A stretch of 64,000 nt of DNA from Halalkalibacter oceani (lineage in GTDB: Bacteria > Bacillota > Bacilli > Bacillales > Bacillaceae_D): the NCBI RefSeq assembly GCF_023715605.1, contig NZ_JAMBOL010000015.1, positions 1 to 64,000 on the forward strand, written 5' to 3'. The translations under genes were made by a program, and so were the position numbers. The stretch's first letter is position 1; every line of letters begins with the position of its first letter. The notes below the pieces were generated by a model. That model had not been told where the DNA came from, made no database searches, and saw only the letters and a list, made by a program, of their open reading frames with translations. Below are positions 1 to 64,000 of this stretch, in pieces.

Positions 1-17
1 ATGTCTTTTTCCTTTCC

Positions 18-80
18 CCAGAATTATAAATGTCGAAATGTTTCGAATTATATACGGACATTATAATCGACTAATTCTGG
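18..80. other. Possible recombination (res-like) site
   Basis: Inverted arms CCAGAATTA (18..26) and TAATTCTGG (72..80) enclose a 30-base segment (31..60) that starts TGTCG, ends CGGACA and has TTCGAA near its middle. This resembles the crossover subsite of Tn3-family serine resolvases. No resolvase gene lies in the next 8 kb, so if real it belongs to a gene left of the window or is a leftover. Inference only. Confidence 0.3.
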
Positions 81-155
81 ACAGGCAATACCGTCAACTT
101 TCGGTAATTTAAGGGTGTCAAAAACAGTATTAGCTTAAGTCAGCCTTGGTTTGCT

Positions 156-419
156 TTAATCTTCATTAAGGACAGTTTTTATTAATTTCTTCATTTCAGG
201 GGTTTGCATGATCTCGACCATTGCATCTTGCATCTCTGGTCTTTTCATTACACCTATCATTGTATTCTGCATTTCCGGATCATTCATGATCTCGATCATT
301 GTATTTTGCATTTCTGGCTGCTTCATCATTTCCACCATTTGATCCTGCATTTCAGGAGAACTCATCGTGCGTACCATTGCATCTTGCATTTCCGGTGTTG
401 CCATCATGTCTGCTAACAT
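156..419 (-). CDS. Methionine-rich 13-residue repeat protein
   Basis: An 87-residue protein built almost entirely of six copies of a 13-residue unit starting PEMQ (for example PEMQNTMIEIMND). Twenty of 87 residues are Met. The repeat spacing suggests a run of short amphipathic helices. There is no signal peptide or membrane segment. I do not recognise a named family; the unit faintly recalls the Asp-Pro/Met repeats of the spore germination protein GerD, and Met-rich repeats can also bind Cu(I), which would suit the copper genes elsewhere. The start is the ATG at 419, preceded only by a weak A-rich ribosome site, so truncation of a longer protein is possible. The repeat phase supports real coding. 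Confidence 0.55.
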   Translation of the reverse strand: MLADMMATPEMQDAMVRTMSSPEMQDQMVEMMKQPEMQNTMIEIMNDPEMQNTMIGVMKRPEMQDAMVEIMQTPEMKKLIKTVLNED

Positions 420-465
420 ATTTCTTTTTTGAATAAAGCTATTCTGATAGGGGAGTCGAAAAAGT

Positions 466-508
466 AAAGCCCGAATTTTCTCTTTGTTAGAGAAAATTCG
501 GGCTTTTT
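466..508. terminator. Strong bidirectional hairpin terminator
   Basis: A perfect 17-base stem (466..482 with 490..506), seven-base loop, then T-rich sequence on the + strand and T-rich sequence on the other side too. No + strand gene ends just before it, so it may be left from a lost gene or may insulate cadCA from upstream reading. The remaining bases to 650 show nothing else. Confidence 0.8.
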
Positions 509-650
509 AAGTGATAAACTCTTCAAGTTTTAAAACTGCATCCTAATGATATTCCTATTAGTGTATCTAACATAAAAAAGAAATTAAATTAAGGTATAAG
601 AATAATTAATTACTGCAAACTAAAGAAAACTTGATTTTATGTAAATTATA

Positions 651-713
651 TTCAAACATATATTTGACTATTTGTTTTTGATAAATTATAATTATATTCA
701 AATGTGTATTTGA
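651..713 (+). promoter_or_regulatory. cad promoter with two CadC boxes
   Basis: The promoter has -35 TTGACT (664..669), a 17-base spacer and -10 TATAAT (687..692). Two 16-base boxes of the form TCAAA-N6-TTTGA flank it: one at 652..667 covering the -35, one at 698..713 just after the -10. The pattern matches the operator known for staphylococcal CadC, so cadmium, lead or zinc should relieve repression of cadC-cadA. Confidence 0.85.
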
Positions 714-732
714 TTGATGTGAGGTGGAAAAT

Positions 733-1098
733 TTGCAAAATGATGCATGCGAAGTTACGTGTATAGATCAAGAAAAAGTCATAAGAGTTAAAAATGAACT
801 AATCCAACAAAATCCTTTGGAAGTAGCCAAAATTTTTAAAGCTTTATCAGATGATACTAGGATTAAAATTGCGTATGCTCTTTCTCTAGAAGATGAATTG
901 TGTGTTTGTGATGTAGCGAATATTGTTGGTGCTACAACCGCCACTACATCTCATCATTTGAGGTTACTAAAAAATATTGGGTTAGCTAGATATCGAAAAG
1001 AAGGTAAGTTAGTCTACTATTCATTAGATGATGAGCATGTAAAGCAACTAATACAGGTTGCATTTGCACATCAGAAGGAGGTTATGAAAATTGTCTGA
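733..1098 (+). CDS. cadC: CadC, ArsR-family metal-sensing repressor
   Basis: A winged-helix repressor of about 121 residues that releases DNA on binding Cd(II), Pb(II) or Zn(II). The metal-site cysteines are visible: two near the N-terminus in DACEVTC and two in ELCVCD, the pattern of staphylococcal CadC. The recognition helix region is [10 protein letters not shown]. The start chosen is TTG at 733, because GAGGTGG (721..727) sits five bases before it; a GTG at 724 is in frame but would lie inside that ribosome site. Its stop overlaps the cadA start by eight bases, so the two are translationally coupled. A paralogue lies at 49953..50336. Confidence 0.9.
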
Positions 1099-3493
1099 AG
1101 CAAAAGCATTAGAGGCTGAAAAAAATGTTTATCGCGTTCAGGGGTTTACATGTGCAAATTGTGCAGGGAAGTTTGAAAATAATGTTAAAAAACTTCCAGG
1201 AGTACAGGATGCAAAAGTGAATTTTGGAGCATCTAAGATATCTGTTTACGGTGATGCAACGATTGAAGAGCTAGAAAAAGCAGGTGCATTCGAGAATCTT
1301 AAAGTGGCTCCTGAAAAACCAAGGCGAGAAGCTAAACTAGAGGTTAACGAGGACAAAAACGTATACCGTGTTGAAGGATTTACATGCGCAAACTGTGCAG
1401 GAAAATTTGAGAATAATGTAAAACAGCTTGCTGGAGTTGAGGATGCAAAAGTAAATTTTGGCGCATCTAAAATTGCTGTATATGGTAATGCAACGATTGA
1501 AGAACTAGAAAAAGCAGGTGCATTTGAGAATCTTAAAGTGACTCCTGAAAAATCTGCTCGCCAAGCTTCACAAGAGGTAAAAGAAGATACGAAAGAAGAT
1601 AAAGTGCCGTTTTATAAAAAGCATAGTACTTTACTCTATTCAGCCTTATTTCTTGTCTTTGGTTACCTTTCCTCATCTGTTAATGGGGATGAGAACATTG
1701 TTACTACATTATTATTTGTAGCATCTATGTTAATCGGAGGATTATCACTCTTTAAAGTCGGTTTACAAAACTTGATTCATTTTGACTTTGACATGAAAAC
1801 CCTTATGACAGTAGCTGTTATAGGTGGAGCCATTATTGGTGAATGGGGAGAAGTTGCTATTGTTGTCATTCTCTTTGCTATCAGTGAAGAACTTGAACGA
1901 TTTTCCATGGATAGAGCAAGACAATCGATTCGTTCATTAATGGATATCGCTCCTAAAGAGGCACTTGTTAGACGTAATGGACAAGAAATAATGATTCATG
2001 TTGATGATATTGCTGTTGGGGATATCATGATTGTAAAACCAGGTCAAAAGATTGCGATGGATGGTGTAGTTGTAAGTGGATACTCTGCCGTTAACCAAGC
2101 AGCTATTACAGGTGAATCAGTCCCTGTTGAGAAAACGGTGGATGATGAAGTATTTGCAGGTACCTTAAATGAAGAAGGATTACTTGAAGTAAAAATAACG
2201 AAACTTGTAGAAGATACAACGATTTCTAAAATTATTCATCTTGTAGAGGAAGCACAAGGAGAACGCGCTCCTTCGCAAGCATTTGTTGATAAATTCGCAA
2301 AATATTACACACCGATCATTATGATCATTGCAGCATTAGTTGCTATAGTCCCACCATTATTCTTTGATCTAAGTTGGGAAACATGGATTTATCAAGGATT
2401 AGCTGTTCTTGTTGTTGGTTGTCCTTGTGCGTTGGTTATATCAACTCCTATTTCTATTGTTTCAGCGATTGGGAATGCTGCGAAAAAAGGTGTCCTTGTC
2501 AAAGGCGGAGTGTATTTAGAAGAAATGGGTGCCTTAAAGGCTATTGCATTTGATAAAACAGGTACCTTAACAAAAGGGGTCCCAGCTGTAACTGATTATA
2601 ATGTGTTGAAAAAACAGATAAATGAAAAAGAATTACTATCCATTATTACTGCATTGGAGTATCGTTCTCAGCATCCTCTTGCTTCAGCCATCATGAAAAA
2701 AGCAGAAGAAGAAAACATTACTTATTCTGACGTACAGGTAGAGGATTTCTCTTCTATCACAGGAAAGGGTATAAAGGGTAATGTAAACGGGACGACTTAT
2801 TATATCGGTAGCCCGAAACTCTTTAAGGAATTATTGACTACTGATTTCGATAAAGACTTAGAGCAAAATGTTACTACTCTTCAAAATCAAGGTAAGACAG
2901 CCATGATTATTGGAACCGAAAAAGAAATACTTGCAGTTATTGCAGTTGCTGATGAAGTTCGTGAATCAAGTAAGGAAATTATTCAAAAGTTACATCAACT
3001 TGGAATCAAAAAAACAATTATGCTTACAGGTGATAACAAAGGTACGGCGAATGCAATAGGAAGTCATGTTGGAGTATCTGATATCCGAGCCGATCTGATG
3101 CCTCAGGACAAATTAGAATATATAAAACAATTAAGGGCCGACTTTGGGAATGTCGCCATGGTAGGAGATGGTGTCAATGATGCACCTGCATTGGCAGCCT
3201 CAACAGTCGGTATCGCAATGGGTGGAGCCGGTACAGACACAGCCTTAGAAACGGCAGACGTCGCTCTAATGGGAGACGATTTAAGAAAACTTCCATTCAC
3301 TGTAAAACTTAGCCGAAAAGCTCTTAATATCATCAAAGCTAACATTACTTTCGCCATTGCTATTAAATTTATTGCCTTACTATTGGTTATCCCAGGTTGG
3401 TTAACACTTTGGATTGCCATCCTTTCAGATATGGGGGCGACCATTCTAGTAGCGCTAAATGGTTTGCGCCTAATGAGAGTGAAAGAAGAATAA
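1091..3493 (+). CDS. cadA: CadA, P1B-type Cd/Zn/Pb-exporting ATPase
   Basis: An 800-residue heavy-metal P-type ATPase that pumps Cd(II), Zn(II) or Pb(II) out of the cell. Two nearly identical N-terminal metal-binding domains each carry [12 protein letters not shown]. Further on are the CPC membrane metal site (about residue 445), the phosphorylated Asp in DKTGTLTKG (about 488), the TGES actuator loop and GDGVNDAP. The CPC motif with this type of N-terminus points to Cd/Zn rather than Cu. The start is TTG at 1091 with AAGGAGG nine bases before; it overlaps cadC. The second copy at 50329 has only one N-terminal metal domain, so this one has an internal duplication. Confidence 0.93.
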
Positions 3494-3505
3494 AGGAAAA
3501 GGGCT

Positions 3506-3545
3506 AAAAAGGCTTTCTAGACAGTTTGGAAAGCCTTTTTCTAAA
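3506..3545 (+). terminator. Terminator after cadA
   Basis: A 12-base stem (3506..3517 with 3529..3540) whose right arm ends in a T run. It closes the cadC-cadA operon 13 bases after the stop. Confidence 0.85.
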
Positions 3546-3638
3546 ATAATTTCAAATAGTATTACTTCTTAATATCCATCCTAAATAAATATGGGAAGAT
3601 TGGGTATAAGTAAATAACAGCTTCATATTACATATAGG

Positions 3639-3652
3639 TATCCATATGGATA
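3639..3652. promoter_or_regulatory. 14-base perfect palindrome upstream of lpd-like gene
   Basis: TATCCATATGGATA is a perfect palindrome 65 bases before the likely start of the next gene. It could be an operator; no matching copy was noticed elsewhere in the window. Confidence 0.3.
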
Positions 3653-3716
3653 AAAAGAACTTTCATTGGAATTAAAATTAATTCTATTCTTTATCAAATC
3701 AAAGGAGGAAACTGAT

Positions 3717-5135
3717 ATGACTGTTGAAGGAAAAAGAGAAGTAGATTTGTTAGTTATTGGTGCAGGTTCAGGAGGTTATGTAGCTGCTATACGTGCTGCT
3801 CAGTTAGGGAAAAAAGTGGTGTTGGTGGATAAAGCAGAGTTAGGAGGGGTTTGCCTTAATCGTGGATGTATACCTTCAAAGGCTCTTATCAGTGCTTCTG
3901 AACGAGTAAAACACATAAAACATGCTAATACAATAGGGATAAAGGTTTCAGGTGAAGTTAATGTAGAGATGCCAGAAGTAGTGAAATGGAAGGACGGTAT
4001 AGTGAATAAACTAACGAATGGTGTTCAGACTTTGCTGAAAGGAAATGGTGTCGAAGTCATTAGTGGGGAAGCATATCTGACTGAACCCTTTGTTGTCAAA
4101 ATAAATATTGGTAACCAAGAACAAGTCTTTTCATACAAAGACTTAATTCTTGCAATAGGATCATTACCTACTGAGTTAAAAAGTATGCCATTTGATAGAA
4201 AAAGAATCATCTCTTCGACTGAGGCATTGACACTTCAGGAAGTACCGAAACATTTAGTTGTAGTAGGTGGCGGTTATATCGGTTTAGAGTTAGGAACTGC
4301 TTATGCCAAATTCGGAGCTAAAGTGACCATCCTTGAAGGATCAGATACAATTATTCCAGGTACGGACCCTATGCTGACAAGCGTAGTCAAACGTCATTTA
4401 AAGGAACATGGAATCACGGTCAAAACGAATGCTTTAGTCCAAGGCGGAGAAAATACAGGCGATGAAGTAAACATTGAGGTTCAAATTAATGGAAAAGAAG
4501 AGATAATCAAGGGTGACTATTGCTTAGTTTCCATTGGAAGAAAACCGAATACAGGGAAAATGGGGTTGGAAAATATTGGGGTAGAACTTGACCGACACGG
4601 GTTTATTAAGATAAATGATAAATGTCAAACAAATGTTGAACATGTATATGCGATTGGAGACTGTGCTGGTGGTTACCTCCTTGCTCATAAAGCTAGTTAC
4701 GAGGGTAAAATAGCTGCCGAAGTAATAAGTGGGCTAAAAAGTGTGATTGATTTTCAGGCAATGCCTTTTGTAATTTTCAGCGATCCTGAAGTAGCCTATA
4801 CAGGTTTAACGGAGAAGGAAGCAAAGGAAAAAGGATATGAAACGGTTTCTAGTCGATTTCCATTCCAAGCTAACGGTAGAGCCTTATCTGTTTCGGACGG
4901 TGATGGTTTCGTAAAAGTTGTAGCCGACAAAAAATCCAATCGAGTGTTAGGTGTACAAATGGTCGGACCAGATGTATCATCCCTGATTGCTGAAGCAGTT
5001 TTTGCGATTGAGTGTGGAGCAACAGCAGAAGATCTCAGCCTTACGATACATGCACATCCAACTTTACCTGAGCCCTTAATGGAAGCTGCTGAAGGTGTTA
5101 TGGGACATGCTATTCATATGTTAAATAAAATATAA
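3717..5135 (+). CDS. lpdA: Dihydrolipoamide dehydrogenase-like flavoprotein
   Basis: A class I pyridine-nucleotide-disulfide oxidoreductase of 472 residues. It shows the FAD-binding GAGSGGYVAA, the redox pair Cys46/Cys51 in GGVCLNRGCIPSK, the NAD-binding GGGYIGLELG, the second FAD motif YAIGDCAGG, and the C-terminal HAHPTLPEP typical of lipoamide dehydrogenase. There is no N-terminal mercury-binding domain and no C-terminal vicinal Cys pair, so it is not a standard mercuric reductase. The ATG at 3717 has AAAGGAGG eight bases before it. No E1/E2 complex genes are near, so its role in this metal cluster is unclear; reduction of a thiol carrier is one guess. Its 3' half is duplicated at 6172..6793. 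Confidence 0.85.
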   Translation: MTVEGKREVDLLVIGAGSGGYVAAIRAAQLGKKVVLVDKAELGGVCLNRGCIPSKALISASERVKHIKHANTIGIKVSGEVNVEMPEVVKWKDGIVNKLTNGVQTLLKGNGVEVISGEAYLTEPFVVKINIGNQEQVFSYKDLILAIGSLPTELKSMPFDRKRIISSTEALTLQEVPKHLVVVGGGYIGLELGTAYAKFGAKVTILEGSDTIIPGTDPMLTSVVKRHLKEHGITVKTNALVQGGENTGDEVNIEVQINGKEEIIKGDYCLVSIGRKPNTGKMGLENIGVELDRHGFIKINDKCQTNVEHVYAIGDCAGGYLLAHKASYEGKIAAEVISGLKSVIDFQAMPFVIFSDPEVAYTGLTEKEAKEKGYETVSSRFPFQANGRALSVSDGDGFVKVVADKKSNRVLGVQMVGPDVSSLIAEAVFAIECGATAEDLSLTIHAHPTLPEPLMEAAEGVMGHAIHMLNKI

Positions 5136-5240
5136 TTAGAACAAGTTTGAGCATTAGAGTTGTCTAGAATAATAAAATCACGCCTCCCAACAATTTTTTT
5201 AATACATCTATATAAGAGTGTAAATTAAGGGGTTTTTAAT

Positions 5241-5285
5241 ATGAAGAAAAGTCCACATCCCAAAACATTGGAGATGGAAAAATGA
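5241..5285 (+). CDS. 14-residue leader peptide coupled to cadD
   Basis: A short frame (MKKSPHPKTLEMEK) begins at ATG 5241 with AAGGGG eight bases before it. Its TGA stop (5283..5285) overlaps the cadD ATG (5282) in an ATGA junction. The arrangement suggests translational coupling or a leader that tunes CadD synthesis. The cadD gene also has its own GGAG site inside this frame. Inference from layout only. Confidence 0.45.
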   Translation: MKKSPHPKTLEMEK

Positions 5286-5899
5286 TTGTAACAATGCTTA
5301 CAGCTGCTACGGTTTATGTGGCGACAGGAATTGATTATCTCGTTATCTTAATCCTCTTGTTTTCGCAAATAAAAAAAGGTGAGGTAAAACATATTTGGAT
5401 AGGACAATATATAGGAACTGCGATTATTATAGGAGTAAGTCTTTTTGTTGCTCTAGGGGTTGCAAATTTAATTCCTCAGCAATGGGTTATAGGACTACTA
5501 GGGCTTTTACCACTTTACTTAGGTGTAAAAATATGGATTAAAGGAGAAGGTGATGAAGATGAAAGTAAGATTTTATCCTTATTCTCCTCAGGTAAATTTA
5601 ATCAATTATTTGTGACGGTTACTTTCATTGTATTGGCTTCTAGTGCGGATGATTTTTCCATTTATGTACCGTACTTCACGACGTTAAATATGATTGAAAT
5701 CTTTGTTGCTATTATTGTCTTTTTAATTATGGTTGGAGTTTTATGCTATGTCAGCTATCGTTTAGCTTCCTTAGATTTAGTATCGCAAAAAATTGAGAAA
5801 TATGAACGTTGGATTGTACCAATTGTATTCATAGGGTTAGGGGTTTATATAATGTTTGAAAATGACACATTCGATGCTTTGATTTCATTTCTTCTTTGA
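5282..5899 (+). CDS. cadD: CadD-family cadmium resistance transporter
   Basis: A 205-residue membrane protein of the Cad family (LysE-related superfamily) thought to export or bind cadmium at the membrane. It has about five to six hydrophobic segments, a conserved IGQYIGT and LGLLPLYLGVKIWIKGE stretch followed by an acidic loop (GDEDE), and SSADDFSIYVPYF. Length and motif order match staphylococcal CadD. The second family member at 7769..8431 shares WVIPIVFIGLG-like and YLGVK motifs but differs widely, so these are old paralogues. The start at 5282 overlaps the stop of a leader peptide. Confidence 0.85.
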   Translation: MIVTMLTAATVYVATGIDYLVILILLFSQIKKGEVKHIWIGQYIGTAIIIGVSLFVALGVANLIPQQWVIGLLGLLPLYLGVKIWIKGEGDEDESKILSLFSSGKFNQLFVTVTFIVLASSADDFSIYVPYFTTLNMIEIFVAIIVFLIMVGVLCYVSYRLASLDLVSQKIEKYERWIVPIVFIGLGVYIMFENDTFDALISFLL

Positions 5900-5933
5900 A
5901 GTGACAAATCCAAACAATAAAGGAGAACTTTTT

Positions 5934-6079
5934 ATGAATGTTGTTATAATCGGTAGGCCGACAGGCTGGTTAACAATGGGGAGGCACTCAAACAACATAA
6001 AATAAGTTTCATAGCGATTGCTAAAAAAATGTACAAGGTAAACAGTCGGTCTTCCGTAATGGGCACGATTGTTGAATAA
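5934..6079 (+). pseudogene. Remnant of a flavoprotein-like gene
   Basis: A good ribosome site (AAAGGAGA, 5919..5926) precedes ATG 5934, which opens MNVVIIG, the start of a Rossmann-type nucleotide-binding fold. The frame stops after 23 codons; a second frame continues to a stop at 6077. This looks like a shortened, frameshifted oxidoreductase gene. It may be the lost 5' part of the lpd-like fragment that follows, but that is not shown. Confidence 0.4.
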
Positions 6080-6085
6080 GGAGTA

Positions 6086-6137
6086 AAGGAGTGATACATA
6101 TTAGTCATAACTAGTATGTATCACTCCTTATTTTTTA
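6086..6137 (+). terminator. Terminator between two gene remnants
   Basis: A perfect 15-base stem (6086..6100 with 6115..6129) with a 14-base loop, followed by ATTTTTT. It lies directly after the stop at 6077..6079. Confidence 0.8.
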
Positions 6138-6171
6138 TGACTTTTTTTGATTTAGGTCTTGATAAGATTAG

Positions 6172-6793
6172 AGATTATTGCTTAGTTTCCATTGGAAGAA
6201 AACCGAACACAAGGAAAATTGGATTGGAAAATATCGGAGTTGAATTAGACCAACGCGGTTTTATTAAGATAAATGATAAATGTCAAACAAACGTTGAACA
6301 TGTCTATGCGATTGGGGACTGTGCCGGTGGTTATCTTCTTGCTCATAAAGCGAGTTACGAAGGTAAGATTGCTGCAGAGGTGATAAGTGGGTTAAAGAGT
6401 GTGATTGATTTTCAGGCAATGCCTTTTGTTATTTTCAGCGATCCAGAAGTAGCCTATACAGGCTTAACGGAGAAGGAAGCAAAGAAAGAAGGATATGAAA
6501 CGGTTTCTAGTCGTTTTCCATTCCAAGCCAACGGCAGAGCTTTATCTGTTTCGGATGCCGATGGTTTTGTACAAGTTGTGACGGATAAGGGAACTAATCG
6601 GGTGTTAGGTGTACAAATGGTAGGACCAGAAGTATCATCTCTTATTGCTGAAGCAGTTTTTGCCATTGAGTCAGGGGCAACGGCAGAAGATCTCAGCCTC
6701 ACAATTCATGCACACCCAACCTTACCTGAACCTCTGATGGAAGCTGCTGAAGGAGTTATGGGACATGCTATTCATATGCTGAATAAAAAGTAA
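6172..6793 (+). pseudogene. 3' duplicate of the lpd-like gene
   Basis: From about 6174 the sequence is close to 4513..5135 at both DNA and protein level, covering the last 206 or so residues including YAIGDCAGG and HAHPTLPEP. It lacks the N-terminal FAD domain and the redox Cys pair, so it cannot work as a dehydrogenase. Homology starts abruptly after the upstream terminator, and an in-frame ATG at 6116 lies inside that terminator and is not a credible start. It represents a partial tandem duplication or the survivor of a second full copy. Confidence 0.85.
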
Positions 6794-6818
6794 TCCGAAC
6801 AGTTAGAGCATAACAGGG

Positions 6819-6860
6819 CCTGCACAATCAAAAGTGCAGGTCGAATTATTTTTATTTTTA
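6819..6860 (+). terminator. Terminator after the lpd remnant
   Basis: CCTGCAC (6819..6825) pairs with GTGCAGG (6834..6840), followed by a T-rich tract. Confidence 0.7.
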
Positions 6861-6960
6861 TGTAATAACAGCAGATTAGGTTTTATAGTATTAATTGCCG
6901 TCCCTCTATATACGATACCCGATGGTTAAACTATATCTTCCATTGTATTTACAAGCTTGA

Positions 6961-7059
6961 AAAGCAAAAAGAAAGCTATCGGCTGTTTTATTAGGTTTAT
7001 CTACTATAATTGGGGTTGCAGCAGCTCTGTTTCTAACCGAACTCATTTTTATTAAATAA
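6961..7059 (+). pseudogene. C-terminal scrap of a membrane protein
   Basis: A 32-codon open stretch with no start ends at TAA 7059 and encodes one hydrophobic segment of the type LSAVLLGLSTIIGVAAALF. A stop lies immediately before it. A hairpin at 7071..7101 follows as its probable terminator. The parent family is not recognisable. Apart from this and the hairpins, nothing is seen in 6794..7202. Confidence 0.35.
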
Positions 7060-7070
7060 GAATTATCTCA

Positions 7071-7105
7071 AAAAAGGCTTTCTTATGAAGAAAACCTTTT
7101 TGATG
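7071..7105 (+). terminator. Hairpin terminator
   Basis: A 14-base stem with one mismatch (7071..7084 with 7088..7101) and a tight three-base turn; the right arm ends in five T. It also lies beyond the 3' end of the minus-strand lspA gene. Confidence 0.6.
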
Positions 7106-7202
7106 GCTGGATTTTAAATCTATCAGTAGCATAAATTAAAACTAATAAAGTCATCTATAATATTGGAAGCAAGATAGAGCTGAATCCCGAACTCGAACAT
7201 CC

Positions 7203-7649
7203 TTAAGATTGATTACTCTCTAATTTTGACTCTTTATAAGTGCTAATAAGGAATAAAATAACTCCACAAACTAAAAAAACATCCGCAGTATTAAAAATTG
7301 GATAATTAATAAATGTAACCTCGTACATATCTGTTACTTCCCCAAAAATTAAACGGTCTACAACGTTTCCCATTGCACCTCCTATAAAAAAGCCAAAGGC
7401 TATACGTGTTAGCTTATCAGTTACTTTACGGGAATAAATAAGACCAATAACTATAACAATCAACGCAATGCTAATTAAGAATATTTTTTGTCCTGAAAAT
7501 ATTCCCCAAGCAGCACCTGTATTTCGATGAGATGTCAATTGGAAAAAACCATTGATAATTGGGATCGATTGCCCATAGTCCATAAAATTTCTAACTAAAT
7601 ATTTAATAAGCTGATCAATACTAAGTGTGAGTATAATAATCCAATACAA
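7203..7649 (-). CDS. lspA: Lipoprotein signal peptidase (signal peptidase II)
   Basis: An aspartyl membrane protease of about 148 residues that removes signal peptides from diacylglyceryl-modified prolipoproteins. Four hydrophobic segments are present with the family boxes SHRNTGAAWGI, GNVVDR (first catalytic Asp) and FNTADV (second catalytic Asp). The box usually read EVVDFI is EVTDMY here, so it is diverged from chromosomal copies. TTG 7649 is the chosen start, because GAGGTG precedes it by five bases and the protein then aligns with Bacillus LspA from its first residue; a GTG at 7658 is the alternative. Accessory lspA genes are known companions of cadmium and lead resistance loci, where the benefit is not well explained. 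Confidence 0.9.
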   Translation of the reverse strand: MYWIIILTLSIDQLIKYLVRNFMDYGQSIPIINGFFQLTSHRNTGAAWGIFSGQKIFLISIALIVIVIGLIYSRKVTDKLTRIAFGFFIGGAMGNVVDRLIFGEVTDMYEVTFINYPIFNTADVFLVCGVILFLISTYKESKLESNQS

Positions 7650-7768
7650 AGTCGTCACCTCATTGTTTTGTTTTTATAAAGATTTGTACGCTGCGATACT
7701 TAAAGGAAAGGGGATTTAACAATACAATCATCGAAACCTTGCTGATAATTTGGAGTTTAACTACCTTA

Positions 7769-8431
7769 TTATCTGAAGATAGACCACATGTTAGAAAATG
7801 TTTCATTTTCTAACATAATAAATATACCTAATCCTATAAACACAATTGGAATAACCCATCTGCCGTATTTCTCAAGTGTTTCAGAAACATATCTGAATCT
7901 TGCTAGACGATAGCCGATTAAGCACCAGACCGCAACCATTATAAAGAAAGTAACAACTGTAATGACCAGTTGATTGTTATTTAAAGTAGAAAAGAACGGA
8001 ACATAAATTCCAATGTTATCTCCACCATTGGCAAATGTGATAAAGGCAACACTTAAATAGAACTTATTAAATTTATTTAAACTAGAAAGAATAGCACCTT
8101 CATCTTCTTCCTCACCCTTAATAAACAGTTTAACTCCTAAATAGATCGGGATTAATCCAAGCAAACCCACCCATTCCTCAGGAATAAGTGTTACTCCAAA
8201 TGTTGCTAAGAGACTAATTAAAACTAAAAGCGCAAAACCAAGATATTGGCCAATGACTATATCTCTAGGGTAAATACGATTTCCCATCGGCTGCATGTTA
8301 ACGGCTGAGCCATTACTTGCTTTAGCTTGTGAACTTGCCTGAGAGAACAGCAACATCAAAACAAAAATATCATCGATATTGGTTACTATAAATGATCCTA
8401 AAGCATAGAGAATTGTTAATATTAAATTCAT
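7769..8431 (-). CDS. cadD: CadD-family cadmium resistance transporter, second copy
   Basis: A 220-residue integral membrane protein of the same family as the product of 5282..5899, with NIDDIFVLMLLFSQ at the N-terminus, an extra loop of about 15 residues after it, IGQYLGF, LGLIPIYLGVKLFIKGE, an acidic EEEDEG loop and WVIPIVFIGLG. The C-terminal segments are hydrophobic. AAAGGA lies about nine bases before ATG 8431. A perfect CadC-type box lies about 170 bases upstream, so it should respond to the same metals as cadCA. Confidence 0.87.
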   Translation of the reverse strand: MNLILTILYALGSFIVTNIDDIFVLMLLFSQASSQAKASNGSAVNMQPMGNRIYPRDIVIGQYLGFALLVLISLLATFGVTLIPEEWVGLLGLIPIYLGVKLFIKGEEEDEGAILSSLNKFNKFYLSVAFITFANGGDNIGIYVPFFSTLNNNQLVITVVTFFIMVAVWCLIGYRLARFRYVSETLEKYGRWVIPIVFIGLGIFIMLENETFSNMWSIFR

Positions 8432-8597
8432 AAAAAAAATCCTTTCTAAATTACTCCCTAATAGGATTAAAAGCTATTTAGTTATTTTAGTTTGTTACCC
8501 ATTCTATTATTTTCCCCTCATGTAATGATTTGGAATTCACCTAGCATGATCCTAAAATTAATAGATAGTATTTTATGTAAAAACATTGGAATTTATT

Positions 8598-8617
8598 ATT
8601 CAAATATTTATTTGAAT
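8598..8617 (-). promoter_or_regulatory. CadC box upstream of second cadD
   Basis: ATTCAAATATTTATTTGAAT is a symmetric box with the TCAAA-N6-TTTGA core. Read on the minus strand its TTGAAT could serve as the -35 element for a promoter toward 8431, with TACATA-like sequence as -10, leaving a leader of about 140 bases. Spacing and sequence match the boxes at 652..713. Confidence 0.7.
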
Positions 8618-8753
8618 ATATTGTGCTTTTAGAATAAAATTATTAACGTAAAATGTCAACATTAAAATGTTGGTTTGAATGAAATAAAAAGTGAGAGTAA
8701 ATTGAAAAACAAAAGAAACAAATCTATTGTACGTATTAGTCTTATTATTTCAT

Positions 8754-8880
8754 AAACGACCGTTTAAGGGAAAAACTTTACCTATCTATAGTACACATGA
8801 TTTTTGGCGTTTTCTAATCCCTAAACCCTTCCCGTATTCATCTTCCCTAAAATTGACTTATAATCCGAATTAGGGAACAA
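8754..8880. other. Probable res site of the Tn3-family element
   Basis: Just upstream of tnpR, TTCCCTAA (8843..8850) and TTAGGGAA (8870..8877) form inverted ends of a 35-base site. Related half-sites appear at 8762..8773 (TTAAGGGAAAAA) and 8815..8824 (AATCCCTAAA). Three subsites in the 130 bases before tnpR is the usual design of a Tn3-family resolution site, which tnpR would also use for autoregulation. The rest of 8432..8902 holds the CadC box and a short palindrome at 8658..8673. Confidence 0.6.
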
Positions 8881-8902
8881 TTATTCTTGGGGAGGGAATT
8901 TA

Positions 8903-9457
8903 ATGGGAAAAGTTTTTGGATATGCTCGTGTTTCTACTCAAGATCAAATTTTAGATCTTCAAATTGATGTTTTAGAAAAAGCAGGCGCAGCTGTTATTTA
9001 CAAAGAGAAAATAACTGGAACGAGAAAAGAACGTCCAGAATTAGAACAACTCCTAAAGGCTATAAGTAAAGGTGATTCTGTGGTCGTTTATAAGTTGGAT
9101 CGTATCTCAAGGTCTACAAAACATCTAATTGAATTGGTTGAAACCTTTGAAGAAAAAGAGGTCAATTTTATTTCCATACAGGATAATATTGATACATCAA
9201 CAGCTATGGGACGTTTTTTCTTCCGAACAATGGCGAGTATTGCTGAACTAGAACGAGATATTATCAGTGAGCGTACAAAATCAGGATTACAATCTGCAAG
9301 AATGAGAGGCCGAAATGGGGGGAGACCTTCCAAAGACCCCAAGTTGGTGGAACGTGCTTTAAAACTACATTCATCTAAACAATATAGCATCAAAGAAATT
9401 ACGGATATGACGGGTGTTAGTAAATCAGTGTTGTATCGAGCTTTAGAAAAAAATTAA
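8903..9457 (+). CDS. tnpR: Serine resolvase TnpR
   Basis: A 184-residue small serine recombinase that resolves cointegrates at res. The catalytic Ser11 lies in GYARVSTQDQ; the conserved YKLDRISRS and ELERDIISERTKSGL segments follow, then a hinge with GGRPS and a C-terminal helix-turn-helix (YSIKEITDMTGVSKSVLYRAL). GGGGAGG lies before ATG 8903. It sits 30 bases before tnpA in the same direction. Confidence 0.95.
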   Translation: MGKVFGYARVSTQDQILDLQIDVLEKAGAAVIYKEKITGTRKERPELEQLLKAISKGDSVVVYKLDRISRSTKHLIELVETFEEKEVNFISIQDNIDTSTAMGRFFFRTMASIAELERDIISERTKSGLQSARMRGRNGGRPSKDPKLVERALKLHSSKQYSIKEITDMTGVSKSVLYRALEKN

Positions 9458-9487
9458 ACCTTCGGGTTGGATTAGGGGGATTTTCCT

Positions 9488-12445
9488 GTGTATCTAAGAG
9501 CAAGAGAACTACTTACACCTGATCAAAGAAAGGATTTTTTGTTAATCCCGTCTACTTTAAGTAATTGGGAATTAGCGTATTACTATACCCTTACACAAGA
9601 TGATATTGAGGTAATAAGACGTAGAAGAAGAGATCATAATCGATTGGGATTCGCTATTCAAATTTGTCTTTTTCGTTACCCTGGTTGGTCTCTTTCAGAT
9701 ATCAAGAATGTTCCTGATAAGGTGATAAACTATGTTGCTAATCAGTTACAAGTAGATGCAAGTGAATTTAAGCTATATTCTGAACGAGAGCAAACGAAAC
9801 ATGAACATATGGAGGAAATACGAAAGTATTATGGTTTTTCTAATTTTTCAGCACAGTCATATCGGATTATTTCACAGGCATTACTCCCCCATGCAATTGA
9901 AAATTCAAATGCACTGTTCCTAATAAGGATGACTTTAGAAGAAATGCGAAAGCGAAAAATCATTCTGCCTGCTATGACAACGATTGAAAGATTAGTATGG
10001 GAAACAAGGCGAAGGGCAGAGGAGAAAGTATATAATTCACTCTATAAACCGTTATCTCCATGGCAAAAACAACAATTGGAGAAATTAATTGATACCCCTT
10101 CCGATAAATCCAAAACTAAGCTTGGATGGCTAAGGGAAATACCAGGTCAGTCATCACCAGATGCTTTTTTAAAAGTAATTGAGAGATTAGAATATGTTCG
10201 TTTATTAAATCTTTCAACAGAGTCCGAAAATATTCACTCGAATAGGCTGCTTCAGCTTGCTAGGCTAGGCGCCCGATATGAACCTCATTCCTTTCGGAGG
10301 TTTAATGAGAATAAAAGGTACGCTATTCTTGTAGCTCACCTTTTAACTCTTAGTCAAGATCTAATCGATCAAGCTATCGAAATTCATGACCGCCAAATTA
10401 TGATCTTACAGTCAAAGGGTAGAAAAGCACAAGAAGAACTGCAAAAGCAAAATGGAAAATCTATCAATGAAAAAGTACTGCACTTTGCGGATATTGGTGA
10501 AGCTTTAGTAAAAGCACGAAATGAAGAGCTAGATCCATTTGAAGTATTAGAGAAAATAATGCCTTGGGAAAGGATTGTTGATTCTATAGAAGAAGCAAAA
10601 CGTTTAGCTCGTCCTATGGACTACGATTACTTAGATTTGTTGGTCACCCGGTTTAGTTACCTTAGAAAGTATACACCGGTACTTCTCAGTAAATTGGAGT
10701 TCCGTACGACTCAGGCTTCTGAGCCTTTATTGCGCGCTCTAAATGTCTTGCGTGAAATTAACAATAATAAGAAACGCCATATTCCCGAAGGCGCGCCATT
10801 GGATTTTGTGCCAAAGAGATGGCAGAAACATGTCTATGATGAAGATGGAAATATTAATCGAAAGTATTATGAATTAGCAGCATTAACCGAATTAAAAAAC
10901 CATATCCGTTCAGGAGATATATGGGTTGCTGGAAGCAGGTTACATAAGGATTTTGAAGAATACTTAGTCACTAAAGATAATTGGGATGAAACTAAGAATA
11001 CAGGCAATAGATTAGCTGTTGGTATGTCAGCTCAAGAATATATAATTGAGAGAAATACTGCTTTAAATGAAAGATTAGATTATATATTGGAAAACATAGA
11101 TTCTCTTGAGGGAATAAGTATTGACAAGTCAAGGATACGACTTGACCGTTTAGAGAAAGATACACCGGAAGATGCCAAATCTCTTAGCCAAACTTTATAT
11201 AACATGTTACCACGGGTAAAACTTACTGATTTATTGATTGAAGTTTCAAATTGGACAGGATTCGATGAACACCTTGCTCATGCGTCTAGTAATCGTCCAC
11301 CTAAGGGAGAAGAAAAGTCTATTGTAATGGCTACGATTATGGCTATGGGAACCAATATCGGTCTTACCAAAATGGCTGAAGCAACACCAGGAATCACCTA
11401 TCATCAGTTAGCTAATGCAGCCCAATGGCGATTACATGAGGATTCTTTGAGTAAAGCTCAAGCTACTTTAGTAAATTTTCAACATCATCTTTCTTTATCA
11501 AAATATTGGGGAAATGGGAGTACCTCATCTTCGGATGGCATGCGTGTACAAGTTGGCGTCTCTTCTCTTCATGCTGATGCTAACCCACACTACGGAACAG
11601 GGAAAGGAACTACTATCTATAGATTCACCAGCGATCAATTTTCTTCTTTTTATACAAAGGTTATTAACACAAACGCTAGGGATGCTGTACATGTCATCGA
11701 TGGATTGCTTCATCATGAATCAGAATTATCCATTGAAGAGCATTATACGGATACGGCTGGTTACACCGATCAGGTTTTTGGATTAAGCCATATATTAGGT
11801 TTTCGCTTTGCTCCTAGAATGCGAGATCTATCTGACTCTAAACTTTATGTCATGGATAAATCCAATGTTTATTCAAAGATTGACAGCATTCTACGAGGAA
11901 AAATCAACATTAAGATTATTCAAGATAACTATGATGATGTCTTACGATTAGCACATTCCATACGGGAAGGTAGAGTATCGGCTTCACTTATTTTAGGAAA
12001 GTTAGGATCTTATTCTCGCCAAAATAAAATGGCAACAGCATTGCGAGAGATGGGTAGAATTGAAAAGACAATCTTTATATTAGACTATATTTCTAATGAA
12101 ACATTACGCCGGCGTATCCAAAGAGGATTAAATAAGGGTGAAGCTATGAATGGATTGGCAAGAGCCTTATTTTTTGGTAAACGTGGAGAGTTACGGGAAA
12201 GAGGATTGCAAGATCAACTTCAACGAGCTAGTGCCTTAAATATTCTTATAAATGCTACTACAGTTTGGAATACCGTTTATCTCACAGAGGCTACAAAGAT
12301 ATTAAAAGAAAAGGGCTTATTAAAAGAGGAGTTATTACCTCACATTTCCCCATTGGGTTGGGAACATATAAATTTACTTGGAGAATATTTATTTGATTCG
12401 AAAAAGGTACCCAAATCAAATGAATTACGACCTTTAAAGATATAA
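9488..12445 (+). CDS. tnpA: Tn3-family transposase TnpA
   Basis: A 985-residue DDE transposase, full length for the family. The N-terminal part carries the DUF4158-type DNA-binding region; the catalytic core has Asp in SSDGMRVQV, Asp in HYTDTAGY and Glu in the KRGELRERG region near the C-terminus, plus the usual HADANPHYG. The start is GTG 9488 behind GGGGGA. No frameshift is seen, so it should be active on suitable ends. Confidence 0.95.
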   Translation: MYLRARELLTPDQRKDFLLIPSTLSNWELAYYYTLTQDDIEVIRRRRRDHNRLGFAIQICLFRYPGWSLSDIKNVPDKVINYVANQLQVDASEFKLYSEREQTKHEHMEEIRKYYGFSNFSAQSYRIISQALLPHAIENSNALFLIRMTLEEMRKRKIILPAMTTIERLVWETRRRAEEKVYNSLYKPLSPWQKQQLEKLIDTPSDKSKTKLGWLREIPGQSSPDAFLKVIERLEYVRLLNLSTESENIHSNRLLQLARLGARYEPHSFRRFNENKRYAILVAHLLTLSQDLIDQAIEIHDRQIMILQSKGRKAQEELQKQNGKSINEKVLHFADIGEALVKARNEELDPFEVLEKIMPWERIVDSIEEAKRLARPMDYDYLDLLVTRFSYLRKYTPVLLSKLEFRTTQASEPLLRALNVLREINNNKKRHIPEGAPLDFVPKRWQKHVYDEDGNINRKYYELAALTELKNHIRSGDIWVAGSRLHKDFEEYLVTKDNWDETKNTGNRLAVGMSAQEYIIERNTALNERLDYILENIDSLEGISIDKSRIRLDRLEKDTPEDAKSLSQTLYNMLPRVKLTDLLIEVSNWTGFDEHLAHASSNRPPKGEEKSIVMATIMAMGTNIGLTKMAEATPGITYHQLANAAQWRLHEDSLSKAQATLVNFQHHLSLSKYWGNGSTSSSDGMRVQVGVSSLHADANPHYGTGKGTTIYRFTSDQFSSFYTKVINTNARDAVHVIDGLLHHESELSIEEHYTDTAGYTDQVFGLSHILGFRFAPRMRDLSDSKLYVMDKSNVYSKIDSILRGKINIKIIQDNYDDVLRLAHSIREGRVSASLILGKLGSYSRQNKMATALREMGRIEKTIFILDYISNETLRRRIQRGLNKGEAMNGLARALFFGKRGELRERGLQDQLQRASALNILINATTVWNTVYLTEATKILKEKGLLKEELLPHISPLGWEHINLLGEYLFDSKKVPKSNELRPLKI

Positions 12446-12452
12446 AAATTAT

Positions 12453-12484
12453 GCTGATATCTCCTTAGCGTTGGTGATATCAGC
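12453..12484 (+). terminator. Hairpin after tnpA
   Basis: A 12-base stem with one mismatch (12453..12464 with 12473..12484) right after the stop. The following T content is modest, so termination may be weak. Confidence 0.5.
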
Positions 12485-12504
12485 TTATGTTTTCCATTTA
12501 TTGT

Positions 12505-12543
12505 CTTAACGTGGGTTTTATGACAAAATGTTGGTTATACCCC
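12505..12543 (-). repeat. Right terminal inverted repeat of the Tn3-family element
   Basis: Read inward it begins GGGGTATAACC and ends ACGTTAAG, matching the Tn3-family end consensus (GGGG at the tip, ACGTTAAG inside) at the standard 38 to 39 bases. Confidence 0.88.
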
Positions 12544-12634
12544 ATCAAGAGAAATCTATCGACTCATTCACGCGTTGTTTCTACTTACTCAAAACACTGG
12601 AATGAGTGTAGAGGAGGCAAAGGATAATGCCTAG
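12544..12634 (+). pseudogene. 3' end of a gene cut by the transposon
   Basis: Immediately outside the terminal repeat an open frame with no start runs to TAG 12632..12634, encoding about 29 residues ending GMSVEEAKDNA. It overlaps the next start by a few bases, as in an operon. The transposon seems to have inserted in this gene. The protein family is not recognised. Confidence 0.5.
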
Positions 12635-12773
12635 ACAATACCAAATAATCAAATTTAAATCACAGCGGCAAATTAACGAAGAGCGAAAAGAAAAGACACA
12701 GCGAGAATATGAGGCACTAAAGAATAAAATAAAGCTGATTCGTAACGAAAAACAATCAAATCGTTTAGCCTAA
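12627..12773 (+). CDS. Small basic protein, 48 residues
   Basis: ATG 12627 has GAGGAGG nine bases before it and overlaps the end of the truncated gene. The product is rich in Lys, Arg, Glu and Gln (starting MPRQYQIIKFKSQRQ) and predicted to be one long charged helix. It is unknown, possibly a nucleic-acid-binding plasmid protein. A strong hairpin follows at the stop. Confidence 0.55.
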   Translation: MPRQYQIIKFKSQRQINEERKEKTQREYEALKNKIKLIRNEKQSNRLA

Positions 12774-12959
12774 AAAAAGTAGCTGATACTGGTTTTTATC
12801 CAGTATCCCGCTACTTTTTTTTCCTTTGTTTTTAAATTTTTCTTGCAGCCTTCTATGCTCTTCTTTTATTCGAGTTGTTTTTTCATCTATTCTTTTTTGT
12901 CTATTGCCAAGCTTAATCTTTTTGGGATAAGAATTGAAATTAATTAAATCACCCATCAT
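12765..12959 (-). CDS. Small basic protein, about 64 residues
   Basis: The start (ATGATG near 12959) is preceded by AAGGTGGTGG. The first 50 residues are very basic and helical (RIKEEHRRLQEKFKNKGKK). The last 15 codons run through the terminator hairpin, which is odd and lowers confidence. Function unknown. Confidence 0.4.
   Translation of the reverse strand: MMGDLINFNSYPKKIKLGNRQKRIDEKTTRIKEEHRRLQEKFKNKGKKSSGILDKNQYQLLFLG
12772..12824. terminator. Bidirectional terminator
   Basis: Outer AGTAGC/GCTACT and inner ATACTGG/CCAGTAT pairs form a long interrupted stem between A and T runs. It ends the + strand small gene and can act on the converging minus-strand one. Confidence 0.7.
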
Positions 12960-13017
12960 TCACCACCACCTTAATAGCGATTATGGGCAAAAACAATGAC
13001 CACTATTCACAAAATAA

Positions 13018-13128
13018 TTGACTTTTCTATTCTTGGCTGTTATTCTACCAGTAATCTAATATGCTAGCGGGAAAACCCGACAAATCAACTGATAAACAAT
13101 ATAAATCTGTTGATTTGTCGGGTTTTTT
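13018..13128 (+). ncRNA. Leader RNA 1 with premature terminator
   Basis: Promoter TTGACT (13018..13023), 17-base spacer, TATTCT (13041..13046). About 20 bases into the transcript a small CGGG-AAAA-CCCG hairpin appears, and its CCCG is also part of the left arm of an 18-base terminator stem (13072..13089 with 13109..13126) ending in T6. The lipoprotein gene begins 27 bases later. The two foldings exclude each other, as in an attenuator. Similar elements lie at 16009..16135 and 20701..20849. Confidence 0.55.
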
Positions 13129-13154
13129 GCTTATAAAGGAGGTGATAGCTAGAA

Positions 13155-13634
13155 ATGAAACTGATGGTTCCCACTCTTTTGGCCATTTTCTTCTTTATTC
13201 CTGGATGTACAGAACAGGAAGTACAACCATCTCCATATGAAGACTATATAGTCACGTTTATGAATGTAGTAGATGACTCAAATAAATTACTAAATCAATA
13301 CCATAAACACCTTGATAGTCTTTATACACAAAAAATTGATCAAACAGGTTTTGGTAAGCAGGTAAGTGAATTGGTGCCGCAATCAAATGAACTTGTTCAA
13401 AGCTTAGATAATCAAATTTATAATCTTAGTCCTCCAATTTATAATTTTCATCGCGAACTAATTGGTCTAATCAATAGACAGCACCTTTTACTTGTTAACA
13501 GTGTTGATGCCGCTTTTCAAGATAAGGAAGCCAACAAAGAACTTTTTAGTAATGAATTTCAAGAAATAAAGCAGGAGCATACCGTTTTGATTGAACAACT
13601 TAGGATGATTACAACAGGCACTCTGGAAGAATAA
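13155..13634 (+). CDS. Putative small lipoprotein
   Basis: A 159-residue exported protein. An N-terminal hydrophobic segment ends in the lipobox IPGC (Cys18), so Lgt and signal peptidase II should process it. The mature part is predicted all-helical with no Cys. AAAGGAGGTG lies before ATG 13155. It follows a premature terminator, so expression probably depends on read-through. I do not recognise the family; its position beside replication genes suggests a plasmid backbone role such as surface exclusion, which is only a guess. Confidence 0.75.
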   Translation: MKLMVPTLLAIFFFIPGCTEQEVQPSPYEDYIVTFMNVVDDSNKLLNQYHKHLDSLYTQKIDQTGFGKQVSELVPQSNELVQSLDNQIYNLSPPIYNFHRELIGLINRQHLLLVNSVDAAFQDKEANKELFSNEFQEIKQEHTVLIEQLRMITTGTLEE

Positions 13635-13654
13635 CGTAGGAGGTGGGATTCAGA

Positions 13655-14500
13655 TTGAGGATCGCCCGCACTGTATCAGGGGACATTTGCTACTCAGAAG
13701 AATATCAAGTCGAAAAGCATGGTAGTCGTTTATTCTGTATTGATTCAGATTGTCAAGCGCCGGTTATCTTTGTCAAACGATCGAAAACATCCGTTGCTCA
13801 TTTTAAAACAACTGGAAAAGAAGGTTCTAAGCACAAGTTAGGGTGCGGTTTCTATCAGTCTCTAGATATGTTCGGTACGGTTCTAAAAGTCTCTGAATAT
13901 CAGGAATCACTTTTAAAACAGGGTGGATTACCTGAGAGTGTGATTCGATTAAGTTTAAAAGGTATTGACCCAGATTATGTACCTCGTCAAGTTGAAAGAA
14001 ACACGGAGACAACCAAAGAGATTGATGAACAAAATAAACCGAAAGTCAAGGATAAAAAGGATACTCCCCAATCATTAAGCTCAGTGAAATCAGTAGCTAG
14101 GTTGCTCCAAGAAACGGAGCCTGATCTATTAGCTACGATATTGTTTAACATTGGGGGTGGACGGAAGGAGCCATTGTCATCGATTATACTCGATCAAGAA
14201 AAGGCGCATAAATTTCTATGGGGTGAACAAGCACTTAAAATAAATTACTTTGTCTACGGAACTATCGAATCCATAACAAGAAGAGATAAGGTAATTTACC
14301 TCAATTTCACAACGATTAATGATGTCACATTTAGTCTTGTTGTTTTTGACAAGTATTTCAAGGAATTCACTTATTCCGATTTGGAACTTCAACACCATAA
14401 AGTCCTAGTTTATGGTAAACTGCGGAAAAATGAATTTAATAATCAGATGAAAACTGAAATGGTTATAAAATCAAATTCTTATATTGAGCGACTTAATTAA
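13655..14500 (+). CDS. Zinc-finger plus OB-fold-like protein
   Basis: About 281 residues. The N-terminal 70 residues show a Cys/His pattern (FCIDSDC, then AHF, then HKLGC) like the zinc-binding module of CoiA-type competence proteins. A Lys/Glu-rich linker follows, then a C-terminal beta-rich region (from about residue 185, starting NYFVYGTIESI) that reads like a nucleic-acid-binding OB fold. TTG 13655 is preferred because AGGAGGTGG ends nine bases before it; GTG 13643 lies inside that site. It may bind or process single-stranded DNA during transfer or replication. No catalytic motif is visible. Confidence 0.65.
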   Translation: MRIARTVSGDICYSEEYQVEKHGSRLFCIDSDCQAPVIFVKRSKTSVAHFKTTGKEGSKHKLGCGFYQSLDMFGTVLKVSEYQESLLKQGGLPESVIRLSLKGIDPDYVPRQVERNTETTKEIDEQNKPKVKDKKDTPQSLSSVKSVARLLQETEPDLLATILFNIGGGRKEPLSSIILDQEKAHKFLWGEQALKINYFVYGTIESITRRDKVIYLNFTTINDVTFSLVVFDKYFKEFTYSDLELQHHKVLVYGKLRKNEFNNQMKTEMVIKSNSYIERLN

Positions 14501-14631
14501 AGAATCATCGTAATCTAAATAATTAAAAGTCAATTCAGTTGAGTTGAATAAGAAGAACACCTGCAGGATACCTGGATCTACTTATATTAAGCAAAACCAT
14601 TATTAATATTGTAGAGTAGTAAAATTATAGA

Positions 14632-14669
14632 AAAAGAGACGTTTCTCATATGCAACGTCTCTTTTCTTA
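14632..14669 (+). terminator. Terminator after the OB-fold gene
   Basis: A 12-base stem AAAAGAGACGTT (14632..14643) with AACGTCTCTTTT (14654..14665), then TT. The stretch 14501..14631 shows nothing else. Confidence 0.85.
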
Positions 14670-14718
14670 TGATTTTACAATGTGAAATCTTAGGTTAAAT
14701 GCGGAAGACCTAACGACT

Positions 14719-14826
14719 TTATTTTATGCTAATGATTGTCGTTTTCTTTCCTTTTTTCTTTTTAATTTGAATAGCAAGCTTTAATTTCTTCACATCAGCT
14801 GAAGAAAGTGACTGTGCCTTTTCCAC
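14719..14826 (-). CDS. 35-residue basic peptide
   Basis: GTG 14826 (minus strand) has AGGAGG at ideal spacing, which decides the start; an open frame extends further upstream without a ribosome site. The peptide starts MEKAQSLSSADVKK and ends in a Lys-rich tail. It is the only minus-strand gene between 12.96 and 22 kb, which marks it as possibly regulatory. Function unknown. Confidence 0.5.
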   Translation of the reverse strand: MEKAQSLSSADVKKLKLAIQIKKKKGKKTTIISIK

Positions 14827-14997
14827 ACATTTCCCTCCTAGTTTGAAAAAACTTTCGTTCTTATCTTTTTGTCCATTTTTATTATCATTTATACGTCTTT
14901 TCCCCTGCCCTCTTGCATATATTTGACCATACAACCAAATGGCCCTATGACCCTAGGTTAAGGGAGGGGAAGAGTCTAAAAAAAGAGGGGGGATAAG

Positions 14998-15414
14998 ATG
15001 GATAAGCTAAATCCAATATTTAATGGAACAAAGGTTTATCGTCCAAAATTTATTCCTGAAAATCCAAACGTTCGGAATTCCACTAAACAGCGGAGGATAA
15101 GGAGCGATAAAAAGACAGACATTAAAGTGCCCCTGTCCCATGATTTAAGGAAAATTCTCAATCGGCAAGCTAGAGAGAAAAATATGTATGCCACACATTA
15201 TGCAAGTTCTCTTGTCGAAGAAGGATTAAGGTGCTTTGTAACTTTTCCTCATGAAACTTACATTAGTTCAGAAAAATGTGTCCATGTGAAGTTAGCTGAC
15301 TATTATATGGATAAAATATTCATAATGAAAAACGAAATGGATGTGAGCTACAAAGAAACCGCATATCGTATTTTAGTGTTCATGCTACTTCAAAAGGAGA
15401 TCGAACATGGATAG
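14998..15414 (+). CDS. Ribbon-helix-helix-like plasmid protein
   Basis: 138 residues. After a basic N-terminus (KQRRIRSDKK) comes a short strand followed by two helices (TDIKVPLSHDLRKIL then a helix with YATHYASSLVEEG), the outline of a ribbon-helix-helix DNA-binding domain. The C-terminal half is helical. Ribosome site GAGGGGGG before ATG 14998. It overlaps the next gene by eight bases. Likely a plasmid regulator or partition-type protein; neither a ParA nor a relaxase is in view. Confidence 0.6.
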   Translation: MDKLNPIFNGTKVYRPKFIPENPNVRNSTKQRRIRSDKKTDIKVPLSHDLRKILNRQAREKNMYATHYASSLVEEGLRCFVTFPHETYISSEKCVHVKLADYYMDKIFIMKNEMDVSYKETAYRILVFMLLQKEIEHG

Positions 15415-15991
15415 ACAATCTTATAGTGAAATCGATCTTATCGGACAAGAATTAAAGGAGTACACAAGAGAACGGCCTTCATTCTTAGGATTTTGTATCT
15501 CCTTACTGGAAAAAAAACGGATGGGCAATCTAAAGATACGCGTGCCAAAGAAAACATTAAAAAGAGCAATTGCATTTTGTAAGGATGTCGAACGAATTAT
15601 TGAAGAGCCTTTTCAGCCTGCTATGATCATTGATATCTTACTTGATGAATTTTTACTTGAATTGGCCAAAAAGAATGATGTATTCAATATCTTTCGTAAC
15701 CTTCGATCTCGAAACTATAAGCCGATTGAGTTTGTCCGATATAATGCATTAAATAGTGAGCTTTTACAAGGTTCACTCTCCTATAATGAGATCACATTAG
15801 AATTAAAAAGAGACGATATATTGAGAATCGAATGGATGCTCGATGATTTAGAAGAACAATATGCTAACCATGGTTTCACGGTAGAAACGGTGATTGAAAT
15901 TTTATTTTGTGATTTTATTGAAGAATATCGTAAAGGTGGTATGCCCAAAGCTGTCGATCGTATTATCCGAATTTATTTAGCGGATGAATGA
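15407..15991 (+). CDS. Double ribbon-helix-helix-like protein
   Basis: 194 residues with two similar halves: NLKIRVPKKTLKRAI plus helix, and ITLELKRDDILRIEW plus helix, each a strand then two helices ending in an acidic ILLDEFLLEL or ILFCDFIEEY stretch. This suggests two fused ribbon-helix-helix units, a natural partner for the preceding gene with which it overlaps. The pair could form a plasmid copy-control, partition or conjugation repressor. No named family recognised. Confidence 0.6.
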   Translation: MDRQSYSEIDLIGQELKEYTRERPSFLGFCISLLEKKRMGNLKIRVPKKTLKRAIAFCKDVERIIEEPFQPAMIIDILLDEFLLELAKKNDVFNIFRNLRSRNYKPIEFVRYNALNSELLQGSLSYNEITLELKRDDILRIEWMLDDLEEQYANHGFTVETVIEILFCDFIEEYRKGGMPKAVDRIIRIYLADE

Positions 15992-16008
15992 GTATTTTAA
16001 GAAAAACT

Positions 16009-16135
16009 GTACAAATTTAAGATTTGTTGGTTTATAATACAGGAGTACTGGCTTACAAAATAATTTCGAATATACGATTAACGGGAAAGCCCGCTCGATG
16101 TACATGAGATTACTCATGACAGAGCGGGTTTTTTT
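16009..16135 (+). ncRNA. Leader RNA 2 with premature terminator
   Basis: A weak -35 (TGTACA, 16009..16014) and TATAAT (16033..16038). At 16080..16093 lies AACGGGAAAGCCCG, whose CCCG also starts the terminator arm CCCGCTC (16090..16096) pairing with GAGCGGG (16122..16128) before T7. An inner ACATGAG/CTCATG-type hairpin sits in the loop. The diguanylate cyclase gene starts 19 bases after the T run. Same plan as 13018..13128. Confidence 0.55.
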
Positions 16136-16153
16136 GTTTTAGGAGGATGAAAT

Positions 16154-17209
16154 GTGAGTTATTTATGGGCGTTAGGGGCAGCAATTTGTACTCTTTTATT
16201 ATTTATGACACTACATCTTTATATCAAATGGAAAAGTCCAACACATCTGTGTTCTTTAATTTCAGTTCTTCTGTCTACGATCATTTATGTCTATGGTATG
16301 GTTTCAATGAATTCAACAATGACGGTCCTGTCAATCCCATTCCTTTTTGGGGGAGTATGTTCGTTATATATTCAGGAACGAGACCGTATATTTTGGTCTA
16401 TCTTTGTAACCCCATCTCTAGTGGGATTTGCCATTATCGTCATGGAATATGTAACCGGGTTTTCAACTAACTTTCTAGCTTATCTTTCACTTATGCTTTT
16501 TTCAATTTTAATCTCTATTCATTATAAAAAAGTTCTTAATCAGTACTTATTCTTTACCTTTGCCGTAACATTCCTGGGAATATCCTGCATACTGGGTTTA
16601 TTAGTTATCGTATATCCATTTCAATTGTTTTTTCTATTACACACTGCCTTCTTAATATGTACGATTGTTTGCATGTTCTTTTTTTATTTTGACCGGATCA
16701 TTGCAAAAATGATACTTGCACAATACGGTTCATTACTTGACCCTTTAACTGGATTATATAACCGACGTTTTTTTGTTAATGAAGTTACCTCGAAAAACAA
16801 TGGTACATCTGCAGTCATTTTTTCAGATATTGATGACTTTAAAAAACTAAATGAAACACAGGGACATGAAAAAGGCGACGAGATTCTTATCACAGTGGCA
16901 AAAATCTTTAAAGAAGTAATTGGTCAACAAGGATGTGTTGCCCGTTATGGAGGAGAGGAAATTGTGGTTTTCTTACCAAATGGGGAGGCAATCGTTTCAC
17001 AGTTAGCTGAACAGATCCGTCAACGAGTTAGTGATGAAACAGTGGCAACTCTTTCAATTGGTTATTCAACGTATGGTACAAGTGAAATAAAGAACAATAT
17101 TATTGATTACTCAGATCAAGCAATGTACATGGCTAAAACAACTGGAAAAAATAAAGTCGTGGGTTATGGATCAGACAGAATTGAGACTTTAATGGAGGGA
17201 TCATCATGA
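16154..17209 (+). CDS. Membrane diguanylate cyclase (GGDEF protein)
   Basis: 351 residues: about six transmembrane segments (residues 1-185), then a GGDEF domain (about 195-340) starting DPLTGLYNRRFF. The signature is RYGGEEIVVF, i.e. GGEEI, with both metal-binding acids (FSDIDDFK and GGEE) present, so c-di-GMP synthesis is likely. No RxxD inhibitory site is obvious. GTG 16154 follows AGGAGG by seven bases. Its last four bases overlap the next gene, linking c-di-GMP with a cell-wall protein. The membrane part is not a recognised sensor. Confidence 0.88.
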   Translation: MSYLWALGAAICTLLLFMTLHLYIKWKSPTHLCSLISVLLSTIIYVYGMVSMNSTMTVLSIPFLFGGVCSLYIQERDRIFWSIFVTPSLVGFAIIVMEYVTGFSTNFLAYLSLMLFSILISIHYKKVLNQYLFFTFAVTFLGISCILGLLVIVYPFQLFFLLHTAFLICTIVCMFFFYFDRIIAKMILAQYGSLLDPLTGLYNRRFFVNEVTSKNNGTSAVIFSDIDDFKKLNETQGHEKGDEILITVAKIFKEVIGQQGCVARYGGEEIVVFLPNGEAIVSQLAEQIRQRVSDETVATLSIGYSTYGTSEIKNNIIDYSDQAMYMAKTTGKNKVVGYGSDRIETLMEGSS

Positions 17210-18420
17210 GAAAAGTTGTGTCAATTCTAGCATGCATGGCTGTTGGAATATCTATTGTAATGATTCTGATTTTTCTCATACCCAGCCAGTCGATCAAACA
17301 TATCGTACTGGATTTTAAGGGGAAGTCCGCGACTATTCAAACAAAAGCAACTGTGATCGAAGAATTGCTAAGTGAGTTAGAAATTGAGATGTCTCCTTCA
17401 ATGACGGTATATCCAGATCAACATACAAAATTAACACATGGCATGTTAATTTCAATCAAACAGCGAGTCCCCGTTACAATCAATTACAATGGTGAAAAGA
17501 TTCTGCTTCAAACGGATCGTAGTACTGTCGAGGAAGTGATCAGAGAAGAATTAGGTATTGTTCCCACACTACATGATTATCTCTATCCTGCTGCTTCTGA
17601 TCCGATTCAGGAAGGATCAAATATAATCTTTCAAACAGCCTTCCAGGTGTCGATTCAACAAAATGGAACTCAGATTAAACGATGGACGACTCCTGGGACG
17701 GTAAGGGACATATTGCAAAAACACAACATTATCGTAGGAGAAGATGAATTTGTCCGCCCTTCTTTAGACACTCGCCTTACAACAGAGAACACGATTGAGA
17801 TTATTGAGTTTTTAAGTGATAAAGAAGTTCAAACGGAATACATTAACTACAGTGTTATTAAACAAGAAAGCGACGATTTGATGGTTGGTCAAGAACAAAT
17901 CATTCAGGAAGGGCAGCAAGGAATAATAGAGAAAACATTTCATGTGATTGAGCAAGACGGGAAAGAAACATCAAGGATATTAGTTTCTGAAGAAGTAACA
18001 AGAGAACCAAGTAATCAATTAATTGCAGTGGGGACGAAAAAGCAAGTAGAACGACAGAATCCATCAATACAAGATCATCTACCATCAATAGATCGAGTAC
18101 CCCCTTTGATAATCGATAGAGAAGGGAAAGAAACGATGCTTGTAACAGCCACTGCATATACTCCTGATTGTTTAGGCTGTACTGGAATTACAAAAATGGG
18201 GATTGACCTTCGGCACCGTCCTAATATTAAGGTAATTGCAGTAGATCCTGAAGTAATTCCATTAGGTGCTACTGTTTATGTAGAAGGATATGGAAAAGCT
18301 GTAGCAAGTGATATTGGATCTGCAATAAAGGGGAAAAAGATTGATTTGTATATGCATACGGAAGAAGAAGCACTTCGTTGGGGGAGAAGACAAGTACAAG
18401 TGACTCTACTTGATTCATAA
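17206..18420 (+). CDS. YabE-like protein with DUF348, G5 and 3D domains
   Basis: 404 residues with an N-terminal membrane anchor or signal segment (about 8-27), three ubiquitin-like DUF348 repeats (for example IVLDFKGKSATIQTKATVI), a G5-like region, and a C-terminal 3D domain with Asp residues in AVDPEVIPLG, ASDIGSAIKG and IDLYMH. This is the architecture of Bacillus YabE and related resuscitation-factor-like hydrolases. Expected to act on peptidoglycan outside the membrane. Overlaps the diguanylate cyclase by four bases, so they are co-translated. On a plasmid it might help remodel the wall during transfer. Confidence 0.85.
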   Translation: MRKVVSILACMAVGISIVMILIFLIPSQSIKHIVLDFKGKSATIQTKATVIEELLSELEIEMSPSMTVYPDQHTKLTHGMLISIKQRVPVTINYNGEKILLQTDRSTVEEVIREELGIVPTLHDYLYPAASDPIQEGSNIIFQTAFQVSIQQNGTQIKRWTTPGTVRDILQKHNIIVGEDEFVRPSLDTRLTTENTIEIIEFLSDKEVQTEYINYSVIKQESDDLMVGQEQIIQEGQQGIIEKTFHVIEQDGKETSRILVSEEVTREPSNQLIAVGTKKQVERQNPSIQDHLPSIDRVPPLIIDREGKETMLVTATAYTPDCLGCTGITKMGIDLRHRPNIKVIAVDPEVIPLGATVYVEGYGKAVASDIGSAIKGKKIDLYMHTEEEALRWGRRQVQVTLLDS

Positions 18421-18571
18421 ATTATTGTTTTAATTAATAATTAAGAGAATGACAACAATGTTTGTTTTACAAATTGATTTAAAGATGTTTTATATTGTTT
18501 AAAGTGATAATCTGTTTTGTTGTTTTCATGCTACCATGATAGTGTCATAGCAGGAGGTTTACCTTTAAAAG

Positions 18572-19353
18572 ATCACTATTAGTGGAGTGAAAGATCACAC
18601 TTTAAGGAGCTAATTATCACGGATACAGGAGTGAGATATCACACAAGAAGGGGTAAAGTATCACAAATTGTGGACTTAACTATCACAGAAAAAGGAGTTT
18701 AAGGATCACACTTAGGGGAGTAACTATCACACATTAGGGAGTAAAGGTCACAGATTGAGGGTATCGGCTACTTATAGATAAGAAAGATCACACTATGAGG
18801 AGTCAATGCCCTATTAAAAGATCACACTTAAGGGAGTTTTATCTAAAACTATCACAGATAAGGGAGCATTTTGTGATTATTATGTCCGATATTCCGTTTT
18901 CTGTCATTTAACTATCACACATTGAGGGGTATAATTTATTCATTATTAGATTTTATGGCTATGCGAGATAGTTTAGAACAATTAATTTTAATTATAAACT
19001 CCTATATGTGTGATAGTTTGATCTTCATCCTCCCCAAAATGTGATAGTTAATGCTGGTAGCAATCCTCTAAGTGTGATACTTCATGATCTTACTCCCAAA
19101 AGTGTGACACTTTGAAGCTTTAATAGGACAGCTGGCAGCGCCTAACAAGGCTATCATGACCGCGACTCCATGTAAATCCTGTGCTTCTACTAAAGTTCAG
19201 CGTTTGATCTCGGGGAAAGGATCGAGGTTTGACTTGATACTCCCTTAAGTGTGATAGTTACTACCACACTAGTTTGTGTGTAATTGTTAAAGAAAATGCC
19301 AAAAACCTAATAAAGGCTGCTAGATTAATGATTCCCTTATCGGTCACACATAG
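18572..19353. repeat. Replication origin with about 19 iterons
   Basis: The repeat unit is ATCACACNNNAGGGGAGTAA-like. On the + strand copies begin at 18572, 18594, 18616, 18638, 18660, 18682, 18705, 18726 and 18747 (steps of 21-23 bases), then 18787, 18821, 18851, 18914 and about 19333. Five inverted copies (GTGTGATA core) lie near 19008, 19039, 19072, 19102 and 19249. The AT-rich stretch between the two sets (about 18930..19000) is the likely opening region. The array runs up to the rep gene, the normal layout for Rep_3 initiators. The inverted copies may act in autoregulation. Confidence 0.9.
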
Positions 19354-19427
19354 GGGAGTAGATTTTTGTTATATCTTGAACTATAGTGAAGAAAATACCG
19401 TTTTTTAGAGGTCGAGGTGAGTGAGAA

Positions 19428-20612
19428 ATGAAAGCAGAACAACTCTCATTATTTGAGTCAAAAATTTCACCAGAATACTTAGTTACTCAATCAAACTCAT
19501 TGATTGAAGCTCCCCAGAACCTTACGCTGCAAGAAAAAAGAATTATCTTAACCTTAGCCTCATTAGTGCAACCAGAAGATGATAACTTTCGTGTTCACCG
19601 GATTAAAGTCAAAGATCTAGCCGATATCATTGGGATTAAGGAAAAAAACTTTTATAGCAAAGTTGAGAGTGTGGTTGAAAAGTTACAGAACAAAACAATC
19701 ACGATTGAAACAGAACGATCGAAACTAAATATGCACTGGCTTTCATCTTCTGAATACTTTAAAGGTCAAGGGTATGTAGAATTAGAGTTTTCAGAGAAGC
19801 TTCGCCCTTTTTTACTGGAACTGAAGCAAAATTATACACCGTTTAAGTTACGTAATGTTTTACAGTTAAGAAGTGAATATTACATAAGGATATATGAACT
19901 ATTAAAACAATATGAGAAATTGAAAAAGAGAGCGTTTTCCATTTCGGAACTCAAATTTCATTTAAATATTCCTCCTGATAAATATGAAAAATATGCACAT
20001 TTAAAGAGTCGGATAATCTTAAAAGCACAATCTGAACTAACAGAAAATACCGACTTGACGTTTGATTTTGAAGAGCGTAAAGAGGGACGGAAAGTTGTTG
20101 GGATCATTTTCTACATAAAAAAGAACCAGAAGCTTCTTAAAGAAGTGATTGGAAACGAAAAATTAGATTCGAATAGCAGCAACTTGTTAATTCGCTTTGG
20201 TGTCAGGCCTGATAAAGCTCGTGAAATTGTTAAAGAATATAGTGAAGAACAAATCAACCAGAATATTAATTATATATTAGAGACAAAAAATCATTTGGAA
20301 ATTGATAACATAAGTGGTTACGTGATTGCTGCTATTGAAAATAATTATGTTGAGAAAGGTAAACTTAAGTCTACCGATTTTAAGAGTGTGGATAGATTTT
20401 CTGTAGGACAAGTTCAGCAATGGCTTAAGGGGATTTATCGTCATAGCAGAGAAAGTGTTCCGAGCTTCCTGGTAGAAGAAAAGGTGATTGATTACATTGT
20501 CAAGGAAGGTTTTCAAATTGAAGAAGCTTTAGAATTTTGGAATGAACACGGTACGAATCTTAATCAATACTTACGCGACCTGATTAAAGAGAATAGATTA
20601 AAAAAGAAATAG
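19428..20612 (+). CDS. repB: Rep_3-family plasmid replication initiator
   Basis: 394 residues with the two winged-helix units of the Rep_3 (RepB) family: the first from about 15 to 130 (NLTLQEKRIILTLASLVQ, then VKDLADIIGI), the second from about 140 to 235 (LRSEYYIRIYELLKQYEK, then SISELKFHLNI). A C-terminal extension of about 150 residues (QIEEALEFWNEHG) follows. GAGGTGAG precedes ATG 19428. It should bind the upstream iterons to open the origin. Intact. Confidence 0.93.
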   Translation: MKAEQLSLFESKISPEYLVTQSNSLIEAPQNLTLQEKRIILTLASLVQPEDDNFRVHRIKVKDLADIIGIKEKNFYSKVESVVEKLQNKTITIETERSKLNMHWLSSSEYFKGQGYVELEFSEKLRPFLLELKQNYTPFKLRNVLQLRSEYYIRIYELLKQYEKLKKRAFSISELKFHLNIPPDKYEKYAHLKSRIILKAQSELTENTDLTFDFEERKEGRKVVGIIFYIKKNQKLLKEVIGNEKLDSNSSNLLIRFGVRPDKAREIVKEYSEEQINQNINYILETKNHLEIDNISGYVIAAIENNYVEKGKLKSTDFKSVDRFSVGQVQQWLKGIYRHSRESVPSFLVEEKVIDYIVKEGFQIEEALEFWNEHGTNLNQYLRDLIKENRLKKK

Positions 20613-20700
20613 GATCAATCAAACAAGGCAGCATATTTGGTGATAGTTCTCTTATGTAGTTGCCACCTTCACAATTTATAATATTATTTTGCATTTAAGA

Positions 20701-20849
20701 TTGACCTTTAAAATTGGGTATACTATAATTTCTCTATAAGCTGAGATTTGTTGAGTGAACTGGATTGTATTTAATTGAATTAAGATAACGGGACACCCCG
20801 GTTGAAATTGAGTGTTTAAGCTCATTTTTAACTTTGGGTGTCTTTTTTT
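20701..20849 (+). ncRNA. Leader RNA 3 with premature terminator
   Basis: Promoter TTGACC (20701..20706), 17-base spacer, TATAAT (20724..20729). AACGGGACACCCCG (20787..20800) overlaps terminator arm GACACCC (20792..20798), which pairs with GGGTGTC (20836..20842) before T7. The SAF-domain gene follows. Same arrangement as the two other backbone leaders. Confidence 0.5.
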
Positions 20850-20919
20850 GTGAATTTCAAAAAATAGGACCATCAGAATTCTTAAATGATATGAGAGGTC
20901 TTATAAGAAAGGAAAAAAA

Positions 20920-21408
20920 ATGAACAATAAACTCAAAATAATTGCTGCATTATTTGTATCTTCAATTGCAATCGTGTTTGTGATTGTGTGGGATCTATAC
21001 TTAAAAGATCATATTGATTCAGAGAGGGTTGTCATCGTGAAAGCAAATTCAGATATTCAAAGGGGCCAAACCTTAACAAAAGATATGTTCGAAATTGAAA
21101 CTCGGCCAAAAAGTGCGTTGGTAGAGGGGGTTGTTAAAGAGTCAGAGCTCAATCATATTCTTGGAAAAGACGCAGCTGAAAGGCTCATTAAAAATGCGCA
21201 ATTATCGACTGAGCAAGTTGATTTTGATAGGATTACTCCTAATAAAGAAGAGGGTGAAGCGATAAGACCGATTCCGAATGAATGGATTTTTGCTAAACCT
21301 GGTTCACTTAGAGCAAAAGATCAAATATCCATCTATGCCTTTACACCATCCAGTGCTGAAGAAGTGGTATATTTAAAGGTCATCAAAACGATGAAAAGCT
21401 ATCTATGA
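20920..21408 (+). CDS. SAF-domain membrane protein, probably truncated
   Basis: 162 residues: one N-terminal membrane segment (about 7-25) and a SAF domain (VVIVKANSDIQRGQTLTKDMF) as in CpaB/FlgA-like proteins. The relatives I know of are longer, and the C-terminal TMKSYL runs straight into the next frame with an ATGA overlap, so the 3' part may have been lost when the chrA fragment was joined. Ribosome site AGAAAGGA before ATG 20920. Role unknown. Confidence 0.6.
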   Translation: MNNKLKIIAALFVSSIAIVFVIVWDLYLKDHIDSERVVIVKANSDIQRGQTLTKDMFEIETRPKSALVEGVVKESELNHILGKDAAERLIKNAQLSTEQVDFDRITPNKEEGEAIRPIPNEWIFAKPGSLRAKDQISIYAFTPSSAEEVVYLKVIKTMKSYL

Positions 21409-22022
21409 CATTTCCGATTTCAAAACGTTTTGGGGGCATTTGCTTAACGTTATTTTTCGGACTATTGGTGGGGCTCCCTATTTTAAGTCATTTTAGTTCA
21501 ATGACTTGGATAAATATATTCGACAGCTTTTATCGTGCAGGATCCTTAGTGTTCGGAGGAGGACATGTGGTACTTCCTCTTTTAGAACGTGAATTTGTCC
21601 CTACAGGATTCATTAGTGAAGAATCGTTTCTTGCCGGTTATGGTGCAGCCCAAGCTGTTCCAGGTCCTCTTTTTACGTTTGCTTCCTATATAGGAGCTGA
21701 TATTGGTGGATGGGCAGGAGGACTAATGGCAACCGTTGCGATCTTCCTGCCAGCATTTCTTCTTATATTAGGAACGTTACCATTCTGGTATTCACTGAGA
21801 GAAAACAGTAAGATTAAAGGTGCATTTATGGGAGTTAATGCAGCCGTTGTAGGAATACTCATCTCTGCATTTTACCAACCCATATGGACGAGTGCTATTC
21901 TTACCCCTATGGACTTTACTTTAGCTGCACTGTTGTTCTTTATGCTCGTTTATTTAAAACTTCCACCTTGGATCATTGTTCTTTCCGGTGCATTAGGAGG
22001 ATCGCTTTTAGCTATCTTTTAA
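21405..22022 (+). CDS. chrA: C-terminal half of chromate transporter ChrA
   Basis: 205 residues matching the second half of a long ChrA: a leading hydrophobic segment that normally joins the two halves, then SLVFGGGHVVLPLLE, AAQAVPGPLFTFASYIGA and four more hydrophobic segments. The first half (its own FGGG/PGP copy) is missing. Short one-domain CHR proteins exist but normally occur as pairs and do not start with the joining segment. I infer a 5'-truncated gene whose function is doubtful. The start is the ATG that overlaps the previous stop. Confidence 0.65.
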   Translation: MTFPISKRFGGICLTLFFGLLVGLPILSHFSSMTWINIFDSFYRAGSLVFGGGHVVLPLLEREFVPTGFISEESFLAGYGAAQAVPGPLFTFASYIGADIGGWAGGLMATVAIFLPAFLLILGTLPFWYSLRENSKIKGAFMGVNAAVVGILISAFYQPIWTSAILTPMDFTLAALLFFMLVYLKLPPWIIVLSGALGGSLLAIF

Positions 22023-22071
22023 GAGGACAGAAGTTGAAAACTAATTGATTTTAGTACAAATCGCAAAAATA

Positions 22072-22121
22072 AAACCGCATGGAATCAAGGTTTTATTTTT
22101 GATTTCATGCGGTTTATTCAT
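22072..22121. terminator. Bidirectional terminator between chrA and arsC
   Basis: A 17-base stem with one imperfect pair (22072..22088 with 22099..22115), A-rich before and T-rich after. It serves the two converging transcripts. Confidence 0.8.
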
Positions 22122-22176
22122 TTTTACAGGGTTATGTCGTAGCCCCCTACATTCAATGACCCTAAACGGCTTCTTA

Positions 22177-22593
22177 TCAAGTTGTTTTCGCAAATTGTTG
22201 AATGCGCTGGCCGATTTCATCACGTACTCGTTGGAATACTGCCCACTTTTCTTCGTCTGATCCTTCAGCTTTCGCTGGATCATCAAAACCCCAATGTTCA
22301 CGGCGAATATGCGGCGGTGTCATCGGACAACGATCCGCCGCATCACCGCAAAGGGTCACAATCATATCAACGTCATTCAATAAGTCCGTATCAATAACAT
22401 CCGATGTCTGGTTAGAAATATCAATATTGACCTCGTTCATGGCTTTTATTGCATTTGCGTTTAAACCATGAGCTTCGACACCTGCACTACACACATTCCA
22501 ATCCTTACCTAAATAATGCTTGGCCCATCCTTCGGCCATTTGGCTACGGCATGAGTTTCCTGTACAAAGAAAATAGATCGTTTTTTTAGACAT
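22177..22593 (-). CDS. arsC: Thioredoxin-dependent arsenate reductase
   Basis: A 138-residue low-molecular-weight-phosphatase-type arsenate reductase. The phosphate loop CTGNSCRS holds Cys10 and Arg16; the relay cysteines are Cys82 and Cys89 in LCGDAADRC, as in staphylococcal pI258 ArsC. It reduces As(V) to As(III), which the adjacent ArsB exports. Last gene of the minus-strand arsR-arsI-arsB-arsC operon; 21 bases after arsB. Confidence 0.95.
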
Positions 22594-22614
22594 GATGGGT
22601 TTTTCTCCTTTTCT

Positions 22615-23913
22615 TTAACTAATCATCATTAACCAGAGGTAGAGACCGAGTAAGGTGATAAATAAGACGGGTAACGTAATGACAATGCCTGTCTTAAAGT
22701 ACGTCCACCAAGAAATCTTGACTCCTTTTTGAGTAAGAACGTGTAGCCACAATAGTGTTGCTAACGAACCAATTGGGGTAATTTTTGGTCCAAGGTCAGA
22801 ACCGACGACATTTGCATAAATCATTGCTTCTTTCATCAATCCCGTTGCTGCGGTTGCATCAATTGCTATGGCATTGATCATGACCGTTGGCATATTGTTC
22901 ATGATCGAAGACAGAATAGCTGCTAAAAATCCCATGCCCATGGTTGCTGCAAAAACACCTTGCTCAGCAACATGTTCAAGCCCTGAAGCTAGAAGATCCG
23001 TTAAACCTACATTTTGAAGACCAAACACAACGACATACATCCCAACCGAGAAAAAGACAATGTTCCATGGCGCACCTTTTAACACCGATCGTGTTGCGAC
23101 AGCAGGACTTTTGCTTGCAATCGCTAAGAAGGTAAGGGCAATGATTCCGGCAACAATGGATACAGGAATATGTAAGAACTCGCTAACGAGGTAGCCAACA
23201 AGTAAAATAGCTAAAACGATCCATGAGATCCTAAACATTCTTTCATCTTTAATGGCTGTAACAGGCTTCTTCAGTTTTTCATAGTCGTATCGTTTTGGAA
23301 TGCTCTTTCTAAAGTAGAGGTACAAAACAAGAATACTGGCCACTAATGAAAAGAAGTTTGGAACAATCATCCGTGTGGCATATTCAATAAATCCAATGCC
23401 GAAGAAGTCCGCCGAAACGATGTTGACTAAGTTACTCACTATCAACGGTAGCGAGGTAGAATCGGCAATAAATCCACTCGCAATAATAAATGGGAACACC
23501 ATCGTTTCGTTAAATTTCAACGAGCGAACCATGGCTAAAACGATTGGCGTTAAAATTAAAGCTGCACCGTCATTGGCGAAAAATGCAGCGACGATTGAAC
23601 CTAAAATACAGACGTATACAAACATGAGCACAGCATTTCCTTTGGCCGCACGAGTCATATGGAGGGCCGACCATTCGAAAAAGCCTATTTCATCCAAAAT
23701 TAAAGAAATTATAATAACGGCAATAAACGTTAAAGTAGCATTCCAAACAATGCCTGTAACTTCAATGACATCGCCAAAAGAAACAACACCAAGAAGTAAT
23801 GCAATGATGGCACCACCACAAGCAGACCAACCAATATCAAGGTTTCTAGGCTGCCAGATAACTAAAACGAGCGTAATGATAAATATAGCAGATGCTAAAA
23901 AGACTGAAATCAA
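22615..23913 (-). CDS. arsB: ArsB arsenite efflux protein
   Basis: 432 residues with 11-12 hydrophobic segments; the family stretch [22 protein letters not shown] and [17 protein letters not shown] are present. It exports arsenite/antimonite driven by the proton gradient, alone or with an ArsA ATPase; no arsA is nearby. Spaced about 115 bases after arsI. Confidence 0.93.
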
Positions 23914-24029
23914 CGTATGAGTTCTCCTTTACGATTAACCAATGTTTTTTTCTCTAAGAGTATGGTATATGCCATCTTAAAGGCAGCCAGTGGCCGCCTT
24001 CATTATTACATTTAAAGTTGCATTGAATA

Positions 24030-24434
24030 TTAACCTATGCAACACTCATCATTTTCTTCTACATCTTCTACATCATCCTTTGTATAAAAATATTCCCACT
24101 CGTTCCCATCAGGATCCGTTACCCAAAACTTATCTTGCACAGCGTAGCAACATGTTGTATCCATTTCTTCTCGGGTAAAAAAACCAACTTTTTCAAGCCT
24201 TTCTTTATGTTTGATCACTTCATCTCTACTTTCCAATTGTACGCCTAAATGGTTAATCTGATTTCCGTCAACTTGTTCTGTCGGTGTTAGTGTTAAGTTC
24301 AAATTTGGCTCACTCGTTAGGAACTTAACATAATCGTGTTTTTCCTTCGCAGGCGTAACTCCTAGCATGTTTTCATAAAAGGTTTTACTCTCCTCTAAGT
24401 CTCTTACGTTTAAACCAATGTGCACGCTCGTCAT
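24030..24434 (-). CDS. arsI: ArsI-type C-As lyase (VOC family)
   Basis: A 134-residue vicinal-oxygen-chelate protein. Metal ligand candidates are His5, His62 and Glu114; the vicinal Cys95-Cys96 pair in TTCCYA followed by QDKFWVTDPDGNEWE is the signature of ArsI, which demethylates organoarsenicals such as methylarsenite. CadI-type annotation is the common alternative name. The C-terminus adds an acidic tail with a second CysCys. It lies between arsR and arsB, consistent with arsenic detoxification. Confidence 0.85.
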   Translation of the reverse strand: MTSVHIGLNVRDLEESKTFYENMLGVTPAKEKHDYVKFLTSEPNLNLTLTPTEQVDGNQINHLGVQLESRDEVIKHKERLEKVGFFTREEMDTTCCYAVQDKFWVTDPDGNEWEYFYTKDDVEDVEENDECCIG

Positions 24435-24451
24435 AAATACCTCTCCTATAT

Positions 24452-24469
24452 AATCAATTTTTTTTGATT
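24452..24469 (-). promoter_or_regulatory. Possible internal ArsR-type operator
   Basis: AATCAA and TTGATT (24452..24457 and 24464..24469) form an inverted repeat between arsR and arsI, similar in half-site to the main ars operator. Could give arsI-arsB-arsC extra regulation. Confidence 0.35.
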
Positions 24470-24488
24470 TATTGCGTTCAAAAAGCTA

Positions 24489-24818
24489 CTAACACTTAGA
24501 GAATCCAGGTTTGAACACACAACATAATTCATCCGAGAGTACCCGATCCATTTCCACTTCGTTAATCTCATAATAACTCCATGTACCTTTAGTTTCTCTC
24601 ACTATAAGGTTAGCATCCATCAGTATTTTTAGATGATATGACAGCTTAGATTGGCTCATATCTAACTCTTCCGTAAGGTGACAGACACAAGTTTTTCCTC
24701 TTCTACTCAACAGATGAAGTAAATGCAATCGTTTTTTATCTGCTAAGGCCTTAAACGTATGCTCATACTTCTCTAAAGTATTAATTGAAAGGTCATCAAC
24801 AGGTGATACTGCATCCAA
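24489..24818 (-). CDS. arsR: ArsR arsenic-sensing repressor
   Basis: About 109 residues, winged helix. The As(III) site CVC lies in KTCVCHLTEEL, next to the recognition helix (SQSKLSYHLKIL); the C-terminus has an extra CC and a final Cys. TTG 24818 is chosen as start because AAAGGGG precedes it by eight bases; TTG 24839 is in frame but has no ribosome site. First gene of the ars operon. Confidence 0.88.
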   Translation of the reverse strand: MDAVSPVDDLSINTLEKYEHTFKALADKKRLHLLHLLSRRGKTCVCHLTEELDMSQSKLSYHLKILMDANLIVRETKGTWSYYEINEVEMDRVLSDELCCVFKPGFSKC

Positions 24819-24861
24819 ATCATTCACCCCTTTAATCAAATATTATTGATTAACTAAACAG

Positions 24862-24900
24862 TATCACAAGCATCTATAGTAAATCAAATTAATTTGATTT
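24862..24900 (-). promoter_or_regulatory. ars promoter and operator
   Basis: A perfect 20-base palindrome at 24881..24900 (AAATCAAATT and its complement) covers the -35 TTGATT of a minus-strand promoter whose -10 (GATACT or ATACTG) lies 16-17 bases on. The spacing between half-sites differs from the CadC boxes, so the two repressors should be distinct. Confidence 0.75.
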
Positions 24901-25262
24901 ACTTTTTCTTTCTTTCTTCTTCAACTATCGTATACATTAGCGAGAAATTCTTATTCAACATAATGGACCAATTCCAAAATGGAGTGAATGACATTTTTTA
25001 ACTTTATTGGGAGGGGGTACTTTCTTTTCTTTTTCTTTATGAGCTAAGTAAGCAAGTTTTTGCTTCGGCAGCACAAAACGTCTGCCTGTTCTAGCCTTAG
25101 CGCTATGTCATTTTGCTTTTTCTTTCGCCTATAGAGCTCATCATACACCGGACTGTAGTGAAGCTGACGGTTTCCAGCCAGAATACTTTTTACTACAACT
25201 TAAACACAACCAATTACTAGCATCTTCTCCATGCAACTTAAAAACTTCTAGATAATTTTCAA
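24901..25262. other. Intergenic stretch with a degraded minus-strand coding trace
   Basis: Between the ars operator and the next promoter, the minus strand reads as two partial open frames of about 45 and 40 codons joined by a shift near 25110, containing LHYSPVYDELYRRKKK and TGRRFVLPKQKLAYLAHKE. They have no start or ribosome site and look like a decayed gene of unknown family. Confidence 0.3.
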
Positions 25263-25297
25263 TTCTTCACAGTTTCTAAACATTTTAAATTTATTCT
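25262..25297 (+). promoter_or_regulatory. Direct-repeat promoter, AbrB-like gene 1
   Basis: Half-sites ATTCTTCACAG and TTTCTAAACAT are 11 bases apart; -10 TATTCT (25292) starts 19 bases after the second half-site begins (25273). Member of a set of eight such promoters in this window. Confidence 0.65.
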
Positions 25298-25328
25298 AGA
25301 GATAAAATGCATGACCGAGGTGTTGATT

Positions 25329-25697
25329 ATGCTTGAAGCTAATACTTCTCAAATGAAACAAGAACAACCTTCCGAGACTGGGCTGATTTGTATTTTAAAA
25401 AATCGCCAAACTATTACCTTACCAAAAACAATTCGGGAAAGATTATGTCTCAATTTTGGTGATGAGGTAACGGTTGGGTTAACAAAAAAGTCAAAAGAAT
25501 TAATTATTCAAAAGTGTAAAGGTGAAACATTGGATAATAGGATGATTGTTAGTGAAAGAGGGGCTGTTCGGATCCCGATAGAATTAAGAAGGTTTATTGC
25601 TTTGGAAAAAGGAGATTCTTTTCACATTTTTATAATGAAGGAAAATCAAGCTATCCTATTAAAGAAGGTTTATCCAAGAAATGTGAACAATTATTGA
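25329..25697 (+). CDS. Tandem SpoVT/AbrB-domain regulator 1
   Basis: About 122 residues with two AbrB-type swapped-hairpin units (ITLPKTIRERLCLNFGDEVTV and VRIPIELRRFIALEKGDSFHI). Such proteins bind DNA as dimers and act as transition-state regulators. ATG 25329 follows GAGGTG by six bases; ATG 25311 in the same frame lacks a site. A close paralogue is at 56934..57284 and both share the same promoter type. Confidence 0.75.
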   Translation: MLEANTSQMKQEQPSETGLICILKNRQTITLPKTIRERLCLNFGDEVTVGLTKKSKELIIQKCKGETLDNRMIVSERGAVRIPIELRRFIALEKGDSFHIFIMKENQAILLKKVYPRNVNNY

Positions 25698-25716
25698 ACG
25701 GTGATGTGATTTGCGT

Positions 25717-25752
25717 TTTCTTCACCGTTTCTATAAACTTTTTGGATATGGT
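25717..25752 (+). promoter_or_regulatory. Direct-repeat promoter, YdhK-like lipoprotein
   Basis: Half-sites TTTCTTCACCG and TTTCTATAAAC, 11 bases apart; -10 TATGGT starts 19 bases after 25728. The following leader (GTTAAGTTGAGTT) is shared with the multicopper oxidase gene. Confidence 0.75.
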
Positions 25753-25797
25753 TAAGTTGAGTTCGTTAAACAGATAAACAAAAGGAGGATTCAAAAA

Positions 25798-26436
25798 ATG
25801 ATTAAAAGAAAAAATATAGTGATGGGAATTGTTTCTTTATCCACAGTATTTACGCTAATGGCATGTTCAAGTGAGAATGAAGAACCTAATCCGCATGAAG
25901 GTATGGATATGGATTCAAATTCTGAAGAAAGCATGGAAATGGAGGGTTCAGACATGGAAGATTCAGACATGGATCATTCAGGAATGGACCATTCAGATAT
26001 GGATCACTCGAGTTCAGGTGAGGTTCCAGACGAATTAAAAGCAGCAGAACAACCAACTTATGATATTGGAAGTCAAGCGATTATAACGGATGGCCATATG
26101 GCTGGGATGGAAGGTGCCGAAGCAACGATTGTTGGTGCCTATGATACAATTGCCTATGCAATTTCTTATACTCCGACAGATGGCGGGGAAAGAGTGGAAA
26201 ATCATAAATGGGTGATTCATGAAGAAATCGTAGATGCCGGTGAAGAGCCATTAGAACCTGGTACAGAAGTTACAACGGATGCATCTCATATGGAAGGAAT
26301 GGAAGGGGCAACAGTTGAAATCGACTCAGCCGAAGAGACGACTGTGTATATGGTTGATTTCACACTAACAACAAATGGAGAAGAAGTGAAAAATCATAAA
26401 TGGGTAACAGAAAGTGAACTTTCACCTGTTGAGTGA
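25798..26436 (+). CDS. YdhK-like Met/His-rich lipoprotein (DUF1541)
   Basis: 212 residues. Lipobox LMAC (Cys23), then a Met/His/Asp-rich stretch of about 50 residues with repeats of MDHSGMDHSDMDH type, followed by two copies of the DUF1541 unit (GSQAIITDGHMAGMEGA..HKWV and TEVTTDASHMEGMEGA..HKWV). The Met/His-rich part suggests extracellular copper binding. AAAGGAGG lies before ATG 25798. The promoter resembles that of the multicopper oxidase, supporting a shared copper-stress role. Family function is not firmly known. Confidence 0.85.
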   Translation: MIKRKNIVMGIVSLSTVFTLMACSSENEEPNPHEGMDMDSNSEESMEMEGSDMEDSDMDHSGMDHSDMDHSSSGEVPDELKAAEQPTYDIGSQAIITDGHMAGMEGAEATIVGAYDTIAYAISYTPTDGGERVENHKWVIHEEIVDAGEEPLEPGTEVTTDASHMEGMEGATVEIDSAEETTVYMVDFTLTTNGEEVKNHKWVTESELSPVE

Positions 26437-26570
26437 GGTTTGAGTATCTCATCAAAGGATGGTAATAAAATAAGGTGAGGATCATTGCTCAATTTAATGT
26501 TTTTATATGATTACAGGGAGAATCAATTAGTAAAAACCAACTAATAGAAGTAGTAAAGGATGCCGTATCA

Positions 26571-27467
26571 ATGAAAAAACAGCTTTTTGGTGTTTTAATG
26601 TCATTGTTGTTTATTTCTGCATGTTCAAGTAACTCAGATGGGATTGATTCGTTCACTCATCTCCACGGACTGGAATACGCACAAACAGGTGATGGCTTTT
26701 ATGTAGCGACGCATCACGGTTTAGTGCATGCAGATGAAACGGGATGGAATCTAATGGGAGAGCCGGAACAGCAGCACGATTTTATGGGCTATACAGTTAT
26801 TGAAGGTGAGCAGATGATTTCAAGTGGTCACCCAAGTGTACAATCAGACTATAATGACCCACTTGGCGTTATCCTTAGTGAAGATGCTGGTGAGACATGG
26901 GAACCGATTGCCCTTTATGAAGAAGTGGACTTTCATATCCTCCACATAAATGAAACAAATAAGGACATGATGTATGGAATTGACGTGTACAATTCCAATT
27001 TGTACAGATCTGAAAATGGGGGATATAACTGGGATATGCTTGATGTAACTGGCATGCCAGAACCGCTCGCCTCCGTTCTTTCGTTCACGTCCCATCCTCA
27101 ATCACCTAATCATTTACTTGCTGGAACTGAGAATGGTTTCTATACCTCGTCGGACGGAGGAGAGACGTGGACACAAAGTAACGCAAACCTCAGTGCGAGC
27201 GCATTAACGACACTTGATTCAGAGTCAGAGGAATTAATCGCGTATCTCTTTGGTGAGAAACAAGGACTTTACTATAGTGAAAACTTTGGTGAAACTTGGC
27301 AGTCCCTAGATTTCGAAGTAGAAGATGAAACGATAGGATATATTAGCATCCATCCAACCGATAAAAATAGACTCCTGATCGGTTCTCATCAACAAAGCAT
27401 TTATGAAACAAGCGATTTTGGCGAATCTTGGGAGGTGCTTGCTGAAGAAGGTCAGCCGAATCGTTAA
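26571..27467 (+). CDS. BNR-repeat (F510_1955-like) lipoprotein
   Basis: 298 residues with lipobox ISAC (Cys18) and a beta-propeller built of Asp-box repeats (SEDAGETW, SENGGYNW, SSDGGETW, SENFGETW, TSDFGESW). The fold is shared with sialidases and photosystem assembly factors, but no sialidase catalytic set is evident. Relatives sit beside copper genes in Bacilli, so extracellular metal stress is plausible. Follows the YdhK-like gene by 134 bases with no clear terminator, so they may be co-transcribed. Confidence 0.75.
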   Translation: MKKQLFGVLMSLLFISACSSNSDGIDSFTHLHGLEYAQTGDGFYVATHHGLVHADETGWNLMGEPEQQHDFMGYTVIEGEQMISSGHPSVQSDYNDPLGVILSEDAGETWEPIALYEEVDFHILHINETNKDMMYGIDVYNSNLYRSENGGYNWDMLDVTGMPEPLASVLSFTSHPQSPNHLLAGTENGFYTSSDGGETWTQSNANLSASALTTLDSESEELIAYLFGEKQGLYYSENFGETWQSLDFEVEDETIGYISIHPTDKNRLLIGSHQQSIYETSDFGESWEVLAEEGQPNR

Positions 27468-27482
27468 TAAAAATTGATATTA

Positions 27483-27517
27483 ACCTCGAGTGAAAAATCG
27501 CTCGGGGTTTCTGTTTT
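27483..27517 (+). terminator. Terminator after the BNR lipoprotein
   Basis: A 10-pair stem with G-T pairs (27483..27492 with 27499..27508) followed by TTCTGTTTT. Confidence 0.7.
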
Positions 27518-27594
27518 AATGCTATTTTACCACTAATCTCTTAGTAGCAAATCGCAATCCACCCAATACAGACTGAATTCGAAACAAAAGATCC

Positions 27595-27655
27595 AAATAC
27601 TATACATGGGTTACGTTTAATAATTAGAGCATTGGGTATAGATATAGTAAACCAT
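27595..27655 (+). promoter_or_regulatory. Possible CsoR-type copper boxes before csp
   Basis: ATACTATACATGGGTTA (27598..27614) and GCATTGGGTATAG (27629..27641) resemble, in reverse, the TATACCCAACCATAGTATA box before copZ. Less symmetric than the copZ and copA boxes. Confidence 0.4.
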
Positions 27656-27672
27656 AAAAGGAGTGATTTTAG

Positions 27673-28005
27673 ATGAATGCAACACAAAAGCAATGTATCG
27701 AAGAGTGTTTAGAATGTTTAAAGGCATGTAACTATTGTTTTGATTCCTGTTTAAACGAAAGTGATTTAAATTCGCTTAAAGGTTGTATTAAATTAACTCG
27801 TGAGTGTGCTGAGATTTGTGAATATGCTGTATCCGCAATGACGCGAAATAGTGCTTTTATGAACCAAATTTGTCAATTATGTGCTGAGATTTGTGAAGCT
27901 TGTGCAAAAGAGTGCAGAAAGCATGCGGAACATCATGAGCATTGCAAAAAATGTGCTGAAGCGTGTGAGCGTTGTGCCGAAGTTTGTCGCTCAATGATTG
28001 CTTAA
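27673..28005 (+). CDS. csp: Csp-like cysteine-rich copper storage protein
   Basis: A 110-residue four-helix-bundle protein with 19 Cys spaced every three to four residues (CIEECLECLKACNYC and so on), the pattern of cytosolic Csp3-type proteins, in which the Cys line the core and store many Cu(I) ions. No signal peptide. AAAAGGAG lies before ATG 27673. A 20-codon scrap of a second copy lies at 42807..42866. Confidence 0.85.
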   Translation: MNATQKQCIEECLECLKACNYCFDSCLNESDLNSLKGCIKLTRECAEICEYAVSAMTRNSAFMNQICQLCAEICEACAKECRKHAEHHEHCKKCAEACERCAEVCRSMIA

Positions 28006-28018
28006 TACTTATTCACTT

Positions 28019-28052
28019 GAGACAGGGTCGTTTCATCAGATCCTGTCTTTTC
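28019..28052 (+). terminator. Terminator after csp
   Basis: AGACAGG (28020..28026) pairs with CCTGTCT, extended by GTC/GAT, before TTTT. Confidence 0.75.
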
Positions 28053-28328
28053 ATTATGAGTGAAACACATTGAAGGAACAATAAATGATTCGAAGTCTAA
28101 ATTTATCGAAATCTAAACATTTTATTAACAATTCGATGCAGCAAAACTGTAACCGACTTCCTACTGGTAGCTTCTCCATATCAGGATTAAGAAAGGAGAA
28201 TCAAGCGATACGATTAGAGTGAATAGGGATAGTTCGATTATCGTGTTTTTCTTTGAACAGATATAATTACAAAAACAAATAACACACTATCATATCATCA
28301 TGTAGGTAACAAGCAGGAGGGCGTATAC

Positions 28329-28388
28329 ATGGATCATCATCATGACTACCATAACGAATCAAAGTACCATTACTTTTCTATTGTTTGA
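28329..28388 (+). CDS. 19-residue His-rich mini-frame
   Basis: ATG 28329 has a strong GCAGGAGGG site. The peptide MDHHHDYHNESKYHYFSIV carries six His. It may be a metal-binding leader or the start of a gene broken by a frameshift: another frame continues at 28385 for 65 codons. Otherwise 28053..28634 shows no gene. Confidence 0.3.
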   Translation: MDHHHDYHNESKYHYFSIV

Positions 28389-28634
28389 CGATAGTTGGTA
28401 CTATCATGTGTCATATCATAAAGAGATATGTAGTCATTTATGAAGAAGAGCTATGCTGCAATGTAAAAATTGAAAAGAGAGCTAGCATTAAAAAGGGACT
28501 TTCATTGCTTAGTTCAATCGTTTCATTTTTTATATGTTTATGCTTTTCTCCACACAAACAACAAAACTCACTTGTATCATGAACCATACTCTACGGGGAG
28601 TGTGCAACAATAAAGATTAATTGAGGTGGAGAAC

Positions 28635-30548
28635 ATGTGTGGATTTGTTGGGTATATAAATAATAAAGAAGACGAAGTTAAAAGGAAGAAAGAGACGATT
28701 GTTGAGATGGTGGAATCGATCGTTCACCGTGGTCCTGATGATTCAGGGTACTTTGTTGATAAACACGTCGTCTTTGGATTTCGAAGATTGAGTATTATTG
28801 ATTTAAAACTTGGTAAGCAGCCAATATCATATGAAAATAATAGATATTGGATGGTGTTCAATGGAGAAATCTACAATTATAACGAGCTACGCCATCGATT
28901 GAAGAAAAAGGGTTATACCTTTAATACATCTTCCGATTCTGAAACCATTTTGGCTCTATTTCAGGATAAAAAAGAACGTGCTTTTTTGGAACTACGAGGG
29001 ATGTTTGCCATTCTAATATGGGACAAGCGTGAGAAAGTGTTGTATGGGGCGAGAGATCCTTTTGGGATTAAGCCTTTATATTATGCATACGGGGAGAATG
29101 AGCATGAACTCTATTTTGCTTCTGAAAAGAAAAGTTTGTCATTGATGCAAGAGATGAAGTCTTTAAATGAGGAGGCACTTCATCATTACCTGACCTTTCA
29201 ATATGTCCCTGAGCCGATGACCATGACAAAAAAAACATATAAAATCGAGCCTGGTTGTTATTTTATAAAAAAACCTCGACAGAAAATGGTGTTCAAGACA
29301 TATTGGGAACCTAAGTTTAAACCTGCCGAGACAAATCTTGAAACCAGTGCAAAACGGATCGTCTCAACATTAGAGGAATCCGTTAAATATCATATGGTCA
29401 GCGATGTTCCATTGGGAGCTTTTTTATCAGGAGGAGTAGACTCGACTTGCATCGTTGCATTAGCAAAAGAAATCAATCCTAACATCAAAACATTTACGGT
29501 TGGCTTTGAACAAGACGGTTATCATGAAATTGATCCTGTTGAGCAAACGGCGGAGGCATTAAAGGTTAACAATTCTTATTATCAAATTTCAGTTGATGAA
29601 TTTATGGAGGAACTTCCAAAAATCATTTGGCACTTGGATGATCCCGTAGCGGATCCAGCTGCTATTCCACTATATTTTCTTGCAAGAGAAGCGGCAAAAC
29701 AGGTAAAGGTTGTCTTGTCGGGCGAAGGTGCTGATGAACTATTTGGAGGTTATCGAATCTATCAAGAGCCCCTATCGCTTCGCCCATTTTCTAAACTTCC
29801 CGATAGTGGAAAGAGAATGATGAAGTTCATTACGGAAAGAGTCCCATACAAAATAAAGGGTAAAAGTTTTATTGAACGTGGGATAACGCCACTTGAAGAC
29901 CGTTATATTGGCAATGCTAAAATGTTTTCAGAAGTTGATAAAAGAACGATATTAAAAAGTTATCATCCGGATTTTACCTATCGAAACATTACGGTTCCTT
30001 TTTATGACCGGATTCAGCATTTGGATGAGGTAACGAAAATGCAATATATTGATATCCAGACATGGCTGAGAGGCGATATCCTTGTAAAAGCAGATCGAAT
30101 GACAATGGCACATTCATTAGAATTACGTGTCCCGTTCTTGGACAAAGAAGTGTTCAAGGTCGCTGCCGGTTTGCATCCCTCATTAAAAATAAATAAGGTC
30201 CAAACAAAAGTCGCTCTTAGAGAAGCGATAAGTCATCTTGTACCTGAACATATTGTTAATCGAGCTAAGCTAGGGTTCCCAGTTCCCATTCGCTATTGGC
30301 TGCAAAATGAGATGTATGACTGGGCACATGACCTCATTCAGAGTAGCCAGACTGAACATTTATTTGAGAAAGAAGAAGTAATAAAGTTATTAGAAAACCA
30401 CCGAAAAATCAAGATGGATGAAAGATCGATGTTGAAAAGCTCCTTCGATTACAGTCGCCCACTTTGGACAGTCTTAACCTTTATGTTATGGCATCAAGTC
30501 TACATCGAAAAAATATATGATTTCCACTCTAAAATTGAACATCGATAA
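28635..30548 (+). CDS. asnB: Glutamine-hydrolysing asparagine synthetase
   Basis: 637 residues. ATG 28635 puts Cys at position 2 (MCGFVG), the glutaminase nucleophile, which fixes the start; GAGGTGGAG precedes it. Glutaminase domain residues 1-200 with GLN-binding RRLSIIDL and DSETIL; synthetase domain from about 240 with the pyrophosphate loop SGGVDST. It converts Asp, Gln and ATP to Asn; several bacterial relatives act on cell-wall precursors or peptides instead. It is isolated among metal genes and followed at once by a rhodanese gene. Confidence 0.9.
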   Translation: MCGFVGYINNKEDEVKRKKETIVEMVESIVHRGPDDSGYFVDKHVVFGFRRLSIIDLKLGKQPISYENNRYWMVFNGEIYNYNELRHRLKKKGYTFNTSSDSETILALFQDKKERAFLELRGMFAILIWDKREKVLYGARDPFGIKPLYYAYGENEHELYFASEKKSLSLMQEMKSLNEEALHHYLTFQYVPEPMTMTKKTYKIEPGCYFIKKPRQKMVFKTYWEPKFKPAETNLETSAKRIVSTLEESVKYHMVSDVPLGAFLSGGVDSTCIVALAKEINPNIKTFTVGFEQDGYHEIDPVEQTAEALKVNNSYYQISVDEFMEELPKIIWHLDDPVADPAAIPLYFLAREAAKQVKVVLSGEGADELFGGYRIYQEPLSLRPFSKLPDSGKRMMKFITERVPYKIKGKSFIERGITPLEDRYIGNAKMFSEVDKRTILKSYHPDFTYRNITVPFYDRIQHLDEVTKMQYIDIQTWLRGDILVKADRMTMAHSLELRVPFLDKEVFKVAAGLHPSLKINKVQTKVALREAISHLVPEHIVNRAKLGFPVPIRYWLQNEMYDWAHDLIQSSQTEHLFEKEEVIKLLENHRKIKMDERSMLKSSFDYSRPLWTVLTFMLWHQVYIEKIYDFHSKIEHR

Positions 30549-30606
30549 AGCTATTATTTTTTCATGGTTCAAAATGAGTGATTTGCTAAAAGAGGAGGCA
30601 TGGAAC

Positions 30607-31023
30607 GTGAAAGGAAATAAGTTAGTTACGATCCTATTTTTCTTTGTATTAGCATTGGCGATTCTCATCGTTATAAATCCACTGGCGATTCAGAGGCAAA
30701 TGGAGACGACAACTCAGGAATGGGAGGAAATTGATCAAGATAAAGTTTTGATGGAAATCGGTAATGAAGAAGTAGAATTTGTGGATTTGAGAGAGGAAGA
30801 GCTATATGCGGAAGGGCATATACCAGGTGCCATTAACATTCCATACGAAGATTTTCAGCAACGTACGAATGAACTCACTAAGGACAAGCAGGTGATTTTA
30901 ATCTGTCATACTGGTCGTATGGGTGTGGAAAGCGCAGATTTCTTAGTGAAACAAGGATTTGAAGATGTTGCAAATTTTGGTGGGGGAATGGCAGTGTGGG
31001 ATGGACCGCTCGATTCAAAATAA
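30607..31023 (+). CDS. Membrane-anchored rhodanese-like protein
   Basis: 138 residues with an N-terminal membrane segment (about 6-25) and an external rhodanese domain: VDLREEELYAEGHIPGAINIP and the active-site loop CHTGRMG. Expected to bind or transfer sulfane sulfur. GTG 30607 follows AGAGGAGG by eight bases; the upstream part of the frame overlaps asnB and is not likely translated. Possibly co-transcribed with asnB. Confidence 0.8.
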   Translation: MKGNKLVTILFFFVLALAILIVINPLAIQRQMETTTQEWEEIDQDKVLMEIGNEEVEFVDLREEELYAEGHIPGAINIPYEDFQQRTNELTKDKQVILICHTGRMGVESADFLVKQGFEDVANFGGGMAVWDGPLDSK

Positions 31024-31031
31024 AAACAAAG

Positions 31032-31067
31032 AAAAGCCAGCATAAGTGATAGGATGCCGGCTTTTTT
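31032..31067. terminator. Bidirectional terminator
   Basis: A 12-base stem with one mismatch (31032..31043 with 31054..31065), A-rich before and T-rich after, between converging genes. Confidence 0.8.
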
Positions 31068-31068
31068 A

Positions 31069-31902
31069 TCATGAGTCAATGACTAATATCGTCGCAACCA
31101 TCCCAGCTTCTTTGTGCCCAGGAAGGGTACATATCGCTTCGTAAATGCCAGGTTTTTCAAAAACAACACGTTGACTATTTGAGGTTCCAGGCTTTGCATG
31201 GAGATGATAATCTAACCCTTTAATTTCAAAATCATGTTCTTCCAATCCAGTATTCAACAGAGTCAATGTAACTTCTTCATTCGGTGGAATTTTAATTTGC
31301 TCAGGACCAAAGTCATATTCACTTGCATGGATCATAAGCTCATTCTTGGGAGCGTGAGATGAATGGTCGATCATTTCATTATTTAATACGAATGAATAGC
31401 CATGAAAACTATAAATGAAGAAACAAGCGACCAAAAAGTAAGGCAACGGCTGAAAAAAGAATGAGTTTCTTTGATAGGCTTTTACTAGCTCTGATGTTTG
31501 AATTAAATATACAAAAAAGAAAATGCCAACAGTCAAGAGACTCATTATACTTAACAATTGGTTCTGATATTCAGGTGTAATCATCACGCCGAGCATGGCC
31601 CCCATCATTCCCCCCATGATTCCAGACATAAGTCCATCTAAAATGGCAACGAGAGAAAAGGGATACCCTGAAATCACACCGATAAATCCCCCAATCAACA
31701 TACTAATAATGGTAACTTCAAAAATGAACGTTGGGTACAAGATTGCTAATAATGCACCCGTACTTAACCCTACGACCATTCCTAGTGTCATTGCAAGAAC
31801 CATCCCTACCATGTTACCAAGTTTCTCCTTAAACAAATACGTATAAAGTATTAACCAACTTAATAATACGATGAAAACTACACCAAGCATGATTGACTGC
31901 AT
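31069..31902 (-). CDS. Membrane protein with C-terminal cupredoxin domain
   Basis: 277 residues: about six membrane segments (residues 1-180, Gly/Met-rich), then an external cupredoxin domain with type 1 copper ligands His (EEHDFEI), Cys (AICTLPGH), His and Met (EAGM). It may carry copper or electrons at the outer membrane face. Divergent from lgt. A related layout is known in Bacillus proteins annotated only as cupredoxin-domain proteins. Confidence 0.8.
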   Translation of the reverse strand: MQSIMLGVVFIVLLSWLILYTYLFKEKLGNMVGMVLAMTLGMVVGLSTGALLAILYPTFIFEVTIISMLIGGFIGVISGYPFSLVAILDGLMSGIMGGMMGAMLGVMITPEYQNQLLSIMSLLTVGIFFFVYLIQTSELVKAYQRNSFFFQPLPYFLVACFFIYSFHGYSFVLNNEMIDHSSHAPKNELMIHASEYDFGPEQIKIPPNEEVTLTLLNTGLEEHDFEIKGLDYHLHAKPGTSNSQRVVFEKPGIYEAICTLPGHKEAGMVATILVIDS

Positions 31903-32059
31903 GAGTTAGATTTCTCCTCTCCCTGGTTCTTAATTTAATTTTATTAATGTGGGAGTATGAATATGTACAAGTTTTTTCTTAGAAAACCTATCGGCCTACA
32001 CACATTGTACAAATTTATTTATTATACTAATGGACGGCTAGAAAGAAAGGAGAAGGCTT

Positions 32060-32905
32060 ATGGAACCTTTAAATCGTATTGCATTCGAAGTTGGGCCGTT
32101 CACCGTCTACTGGTATGGAATGATCATTATGATGGGTATTTTACTAGGTATTTGGTTAGCGAACAGGGAAGCCAGCAGGCACGGTCTGCCAAAGGGCTTT
32201 TTTTCTGATATGCTCCTATATGCATTGCCAATAGCAATTATTTCGGCAAGGTTCTATTACGTGATTTTTAATTGGGACTACTTCAGTCAAAATCCCTCTC
32301 AAATCATTGCTATTTGGGAAGGTGGCATAGCTATTCACGGAGCATTAATTGGTGGCTTTCTAACCACATATTTTTATACAAAAAGGAAACAGGTTTCTTT
32401 TTGGAAAGTTGCTGATATTGCTGCTCCAAGCCTGATTCTTGGGCAATCGATAGGCAGATGGGGAAACTTTATAAATCAGGAAGCGCATGGGGGACCTGTC
32501 ACACGGACATTTCTTGAAAGCCTAAAATTACCTGAGTTTATCATTAATCAAATGTATATCAATGGCGTCTATTATCATCCGACATTTCTTTACGAATCAT
32601 TATGGAATTTAGTTGGATTTATCCTGTTAATGGTGATGCGAAAAGTAAACCCAATAAGGGGTTATCTCATCGTTTCCTATGTAATATGGTATTCGATTGG
32701 ACGTTTCTTTATTGAAGGAATGCGTACAGATAGCTTAATGGTGACAGAATCACTAAGAGCTGCCCAGCTTATGTCGATTTTTCTAGTTGGAATCGGAGTG
32801 TGGTTACTTATTCTCTTGAAAAAGAAATACCCTGATGTTCAATATAGAAGCAAGCTGCCCCAAAAGAACCAAAAGGGAAGAGGGAAAAAGAAGAAGAAAA
32901 AATAA
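32060..32905 (+). CDS. lgt: Prolipoprotein diacylglyceryl transferase
   Basis: 281 residues, seven membrane segments. Conserved [10 protein letters not shown] (catalytic His region), [15 protein letters not shown] signature and [13 protein letters not shown]. It transfers diacylglycerol to the lipobox Cys, the first step of lipoprotein maturation; with lspA it makes a complete accessory pair for the lipoproteins encoded here. A Lys-rich tail ends the protein. AAAGGAG precedes ATG 32060. Confidence 0.93.
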
Positions 32906-32939
32906 AAAAGAAGGGAGTTTGGTTTTTGACAGTGAAGGC

Positions 32940-32987
32940 AGCCCCAAAAGAATCTGTATGGTGAAGTGATTGTTTTGGGGCTTTTCA
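32940..32987 (+). terminator. Terminator after lgt
   Basis: AGCCCCAAAA (32940..32949) pairs with TTTTGGGGCT (32973..32982), then TTTT. Confidence 0.8.
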
Positions 32988-33129
32988 AAAAGTTTTTGAA
33001 TTGATATTTTGTTTTTTCTAATTATCAGAATAGAACTTCATAAAAAGAGTAAAATTCATAAAAAGAGTAAAAATAGAAGAAAGATAGTACACTTTTAGAA
33101 ATAAAAATTTAAATCTTAAAACCATTCAC

Positions 33130-33159
33130 TTGATATACCCAACCATAGTATAGTAATAT
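33130..33159 (+). promoter_or_regulatory. copZ promoter with copper box
   Basis: TTGATA (33130..33135) and TAATAT (33154..33159) frame the box TATACCCAACCATAGTATA (33134..33152), which lies in the spacer as is usual for CsoR operators. Confidence 0.6.
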
Positions 33160-33199
33160 AAAGTTGCGTTACAAATAAAAATTTAAAGGAGGTTTTGTC

Positions 33200-33409
33200 G
33201 TGGAAGAAAAAACACTAATTGTAAAAGGGATGTCTTGTGGACATTGTGTAAATTCGATAGAAGGTAATGTAGGTCAATTAGGCGGCGTAAAATCAGTAAA
33301 AGTTTTATTAGATAAAGGTAAGGTCCTTGTTGAATACGACTCTAAACAAGTCAGTTTAAATGAAATAAAACATGTTATTGAAGAACAAGGCTATGACATT
33401 GAGGAATAA
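33200..33409 (+). CDS. copZ: CopZ copper chaperone
   Basis: 69 residues, a single heavy-metal-associated domain with the Cu(I) site GMSCGHC (Cys13, Cys16). It passes Cu(I) to CopA. GTG 33200 follows AAAGGAGG. Confidence 0.95.
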   Translation: MEEKTLIVKGMSCGHCVNSIEGNVGQLGGVKSVKVLLDKGKVLVEYDSKQVSLNEIKHVIEEQGYDIEE

Positions 33410-33440
33410 AAGAAGTGAATGTAATTGAAGGTATATAATA

Positions 33441-33470
33441 AATAATCGTGCGTTTGCACGATTATTTTAT
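33441..33470 (+). terminator. Terminator between copZ and copA
   Basis: A perfect 11-base stem (33441..33451 with 33456..33466) with a four-base loop and a short T run. copA has its own copper box just after it, so the genes are separate units. Confidence 0.8.
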
Positions 33471-33479
33471 AAAATATAA

Positions 33480-33498
33480 TATACCCCAACATGGTATA
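33480..33498 (+). promoter_or_regulatory. Copper box before copA
   Basis: TATACCCCAACATGGTATA has symmetric TATACC/GGTATA arms, like the copZ box. It ends 20 bases before the copA start codon. Confidence 0.6.
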
Positions 33499-33517
33499 AA
33501 TGTTAGGAGTGAAGAAA

Positions 33518-35929
33518 ATGAGTCAAGAAGAAATATCTTTAAAAGTTGCGGGTATGACCTGCGCTGCATGTGCTAACAAAATTGAAAAAGGCTTATCCAA
33601 AATCGATGGGGTTCAAGAAGCAAATGTGAATTTTGCTCTTGAAAGCACAAAAATTAAATATGACCCTTCCCAAACCAATACTCAAGCATTCGAAGACAAA
33701 ATTGAGAAATTAGGGTACAAAGTGATCCATGAGAAAGCTGAGTTTGACATTTCAGGCATGACCTGTGCTGCGTGTGCCACAAAAATTGAAAAAAGAGTAA
33801 ATAAGTTAGATGGGGTTTTCTCCGCAAATGTGAATTTTGCACTGGAGACGATCTCAGTACAATATGATGAAAAAAATGTAAAGCCTTACGATATGATAGA
33901 AGCCGTAAAGAAACTGGGTTATAGCTTAATTGCTAAACAAGAAGCAAAAGAAAAAATGGACCATAAAGAAAAAGAAATTGAAAAGCAATACGGGAAGTTC
34001 CTGTTTTCAACGATTCTCACTCTTCCGCTTTTATGGACGATGGTCACCCATTTCGAATTTACTTCATTCTTATACATGCCGGACATGTTCATGAACCCAT
34101 GGGTACAATTGGCACTAGCCACACCAGTCCAATTTGTCATTGGGGCACAATTTTATAGAGGGGCATATCACGCTATAAAAAATAAAAGTGCCAATATGGA
34201 TGTTCTTGTAGCTCTTGGTACAAGTGCCGCGTATTTCTACAGTATCTATTTAGGATGGGAGTGGGTGAGTACCGGCAGACAAGGAATGCCAGAACTTTAT
34301 TTTGAAGCCGCTGCTATTATTATCACATTGATTGTTTTAGGAAAGTTATTTGAAGTTAGGGCAAAAGGAAGAACAAGTCAAGCCCTACAAAAGCTTCTTG
34401 GTTTACAGGCGAAAAATGCCCGTGTAATTCGAGATGGAATAGAGAGTGAAATTCCGGTAGAAGAAGTTGTGGTTGGGGATACCGTCGTTATTAAGCCAGG
34501 GGAAAAGGTACCAATTGATGGGGAGATATTAGAAGGACGTTCTGCCTTAGACGAGTCCATGATTACTGGAGAAAGTATTCCAATTGACAAAACAGTAGGT
34601 GACCCTGTAATTGGGGCAACCATTAATAAAAATGGCTCCATAAAAATCAAAGCAACTAAGGTAGGTAAAGATACTGCGTTGTCTCAAATTGTGAAAGTGG
34701 TTGAGGAAGCACAAGGATCGAAAGCAAATATTCAAAGAATGGTCGATAAGGTATCAGGCATTTTTGTACCAATCGTTGTTTTGGTTGCTGTTTTAACTTT
34801 TTTAGTATGGTACCTTATCATCACCCCAGGAGACTTACGATCGGCCATTATTCCTCTAATTACAATCTTGGTTATCGCCTGCCCATGTGCCCTTGGACTT
34901 GCGACACCAACCTCTATTATGGCAGGATCTGGTCGAGCAGCAGAGATGGGATTATTATTTAAAGGTGGAGAGCATTTAGAAAATACACAATCCATTCAAA
35001 CTGTTGTTTTAGATAAAACTGGAACCGTTACAAAAGGAGAGCCCGAGCTAACTGATATAAGTGTGACAAATAATTTTATTGAAAAAGATGTCATGTATTA
35101 TCTAGGCTCAGCCGAAAAGAATTCCGAACACCCTTTGGCACAAGCCATTGTTAACGGTGTAAGAAATAAAGGGGTTTCTCTAAATGAACCGAGTCAATTC
35201 GAAGCGATACCTGGCTACGGCATTCGAGCAGTCATTGACAACAAAGAAATTCTAGTGGGAACTAGAAAGTTAATGGACCAACATTCGATTAACTTTAAAA
35301 ATGCTCTTTCACAAATAGAAGTATTGGAAAATGAAGGGAAGACTGCAATGTTAATTGCAATAGATGGGCAATTTGCGGGAGTTGTTGCTGTAGCTGATAC
35401 CGTTAAAGAGACTTCGAAAGAAGCAGTTAAGCGGATGTTAGAACTGGACTTAGAAGTCGTGATGTTGACGGGAGACAATAAAAGGACGGCCAACGCTATT
35501 GCGAAACAAGTCGGGATAGGTCATGTCATTGCAGAAGTCATACCTGAGCAGAAAAGTGCCGAAATAGAAAAACTCCAACAACAAGGAAAAAAAGTAGCGA
35601 TGGTAGGGGATGGAATAAATGATGCCCCTGCACTTGCCATGGCAGATATCGGAATGGCAATTGGTACAGGAACCGATGTCGCTATTGAAGCAGCAGACAT
35701 AACTTTAATGCGAGGAGACTTGAATAGTGTTGTTGATGCCATTCAAATGAGTCGAAAAACAATGCGAAACATTAAACAAAATCTTTTCTTTGCATTTTTC
35801 TATAACACGGCTGCTATCCCAATAGCAGCGGTAGGATTGCTTGCTCCTTGGGTAGCAGGTGCAGCTATGGCTTTTAGCTCTGTCTCAGTGGTCTTAAATG
35901 CGTTGAGATTACAAAAGGTAAAAATTTAA
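33518..35929 (+). CDS. copA: CopA Cu(I)-exporting P1B-type ATPase
   Basis: 803 residues. Two N-terminal metal domains with GMTCAACANKIE and GMTCAACATKIE, eight membrane segments with ACPCALGLATPT, phosphorylated Asp about 499 in DKTGTVTKG, TGES and GDGINDAP. The domain motifs and CPCALGL identify a copper exporter. ATG 33518 follows AGGAG by nine bases; ATG 33500 is in frame but lies before that site. Confidence 0.95.
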   Translation: MSQEEISLKVAGMTCAACANKIEKGLSKIDGVQEANVNFALESTKIKYDPSQTNTQAFEDKIEKLGYKVIHEKAEFDISGMTCAACATKIEKRVNKLDGVFSANVNFALETISVQYDEKNVKPYDMIEAVKKLGYSLIAKQEAKEKMDHKEKEIEKQYGKFLFSTILTLPLLWTMVTHFEFTSFLYMPDMFMNPWVQLALATPVQFVIGAQFYRGAYHAIKNKSANMDVLVALGTSAAYFYSIYLGWEWVSTGRQGMPELYFEAAAIIITLIVLGKLFEVRAKGRTSQALQKLLGLQAKNARVIRDGIESEIPVEEVVVGDTVVIKPGEKVPIDGEILEGRSALDESMITGESIPIDKTVGDPVIGATINKNGSIKIKATKVGKDTALSQIVKVVEEAQGSKANIQRMVDKVSGIFVPIVVLVAVLTFLVWYLIITPGDLRSAIIPLITILVIACPCALGLATPTSIMAGSGRAAEMGLLFKGGEHLENTQSIQTVVLDKTGTVTKGEPELTDISVTNNFIEKDVMYYLGSAEKNSEHPLAQAIVNGVRNKGVSLNEPSQFEAIPGYGIRAVIDNKEILVGTRKLMDQHSINFKNALSQIEVLENEGKTAMLIAIDGQFAGVVAVADTVKETSKEAVKRMLELDLEVVMLTGDNKRTANAIAKQVGIGHVIAEVIPEQKSAEIEKLQQQGKKVAMVGDGINDAPALAMADIGMAIGTGTDVAIEAADITLMRGDLNSVVDAIQMSRKTMRNIKQNLFFAFFYNTAAIPIAAVGLLAPWVAGAAMAFSSVSVVLNALRLQKVKI

Positions 35930-35942
35930 AGGGAGGCGTATT

Positions 35943-36077
35943 ATGAAGGGAAGAAAGTTGTGGATATTGTCCGGAGTTATTTACCTATCTCTCGTAATTA
36001 TTGGCTATAGTTTTATAACAGGTGGTAATCCGTTAGATAGTGGAAACATGCACGAGGAACACATTAGTCACAAATGA
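35943..36077 (+). CDS. Small single-pass membrane protein after copA
   Basis: 44 residues: a basic start, one membrane helix (ILSGVIYLSLVIIGYSF) and a short tail with His and Met (NMHEEHISHK). AAGGGAGG precedes ATG 35943. It may be a small partner of CopA, an inference from position. Confidence 0.6.
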   Translation: MKGRKLWILSGVIYLSLVIIGYSFITGGNPLDSGNMHEEHISHK

Positions 36078-36274
36078 ATGAAATGGGAGGGGCTTGGTGA
36101 TCAAGCTTCTCCTTAATTTATGTCTACCATTAACGAGATTTATATAACAGTTTTGCAATCTCTCAAAACGATATTACCAGCTCATAATATTTCATCAATT
36201 TCGGGTGTTTATTTGGACATGTCAATGAGTTATCGCTTTAGGATTGCAGACTAAAAAACAAGAACAATAAATTT

Positions 36275-36331
36275 AAAACCAAAAACAATGTGTTTAGCCT
36301 CACTTTACACATTGTTTTTGGTTTTTTATGA
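36275..36331 (+). terminator. Strong terminator
   Basis: A perfect 18-base stem (36275..36292 with 36308..36325) followed by TTTT. It ends the copA unit. The remaining stretch to 36578 shows nothing clear. Confidence 0.85.
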
Positions 36332-36623
36332 TAAAAAATGATCGAATCATCAAAAGTTTTAATCATCCTATCATACCTACTATGAATGGGATTCAAGACA
36401 CTCAATAAAAATCGTTTTTTGGACCAATCGGAATTAGATAGGTTAAACGAACCTCAAGCTTTAATAAAATATTGATATTACTCTAAGACTAACGGAATTT
36501 TTTATGACATTTTGTCTTTAAACTGTTAAATACCCGTAAAATGAATTTTCAGGGTTATGTGCTAGACTTATCTAAGAAATGAATAGAATTTTATGGAATT
36601 TTGTCGGAGAAAGGAGTAAGGAT

Positions 36624-37646
36624 GTGAAAAAGAAGGTTTTATCAGCTATTCTAGCCATTCTGATGGTGACAACCCTATTTTCTTTAAATGAAGCAGATGC
36701 TTCAAAACATGCTGATATTGTTACACATGCAAAGGAACAACTAGGAGTACCTTATCGGTTTGGCGGTACGACTCCCAGTGGATTTGATTGTTCGGGATTT
36801 ATTGGATATGTCTACAAAAAGGTGGGGATTGAGCTTCCAAGAACAGCAAGTGGACAATTTGGTGCAGGAAAATCAGTTTCCAAATCTGATTTACAAGTAG
36901 GCGATCTAGTATTCTTTGAAACATACAAGCCTGGCCCGTCCCATTCTGGTATTTACATAGGTGACGATCAATTCATACACGTTTCTTCGACTAGAGGAGT
37001 CTCCATTTCGTCGGTTAATGATCCCTATTATTGGGCAGAAAGATACTTGGGTGCTAGACGGATTCTAGAGGACGACAAGATAGTTAAGCAACTAGCAATT
37101 GAATATGAGACACTTCCTGCGGGTCAGTATCATGATATACCTACAAACTTTTGGGCAAAGCAAGAGATTGAAACGTTAGGGATAAATGGTTTGATTACAG
37201 GCTATGATCAGAGTTTCTTTCGTCCAAATAACGATGTGACTCGTGCACAAGTAGCTATCATTCTTGCACGCGCATTTGACTTAGTGCCGACTACATATTC
37301 TGGTGACTTTGATGATGTAAATGAGAATTTCTATGCGTATGAAGCTATTCAAGCGGTTGTTGATGCTGGGCTCTTTAATGGGGATACTAATGGAAACTTC
37401 CGTCCAAATGCTCCCTTTACACGTGAACATATTGCTATTGTTTTTTCAAAAGCATTTAATTTACCCAAAGCTTCTGAGGTTACAGATTTTACAGATGTTG
37501 TCTCGTCTCAGCCATCCTTTGAACCAATACAACAGCTAGCAGCTAGTGGGATTACTACTGGATTTAATGACAATACTTTCCGCCCGGAGGCTTCAACGAC
37601 TCGGGCACAATTTGCAGTTTTTCTCCATCGGGCCTTATATGAATAA
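36624..37646 (+). CDS. NlpC/P60 peptidoglycan hydrolase with SLH domains
   Basis: 340 residues: signal peptide (1 to about 24), an NlpC/P60 endopeptidase domain with catalytic Cys in SGFDCSGF and His in GPSHSGIYIG, then three S-layer homology repeats (from about 160) that anchor it to the wall. It cuts peptide stems of peptidoglycan. GTG 36624 follows AAAGGAG and opens a proper signal peptide; ATG 36579 in frame has no ribosome site. Confidence 0.88.
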   Translation: MKKKVLSAILAILMVTTLFSLNEADASKHADIVTHAKEQLGVPYRFGGTTPSGFDCSGFIGYVYKKVGIELPRTASGQFGAGKSVSKSDLQVGDLVFFETYKPGPSHSGIYIGDDQFIHVSSTRGVSISSVNDPYYWAERYLGARRILEDDKIVKQLAIEYETLPAGQYHDIPTNFWAKQEIETLGINGLITGYDQSFFRPNNDVTRAQVAIILARAFDLVPTTYSGDFDDVNENFYAYEAIQAVVDAGLFNGDTNGNFRPNAPFTREHIAIVFSKAFNLPKASEVTDFTDVVSSQPSFEPIQQLAASGITTGFNDNTFRPEASTTRAQFAVFLHRALYE

Positions 37647-37732
37647 GGTTTAGAATAAACATTGGATATACAATATTGAAACATATAGATACACGTTTCA
37701 GCATGACTTGGTTCATGTTAATTTGATTTAAG

Positions 37733-37768
37733 AAAGAGCGAACTTCTTTGCGGGAGAACGCTCTTTTT
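37733..37768 (+). terminator. Terminator after the P60/SLH gene
   Basis: AAAGAGCG (37733..37740) pairs with CGCTCTTT (37759..37766), with a partly paired loop, then TT. Confidence 0.7.
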
Positions 37769-37879
37769 ATATTGATACAAATAAATGTGGTCATTGTTAA
37801 GAAAGGGCGATTGAAGCATACATTCACTCTCAGTAAAAGAAAAATGTGAACATTATTCGAATGGTAGAGTAGATGTCGT

Positions 37880-37915
37880 TTTCTTCATAATTTCTATAAA
37901 TCTTTTGTTTATAGT
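37880..37915 (+). promoter_or_regulatory. Direct-repeat promoter, multicopper oxidase
   Basis: Half-sites TTTCTTCATAA and TTTCTATAAAT are 11 bases apart; -10 TATAGT (37910) starts 19 bases after 37891. About 60 bases here resemble 25716..25775, before the YdhK-like gene. Confidence 0.8.
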
Positions 37916-37956
37916 TAAGTTGAGTTGTTAATTAGACACGAGAAAGGGGAAAGAAA

Positions 37957-39498
37957 ATGAAAAAATCATACGGAATCATTGGGATGGCGCTTGCTTTGCC
38001 CATAATAATAGCTGGTTGTTCAGATGAATCAGTCGACCATTCAGGGATGGATCATGGGGAAAGTCAGCAAGAGGAAAAGAATCAGGAAAATGAAGGGATA
38101 ACTGAAGACGGCAAGAAAGTATTCAACCTTGATGTCACAGAAGCTCATTGGATGTTTAACGACGAGGTCATGACCGATGCGTGGACCTATAATGGTACCC
38201 TACCTGGTGAAGAAATCCGTGTGCAAGAGGGCGATGAAGTAGTCGTTCATGTGACTAACTCCCTTGATGTTCCGACGGCACTACATTTGCACGGGTTCCC
38301 TGTTCCAAATGAGATGGATGGCGTCCCGGGTGTGACCCAAAATGCGATTATGCCTGGTGAAGAGTTTACGTATGAATATCAAGCTGATGTACCAGGGACC
38401 TACTGGTATCACTCCCATCAAGACGGTGCGACTCAGGTTGACAAAGGTCTTTATGGTGTCTTTATTGTTGAGCCAGCAAACCAAGAATCCTATGATGTAG
38501 ATGAAGTCGTTGTTATTGATGAATTTGCTTCTTCGGAAATGGACATGGGAGACATGGAACATGGAGACATGGACATGGGTGATATGGAACACGGAGACAT
38601 GGATATGGGCGACATGGACATGGATGGTATGACCCATGCGGAAATGATGAATGCAATGTATGATACGATGGTGATTACTGGAAAGGCGTCTCCACAAATT
38701 GAATCAATTGATGTCGAAGAAAGAAATAAAGTGAAGCTGCGTTTTGTGAATGCTGGGCTGTTTACACAAGTTGTCTCAATACCAGAACATTCATTTAAAA
38801 TTACACACTACGACGGTCAAGCTGTAAATGAACCAGACGTTTTAAATGATACGTCCTTTCGAATTGCCCCAGCTGAACGGTATGATGTTGAAATTGAAAT
38901 GGATAATCCGGGAGCATGGGGAATTCAAGTGTTTGCTGAAGAGAATCAGGAGAGACTTAACGCGTTAATCCCGCTTATTTACGACGGGTATGAAGGAGAA
39001 GAATTGCAAACAGTAAGTTCCGTTTCTTCATTTTTGGATTTAACTACTTACGGGGTAGTAGAAGAGCTTAACGTAGGGGAAATTACCAAAGAGTACGATA
39101 TGTTACTTGGATCTGATGATGGCGGAGAGACATTCACGATTAACGGTAAGCAATTCCCAGACCACGAGATTTATGAGGTTGAAGAAGGGGATGTGGTGAA
39201 GGTTAGGATCGCAAATGATACGGATTTCGACCACCCAATGCACTTGCACGGGGAGTTCTTCAACGTCATTTCCAAAGACGGGAATCCTATTCAAGGCTCG
39301 CCAGTTTTAAAAGATACGCTGAATGTTAGACCTGGTGAAACATATGAAATTGTCTTTGAAGCCAAGAATCCTGGAAATTGGATGTTCCATTGTCACGAGT
39401 TTCACCATGCGAATGGCGGAATGGTGGCGGAAGTTCGGTATAAAGGATTTGAACCGACATTTACACCTGATCCAAATGTTCCGAATAAGCCTGAGTAA
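37957..39498 (+). CDS. mco: Multicopper oxidase lipoprotein
   Basis: 513 residues with lipobox IIAGC (Cys21), three cupredoxin domains and all four copper-ligand motifs: LHLHGF, YWYHSHQ, HPMHLHGEFF and FHCHEFHHANGGM. Between domains lies a Met-rich insert of about 35 residues with DMGDMEHGDM repeats, typical of enzymes that oxidise Cu(I). It should act outside the membrane as a cuprous oxidase. Ribosome site AAAGGGG before ATG 37957. Confidence 0.92.
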   Translation: MKKSYGIIGMALALPIIIAGCSDESVDHSGMDHGESQQEEKNQENEGITEDGKKVFNLDVTEAHWMFNDEVMTDAWTYNGTLPGEEIRVQEGDEVVVHVTNSLDVPTALHLHGFPVPNEMDGVPGVTQNAIMPGEEFTYEYQADVPGTYWYHSHQDGATQVDKGLYGVFIVEPANQESYDVDEVVVIDEFASSEMDMGDMEHGDMDMGDMEHGDMDMGDMDMDGMTHAEMMNAMYDTMVITGKASPQIESIDVEERNKVKLRFVNAGLFTQVVSIPEHSFKITHYDGQAVNEPDVLNDTSFRIAPAERYDVEIEMDNPGAWGIQVFAEENQERLNALIPLIYDGYEGEELQTVSSVSSFLDLTTYGVVEELNVGEITKEYDMLLGSDDGGETFTINGKQFPDHEIYEVEEGDVVKVRIANDTDFDHPMHLHGEFFNVISKDGNPIQGSPVLKDTLNVRPGETYEIVFEAKNPGNWMFHCHEFHHANGGMVAEVRYKGFEPTFTPDPNVPNKPE

Positions 39499-39515
39499 AT
39501 AAGATAATCACGATG

Positions 39516-39551
39516 AAAAAGGTCTCCTCATATGTAGGAGGCCTTTTATTT
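39516..39551 (+). terminator. Terminator after mco
   Basis: A 12-base stem with one mismatch around AGGTCTCCT/AGGAGGCCT, then TTTTATTT. Confidence 0.7.
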
Positions 39552-39890
39552 GGTATAGAGCTAGTAGTAATGAAAACAGAACGTTCTCAATCAAAATTGG
39601 AGCATGCTCACGTATATAGAATCATTCAGAGAGATGGTACACAAGTCCAAAAATTAATGATACTTCACATTGAATGGGTGTTTCGAGAGGTTGGAATTGA
39701 AGTTAACAAGGGTTTCAAGGAAAGCAAGTTAAAGCTGTTGAAAATTCAACAAAAGCCCTAAATTTCAAAACTTCTCTTAGATTATTAAGATTAAGTTACG
39801 AAAAGATTAATATATGTAACATTCATTATTTCTTCACAGATCGAACACAAAAGAAACCAATAATAACAAATGTAACTATTGTTGATATGA

Positions 39891-40385
39891 GGAGGGAGCC
39901 TTCCTATGCTCGGAGCTGCACCGCCTCGATCTTCTTGGCTCTGGTTGGCCTCTTTTGAACACGCACTTTAAACAGAAACTTACGCTACTAACTCAAAGGG
40001 AGATGAAAATATGTTGCAAGGAATAAACAGCAAAAAAGTCATTTTTCTGCGTCATCTGTGCATAGCGATTTTTTCCGCCCTTTTAGTCTATTTGTTTTAC
40101 CTATCGTATTCGGTCTGGGGGGTTGAACCTGCCCTGTGGCCCGACTGGGGGGGTGACCACTCCTACTGGCGATCGTGGGCACATGCCGCATTATAAATAT
40201 TCTCTGCGTATTGGAGGGCAAAAACAGGGTCTAGCCATGCATGAGGGTCGGCATCCTCATCTTCATTTTCGTCAGCGGTTTCATCTCCATGTTCATTCGA
40301 ATGTTTCTCTTCCGATTCACTTTCATGTGCATCATCATGTTCATCTTCATTTCCTTTGAACTCTAAACAGATATGGTGCTTCAAT
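39891..40385. pseudogene. Mosaic of gene fragments
   Basis: Three scraps lie together. First, a good GAGGAGGG site and ATG 39906 open only 17 codons (MLGAAPPRSSWLWLASF). Second, AAAGGGAG and ATG 40011 open a membrane segment of about 35 residues resembling the start of ferric-reductase/YedZ-like proteins before the sequence changes character in a G-rich stretch (about 40105..40190). Third, on the minus strand 40163..40384 encodes an internal piece of a ZnuA/AdcA-type zinc-binding protein, with a His/Glu-rich loop and DPHAWLDPV. None is complete. The stretch 39552..39890 holds no convincing gene. Confidence 0.5.
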
Positions 40386-40391
40386 TATAGA

Positions 40392-40427
40392 GAACTTCAT
40401 GCTTTCTTCATATTTTTTGGCTAGTAT
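40392..40427 (+). promoter_or_regulatory. Direct-repeat promoter, first two-component system
   Basis: Half-sites GAACTTCATGC and TTTCTTCATAT, 11 bases apart; -10 TAGTAT starts 19 bases after 40403. Suggests autoregulation of the response regulator. Confidence 0.7.
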
Positions 40428-40502
40428 GATTAAAAAGAGCAAAAATGATATAAGGAAGGACTAGACCTACAGAATAAGAGCCGTGAAAGGGGCAAAGATC
40501 CG

Positions 40503-41201
40503 GTGAATAAGATACTGATTGTCGACGATGAGATAAAAATGCAAACATTAATTTCCCTTTGTATCAAGTCAGCTGAATTTAAAGTGGAAAAGGCTTCTAC
40601 TGGAGAGGAAGCCATCCAGTTACTTGAGATGCAAGCCTTTAATCTAATACTACTTGATATTATGATGCCGGGGATGGACGGATTCGAAGTTCTAAAGCAA
40701 GTAAAACAAAAGGAAATCACGGTTCCAGTCATTATTCTGTCAGCACTTGGAGAAACGGATCAGATCGTCGAAGGGCTGAATCTGGGTGCCTATGACTATG
40801 TTACAAAACCGTTTGAACCAAAAGAACTTGTTGCAAGAGTCCACTCGGTGCTTCGACGGGCGCAACCCCGATCAGAGGAAGTGAGCCTGAAAAGCATGTA
40901 CGGTATTACCCTCGATCAGAAAAAACAAACAGTTACGTATAAACAAAAAGTCGTTGCATTTACGAAAAAGGAATATCGCCTTTTCTCACGCTTGTTTTCC
41001 CAGCCTGGACGGGTGTATACGAGAGAACAGCTCCTGTACTTAGAATGGGATGATATAGATGACCGCGATTACCGGAACGTCGATACCCATATCAAAAACG
41101 TTCGTGAAAAAGTGAAACGAGCGGGTGTGGAGCAAACGGTCGTTGAAACGGTCTGGGGTGTTGGCTACCGAATCCCACCTGAAGAGGATCGGAACAAATG
41201 A
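40503..41201 (+). CDS. OmpR-family response regulator
   Basis: 232 residues: receiver domain (1-120) with acidic DDE, phospho-acceptor Asp52 in LLDIMMPG and Lys in VTKPFEP; winged-helix DNA-binding domain (about 130-228). GTG 40503 behind AAAGGGGC. Four-base overlap with the kinase gene. Between mco, a small copper region and copCD, so a copper- or envelope-stress role is likely; it is one candidate regulator of the eight direct-repeat promoters. Confidence 0.88.
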   Translation: MNKILIVDDEIKMQTLISLCIKSAEFKVEKASTGEEAIQLLEMQAFNLILLDIMMPGMDGFEVLKQVKQKEITVPVIILSALGETDQIVEGLNLGAYDYVTKPFEPKELVARVHSVLRRAQPRSEEVSLKSMYGITLDQKKQTVTYKQKVVAFTKKEYRLFSRLFSQPGRVYTREQLLYLEWDDIDDRDYRNVDTHIKNVREKVKRAGVEQTVVETVWGVGYRIPPEEDRNK

Positions 41202-42616
41202 AGTTATCAACGAAGCTGGCATTGCTTGTGTTTCTAGCAACCGTTCTCGTCATTATTTCCATGGGCACTTCCTTTTACTATCTCTCAAAATCGTTTTATA
41301 AAGACCAGCTTCAAAACGATGTAGAGTATCGCCTTACCGCCCATCGCGAAGTCATTGAGACACATATGCAGCCAGAAACACTTGAACATGTCATTGTTAT
41401 GGAACAGAGGGAAGCGGAAAATTCATTTATCATTTTTGATGAAGAGTTGAATGTATGGGCAGCAACGCACCTACTATCAGAGGACCGGCTGGATCGTTAT
41501 CGCAAATGGGTAATGGAATCTGCATCTTTTCCCAATGGAAGATCAGACTTTGTGGACACTATGGCTCAACATATTGCTCATGTTTGGTCTTTTGTTCCAT
41601 TGATGGATAACGGAGACGTGACTGGCTATCTGTTTATTGACCAGGATACAGGCATTTTTGAAGAAGCAAGAAAGAACCTGTTAGTGATTACGATATTAAT
41701 GGGGATCATAACACTGTTGCTTTCCGGAGTCTTGGCCATTTTTTTCTCAAGAAAAATCACCTCACCCCTTGTTCAAGCTCGAAATCTGACAAGAGCCATT
41801 GCGAAAGGGGACTTTGATGTACAACTTTCCGGCAGAGGGAAGGATGAACTAGCTGATTTGATGAACGATATCTCTTCCATGGCAAGACAGCTTAAGGAAT
41901 ATCAGGATACCAGACAACAGTTTTTATCAAACGTATCCCATGATCTTCGCACTCCTTTGACCTATATCAAAGGGTATGCGGCTTTATTAAAAGAGCAGAA
42001 AGTAGAATCAGCGTTAGTCAAAGAGCAATCGGCGATTATTTATCAAGAAGCCAATCGAATGGAGAGCCTAGTTAAAGACCTTTTTCAACTCATGAAGCTG
42101 GAAGAAGGAAAGATTCCCATGAACATTCAAGAAATAGAGCTTGTTGATTTCGTAAAGGGCGTAACGAATAAAGTAACGCTTTCGTCAGAAGAAAAAAGGA
42201 TCGATATGCTAGTTTCGGCCTCACCATGCGAAATTGTGGCCAGCATTGACCCTGACCAATTTGAACGAGCATTATTGAATCTTTTAACGAATAGCATTCG
42301 ACATACAGAACCGGGTGGGGAAATTGAGCTTAAAATTGAAAAATTGGAACATGAAATCATCATTAGCATTAAGGACAATGGAGAGGGAATCCCAACTGAA
42401 GATCTTCCCCATATCTGGGATCGCTTTTATCGCGTCGATAAATCTCGGTCCTCGAAACAAGGAGGCAGCGGGTTAGGGCTAGCGATTACAAAGCAAATCA
42501 TTGAACGTCATGGTGGCGATATTCAGATTGAGAGTACGGTTCACGTGGGTACGACATTTACTATTCGTTTGCCTATCTCATTTGGAAACTTGGAAATAAA
42601 GAGTAGAACGTTGTGA
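41198..42616 (+). CDS. Sensor histidine kinase
   Basis: 472 residues: N-terminal membrane helix, an external sensor region of about 130 residues, second membrane helix (about 165-190), HAMP linker, HisKA domain with His248 in NVSHDLRTPLTY, and HATPase domain with DNGEGIP and GSGLGLAI. Partner of the preceding regulator (ATGA overlap). The sensor part has no Met/His clusters pointing directly to copper. Confidence 0.88.
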   Translation: MKLSTKLALLVFLATVLVIISMGTSFYYLSKSFYKDQLQNDVEYRLTAHREVIETHMQPETLEHVIVMEQREAENSFIIFDEELNVWAATHLLSEDRLDRYRKWVMESASFPNGRSDFVDTMAQHIAHVWSFVPLMDNGDVTGYLFIDQDTGIFEEARKNLLVITILMGIITLLLSGVLAIFFSRKITSPLVQARNLTRAIAKGDFDVQLSGRGKDELADLMNDISSMARQLKEYQDTRQQFLSNVSHDLRTPLTYIKGYAALLKEQKVESALVKEQSAIIYQEANRMESLVKDLFQLMKLEEGKIPMNIQEIELVDFVKGVTNKVTLSSEEKRIDMLVSASPCEIVASIDPDQFERALLNLLTNSIRHTEPGGEIELKIEKLEHEIIISIKDNGEGIPTEDLPHIWDRFYRVDKSRSSKQGGSGLGLAITKQIIERHGGDIQIESTVHVGTTFTIRLPISFGNLEIKSRTL

Positions 42617-42666
42617 TTGTGTTGCTTTTAAGAGAATCTATCGTAACAAAGAAGGAGGAATTCTCG

Positions 42667-42804
42667 ATGTTGAAAAAATGGTGGGTTTGGTTGTTGATCG
42701 TCATATTATTTATTCTCATCAACGTATTTATAACGAATCAATCGAATGATGAAATGAATGAAGAGCGAATCAATCCTATAAATAGTGAAATATCAACTCA
42801 CTAA
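42667..42804 (+). CDS. Small single-pass membrane protein after the kinase
   Basis: 45 residues: MLKKWWVWLLIVILFILINVF forms one membrane helix (written here as residues 1-21 region), followed by an acidic and Asn-rich tail. AAGGAGGAA precedes ATG 42667. Same size and position after its operon as the small protein after the second kinase at 61119. Confidence 0.55.
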   Translation: MLKKWWVWLLIVILFILINVFITNQSNDEMNEERINPINSEISTH

Positions 42805-42806
42805 AT

Positions 42807-42866
42807 AAAAAGTGTGCGGAAGCATGTGAGCGTTGTGCATTAGCTTATCGTTCAATGGTTGCGTAA
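42807..42866 (+). pseudogene. Last 19 codons of a second csp gene
   Basis: Directly after the previous stop, an open stretch encodes KKCAEACERCALAYRSMVA, nearly the same as the end of the Csp protein at 27673..28005 (KKCAEACERCAEVCRSMIA). No upstream part remains. This marks a deletion that joined the kinase operon to the tail of a lost csp paralogue. Confidence 0.8.
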
Positions 42867-42879
42867 TCAAATCGGGGAT

Positions 42880-42908
42880 AGGCCATGATAAATTTCACGG
42901 CCTTTTCT
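42880..42908 (+). terminator. Weak terminator after the csp remnant
   Basis: AGGCC and GGCCT arms with a partly paired loop, then TTTT. Confidence 0.5.
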
Positions 42909-42984
42909 GATCAAACAAGCTGCAAATAACCATTTCCCTCATATGATACATGGTGTATGAAAACCATGAGTATGGGGGAGTATT

Positions 42985-43263
42985 ATGATTTTACCGGCTA
43001 TTGATGTTGGGTTAATGGCTGAGCATTTGTCAACACACGAAGGGGTTTTACACAAACTTGAGCATGATTATCATAAAGTGAAAAACCCGGTTCTCCAACA
43101 AGTCATTGCTCAGCAGTTTAGGATTATGCGAGCTCACATAAAAGTCATGTTAAGCCTTCTGGATCCAAACCAACACCAATGGATCCATTTACCACCTTTA
43201 GACGAAAGCGTAGTAACGTTCAACCTTTCATCAACAACACATGGAAACACATTCGGAAGATAA
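42985..43263 (+). CDS. Spore coat-like protein, first half
   Basis: 92 residues. The helical sequence (VGLMAEHLSTHEGVLHKLEHDYHKVKNPVLQ region) resembles the small CotF-type spore coat family. GGGGGAG precedes ATG 42985. Its end overlaps the next frame by 23 bases. Supports an endospore-forming host. Confidence 0.6.
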   Translation: MILPAIDVGLMAEHLSTHEGVLHKLEHDYHKVKNPVLQQVIAQQFRIMRAHIKVMLSLLDPNQHQWIHLPPLDESVVTFNLSSTTHGNTFGR

Positions 43264-43510
43264 GCTAATTGCAATCGAAGCAAGGATGACAGCAAAATCC
43301 ATGGCAAATTATAACTTCACGTCTGCTTTAATGATGAAAAACCCCAATGTGAAACATGTTCATTTTGAAATGGCAATTCAACAAGCGACGTTGGAACGGG
43401 AGTACGGCGAATTTATGAAACAGATGGGCTGGGAGCAGCCTCCGATGGCTACAAAACAAGCTCAATTGCAGACAATACAACAGTTTCAACACCTTATCAA
43501 ACACGATTAG
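43241..43510 (+). CDS. CotF-like spore coat protein, second half
   Basis: 89 residues with MMKNPNVKHVHFEMA and YGEFMKQMGW, typical of CotF-family coat proteins. No clear ribosome site, so probably translated by coupling with the previous gene, which it overlaps. The pair could also be one ancestral gene split by a shift. Confidence 0.65.
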   Translation: METHSEDKLIAIEARMTAKSMANYNFTSALMMKNPNVKHVHFEMAIQQATLEREYGEFMKQMGWEQPPMATKQAQLQTIQQFQHLIKHD

Positions 43511-43660
43511 CTACCTCAACGTTCACTAATCTATTTAAAGTGAACATAATAGAGTTGTATTGAATCGATACTACTGTCTTTTCTGATAGTCTCTATTTTT
43601 AATCACAGTATTAAGCATTCATTATTCCGGTTGATAATGATCTTCAATTGTTTTATTTTA

Positions 43661-43706
43661 TTTCCTACGAACATCCTGTAATAAGCACGGATGTTCGATA
43701 GGAAAT
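43661..43706. terminator. Long imperfect hairpin
   Basis: CGAACATCC (43668..43676) pairs with GGATGTTCG (43689..43697), extended by TTTCCTA/TAGGAAA. It lies between the coat-like gene and the converging copD gene and may terminate both. Confidence 0.5.
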
Positions 43707-43736
43707 GATAGTGAAATTTTTCATGGTTAACCACTT

Positions 43737-44831
43737 TTATTGAATGCTTGTCATCAAGCCCACATAGGCCGATAAAACAAAAAACAGACTCATGAGGAAG
43801 GCAAAAATTGCTGGTGCCTTTTTCATGAAAGCATAGAGAAGTAACAGTAAAAAAAAGATTGATAATACGAATAAAACCAAACTTGTGCTTGTAAGACTGA
43901 ATTGGATCTGGTTATACATCTCTATTTGACCGCCATAAAAATATTGAAATAAATCAGAAACGCCATTTGTCCGAAGCGTTGATGGAATATCGTGTGGGGG
44001 CGCTTGTTGCCCAAGAACAGCCGTTGCTGAAAAAATGAAGAGCAGCAGGGAACTTTCAGCTTTTGTCCACGGCTTTGGATTAAATGTTTCATCTTTTCTT
44101 AGTTTTCGATCGATCCATACGCCATTGATACAGGCAAATATAAGCAAAGGAATAATCAATAAATGTTTAAAGAGAAGGGCCTGACCATAATCTAGCATCC
44201 ATGCATTTGCGTAATCTCTAATATCAACAACAAAATCCATAAGGATAAGTCCACTCAAGAGTGTAAAGGCAAAACAAATTAATGCTAGTGGTGAGAACCA
44301 ACTTAAGAAAGCACGCCAATTCTTCGTACTTGTCGAAAACCAACTGATGATAAAGAGTACCCCGATCCAAATGCTCACAGCTGTTAAATGGACTGTATGT
44401 GAAACAAAGCCTGTCCATTCCGTGAGAGAAGCCGCATGACTAGACCAGCCAATAGCCAAAATCAGGCTAAAAAGGAAAACAAGAGCCAGAATGGCATAGC
44501 TCACTTTTTGTTGAACTGGAAACACAGAAAGATAAAAATAATAAAAGATTGATAGAATTAAAATAAATGACCAAGCTTTTCCGACTTCAAAATTGGTGAG
44601 AACATTGTTTATTGTTAATGATAGTCCTACACCTTCGTTAAGAAAAAGCACGACTCGTAAAGCGGGAATTGCAGAGAAGATAACAACCCCAAGTAATGCA
44701 AGCTGCAACCACCTTTTTCGCACAAAAACAGTAGGCTTTTTATGATTTGGAACGAGGGCGAAGATAAATGTTCCCATCAATAGTGAAAAGCATAAATATA
44801 AAGCAACTTCACTGATATAATAGAAGAGCAT
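43737..44831 (-). CDS. copD: CopD-family copper membrane protein
   Basis: 364 residues with eight or nine membrane segments. The middle part (SSHAASLTEWTGFVSHTVHL, SIWIGVLF) carries the His residues of the CopD domain thought to move copper across the membrane. Follows copC by one base, as in YcnJ-like CopC-CopD proteins, here split into two genes. Confidence 0.88.
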   Translation of the reverse strand: MLFYYISEVALYLCFSLLMGTFIFALVPNHKKPTVFVRKRWLQLALLGVVIFSAIPALRVVLFLNEGVGLSLTINNVLTNFEVGKAWSFILILSIFYYFYLSVFPVQQKVSYAILALVFLFSLILAIGWSSHAASLTEWTGFVSHTVHLTAVSIWIGVLFIISWFSTSTKNWRAFLSWFSPLALICFAFTLLSGLILMDFVVDIRDYANAWMLDYGQALLFKHLLIIPLLIFACINGVWIDRKLRKDETFNPKPWTKAESSLLLFIFSATAVLGQQAPPHDIPSTLRTNGVSDLFQYFYGGQIEMYNQIQFSLTSTSLVLFVLSIFFLLLLLYAFMKKAPAIFAFLMSLFFVLSAYVGLMTSIQ

Positions 44832-44832
44832 A

Positions 44833-45396
44833 TTATCTTTTTCCTTTTCTTAATAATAGTAATAGTGAACCAATCGCAATAACTCCAAGTGCTACAATCA
44901 TCAATGTTACAGGAAAAGTGGATTGTGATTCCTGAATGGGTTCTTCCAGGCTATTCTCTTCTTCCACAGAAGACTCTTCAGAAGAATCTTCTATAGGTGG
45001 TGACACTTCTTGTTCTGGTTCCATTATTTCTGAAGATTCTTCATTTCCGTCAATCGTAAATGAATAAGTCCCCTCAATTGGATGACCATCGGCACCAATG
45101 ATGTTCCAGTTCACCATATAAACCCCATTTTGAAGTTCACTTGGAATCATCCCAATCAAAATGTTATCATCAATCGCGATATCTTCAATGACAACTTCCT
45201 CATTATTACTTGTAAACAGTTGAAATTTACTTCCTTGCTCAATACGCGTATTAAATTCCAAGAAAATATCGGATGGAGAATGGGTGAGGACATCTCCATC
45301 AGATGGTGAAGATTGGTCTAGACTCGTATGGGCAAGTGCCGAATTTGTATAGAAAACCATCATTAAAATAAAGAAAAAAAGAATTTTTTTCATCAA
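44833..45396 (-). CDS. copC: CopC-like exported copper-binding protein
   Basis: 187 residues: signal peptide ending ALA, mature N-terminus HTSLDQSSPSDG with the first copper-ligand His, GADGHPIEGTYSF with another, then a long Glu/Ser-rich linker and a C-terminal membrane anchor (about 160-182). AAAGGGG precedes the start. Binds Cu(II) outside and works with CopD. Confidence 0.9.
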   Translation of the reverse strand: MMKKILFFFILMMVFYTNSALAHTSLDQSSPSDGDVLTHSPSDIFLEFNTRIEQGSKFQLFTSNNEEVVIEDIAIDDNILIGMIPSELQNGVYMVNWNIIGADGHPIEGTYSFTIDGNEESSEIMEPEQEVSPPIEDSSEESSVEEENSLEEPIQESQSTFPVTLMIVALGVIAIGSLLLLLRKGKR

Positions 45397-45433
45397 TAAA
45401 ACCCCTTTCTTAATCTAACTGAATATGATTACC

Positions 45434-46087
45434 TTAAAATGATTTATCAGGTGAAACTTGCTCAGTCGCCTCCTCAGTCTGTCTTTTGTCCAATTTAACA
45501 GCTTCAGAAAATGCATATGCAATCATAATACAGTAGATAATCATTTGAATGACCTTCATTGCCACTCCGCCAGCCTGTTGGTCGTTAAGTATGGCAATAT
45601 CGTACACGCGAGGCAACGATTCGTATGTGCGATATAATACGTTGCTTGAAAAAATAATTAATGCCGCTAAAGGCGTCATGAAAGCACCCATACCAACGAT
45701 ATAGATAATTTTCATTAAAGGTTTTAAGGTACTATTATTTTTTGCAGGCGATACAAGTGGCCACCACATGACATAGGAAAGAGGGAGTAGAATTATCATG
45801 GCAAGTGTTTGGTTTAACGAGCTGACCATGATTGTATCAAAGATCATCGGTAAGTAATACAACGAAAATAAAATATTAAATAACGATAACGCAACTACTG
45901 GCTTCGTAAAAAATGTAAGAAAAAAGGAAAGAATGCGCTGATTATAGACAGGTTTCAATAATGAATCTGTCAGGCCTAGAAGAATAAGTGGGGGCACCAT
46001 AAAATAGGTCACCGTTTGTTGAAGCATGTGAACAAAAAAGAGAGAATTCCCCAATTCCGATACAAAAGTTGAATCACTAGTATTGCA
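45434..46087 (-). pseudogene. ctaG: ctaG (caa3 oxidase assembly) with lost 5' end
   Basis: About 215 residues of a CtaG-type membrane protein with HMLQQTVTYFMVPPLILLG and five further membrane segments. Relatives are about 80 residues longer; here the reading frame meets a stop at 46088..46090 next to the IS4-type sequence, and no proper start remains (a TTG at 46054 is the first possible). The insertion seems to have removed the N-terminus. CtaG is linked to copper delivery to cytochrome oxidase. Confidence 0.75.
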
Positions 46088-47060
46088 TTAATTTATTTTC
46101 ACTATAATAAATACTCAAAATGTTCAATTATCTTATTTTGTGCAAAGAAAAAGTCCTTTATAATGGATAAGTCAGGTGGTAACCCGTCCAAATCCACTAA
46201 TAAAGGACCAACTCATGGACAAGATTACACGAAAAACTTCATTTGGACAATGGTTTTCACCAATAAATCTTCAATTATTTGAGGAACAAGTGAAAACATT
46301 GAAATTAGATTTCTATACGAAAAAACTTACGACGGAATCATTTTTAAAATTATTACTCTACGCACAGCTCGAAGAAGTAGAAAGTCTTCATGCACTGAGT
46401 GATTGTCTTTTCGATGACCAGCTTCAAAAAGGGGTCAACCTTGATTCGATCAGTATCTCTCAGCTCTCACGCCGTTTGAATGGCATGAATCCAGATCTAT
46501 TTCAAAGGCTTTTCCTGGATTTAGTCGCAAAAATTCATGCCAAAACACACTACACCAAACTCATTATGCCGTTAAAAATCATTGATTCAAGCACATTGCC
46601 ACTCAATTTGACCAATCATAAATGGGCAGAGTTCCGCAAAACAAAAGCGGGTGTAAAGCTGCATTTGCGCCTTGTGTTTATGGAAAAAGGGATTTCCTAT
46701 CCTGAAAAGGCTGTGCTCACAATGGCAAAGGAACATGATCGTGGCCAACTAGAAATCATGGTAGACGACAAGGAATGCATGTATGTGTTTGATCGTGGCT
46801 ATTTAGACTATGAACGTTTTGATCGCATGACTGATGATGGTTACTTTTTTCTATCTAGGCTCCGTAAAAACGCAGTCATACGAGAAGTTTACGATTTTAA
46901 ACTAGCTGAGAATTCGACTGTTCTGTCCGATCAAATGGTGTTGATTGGTACAACTCAAAGCCGCACGGAGAACTACTTTCGTCTTCTACGAGTGCTTGAT
47001 TCAAGCCATTCCTTAATAAAGAATCAGTCGTCGTCACCAATGTCTAATTGTAAATAATAT
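46088..47060 (+). mobile_element. Truncated IS4-family insertion sequence
   Basis: Begins at or near the break in ctaG and contains the transposase at 46215. The right end is lost: homology to the transposase stops near 47050 and no terminal repeat was found. Confidence 0.6.
46215..47057 (+). pseudogene. IS4-family transposase, truncated
   Basis: The first 268 or so residues match IS4Bsu1-like transposases (MDKITRKTSFGQWFSP start, IIDSSTLPL with the first catalytic Asp, YVFDRGYLDYERF with the second). After LLRVLD the frame shifts; another frame continues ESVVVTN, and the third catalytic region with the Glu motif is missing. Not functional. ATG 46215 matches the usual start of relatives. Confidence 0.85.
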
Positions 47061-47141
47061 TCCAAATGGATGGAACCACCTTTAACTGGGTATTTACCTT
47101 TTTGGCTCTAAGCAGAACGAATACAGAAACTGAATATTCAG

Positions 47142-47324
47142 TCAAATTTTATGCAACGCTAGTGAAGTTGAATGAGCAATTAAAAATAGAATAGCCCCTG
47201 AAATAAAAGAGGCTTTCTTCCATTTTTTTGTTTCTTCAATGCTTTTCGTTCTTGTTAAATAGAGATAATAAATGATGATCGAGATCGTAATGAAAGATAG
47301 AGCGAAACCCCATACAGATGACAT
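47142..47324 (-). CDS. Small membrane protein
   Basis: 60 residues with two hydrophobic segments. AAGGAGA precedes ATG 47324 by ten bases. Function unknown. Its 3' end lies close to the IS4 scar. Confidence 0.5.
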   Translation of the reverse strand: MSSVWGFALSFITISIIIYYLYLTRTKSIEETKKWKKASFISGAILFLIAHSTSLALHKI

Positions 47325-47388
47325 ACTCTTAAATCTCCTTCCTAGTTGCCGCAAATTCTATCATTTAGAACAGTTCATTTAATGCCAT

Positions 47389-47808
47389 TTACTTTTTTAC
47401 GCTCACAAATATCAGCAAGATAGTAATGAGAACGAATGCTGTTAACGCAAGAAAAGGAATGGTGATGAAGCCAAACCAGTTAATATACTGCATACTGCAA
47501 GGCACACCTTCTGCACATGGAGTAATTGGCGCAAAGGAAGGAACCTTTTGAACAAAATAGTGATAAAGAGAAATGCTTCCCCCAATGATGGAAAGGGGGA
47601 GGACATATCTTTTTATCTTTAGATCACCGTGATAAACAGCAATCCCTAATACAACACTTATTGGATACATGGCTATACGTTGATACCAGCAAAGTTCGCA
47701 TGGGACAAATTGACGAATCTCACTAAAATACAAACTTCCTAGTGTTGCAACTAACGAAATGAGCCAGGCTAAATATAAAAATACCTTCTGAGTCGATCGT
47801 TTTGCCAT
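47389..47808 (-). CDS. bdbC: BdbC thiol-disulfide oxidoreductase
   Basis: 139 residues, four membrane segments, DsbB family. CELC and a second Cys pair (PCAEGVPC) form the quinone-linked redox relay. It reoxidises BdbD. ATG 47808 follows the bdbD stop by one base, with GGAG inside the end of bdbD. Confidence 0.9.
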   Translation of the reverse strand: MAKRSTQKVFLYLAWLISLVATLGSLYFSEIRQFVPCELCWYQRIAMYPISVVLGIAVYHGDLKIKRYVLPLSIIGGSISLYHYFVQKVPSFAPITPCAEGVPCSMQYINWFGFITIPFLALTAFVLITILLIFVSVKK

Positions 47809-47809
47809 C

Positions 47810-48496
47810 CTACTGTGTCTCCAGCGCTTCTTCAATTAACTCTTTCATTCGTTCGTAATCAAATGGATCTTCAATCATGGTCCCATTAATCACAATACTT
47901 GGAGTTAATGAAACGTTAAATGCTTGAACTTGTTCTTGATCAGCAATCACATCGTCTATATAGGTTTGATTCATTAGATCACTTGCCAATTGCTCAAGAT
48001 TAATATCGGCATCAACCTCATTAGCAATGTCAATTAACTTTTCAGGAGTTATCCAGGCATCATCGTGATTTTGATTTGGAGGTTGCTGACGAAAGATTTC
48101 TTTATGAAACACCCAAAAGTCGTCAGGGCTCTGATTCCAAACGGACTCACTTGCCAATGCTGCTAAACCAGACTCTTCCCCATGAAACGGCGTATTAATA
48201 TAAGAATAGTTGACTTCACCTGTCTCAATATAATCCTCTGTTAATTGAGGAAAAATCGATTCATCCCATGCTTTACACGCTGGACACTTGTAATCACCAA
48301 ATTCAACGATTGATACAGGAGCATTTGCGTCCCCTAAAGTTGGTTGTCCTTCAGTAACGGGGTGGGAGTCAAACTGAATATCTTGGCTCGTCTCATTTTT
48401 TGGGTTCAATATGAAAATAGCAAAAGCACCTAACACAATAACAGCTAAAGTGACCCATACAAGTTTTTTCGATGATCGGTTCGTATTTGTAGACAT
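47810..48496 (-). CDS. bdbD: BdbD/DsbA-like thiol-disulfide oxidoreductase
   Basis: 228 residues: N-terminal membrane anchor (about 12-30), thioredoxin fold with active site CPAC in YKCPACKAW and cis-Pro in SLTPSIV. It introduces disulfides into exported proteins. Operon with bdbC. Confidence 0.92.
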   Translation of the reverse strand: MSTNTNRSSKKLVWVTLAVIVLGAFAIFILNPKNETSQDIQFDSHPVTEGQPTLGDANAPVSIVEFGDYKCPACKAWDESIFPQLTEDYIETGEVNYSYINTPFHGEESGLAALASESVWNQSPDDFWVFHKEIFRQQPPNQNHDDAWITPEKLIDIANEVDADINLEQLASDLMNQTYIDDVIADQEQVQAFNVSLTPSIVINGTMIEDPFDYERMKELIEEALETQ

Positions 48497-48598
48497 CCTT
48501 TACACCTCATTTTCTGATATTCGACTCATGATTGACAGTTTGGATTTGGTTGCCTAACTAGGTTACCCATTCATTCTCTACACACACATTTGATCGTG

Positions 48599-49711
48599 TT
48601 AAAAGATATTAAAAAACTGTAAAATCTGCTGAATCCAGTTATTATCTGACTTACTTAAATCTTTTACAGATGATTGAGCGACTTCTTTTTGTTCATCTAT
48701 CTTCACTACTTGGTTAAGATCCTCCTTAAGAAGAATCGATCCATCCTGTTGCTTGATTACCAACAAGCCATTTCGAATTTCTTTTGTTACTTCGGTATTC
48801 TTTGGAACCAAATAAGATAGGTTGTCATTTAGTTTGTATTCCGTACCTGCCTCATCTTCAAACAAAGTGTCATTTGATAACGTTTCAACTGAATATGTAT
48901 CAAATCCATAATCAAGTAATGCTCCTGTATCTTGATATGCTTGTTGAGAGGAGGGGGCTTTTAAGGTGACAGCAATCAAGTCGATGTTATTCCGTGTCGC
49001 TGAAGTGACCAATGTAAAGCCTGATTGAGGAGTAAAACCATTTTTGATTCCTGTAACCCCTTCATAGTCCCACAGCATACGGTGATGGTTATAAAGTGTT
49101 GTTTGCCAACCCTCGCCGTTCCACTCTAATTCCTTTGTCCCTACAATGTCCTTGAACAGGTTATTTTTCATTGCATATTGCGATATTTGTGCCATGTCAT
49201 ACGCGGTCGTATAATGATTTTCATCGAATAGTCCGTGAGGGTTTGTAAAATTAGAGTCGTTAACACCGATTTCAGTTTTGACATAGTCATTCATCCAAGT
49301 TGCAAAATCACGTTCACTATTAGAAAAATATTCGGCAATGGCTGTTCCAGCATCATTCCCAGAATTAATCAAAAGACCTTGAACTAACTGTTTTAACTTC
49401 ACCTTTTCATTTTCTAATAAATAGACACTTGTACCATGGACTTCTGTTGCCTCCTGACTCACTGTAACAACATCATCTAAATTCCCTTGCTCGATCGCCA
49501 TAATACCGGTAACTATTTTTGTAATACTAGCAGGATACATCCTTATCTTTGAATTTTTTTCATAAAGAATTTGACCAGAGCTTGCATCTATGAGAATCGC
49601 TGCCTCACTAGATAGTATTGGCTCATCTCCAGAGTGAGACAGTACTGTAGTATAGGGTGAAAAAATAAGTAGAACTGCGAACAAAAAGGTAAGTTTAACT
49701 TTTTTATTCAA
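48599..49711 (-). CDS. DacF-like D-alanyl-D-alanine carboxypeptidase
   Basis: About 370 residues: signal peptide (to about 26), SxxK catalytic motif in PASITKI, SGN in NSGNDAG, and KNG (usually KTG) in TGIKNGFTP. It trims peptidoglycan stem peptides. TTG 49711 is the start: AAAGGAGATA precedes it, and the -10 element at 49782..49787 lies upstream, so the longer frame to 49837 cannot be translated from that promoter. Confidence 0.87.
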   Translation of the reverse strand: MNKKVKLTFLFAVLLIFSPYTTVLSHSGDEPILSSEAAILIDASSGQILYEKNSKIRMYPASITKIVTGIMAIEQGNLDDVVTVSQEATEVHGTSVYLLENEKVKLKQLVQGLLINSGNDAGTAIAEYFSNSERDFATWMNDYVKTEIGVNDSNFTNPHGLFDENHYTTAYDMAQISQYAMKNNLFKDIVGTKELEWNGEGWQTTLYNHHRMLWDYEGVTGIKNGFTPQSGFTLVTSATRNNIDLIAVTLKAPSSQQAYQDTGALLDYGFDTYSVETLSNDTLFEDEAGTEYKLNDNLSYLVPKNTEVTKEIRNGLLVIKQQDGSILLKEDLNQVVKIDEQKEVAQSSVKDLSKSDNNWIQQILQFFNIF

Positions 49712-49781
49712 TATCCTATCTCCTTTCCAATGTTGATGTATGAATGAAGTAATATGGAGAACCTGATTAAGAATCAATAAT

Positions 49782-49815
49782 AGTATAGTGATCGATTGTG
49801 GAGAAACGATGAAGT
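49782..49815 (-). promoter_or_regulatory. Direct-repeat promoter, DacF-like gene
   Basis: On the minus strand: half-sites CAACTTCATCG and TTTCTCCACAA, then TATACT at exactly 19 bases from the start of the second. Twenty-five bases here align with the resA promoter with few changes. Confidence 0.78.
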
Positions 49816-49855
49816 TGAAGAAATTTATAAAAATCAATAAAAATAGAAGGTATTA

Positions 49856-49932
49856 TTTAAATAATCATTTGAATGTGTGAGTAACAAATGATACAATCAA
49901 ATCATATACTAATAATCAAACGAATATTTTAA
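49856..49932 (+). promoter_or_regulatory. Second cad promoter with CadC boxes
   Basis: -35 TTGAAT (49869..49874), 17-base spacer, -10 TACAAT (49892..49897). A slightly imperfect CadC box overlaps the -35 (49856..49873) and another (TCAAACGAATATTTTA, 49916..49931) lies after the -10, the same plan as the first cad promoter. Confidence 0.7.
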
Positions 49933-49952
49933 TGAAAGGTGGTCCTTTTTTG

Positions 49953-50336
49953 ATGAATAGAACAATGAAACAAATTCAAGATACATGTGAGGTTTTTTGC
50001 TTTGACGAAGAAAAAGTTAACCGTGTCTCTAAACGTGTTGACGAAGAAAATTTATTAGCTGTTGCTGATATCTTTAAGGCATTATCAGATGGAACAAGGC
50101 TAAAAATTGCCTATGCTCTTTCATTAGAAGACGAATTATGTGTCTGTGACGTCGCTAATATTATTCGTTCCACCACAGCAACAGCCTCCCACCATCTACG
50201 ACTTCTGCGTAATCAAGGGATTGCGAAAAGCCGTAAAGAGGGTAAACTTGTCTTTTATTCAATTGACGACGATCATATTACGGAGTTAGTTCACACAGCG
50301 ATTATTCATAGTAAGGAGGTCGGAGCTCATGAATGA
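49953..50336 (+). CDS. cadC: CadC metal-sensing repressor, second copy
   Basis: 127 residues with the same metal-site cysteines (DTCEVFC and ELCVCD) as the copy at 733. ATG 49953 follows AAAGGTGG by ten bases. The start of cadA overlaps its end by eight bases. Confidence 0.9.
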
Positions 50337-52479
50337 CGGAAAAGAGTCTGTACATGAAAAGAGTGTATACCGTGTAAAGGGATTCACATGCGCAAATTGT
50401 GCAGGAACATTCGAAAAAAATGTTAAGAACTTGTCTGGTGTAGTGGATGCACAAGTAAACTTTGGCGCTTCGAAGATTACTGTTTATGGAGAAACGTCGA
50501 TTCAAGATTTGGAAAAGGCAGGAGCCTTTGAAAGCTTGAAGGTCACATCAGATAAAGAAAATTATGACAAAGATGATGATCAAAAAGAACCGTTTATAAA
50601 AAAATATTTCAATGTGATCCTATCAACGCTTTTATTAGCCGTTGGGATTACCTCGCAAGTCATGAATGGAGAAGGGAACACAGTTTCAATTCTCGCCCTT
50701 GCTGCTTCGATGATTGTGGGTGGCTACTCACTCTTTAAAGTAGGCTTCATGAATTTACTTCGGCTGCAATTTGACATGAAAACATTGATGACGGTTGCGG
50801 TCATTGGGGCAGCGATCATCGGGGAATGGACAGAAGGTGCGATTGTTGTCATATTATTTGCCATTAGTGAGGCATTGGAACGCTTTTCAATGGATAAAGC
50901 AAGACAATCGATCCGATCCTTAATGGATATTGCTCCAAAAGAAGCATGGATTCGACGAGACGGACAGGAAATGATGATTCGAGTCGATGACATTCGAGTT
51001 GGAGATATTATGATTGTTAAGCCTGGACAAAAAATAGCGATGGATGGAATGGTCATCAAAGGTTATTCTTCTGTGAACCAAGCAGCGATTACTGGAGAAT
51101 CCGTTCCTGTCGAAAAAGGGTTAGAGGATGAGGTGTTCGCTGGAACATTGAATGAAGAAGGCATACTGGAAGTCGAAGTCACCAAGCATGTCGATGATAC
51201 GACGATTGCCAAAATCATTCATCTCGTCGAGGAAGCGCAAGGAGAACGTGCTCCTTCACAAGCCTTTGTCGATAAATTTGCCAAATATTACACTCCAGCA
51301 ATCATGGTTTTGGCGGCTTTGGTTGCGGTCGTTCCGCCATTGTTATTTCAGGCTAGCTGGGAGATGTGGATTTATCAAGGTCTGGCGGTTCTCGTTGTCG
51401 GCTGTCCATGTGCTTTAGTAATCTCAACTCCGGTTGCGATTGTCACTGCAATTGGAAATGCAGCCAAACATGGCGTCCTTGTTAAAGGTGGTGTCTATTT
51501 AGAAGAAACAGGTGCTTTGAAGGCGATTGCCTTTGATAAAACAGGAACATTAACCAAAGGGGAACCAGTTGTAACGGATTATAAAGTATATGACAAGCAA
51601 ATAGAAGAACGAGACTTGTTTGCCATTATTACAGCGCTAGAGGACCTCTCCCAACACCCACTTGCGTCAGCGGTATTAAAGAAGGCAGAACAAGAACAAA
51701 TCACGTATAAAGAAGTCTCGGTTGATGACTTTACTTCAATTACAGGAAAAGGAATCCAAGGGAATGTCAATGGGACGACATATTATGTTGGCAGTCCGGC
51801 ATTATTTACAGACACCATGCATCTTGATTTATCGCCTCAAATGAAGGAAGAAATTACTACGCTACAAGAGCAAGGAAAAACAGTAATGGGAATTGGAACA
51901 GAGAACAAGGTCATTGCTATTTTAGCAGTCGCAGATCAGGTTCGTGAATCAAGTAAAAGCGTCATTCAAAAACTTCATGAGTTAGGAATTAAAAAGACAA
52001 TTATGCTGACTGGTGATAATCAAAGTACAGCAGCGGCAATTGGAAGCCATGTTGGAGTAACCGATGTTCGTTCTGAGTTGCTGCCTCAAGATAAACTCGA
52101 TGTTATCAAGCAATTACGAGCGGAATATGGTCATGTCGCGATGGTCGGAGATGGGGTGAATGATGCGCCAGCTCTTGCTGCTTCAACTGTTGGAATTGCA
52201 ATGGGCGGGGCAGGAACGGATACGGCACTAGAGACGGCTGATGTAGCCTTAATGGGGGATGATTTACGAAAGCTACCATTCACAATGAGGCTAAGCAGAA
52301 AAGCACTAGCCATAATTAAACAAAATATTAGCTTCTCTCTTGGGATTAAAGCATTAGCATTGTTGCTTGTTGTACCAGGCTGGTTAACGCTTTGGATTGC
52401 GATCCTTGCTGACTTAGGAGCAACACTTCTTGTTACTTTAAATGGGATGCGATTACGTCGAGTAAAAGAGCAAGAATAG
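50329..52479 (+). CDS. cadA: CadA Cd/Zn-exporting ATPase, second copy
   Basis: 716 residues with one N-terminal metal domain ([12 protein letters not shown]), CPC site, Asp403 in [13 protein letters not shown] and GDGVNDAP. It is close to the first copy over the membrane and catalytic parts. ATG 50329 follows AGGAGG. Confidence 0.93.
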
Positions 52480-52487
52480 AGTGATAG

Positions 52488-52522
52488 GAGTTAGGGGATA
52501 TAACCTCTAACTCATTATTTTT
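52488..52522 (+). terminator. Terminator after second cadA
   Basis: GAGTTAGGGG (52488..52497) pairs with CCTCTAACTC (52504..52513), then ATTATTTTT. Confidence 0.8.
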
Positions 52523-52633
52523 GAGATGGGATATAAATATGAGAGATGGTATCAGTTATTTTCACCGGTTCGGAAACTGATAAAGCAAAATAATAAATTA
52601 TGGTTTAGAGCATTTCAAATTCAAGTAACTTTG

Positions 52634-53539
52634 TTATACATCTGGATGTTCTATTTTTCTCATGTCTTCTTTTTCGATTTGAATTGTACTATGATCAATG
52701 TGCAGTTTATCTCTGATCAACTGATTTGCCTCCAACAAAATTTCATGGTGGCAATTCGAATAGGAAGGTTTAATAATGAGGTGACACGTGAGACTGTTAA
52801 TTCCTGAAGTGATTGTCCAAACATGCAAATCATGCACGTTGATTACGCCTTCAATATTTAATAACGACTCTTCAATATCTTTAATATTAATATGAACAGG
52901 TGTGCCCTCTAATAGCACATGAACGGTATCCTTCAACAAACGAACTGCGGAAAATGAGATCATTAACGCTATGACAATACTAAGAATAGGATCTGCAATA
53001 TACCAGTTGAAAAAGTAAATGATGATAGCGGCGGTGATTGCTGCTACTGACCCCAATGTGTCACCGAGTACGTGTAGATAGGCGCCTCGCATATTAAGGT
53101 TCTCTTTAACGTCCCCCCTCATGAGAACGTACATTGCTGCTAGGTTAGCTATGAGTCCGATTATTGCAAAAACCATCATTTCTCCGCCCATCACTTCTTG
53201 TGGGTTCATTAGCCGTGCAATAGCTTCACGGATAATAAATACGGCAATGACTAATAGGGCGATACTATTAAATAATGATGAAAGTATTTCATAACGATGA
53301 TTTCCAAATGTACGTTTATTTGTTGCTGCTTTTGCTGCAAGTATGATTGCAATTAAACTTATTAACAAATTAGAGAAATCATTAAGCATATGGACTGCAT
53401 CAGCTAGGAGAGCAAGGCTACCGGTCCAAAGTCCGCCAATGAACTGAACAAACATCCAACTTCCAATTATGACCATCGCTAGTATTAAGTTTTTCTTATT
53501 GGCTTGACCTGTGGCTTGATAATTGTGATGGTGAGACAT
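52634..53539 (-). CDS. czcD: CzcD-type cation diffusion facilitator
   Basis: 301 residues, six membrane segments with the paired zinc-site motifs LADAVHMLND and HVLGD (HxxxD), a His-rich N-terminus (MSHHHNY) and a C-terminal cytosolic domain with HDLHVW. It exchanges Zn, Cd or Co for protons. GGAAGTGG precedes ATG 53539. Confidence 0.93.
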   Translation of the reverse strand: MSHHHNYQATGQANKKNLILAMVIIGSWMFVQFIGGLWTGSLALLADAVHMLNDFSNLLISLIAIILAAKAATNKRTFGNHRYEILSSLFNSIALLVIAVFIIREAIARLMNPQEVMGGEMMVFAIIGLIANLAAMYVLMRGDVKENLNMRGAYLHVLGDTLGSVAAITAAIIIYFFNWYIADPILSIVIALMISFSAVRLLKDTVHVLLEGTPVHINIKDIEESLLNIEGVINVHDLHVWTITSGINSLTCHLIIKPSYSNCHHEILLEANQLIRDKLHIDHSTIQIEKEDMRKIEHPDV

Positions 53540-53785
53540 TATTCCACTTCCTTTGCATGGAGACTGTTTTTATCAATTTAATTAAGTTTTACAAGTTTGT
53601 GTTGGTTGACAGGAAGGCCAGGAGAACAGCTGAGTTAAAACCCTTCTTAAATTTTGAAAGTGCAAAAACATCTCTCCGTACAAATATTTAACAGAACCCC
53701 AAAATTAAAAAAGGAAATTTTAATGAAATTTTTTCAAATATTACTTTTTCCATTTTTAGCATTTATAATCCGTGATGGCTAAAAA
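53540..53785. other. Intergenic stretch
   Basis: It must hold the minus-strand czcD promoter, but no clear hexamers or CadC box are seen. No gene. Confidence 0.4.
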
Positions 53786-53813
53786 AGCGCAATCCTTATT
53801 AATGGATTGCGCT
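53786..53813 (-). terminator. Terminator of the amidase gene
   Basis: A perfect 10-base stem (AGCGCAATCC with GGATTGCGCT). Read on the minus strand it is followed by a T run. Confidence 0.85.
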
Positions 53814-53852
53814 GTCTTTTACTTTGAAAAGTTGAAAATTTCTTATCTATTA

Positions 53853-55257
53853 TTACTTGAAAAAGTTCACCGTTCCTTGGTAAATTGCGTCTGCGGCAGA
53901 TTCCTGAAAGGCATCGGTTGCTAGTCGCTTGGCTTCGGCTTGATTTGTGAGGAAGCCGAGTTCAACGAGAACACTTGGCATTTTTGTGTTACGTATGACT
54001 TGAAAGTTCCCTTCTTTAACTCCACGATCTCTTGTGTTCAGCGTTTTAATCATCTCTGATTGAATCGCTGTTGCTAGACGCTTACTTTCAGCGCCAGAGT
54101 AGTTCACATGCCAGTATGTTTCTGTACCACTCGCTGAACTACTGCCAGCGGAATTGCCGTGAATGCTAACGAACGCATCGGCATTACGATTATTAGCAAT
54201 CGCCACTCGTTGGCTTAATTCGATAAAGGTATCGGATGATCGTGTCATCACGACGGTAGCGCCGGCTGCTTCTAGTTTTCTCTTCAGCTTCAAGCCAACA
54301 TTTAAGACAACATCTTTTTCTCTGACACCATGAGCCCCTGCGCCGGGATCGCGACCGCCATGGCCAGGGTCAACGACGATTACTTTGCCGCTAACAGCTC
54401 CAGAGCCATCAGATGGACCGCGGAGATACGATAATGACACATAAGCAGGCTTGCCATTATACGTAAAGATCGCCCAATTTCCTGTTGTCGCGTAGTACTG
54501 AACGACATCACCATTTTGAAGTCTTCCAACTGGCGGGTTATTCGTATTAGGTGTTGAGCGAACATTTAATCCATCTGCTGCATTATAGACGACTGCACGC
54601 GTCGCCACTGAATCTAGTAAATCCTGATCCGGCTGATATTGGTAGCTTGAATTCAGGATAAAGCGCTCTAGCCAAAAATAGGGCAAACTCGGCTCTTGTT
54701 GTGCCATTGTTCGGGCCAAATGTGCCATTTGGATAACCAGCTGAAATTCTCCCTGCTGTAATGGCATTGATTTGGTCCACTCCAAACGTATTGGCATTCA
54801 CATCACGATAAACAACATCTGGTCGAGTCGTTTTAATATCAAAGGCACGTGAAAGGAAAACAGCCATTTGCGCACGTGTCACATTAGAGCTAGGAGAGAA
54901 CGTTGTGGTTGTGGTACCTGCAATGATTCCTTGTTCCGATCCTTCAGCAATATAACCTGAAGCATAATGATTGGACGGGACATCACTAAACTTCGTTGAC
55001 CGTTGTGTTCCGTCAAGTTTCAGGGCTCGTCCAATCATTGTGATCGCTTCAGCTCGTGTAACCTGTTGATTCGGTCGCAACGTGCCATCTGGATTCCCTT
55101 GTAAAATTTGATCCTGATAAAGCCGATTAATTTCGCTACCCCCAAAAGCTGGCATATCAGGGAAAGGCGCTTCGGCACTGGCGATTGGTGTTCCATTCTG
55201 CAAGAATGGAACAAAAATCAGCGTAAACATAATGGTTAGTAAGGCCAGCTTGCGCAT
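53853..55257 (-). pseudogene. SLH-domain N-acetylmuramoyl-L-alanine amidase, frameshifted
   Basis: The first frame (55257..54583) has a signal peptide and three S-layer homology domains ending FALFLARALYPEFK. The second frame (to 53853) carries an SH3b-like wall-binding domain (GLNVRSTPNT) and an Amidase_3 domain with VVDPGHGGRDPG, the zinc-ligand Glu and SIHGN, and EL in VLVELGF. Both are intact but in different frames, overlapping near 54600..54680. A single-base change would join them into one protein of about 467 residues. It is either a recent mutation or a sequencing error. Confidence 0.85.
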
Positions 55258-55545
55258 TGTATCACTCCATTCTATCTTTGTTTTATGAGTCTATTAAAGC
55301 AGATGTTAATCAGATTGACTTTAATGACTTATGCTGTGCTATTGGAAATAGTAACACATACCGAAGTCGAATTAATGGTGATTTTGGCTTATTTTATAAT
55401 TTGTTGGATACTCTTGGTACCCATAATCAAACTATTCTCTGATTATTATATGCTTCTCGTGCTTGTAAAGGATCCAGTACCAGTCTTGAGAGTTATAGAT
55501 GGAGGAGTAATTTAGGCATCCACATTGCAACCATATAATAAAATA

Positions 55546-55605
55546 TTGACCTAATCTAAATTAAATAATAAACTAATAATCAAACCATTATTTGATTATT
55601 AGTTT
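55546..55605 (+). promoter_or_regulatory. Promoter with CadC-type box before czcO
   Basis: TTGACC (55546..55551), 17-base spacer, TAAACT (55569..55574). A perfect 15-base inverted repeat (55570..55584 with 55591..55605) contains TCAAACCATTATTTGA, the CadC-box core. The rest of 55258..55545 shows no convincing gene. Confidence 0.6.
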
Positions 55606-55690
55606 ATGTTTAAAAACGGTGTCTCTAACGTTTTGTTGTAAAGGAATGATAATGTCGCTTAACTAAAGATAAAATCTAAGGAGGCATTCA

Positions 55691-56719
55691 ATGAAATACG
55701 ATGTGGTTGTGATTGGTGGAGGGCAGGCCGGTTTAGCGGCCGGTTACTACTTAGAGAAAACCAATAAAAAGTATGTGATTCTTGACGCTCAAAATCAAGC
55801 AGGTGATTCTTGGCGAGAACGATATGACTCGCTTGTTTTGTTCACACCGAGATTTTACAGCTCACTCCCCGGTCTTCCCTTAAAGGGGGACCCAAATGGA
55901 TATCCTAATAAAGATGAGATTGCCGATTATTTGTTCCAATATAAAAAACAATTTACATTACGTGTCATACATAACATTAAAGTAACTTCCTTACAAAAAA
56001 AAGAAGAATTATTTATCATATACACAGATATAGGTGAACGATTTCAAGCTACACAAGTCATTATTGCCACTGGGGCTTTTCATAATCCCTTTGTTCCATT
56101 CATGACTGAAATCGATAAAAAAATCCAACAATTTCACGCATCAAGTTATCAAAACCCCACAAAGATCCAAGGAGAAAAAGTACTAATAGTTGGTGCTGGT
56201 AACACGGGAGTACAAATCGCAGCTGAACTTAGTATGACTCATGAAGTCATACTGGCCAAAAGTAAAAGGTTAAAAGTTCTCCCTAAAACCATTTATGGTA
56301 AAAATTTATTTTGGTGGTTTGAACGTATTGGTATTTCAAAAGTTAAAGCAACTTCCAGCCTAGGAAAATGGTTACGACGTAATGATCCAATTATAGGGAA
56401 AGATATCAAATTCGTTAAACAAAATGCGAAGATAACAGCTAGATTAGTAGGGGTCGACGGGAAAGCAGCTTTTTTTTCAAATGGCGAACAAGAAGAGATT
56501 GACGTGATTATTTGGGCAACAGGTTATCGAAATAACTATAATTGGATTCAAATTCACGAATTGACTGATCAGCAAGGGGTTCCCATTCAAAATCAAGGCG
56601 TAACAAACGTAAAAGGACTTTATTTTTTAGGTTTAAGCTGGCAGTCAAAAAGAGGTTCTGCCCTAATTCATGGTGTAGGAGAGGATGCTGAGTATATTAT
56701 TAGCAATTATATTAAATAA
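55691..56719 (+). CDS. CzcO-like flavin-dependent oxidoreductase
   Basis: 342 residues with an FAD-binding GGGQAGLAAG, an NADPH-binding GAGNTGVQIA and WATGYR near the end, as in flavin-containing monooxygenase-like proteins. Homologues beside CDF pumps are often called CzcO. Its substrate is not known. AAGGAGG precedes ATG 55691. The CadC-type box upstream places it with cadmium response. Confidence 0.82.
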   Translation: MKYDVVVIGGGQAGLAAGYYLEKTNKKYVILDAQNQAGDSWRERYDSLVLFTPRFYSSLPGLPLKGDPNGYPNKDEIADYLFQYKKQFTLRVIHNIKVTSLQKKEELFIIYTDIGERFQATQVIIATGAFHNPFVPFMTEIDKKIQQFHASSYQNPTKIQGEKVLIVGAGNTGVQIAAELSMTHEVILAKSKRLKVLPKTIYGKNLFWWFERIGISKVKATSSLGKWLRRNDPIIGKDIKFVKQNAKITARLVGVDGKAAFFSNGEQEEIDVIIWATGYRNNYNWIQIHELTDQQGVPIQNQGVTNVKGLYFLGLSWQSKRGSALIHGVGEDAEYIISNYIK

Positions 56720-56728
56720 AGTAAATTT

Positions 56729-56757
56729 CCCGAATTATATCTTAATTCGGGTTTTTT
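56729..56757 (+). terminator. Terminator after the flavoprotein
   Basis: CCCGAATTA (56729..56737) pairs with TAATTCGGG (56743..56751), then T6. Confidence 0.88.
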
Positions 56758-56862
56758 GTGGAGGAAGTAAACTCGGCCGAATTTATTCAAAAATTAAATC
56801 CTTGAAGTATTGTTTAGAATTCATTTGACAGTGTCTCATGAAAGTACACAAATAAAAAGGTT

Positions 56863-56898
56863 TTTCTCCATCGTTTCTCCATAATTCTTTGTTAATTT
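56863..56898 (+). promoter_or_regulatory. Direct-repeat promoter, AbrB-like gene 2
   Basis: The clearest repeat pair: TTTCTCCATCG then TTTCTCCATAA, 11 bases apart. At 19 bases from 56874 stands TAATTT, a modest -10. Confidence 0.72.
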
Positions 56899-56933
56899 TT
56901 AATTATGAATAAGTATTCATTGAGGTGAAACAA

Positions 56934-57284
56934 ATGATAGAACCGTTTTATTCAAATAATCAGCAAGAGTCATTGGTGGATACAGGGTTAGCGTGTTCAT
57001 TCAAAAGTGGTCAATCAATTACGATCCCAAAGCCAATTCGAGAAGAATTATCGATCCTATTTGGAGACGAAGTTATAGTGAGCGTAAAAGCGAATCAAAA
57101 TGAACTGATCATTCAGAAAAATAGTGGAGAAACAGTTGATAACAAAATGATTGTAAGTGAAAAAGGCTCTATTCGAATTCCAAAAGAATTAAAAAGGTTT
57201 TTACACATTAAACCTGGGGATACTTTTAAAATTTTTTTACTTTCAAACCAAGCCATCGTGTTAAGAAAGGCAAAACTCCCTTAA
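56934..57284 (+). CDS. Tandem SpoVT/AbrB-domain regulator 2
   Basis: About 116 residues, two AbrB units (ITIPKPIREELSILFGDEV and IRIPKELKRFLHIKPGDTF). Close relative of the product of 25329..25697, including the linker ETVDNKMIVSEKG. ATG 56934 follows GAGGTG by six bases. A hairpin (57273..57298) at the stop ends it. Confidence 0.78.
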   Translation: MIEPFYSNNQQESLVDTGLACSFKSGQSITIPKPIREELSILFGDEVIVSVKANQNELIIQKNSGETVDNKMIVSEKGSIRIPKELKRFLHIKPGDTFKIFLLSNQAIVLRKAKLP

Positions 57285-57298
57285 TTAGGAGTTTTTTT
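57273..57298 (+). terminator. Terminator after AbrB-like gene 2
   Basis: AACTCC and GGAGTT arms overlapping the stop codon, then T7. Confidence 0.7.
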
Positions 57299-57503
57299 AT
57301 GTTCATTCTCGCTAATAGAGTTGAAATGAAACTGTAATAAGAATTACCCTAATCTTTTTCTAACCGATGATATAATGAGTGAGAAAATCGACAAAAGAGC
57401 TAAAATAAGTCGAGAATTCTACAAGTTTCTTCGAATCTAGATTGCAGCTTCTATCATAGTTGTAATTATTCGTTTGGTTGATGATCATGAGGAGGATATT
57501 TGG

Positions 57504-58751
57504 ATGAAGAAAGGTAGATTTTTTGCAGTTCTTTCCTTTATGACTGCATGTGCACTTGTATGGCCTTCTGTTGACGATCATGTTTTTGCAAATGAGGGAC
57601 TTAACGAAAAAATTTCTAATGTCCAAGAAGAAAGAAAATCGAATCAAGAGCAAGCTCGTCAAACAGAAGAAGAATTGAAAGCGGTAAGTCAGCAGCTTTC
57701 ATCATTGAATCAAGAGATTCGTATTATTGATGAAAAAACATCGGAAACGAATCAGAATTTGCGCGATAAACAAGCGGAAATTGATGAAGTAACAAAAGAG
57801 ATTGAAAGACTTAAAGAGGAATTAAAAGTCCTTGAAGAAAGAATTGCGGAGAGGGACAACCTACTGAAAGATAGGGCAAAATCCATGTATCAATCAGGGG
57901 GAGCGGTTAATTACTTAGAAGTGATTTTAGGTGCAAAGAATTTTGGGGATTTTCTTGACCGGATAAGTGCATTATCTGTCATTGCTCAGCAAGATAAAAA
58001 TATCCTTGATGCTCATGTGGCTGATTACGAAGAGTTGGAACGGATGAAGTCGAAGGTTACTGAAAAGCTCTCCACTCTCGAAGAGCACCTAAGTGAATTG
58101 GAACGTTTAAAAGCTAAATTAGAAGTGCAGCGTAAAGAAAAAGATCAACTGTTAGCTTCCGTACAAACAAAAGAAAGTGATCTTCAGTCAAATATAGATA
58201 TGTTAGATGCCGAGGATGAAATACTCCGATCCCAAGAAAGAAGTTTAACGAACCAATTAACTGAACTCGAGACTGAACGAATATCAGCTGCACATACACC
58301 ATCAAGAAGCAACGGAAATACGATTGAAAATAAGCCAGTTGTGACGAATTCTGGTTTTATGCGCCCAGCAACAGGATCAATTACTTCAGAATATGGACCT
58401 CGTTGGGGAAGAGTACACCACGGGATGGATATTGGAAAAAATGGTCGTTCCGGGGACGTGCCAATTGTGGCTGCACAAGAAGGACGGATCACAACTGCCC
58501 AATATTCATCGAGCTACGGAAACTATGTAGTGATTTCTCATAACGTAGAAGGTCAACAAATTTCAACTCTATATGCTCATATGGATAGATTGGATGTTAA
58601 TGCAGGTCAAAATGTAGCAAAAGGTCAACAGATTGGGTTGATGGGAAACACTGGGCAATCTTTTGGGGCACATCTTCATTTTGAAGTTCATACTGGTGGG
58701 TGGAATGCTTCGAAATCAAATTCAGTTAATCCAAGACAATATCTTCCTTAA
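57504..58751 (+). CDS. CwlO/EnvC-like coiled-coil M23 peptidase
   Basis: 415 residues: signal peptide (1 to about 29), a long coiled coil (about 35-270), and a C-terminal M23 zinc endopeptidase domain with HHGMDIG and HLHFEVH ligands. Acts on peptidoglycan cross-links. ATG 57504 follows GAGGAGG and starts the signal peptide; an in-frame ATG at 57474 lacks a site. Confidence 0.88.
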   Translation: MKKGRFFAVLSFMTACALVWPSVDDHVFANEGLNEKISNVQEERKSNQEQARQTEEELKAVSQQLSSLNQEIRIIDEKTSETNQNLRDKQAEIDEVTKEIERLKEELKVLEERIAERDNLLKDRAKSMYQSGGAVNYLEVILGAKNFGDFLDRISALSVIAQQDKNILDAHVADYEELERMKSKVTEKLSTLEEHLSELERLKAKLEVQRKEKDQLLASVQTKESDLQSNIDMLDAEDEILRSQERSLTNQLTELETERISAAHTPSRSNGNTIENKPVVTNSGFMRPATGSITSEYGPRWGRVHHGMDIGKNGRSGDVPIVAAQEGRITTAQYSSSYGNYVVISHNVEGQQISTLYAHMDRLDVNAGQNVAKGQQIGLMGNTGQSFGAHLHFEVHTGGWNASKSNSVNPRQYLP

Positions 58752-58827
58752 TGACTAGCCAAGAGTCTACTATTAATTTGAGATATAAAAGATTGCTGTA
58801 CAACAAGAATCTACCAATATTAAGTTT

Positions 58828-58865
58828 GGAAAGGCAATAATTCTAAAAAGGAATTATTGTCTTTC
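58828..58865 (+). terminator. Terminator after the M23 gene
   Basis: GGCAATAATTC and GAATTATTGTC arms around a short A-rich loop, then TTTCTT. Confidence 0.7.
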
Positions 58866-58930
58866 TTATTTCCATTCGTTTTATGTAAATTTACGAAACT
58901 TTTCAAATAAATGTAACGTTCTCTTTTTTA

Positions 58931-58966
58931 TTTCTCCATATCTTTTACACATTTATCGTCTATACT
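58931..58966 (+). promoter_or_regulatory. Direct-repeat promoter, second two-component system
   Basis: TTTCTCCATAT then the weaker CTTTTACACAT, 11 bases apart; TATACT starts 19 bases after 58942. The 33 bases up to the -10 are the same length as in the resA promoter. Confidence 0.6.
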
Positions 58967-58998
58967 CTATTGTATAACGAATATGAGGAGTTTCCCTA

Positions 58999-59697
58999 AT
59001 GAATTCAGATAAAACGATTTTAATTGTAGATGATGAATGGAATATGCGTAATCTGTTGACTATCTATTTGCAGGCTGAAGGATTTCGAACAGTCGAAGCT
59101 TCCGATGGGCAAGAGGCTCTTGCTACATTAGCTGATCAAAAAGATCAAACTGACCTTGTTATTCTGGATATTATGATGCCATTACAAGATGGTTTCGAAA
59201 TTTGTCAGAGGATTAGGGAGTACTCAAACATTCCTATTCTAATGCTTTCAGCGAGAAAAGAATTACATGATCGAGTCGAAGGATTGAACAGGGGAGCGGA
59301 TGATTATTTGACAAAGCCATTTGAATCTGAAGAATTAATTGCCCGTATCCATGCATTACTAAGAAGAGCAAACAATCAAATAGAAGAAGGTAAAGATGGA
59401 AATTTACTGTTTAGTGATGGATTACAGATCTATTATGAGAAGCGACAGGTTTATGTAAACAATGAATTGGTTGAATTGACGGCAAAAGAATTTGACCTGT
59501 TGTACAAACTTGCAGCGTCTCCAAAACGTGTCTTTACGAGAGAAGATTTACTTCGTTTAATTTGGGGAGAGGAATATGTGGGGGCACGACGTACTGTCGA
59601 TTCACATATTAAAAATATCCGCTCAAAGTTGGAAGGTGCAGGCTTAACTCAAAATCGCATTGCGACAGTGTGGAGTGTTGGCTACAAATTTATTTAA
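58999..59697 (+). CDS. ResD-like OmpR-family response regulator
   Basis: 232 residues: receiver domain with DDE and phospho-acceptor Asp57 (ILDIMMPLQDG), Lys in LTKPFES, and a winged-helix domain ending VWSVGYKFI. Next to resABC, so a ResD-like role in respiration genes is reasonable, though the first regulator at 40503 is a similar protein. Confidence 0.87.
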   Translation: MNSDKTILIVDDEWNMRNLLTIYLQAEGFRTVEASDGQEALATLADQKDQTDLVILDIMMPLQDGFEICQRIREYSNIPILMLSARKELHDRVEGLNRGADDYLTKPFESEELIARIHALLRRANNQIEEGKDGNLLFSDGLQIYYEKRQVYVNNELVELTAKEFDLLYKLAASPKRVFTREDLLRLIWGEEYVGARRTVDSHIKNIRSKLEGAGLTQNRIATVWSVGYKFI

Positions 59698-59713
59698 AGA
59701 GTGATGATACGAT

Positions 59714-61132
59714 ATGAATCGAATTGACATAAAATTAGGCGCAACGATGATCCTCCTGATCATTACAATCCTGTTTCCATTGGGGTTTGTTATCAACCAA
59801 ATTTTCTATACCTTTTACATTCAACAATCTCAAGAAGAAACGTTAACATTGTCTACTCAATATGCCTCATTAATTAATGATAGTACTGTTGAAAATCGCT
59901 TAGAGGTAGTCGAAGTAGCAGCACGTATGTCGAACCAAAAAATGTTGATTATAGAGGATGAGGGAGAACTTTGGGCAAATGCGAATTTAGAACTAAGCGA
60001 TGAAGATATTACGTTCCTTCTGAGTCTATTAAACGAATCCGATCACCATCCGTTTTTAACGAATTCATTTCAGACAACTGCTGGAGTGACTTATTTAGCA
60101 ACCGCTTCACTTATCGAAGTTAATGGGACTCAAGGGCATATCATTGTATTCTCATCCCTTGAGAGTATTCTTCAATCGATGCAAACTGTACAGTACTTGA
60201 TCTTTATCTCTGTCGTCGGCTCATTATTGGTGGGAATTGGGCTTGCTTATTTCATCTCAAGAAAATTGTCACAACCATTAATAAAAATGGAAAAAGCAGC
60301 ACGTCAAATTGCCAAAGGTGAACTCGATACACGTGTTCAGGAAAGGTCGAACGATGAAGTCGGATCACTCGCTGGGGCGATCAATGATTTAGCTGCTGAT
60401 TTGAACTTTGTAAATAAACAGAGGCGTGAATTTTTTGCAAATATTTCGCATGAATTACAGACTCCTATCACTTATTTGAAAGGATATGCGAAGGTATTAC
60501 GAAAAGGATTGTGGAAAACAGAAGATGAGAAGAATCAATACTTGACCATTATTGAAGATGAAGCAAATCGGCTCTCTTACTTAGTGAATGATTTATTTGA
60601 TCTCGCAAAAATGGATGATGGACGATTTAAGCTTCATCTAGAAGAAATTGAACTGGAACAGCTGATGAAGCAAGTGATCAATAAAACGGCTTATCGGGCA
60701 TCAGAAAAAAATCTTTCCCTACGGTTTGAATCCAATTTAATCAAAGGCACATCGATTATGGCAGATCCATTACGCATGGAACAAGTGTTACTAAATATCG
60801 TCGAGAATGCTGTTCGCTATACAACAGAAGGGTCGATTGTTGTATCAGTATACAGTACATCTGAGTCCATTCAGATAAAAGTTGAAGATACAGGAATGGG
60901 AATCGAAAAGGAGGAACTCACTTATATTTTTGAACGTTTTTACCGCGTTGAAAAATCTCGTTCTAGGGACTTTGGCGGTACAGGACTTGGGTTAACAATT
61001 GTCAAACAGTTAGTTGAGTTACACAAAGGAACGATCCACATAGACAGTGAAATTGGGCAAGGTACAATCGTCACGATCATGCTTCCAAACTCAAAGGATA
61101 AAAGAGAGTTGATGATAAATGAAAAAATTTGA
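59714..61132 (+). CDS. ResE-like sensor histidine kinase
   Basis: 472 residues: two membrane helices around an external region of about 120 residues, HAMP linker, HisKA with His246 in NISHELQTPITY, HATPase with DTGMGIE and GTGLGLTIV. No PAS domain is evident, unlike B. subtilis ResE. 16 bases after the regulator gene. Confidence 0.87.
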   Translation: MNRIDIKLGATMILLIITILFPLGFVINQIFYTFYIQQSQEETLTLSTQYASLINDSTVENRLEVVEVAARMSNQKMLIIEDEGELWANANLELSDEDITFLLSLLNESDHHPFLTNSFQTTAGVTYLATASLIEVNGTQGHIIVFSSLESILQSMQTVQYLIFISVVGSLLVGIGLAYFISRKLSQPLIKMEKAARQIAKGELDTRVQERSNDEVGSLAGAINDLAADLNFVNKQRREFFANISHELQTPITYLKGYAKVLRKGLWKTEDEKNQYLTIIEDEANRLSYLVNDLFDLAKMDDGRFKLHLEEIELEQLMKQVINKTAYRASEKNLSLRFESNLIKGTSIMADPLRMEQVLLNIVENAVRYTTEGSIVVSVYSTSESIQIKVEDTGMGIEKEELTYIFERFYRVEKSRSRDFGGTGLGLTIVKQLVELHKGTIHIDSEIGQGTIVTIMLPNSKDKRELMINEKI

Positions 61133-61322
61133 ATGGGTGATCGGTTTACTGTTTATCTTATCTGGATTATTGTGCTTAACCTTTTCCGCTACTTGGATTT
61201 TGCCCAATTTTCATCTTCATTTTAGTTTCATGTTCTTGACCATTTGCCTATTTGTCATCATTCCCATCCTATGTGCAGCTATACTATTTTACATTGTTCG
61301 TTCGCGAAAGAAAAAGAAATAA
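61119..61322 (+). CDS. Small two-pass membrane protein
   Basis: 67 residues with two membrane helices and a Lys/Arg-rich tail (RSRKKKK). Overlaps the kinase gene by 14 bases, so it is likely co-translated. May be a small kinase modulator; unknown family. Confidence 0.6.
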   Translation: MKKFEWVIGLLFILSGLLCLTFSATWILPNFHLHFSFMFLTICLFVIIPILCAAILFYIVRSRKKKK

Positions 61323-61362
61323 AAATCTCATTTAGCATGTCCCTATTAGGTCTTTTAACTGT

Positions 61363-61400
61363 TAACAGGTGTTTCCCTAAAGTTGGGAGGCACCTGTTTA
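61363..61400 (+). terminator. Hairpin after the second two-component operon
   Basis: TAACAGGTG and CACCTGTTTA arms with a partly paired middle. It has no strong T run, so termination may be weak. Confidence 0.45.
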
Positions 61401-61454
61401 ACATGCAGTCTTTTCTCATCTTTGAATAAAAAGTGACAGATTTTTTATTTTGAT

Positions 61455-61490
61455 ACTCTCCATAATTTCTCCACATTCTATCATTATACT
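61455..61490 (+). promoter_or_regulatory. Direct-repeat promoter, resA
   Basis: Half-sites ACTCTCCATAA and TTTCTCCACAT, 11 bases apart; -10 TATACT (61485) starts 19 bases after 61466. Confidence 0.8.
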
Positions 61491-61518
61491 AGACAAAAGA
61501 GAATAAGGGGGGATACCT

Positions 61519-62043
61519 ATGATCAAAAAACGATTGCTAATTAGATCCGTTTCCTTACTTGTCATTGCTATAGCGATTGGGTACATGCTTTACTCAAATT
61601 TCACCTCTGATAGGAATAGAGCAGTAGGAGTTGGTGATCAAGCACCTAATTTCGTATTAACAGATTTGGAGGGGAATGAAGTAGAACTTAATGACTATCG
61701 TGGCAAGGGGGTATTTTTAAATTTTTGGGGTACGTATTGTCCTCCATGTGAAAGAGAAATGCCGTATATGGAAAATCAATATGCCATCTATAAAGACTTG
61801 GGTGTTGAGATTCTCGCAGTGAATGTACGAGAGGGAGAATTACCAGTTAGACAGTTCGTGGAGCGGTACGGTTTGTCGTTTCCGATTCCGATGGATCCAA
61901 AAGGAGAAGTGGTACAACTTTACGGCGTAATCCCACTTCCAACAACGTATCTTATTAATTCTGAAGGAGCGATTACAAAAGTAATCACAGGTGGGATGAC
62001 AGAAAAGGATATCGCCGAATACATGGATAGTATTAAACCATAG
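61519..62043 (+). CDS. resA: ResA thiol-disulfide oxidoreductase
   Basis: 174 residues: membrane anchor (about 7-25), thioredoxin fold with CPPC in YCPPCERE and cis-Pro in PLPTTYL. It reduces apocytochrome c cysteines for heme attachment. Followed 11 bases later by resB. Confidence 0.92.
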   Translation: MIKKRLLIRSVSLLVIAIAIGYMLYSNFTSDRNRAVGVGDQAPNFVLTDLEGNEVELNDYRGKGVFLNFWGTYCPPCEREMPYMENQYAIYKDLGVEILAVNVREGELPVRQFVERYGLSFPIPMDPKGEVVQLYGVIPLPTTYLINSEGAITKVITGGMTEKDIAEYMDSIKP

Positions 62044-62054
62044 GAGTGATCGAA

Positions 62055-63698
62055 ATGGACGAACTTCGCTGTTCTTGTGGGCAGCAGAACCCAAAAGGGA
62101 CACTACTATGTGGGGGATGCGGGAACCCCTTGCAGGAGAGTGCTGAAAAAGAAGGAACGTTAAACATGCGATATGAGGGGGCCGCTAGACGATCTCAAAC
62201 GAGTAATAAAACGTTTATTGACCGCATATGGAATTTCTTTTCATCTGTAAAAGTGGGAGTCTGGATTATTATCATTTTGTTAACTGTATCCTCGCTAGGG
62301 ACAATTTTCCCACAAGAAATGTATATTCCACCAACGGCTAATCCGGCTGATTATTATGGAGAAGAATATGGTTTACTCGGAAAACTCTATTATCAGTTAG
62401 GCTTTCATAACCTCTATAAGACATGGTGGTATTTATTACTATTGGCTGCTTTGACAGTCTCACTCATTATTGCCAGTGTTGATCGATTTTTCCCGCTTTA
62501 TCGCTCATTGAAAAATCAACGTGTACAAAAACACGTCAATTTCATGAAAAAGCAACGTTTAGTCAGTGAATCATCAATCGAGTTTTCAGAAGTACAAGAT
62601 ACAGTTATTAAGCAATTAAAGAAGAAGAAGTACAACGTTCGAACAGATGGAAATGCGATTCTTGCAGAAAAGGGGCGTTTTGCCCGCTGGGGTCCTTATG
62701 TCAATCATATTGGTCTCATCATCTTTTTAATTGGAGGGATGCTTCGGTTTTTCCCTGGGATGTTTGTCGATGAATACTTGTGGATTCGGGACGGTGATAT
62801 CGAAGCGATTCCAGGAACAGATGGTGAGTATTACTTAGAAAACGAACAATTTTTATTGGAACTATACGATGAAGACGACGAAGTCTTTCAAGATGCGATT
62901 CAAAACGCAGGGGGAACGGTTGTAAAAACGTATGAAACAACGGCTACATTGTATCGTAGTGAAGCAGAGGGACCTGTTGGGTCAGTTCCTGAACTTCAAG
63001 AATTGGATTCATATAAAATCAGAGTTAACGACCCGTTTAAATTTGACGGTTTTGCTCTCTATCAACTCAATTATAAGCTTCACGAATTAAGCAAAATCAT
63101 GTTTACGTTAGAAAATAGAGAGACGGGAGAAGAAATTGGAGAAATTGAGGTTGATCTTTTAGAACCAGATTACCAATATGAAGTAGCAGACAACTACGTA
63201 ATTACGTTAAACGATTATTTCCCTAATTTTTACTTGAATAATGAAGGAGTACCAAGTACTCAATCACCAATTCCTGATAACCCTGCATTTATTTTTGAAG
63301 TAAATAGCCCAAATCAAGAAGAAAATGAAGTGAGCTTTTTAGCAGTTGGTGAAAACTTTGATCCTAGTCAGTCAAACACTTATCGACTTACTATGTCTGG
63401 TCTAGAAACTAAGCACGTGTCTGGTTTGACGGTTCGAAAGGATCATACATTACCATTCCTGATTTTCGGTGGGGCAATATTCATGATCGGCTTAGTACAA
63501 GGAAGTTATTGGACTCATCGCCGGATCTGGTTTAGGCAAGTAGAAGACAAAGTAATTCTAGCAGCTCATACGAATAAAAACTGGGTTAGTTTCAATCAAG
63601 AAATTGCCGAAGTAATAGAAACTAGTGGGATAGAACCTCCTGTAGACAATCGGGATATAGCATCATCTTCGAAAGGAGTGAAGTCAGAAAATGGTTGA
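62055..63698 (+). CDS. resB: ResB cytochrome c biogenesis protein
   Basis: 547 residues: an N-terminal zinc ribbon-like CSCGQQNP/CGGCG, then three membrane helices, a large external domain (about 190-460) and a last helix. Part of the system II heme delivery complex with ResC. ATG 62055 follows AGGAG by eight bases; GTG 62046 lies inside that site. Confidence 0.92.
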   Translation: MDELRCSCGQQNPKGTLLCGGCGNPLQESAEKEGTLNMRYEGAARRSQTSNKTFIDRIWNFFSSVKVGVWIIIILLTVSSLGTIFPQEMYIPPTANPADYYGEEYGLLGKLYYQLGFHNLYKTWWYLLLLAALTVSLIIASVDRFFPLYRSLKNQRVQKHVNFMKKQRLVSESSIEFSEVQDTVIKQLKKKKYNVRTDGNAILAEKGRFARWGPYVNHIGLIIFLIGGMLRFFPGMFVDEYLWIRDGDIEAIPGTDGEYYLENEQFLLELYDEDDEVFQDAIQNAGGTVVKTYETTATLYRSEAEGPVGSVPELQELDSYKIRVNDPFKFDGFALYQLNYKLHELSKIMFTLENRETGEEIGEIEVDLLEPDYQYEVADNYVITLNDYFPNFYLNNEGVPSTQSPIPDNPAFIFEVNSPNQEENEVSFLAVGENFDPSQSNTYRLTMSGLETKHVSGLTVRKDHTLPFLIFGGAIFMIGLVQGSYWTHRRIWFRQVEDKVILAAHTNKNWVSFNQEIAEVIETSGIEPPVDNRDIASSSKGVKSENG

Positions 63699-64000
63699 AC
63701 TGAGCAGTAATTTATTACTCGTAGCCTTTTTTATTTACATTGCAGCAATGGTTGTGTTTTCGTTAGCCTTGTACCATGAGAACAAACAAAATAAGCAAAA
63801 AGAGAAGAAATGGGGGTGGATTGCGTTTTCGTTAGCCCTTACCGGATTTTTATCACAACTTGGTTATTTTTTGATCAGATGGTCAGTTGCCGGACATGCC
63901 CCTGTTAGTAATATGTTTGAATATATCACTTTTTTAGGGATGACGATTATTTTCGCTTTCCTCATTCTCTATCTTATCTATAAAAAGTCTGTACTCGGCA
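63691..64000 (+). CDS. resC: ResC (CcsA-type) cytochrome c biogenesis protein, partial
   Basis: The first 103 residues are present; the gene runs off the window. Three membrane segments are visible, with GHAPVSNMFEYITFLG typical of CcsA/ResC. The tryptophan-rich heme motif lies beyond the end. ATG 63691 follows AAAGGAG and overlaps resB by eight bases. Confidence 0.9.
   Translation, partial: MVELSSNLLLVAFFIYIAAMVVFSLALYHENKQNKQKEKKWGWIAFSLALTGFLSQLGYFLIRWSVAGHAPVSNMFEYITFLGMTIIFAFLILYLIYKKSVLG

Follow-up and report, generated by a model that had tools for sequence, protein, structure and literature searches.

A plasmid-type diguanylate cyclase gene overlapping a YabE-type wall protein gene beside a Rep_3 origin in Halalkalibacter oceani

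Background

The YabE/SpsB proteins of Bacillales share the domain order DUF348-G5-3D and three aspartates. According to the accessible text of PMC4499186, YabE has five DUF348 domains and the 3D domain of YuiC is a lytic transglycosylase. For LytE-dependent growth in Mg2+ or Ca2+, B. subtilis has the support of yabE together with two similar genes, ydjM and yocH (accessible text of PMC10653849). Cyclases on conjugative elements are also already known from SXT/R391, Gram-negative integrative conjugative elements with variable cargo in a hotspot (accessible text of PMC2791158). The association of cyclases with Tad clusters on Bacillales plasmids is without description in the open-access literature searched by titles and abstract starts. 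The accessible parts of PMC9673590 have no occurrence of c-di-GMP or Tad, and those of PMC3756968 none of GGDEF or diguanylate.

The window, that is the whole stretch of DNA analysed (64,000 nucleotides), comprises positions 1-64000 of a contig of 78,812 bases (C31; NZ_JAMBOL010000015.1) of Halalkalibacter oceani. Its likeness to SXT/R391 lies in the carriage of cyclase genes by mobile elements. The cyclases of Tad-type plasmids (pBpOF4-01, pAZOPL1, pTHECO01, p-YT9A and pSP10-266k) resemble the window cyclase in size and in the layout of a membrane half followed by GGDEF, and several have the same shortened loop and lie on the same side of a tree branch. However, these cyclases lie downstream of SAF-TadA-SLH/stalk-DUF5704 genes, whereas the window cyclase precedes a 3D gene and a Rep_3 gene.

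Results and discussion

The features of the region are as follows, with positions of the window.
13155..13634, + strand: open reading frame of 159 aa, without a Pfam family; 34% over 123 aa to a stretch of pBpOF4-01
13643..14500, + strand: open reading frame of 285 aa, with relatives mainly on Bacillales plasmids
14998..15991, + strand: overlapping gene pair, 138 + 194 aa, without a Pfam family; recurrent on Bacillaceae plasmids
16081..16138 (about), + strand: terminator-like hairpin with U-run, just 5' of the GGDEF ribosome-binding site
16154..17209, + strand: membrane diguanylate cyclase, motif GGEEI
17206..18420, + strand: YabE/SpsB-type wall protein, with N-terminal hydrophobic helix, two DUF348, G5 and 3D (Pfam)
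18592..19257, unstranded: iteron array with direct and inverted copies, presumed origin
19428..20612, + strand: Rep_3 replication initiator
20920..21408, + strand: truncated SAF-domain (CpaB-like) gene, 162 aa

The GGDEF gene and its leader

The GGDEF reading frame (16154-17209) has a GTG start, preceded by AGGAGG at 16141-16146, and encodes 351 aa. The Pfam GGDEF domain covers residues 194-334 (E 7.7e-31; 107.5 bits against a cut-off of 23.8), and a simple hydropathy scan places six to eight hydrophobic segments N-terminal of it, so that the membrane GGDEF protein proposed in the first-pass annotation stands. The residues critical for cyclase activity are DxD, N, D and GG[DE]E. The metal and substrate residues are present in the alignment (DIDDFKKLN, HEKGD, GGEEI), and the protein is probably active as a c-di-GMP synthase. 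The motif GGEEI, with I at the fifth place, is shared by the pBpOF4-01 protein, the P. polymyxa protein and one other, L, M or F standing there elsewhere; since it recurs in plasmid relatives, it is not a sign of decay. The motif of the I-site is RxxD, and no RxxD stands at that place of the window cyclase in the alignment.

Upstream, the stretch 16038-16170 folds into one terminator-like stem with a U-run (z -5.71; equal stability in none of 200 shuffles), which a simple terminator scan missed because the loop is longer than the scan allows. This hairpin had been taken for an attenuator-like leader. It is real but plain: in the search for a competing antiterminator pairing upstream, the longest complement to either arm was 6 bases, and no Rfam family reached its cut-off for the leader (Thr_leader at E 0.6 and Trp_leader at E 0.62 lay far below their gathering scores). 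The attenuator or riboswitch reading was therefore rejected. The hairpin is consistent with termination of the gene pair before it (14998-15991), which has matches in 20 plasmid records, both genes matching in loci L012, L136, L137 and L138. A promoter scan found no promoter-like site between the hairpin and the GGDEF gene, and the 25 such sites in the region are fewer than in shuffles (31.7).

The wall protein gene

The product of the 3D gene is 404 aa long and contains DUF348 (1.8e-17), G5 (4.2e-19) and 3D (6.5e-22), with aspartate motifs AVDPE, ASDIG and KIDLY. Its domain order and three aspartates are those of YabE/SpsB proteins and bear out the earlier naming as a YabE-like 3D-domain protein, although two stretches of DUF348 were found, as against the five domains of YabE. 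The 3D domain aligns with YuiC (PDB 4wlk) at E 2.7e-11. The YabE-like copy of the host itself (contig C38) is 36% identical to the window protein. The chromosomal yabE neighbourhood of metG, rnmV and rsmA was seen at two loci (L007, L011) and is absent at the window gene.

The motif KMGIDL was found in the window and pBpOF4-01 proteins only, among the 37 rows listed, and the two proteins pair in two trees (96 in a quick one, 94/95 in a careful one), both on long branches. A sister relationship of the two is hinted at by motif and trees, but it is unsafe, as long branches carry the risk of a false join.

The origin region and the replicon

The iteron array starts about 170 bases after the end of the 3D gene and is followed by the Rep_3 gene. 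Iteron matches with up to 3 mismatches number 15, against 1.78 expected, and 15 was reached in none of 100 shuffles. The initiator (Rep3_N 2e-38, Rep3_C 1.9e-17) is closest to that of pBpOF4-02 (69.5%), and three Paenibacillaceae Rep_3 relatives follow at 47-50%. The placing of the gene pair beside a Rep_3 origin is upheld.

By its content, namely Rep_3, iterons and relatives on plasmids, the replicon fits a plasmid. Of the earlier statement that the pair lies on a plasmid, this part stands, but comparison of the ends of the 78,812-base contig gave no overlap that would show a circle. Further along the contig (68848-70453; L019 4848-6453), three successive stretches match three consecutive genes upstream of the pBpOF4-02 Rep gene (798 nt, SSB and 390 nt) with identities of 43-60%, an argument for a plasmid backbone in common.

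Overlap of the two genes and survey of the pair

The GGDEF and 3D genes overlap exactly by ATGA (17206-17209), confirming the four-base overlap noted before, and GGAGGG lies shortly upstream within the GGDEF gene. As the cyclase gene overlaps the YabE-type gene, one message would probably give both proteins by translational coupling.

The pair was surveyed by tblastn, the queries being the GGDEF domain and the 3D protein of the window. A 3D gene was found near 0/80 GGDEF loci from genome contigs (flanks up to 8 kb, many shorter) and near 0/29 and 0/29 loci from genomes of the same order (flanks of about 1.5 kb), all other than the window locus; one contig is counted in two locus sets (L049 = L211). 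Conversely, GGDEF was found near 0/30 yabE loci, also with flanks of about 1.5 kb. Among 10 plasmid GGDEF loci, pBpOF4-01 alone has both genes, on the same strand and 12 kb apart. In L. irui both are present, about 76 kb apart.

According to the first-pass annotation, conservation of the pair next to Rep_3 genes was the point to check. Neither gene lies within the 8-25 kb fetched around the Rep_3 genes of pBpOF4-02 and the three Paenibacillaceae relatives, an outcome which that annotation had itself named as refuting its idea. The pair is also absent from the four loci carrying the 14998-15991-type gene pair and from 14 stretches (8 genomes) around 13643-type genes. No case was confirmed in viral contigs, and the pair was not found in genome contigs, in 41 genomes, in 397 genomes (at most 5 candidates scored per genome) or in plasmids (best 40 of 4217 and best 40 of 67 records). 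A conserved cyclase-3D module is rejected for the sets examined, the adjacency being seen in one replicon only. It looks like a one-off so far.

Relatives of the cyclase

The best Bacillales plasmid matches of the window cyclase, among the best 40 of 4217 records, are large plasmids. In a phmmer comparison, nine plasmid cyclases, chosen as the best plasmid matches, scored 106-147 bits, and the best of 63 others scored 98.2; most of these 63 carry no label of replicon type. They comprise 29 top GGDEF hits of 61 genomes, 29 best of 397 genomes, 3 from the window genome and 2 from genome contigs. Against a plasmid grouping, the L. irui plasmid cyclase scored 82.5 bits, below the best non-plasmid one.

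In a tree of 146 columns, with the loop left out and some of the 16 cyclase plasmids included, the window and nine plasmid cyclases lie on one side of a branch with support of 93/88, short of the 95 mark. The same branch occurs in 90% of 200 bootstrap trees, and the window cyclase is placed inside the group at 83/77. The loop from GGEEx to SIG has 27-31 residues in 7 of the 10 (window plus nine), the window sharing the shortened form with six, and 38-39 residues in P. urinalis, P. lautus and T. composti. It has 28 residues in the L. irui cyclase, which is outside the tree, and at least 32 in all 49 measurable of the 63 other cyclases.

Tad-pilus clusters around the plasmid relatives

Five plasmids (pBpOF4-01, P. 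lautus, P. polymyxa, T. composti and Sporosarcina, the last with extra genes inside) display one order: SAF, small genes, a TadA/CpaF-type ATPase, further genes, an SLH/stalk/copper amine oxidase N-domain protein, DUF5704 and GGDEF. Pilus-like genes precede the cyclase in the five clusters read through. In P. urinalis the DUF5704 end was seen, with TadA about 9 kb away. An HD protein with the HD-GYP motif (HHE..DG.GY) directly follows GGDEF in P. lautus, P. urinalis and T. composti. In P. lautus and T. composti the region upstream encodes a conjugative coupling protein together with replication-relaxation proteins. Upstream in P. polymyxa there is a replication-relaxation protein, and neither kind is annotated in the pBpOF4-01 and Sporosarcina stretches read. 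This setting of the plasmid relatives gives indirect backing to the surface or transfer role suggested in the first-pass annotation; the window plasmid, which lacks those genes, may or may not have kept such a use.

The OF4-type TadA was found in 24 plasmids (E at or below 1e-30) and the P. polymyxa-like cyclase in 17 (E at or below 1e-20), 15 of them Bacillales. With C. solani added, and the Pseudoalteromonas and Rhizobium records left out, there are 16 Bacillales cyclase plasmids. It can be seen that 15 of these 16 also carry the OF4-type TadA, P. rhizovicinus having the cyclase only and nine plasmids the TadA only, counts that are not independent because the records are related and several are near-copies. 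The distances vary: the L. irui cyclase follows DUF5704 only after 21 kb, and that of C. solani is remote from TadA. Not all of the nine adjoin an annotated DUF5704 gene, the three exceptions being C. solani, P. rhizovicinus and Paenibacillus sp. 37.

The DUF5704 proteins, about 1000 aa long (e.g. L242 26574-29648; also L173, L174 and L237-L239), recur beside SLH/stalk proteins in the clusters. No occurrence of the name DUF5704 was found in the open-access literature searched.

Cluster pieces in the window

At 162 aa, the SAF product of the window is shorter than those of relatives (247 and 253 aa), and its similarity to them covers residues 1-142 or 1-147; a chromate-transport reading frame starts at 21405. 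SAF matches were found in 21 plasmid records, including Halobacillus, Niallia, Terribacillus and Cytobacillus. The order in Halobacillus and Terribacillus is relaxation protein, coupling protein, further genes, SAF, ParA, T2SS/T4SS-type ATPase, further genes and M23 peptidase.

Relatives of the gene 13643-14500 occur in 14 plasmid records, at least 12 of them shared with the lists of SAF or OF4-type TadA records, all but one of the SAF records being listed. In the draft contig G106:C22 this gene lies between HD-GYP and SAF genes, with Rep_3 21 kb on, and in the Sporosarcina plasmid it directly follows the GGDEF gene. The Halobacillus, Terribacillus and G106 stretches read gave no GGDEF.

The SAF and 13643 genes of the window resemble clusters of the Halobacillus, Terribacillus and G106 type, and its cyclase resembles the set with DUF5704. 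As the two resemble different cluster types, one simple ancestor is not indicated. The window contig gave no TadA, TadB/C, DUF5704 or coupling protein at E 0.01; on two control plasmids, the OF4-type queries and the P. lautus coupling protein gave strong hits, and the Halobacillus-type queries weak ones or none. The plasmid thus holds pieces resembling two Tad-cluster types, perhaps through loss, recombination or both.

A further contig of the same genome, C63 (16,794 bases), carries ParA-type, prepilin-peptidase-like, SLH, SAF-like, TadA and TadB/C-like genes. As the missing part of the plasmid this cluster is not claimed, its TadA matching the plasmid TadA at only 26.6% (6e-6).

Origin and possible working of the pairing

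The reading preferred here, in which belief and doubt are about equal, is that of an orphaned, probably active c-di-GMP synthase from a pilus- or transfer-type plasmid, joined in this replicon to a wall enzyme. In the relatives, the membrane cyclase would raise c-di-GMP and so switch a surface machine like a Tad/Flp pilus. The window plasmid would descend from such plasmids, or have recombined with them, and, without the pilus genes, would have retained the cyclase, the gene 13643-14500 and the front of the SAF gene. On a membrane cue the cyclase would then make c-di-GMP, and the presumed coupling of translation would raise this signal in step with a local loosening of the wall, or with stimulation of another hydrolase. 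In the present host the signal would act via host effectors, of which one PilZ and one match to a c-di-GMP-I riboswitch were found; the Tad-type cluster of C63 is another candidate.

A chance neighbourhood is possible, though rather unlikely: two separately acquired genes of surface adaptation would have come to lie between plasmid core genes, sharing a message through tight spacing only. The confinement of the pair to this replicon in the sets examined agrees with this, as do the scores of the 3D protein, which are no lower with chromosomal YabE (up to 263 bits) than with plasmid ones (204-229 bits). However, relatives of both genes lie on the pBpOF4-01 and L. irui plasmids, which indicates that the gene pool of these plasmids includes the two.

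Wall care under metal stress, with no link to transfer, appears improbable. The YabE-type protein would aid a wall hydrolase at high divalent cations, as suggested by the B. subtilis growth in Mg2+ or Ca2+ cited above, and the cyclase would aid a sessile, metal-tolerant state, in keeping with the resistance genes for Cd, As, chromate and Cu in the window; but the pair adjoins replication genes, outside any metal operon, and the plasmid relatives of the cyclase accompany Tad genes. Hardly credible is the module first imagined, conserved in the plasmid core for maintenance and set by an attenuator, since the site beside iterons and Rep_3, the gene overlap and the hairpin are outweighed by the absence of the pair beside four related Rep_3 genes and elsewhere in the sets searched, and by a hairpin without competing pairing.

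Beyond the orphaned synthase, the wider association of cyclases with Tad clusters is the more interesting result, compared to the pairing in the window. It is tentatively suggested that large plasmids of Bacillales bring along a c-di-GMP switch of their own (a dedicated membrane cyclase, in some with HD-GYP) controlling a Tad-type pilus for mating-pair adhesion or transfer, and that the window belongs to a cut-down plasmid in which the switch was kept and wired to a wall enzyme. If the association holds, Gram-positive plasmids would use a second messenger of the host to time pilus or mating functions, and plasmid spread in soil and food bacilli would be testable through c-di-GMP. The window itself would imply that a gene for signalling can survive the loss of the machine it worked for and then take on a new partner.

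Other content of the contig

Much of the remaining window consists of resistance genes for the metals named above with Tn3 parts. A DNA search with window 13000-25000 gave a single close record, the ars segment of a Paenibacillus plasmid. Genes for a resolvase and a Tn3-family transposase lie at window 8903-12445 and at 11064-14589 of the contig part L019; these sets lie near both ends of the known contig part, the second being annotated by reading frame and likeness alone. Signal peptidase II and prolipoprotein diacylglyceryl transferase genes (window 7203-7658 and 32060-32905) stand among the metal-resistance genes. At 6116-6793, a reading frame of 225 aa matches only the C-terminal part of a pyridine nucleotide-disulphide oxidoreductase and is fragment-like; its full-length kin lies at window 3666-5135.
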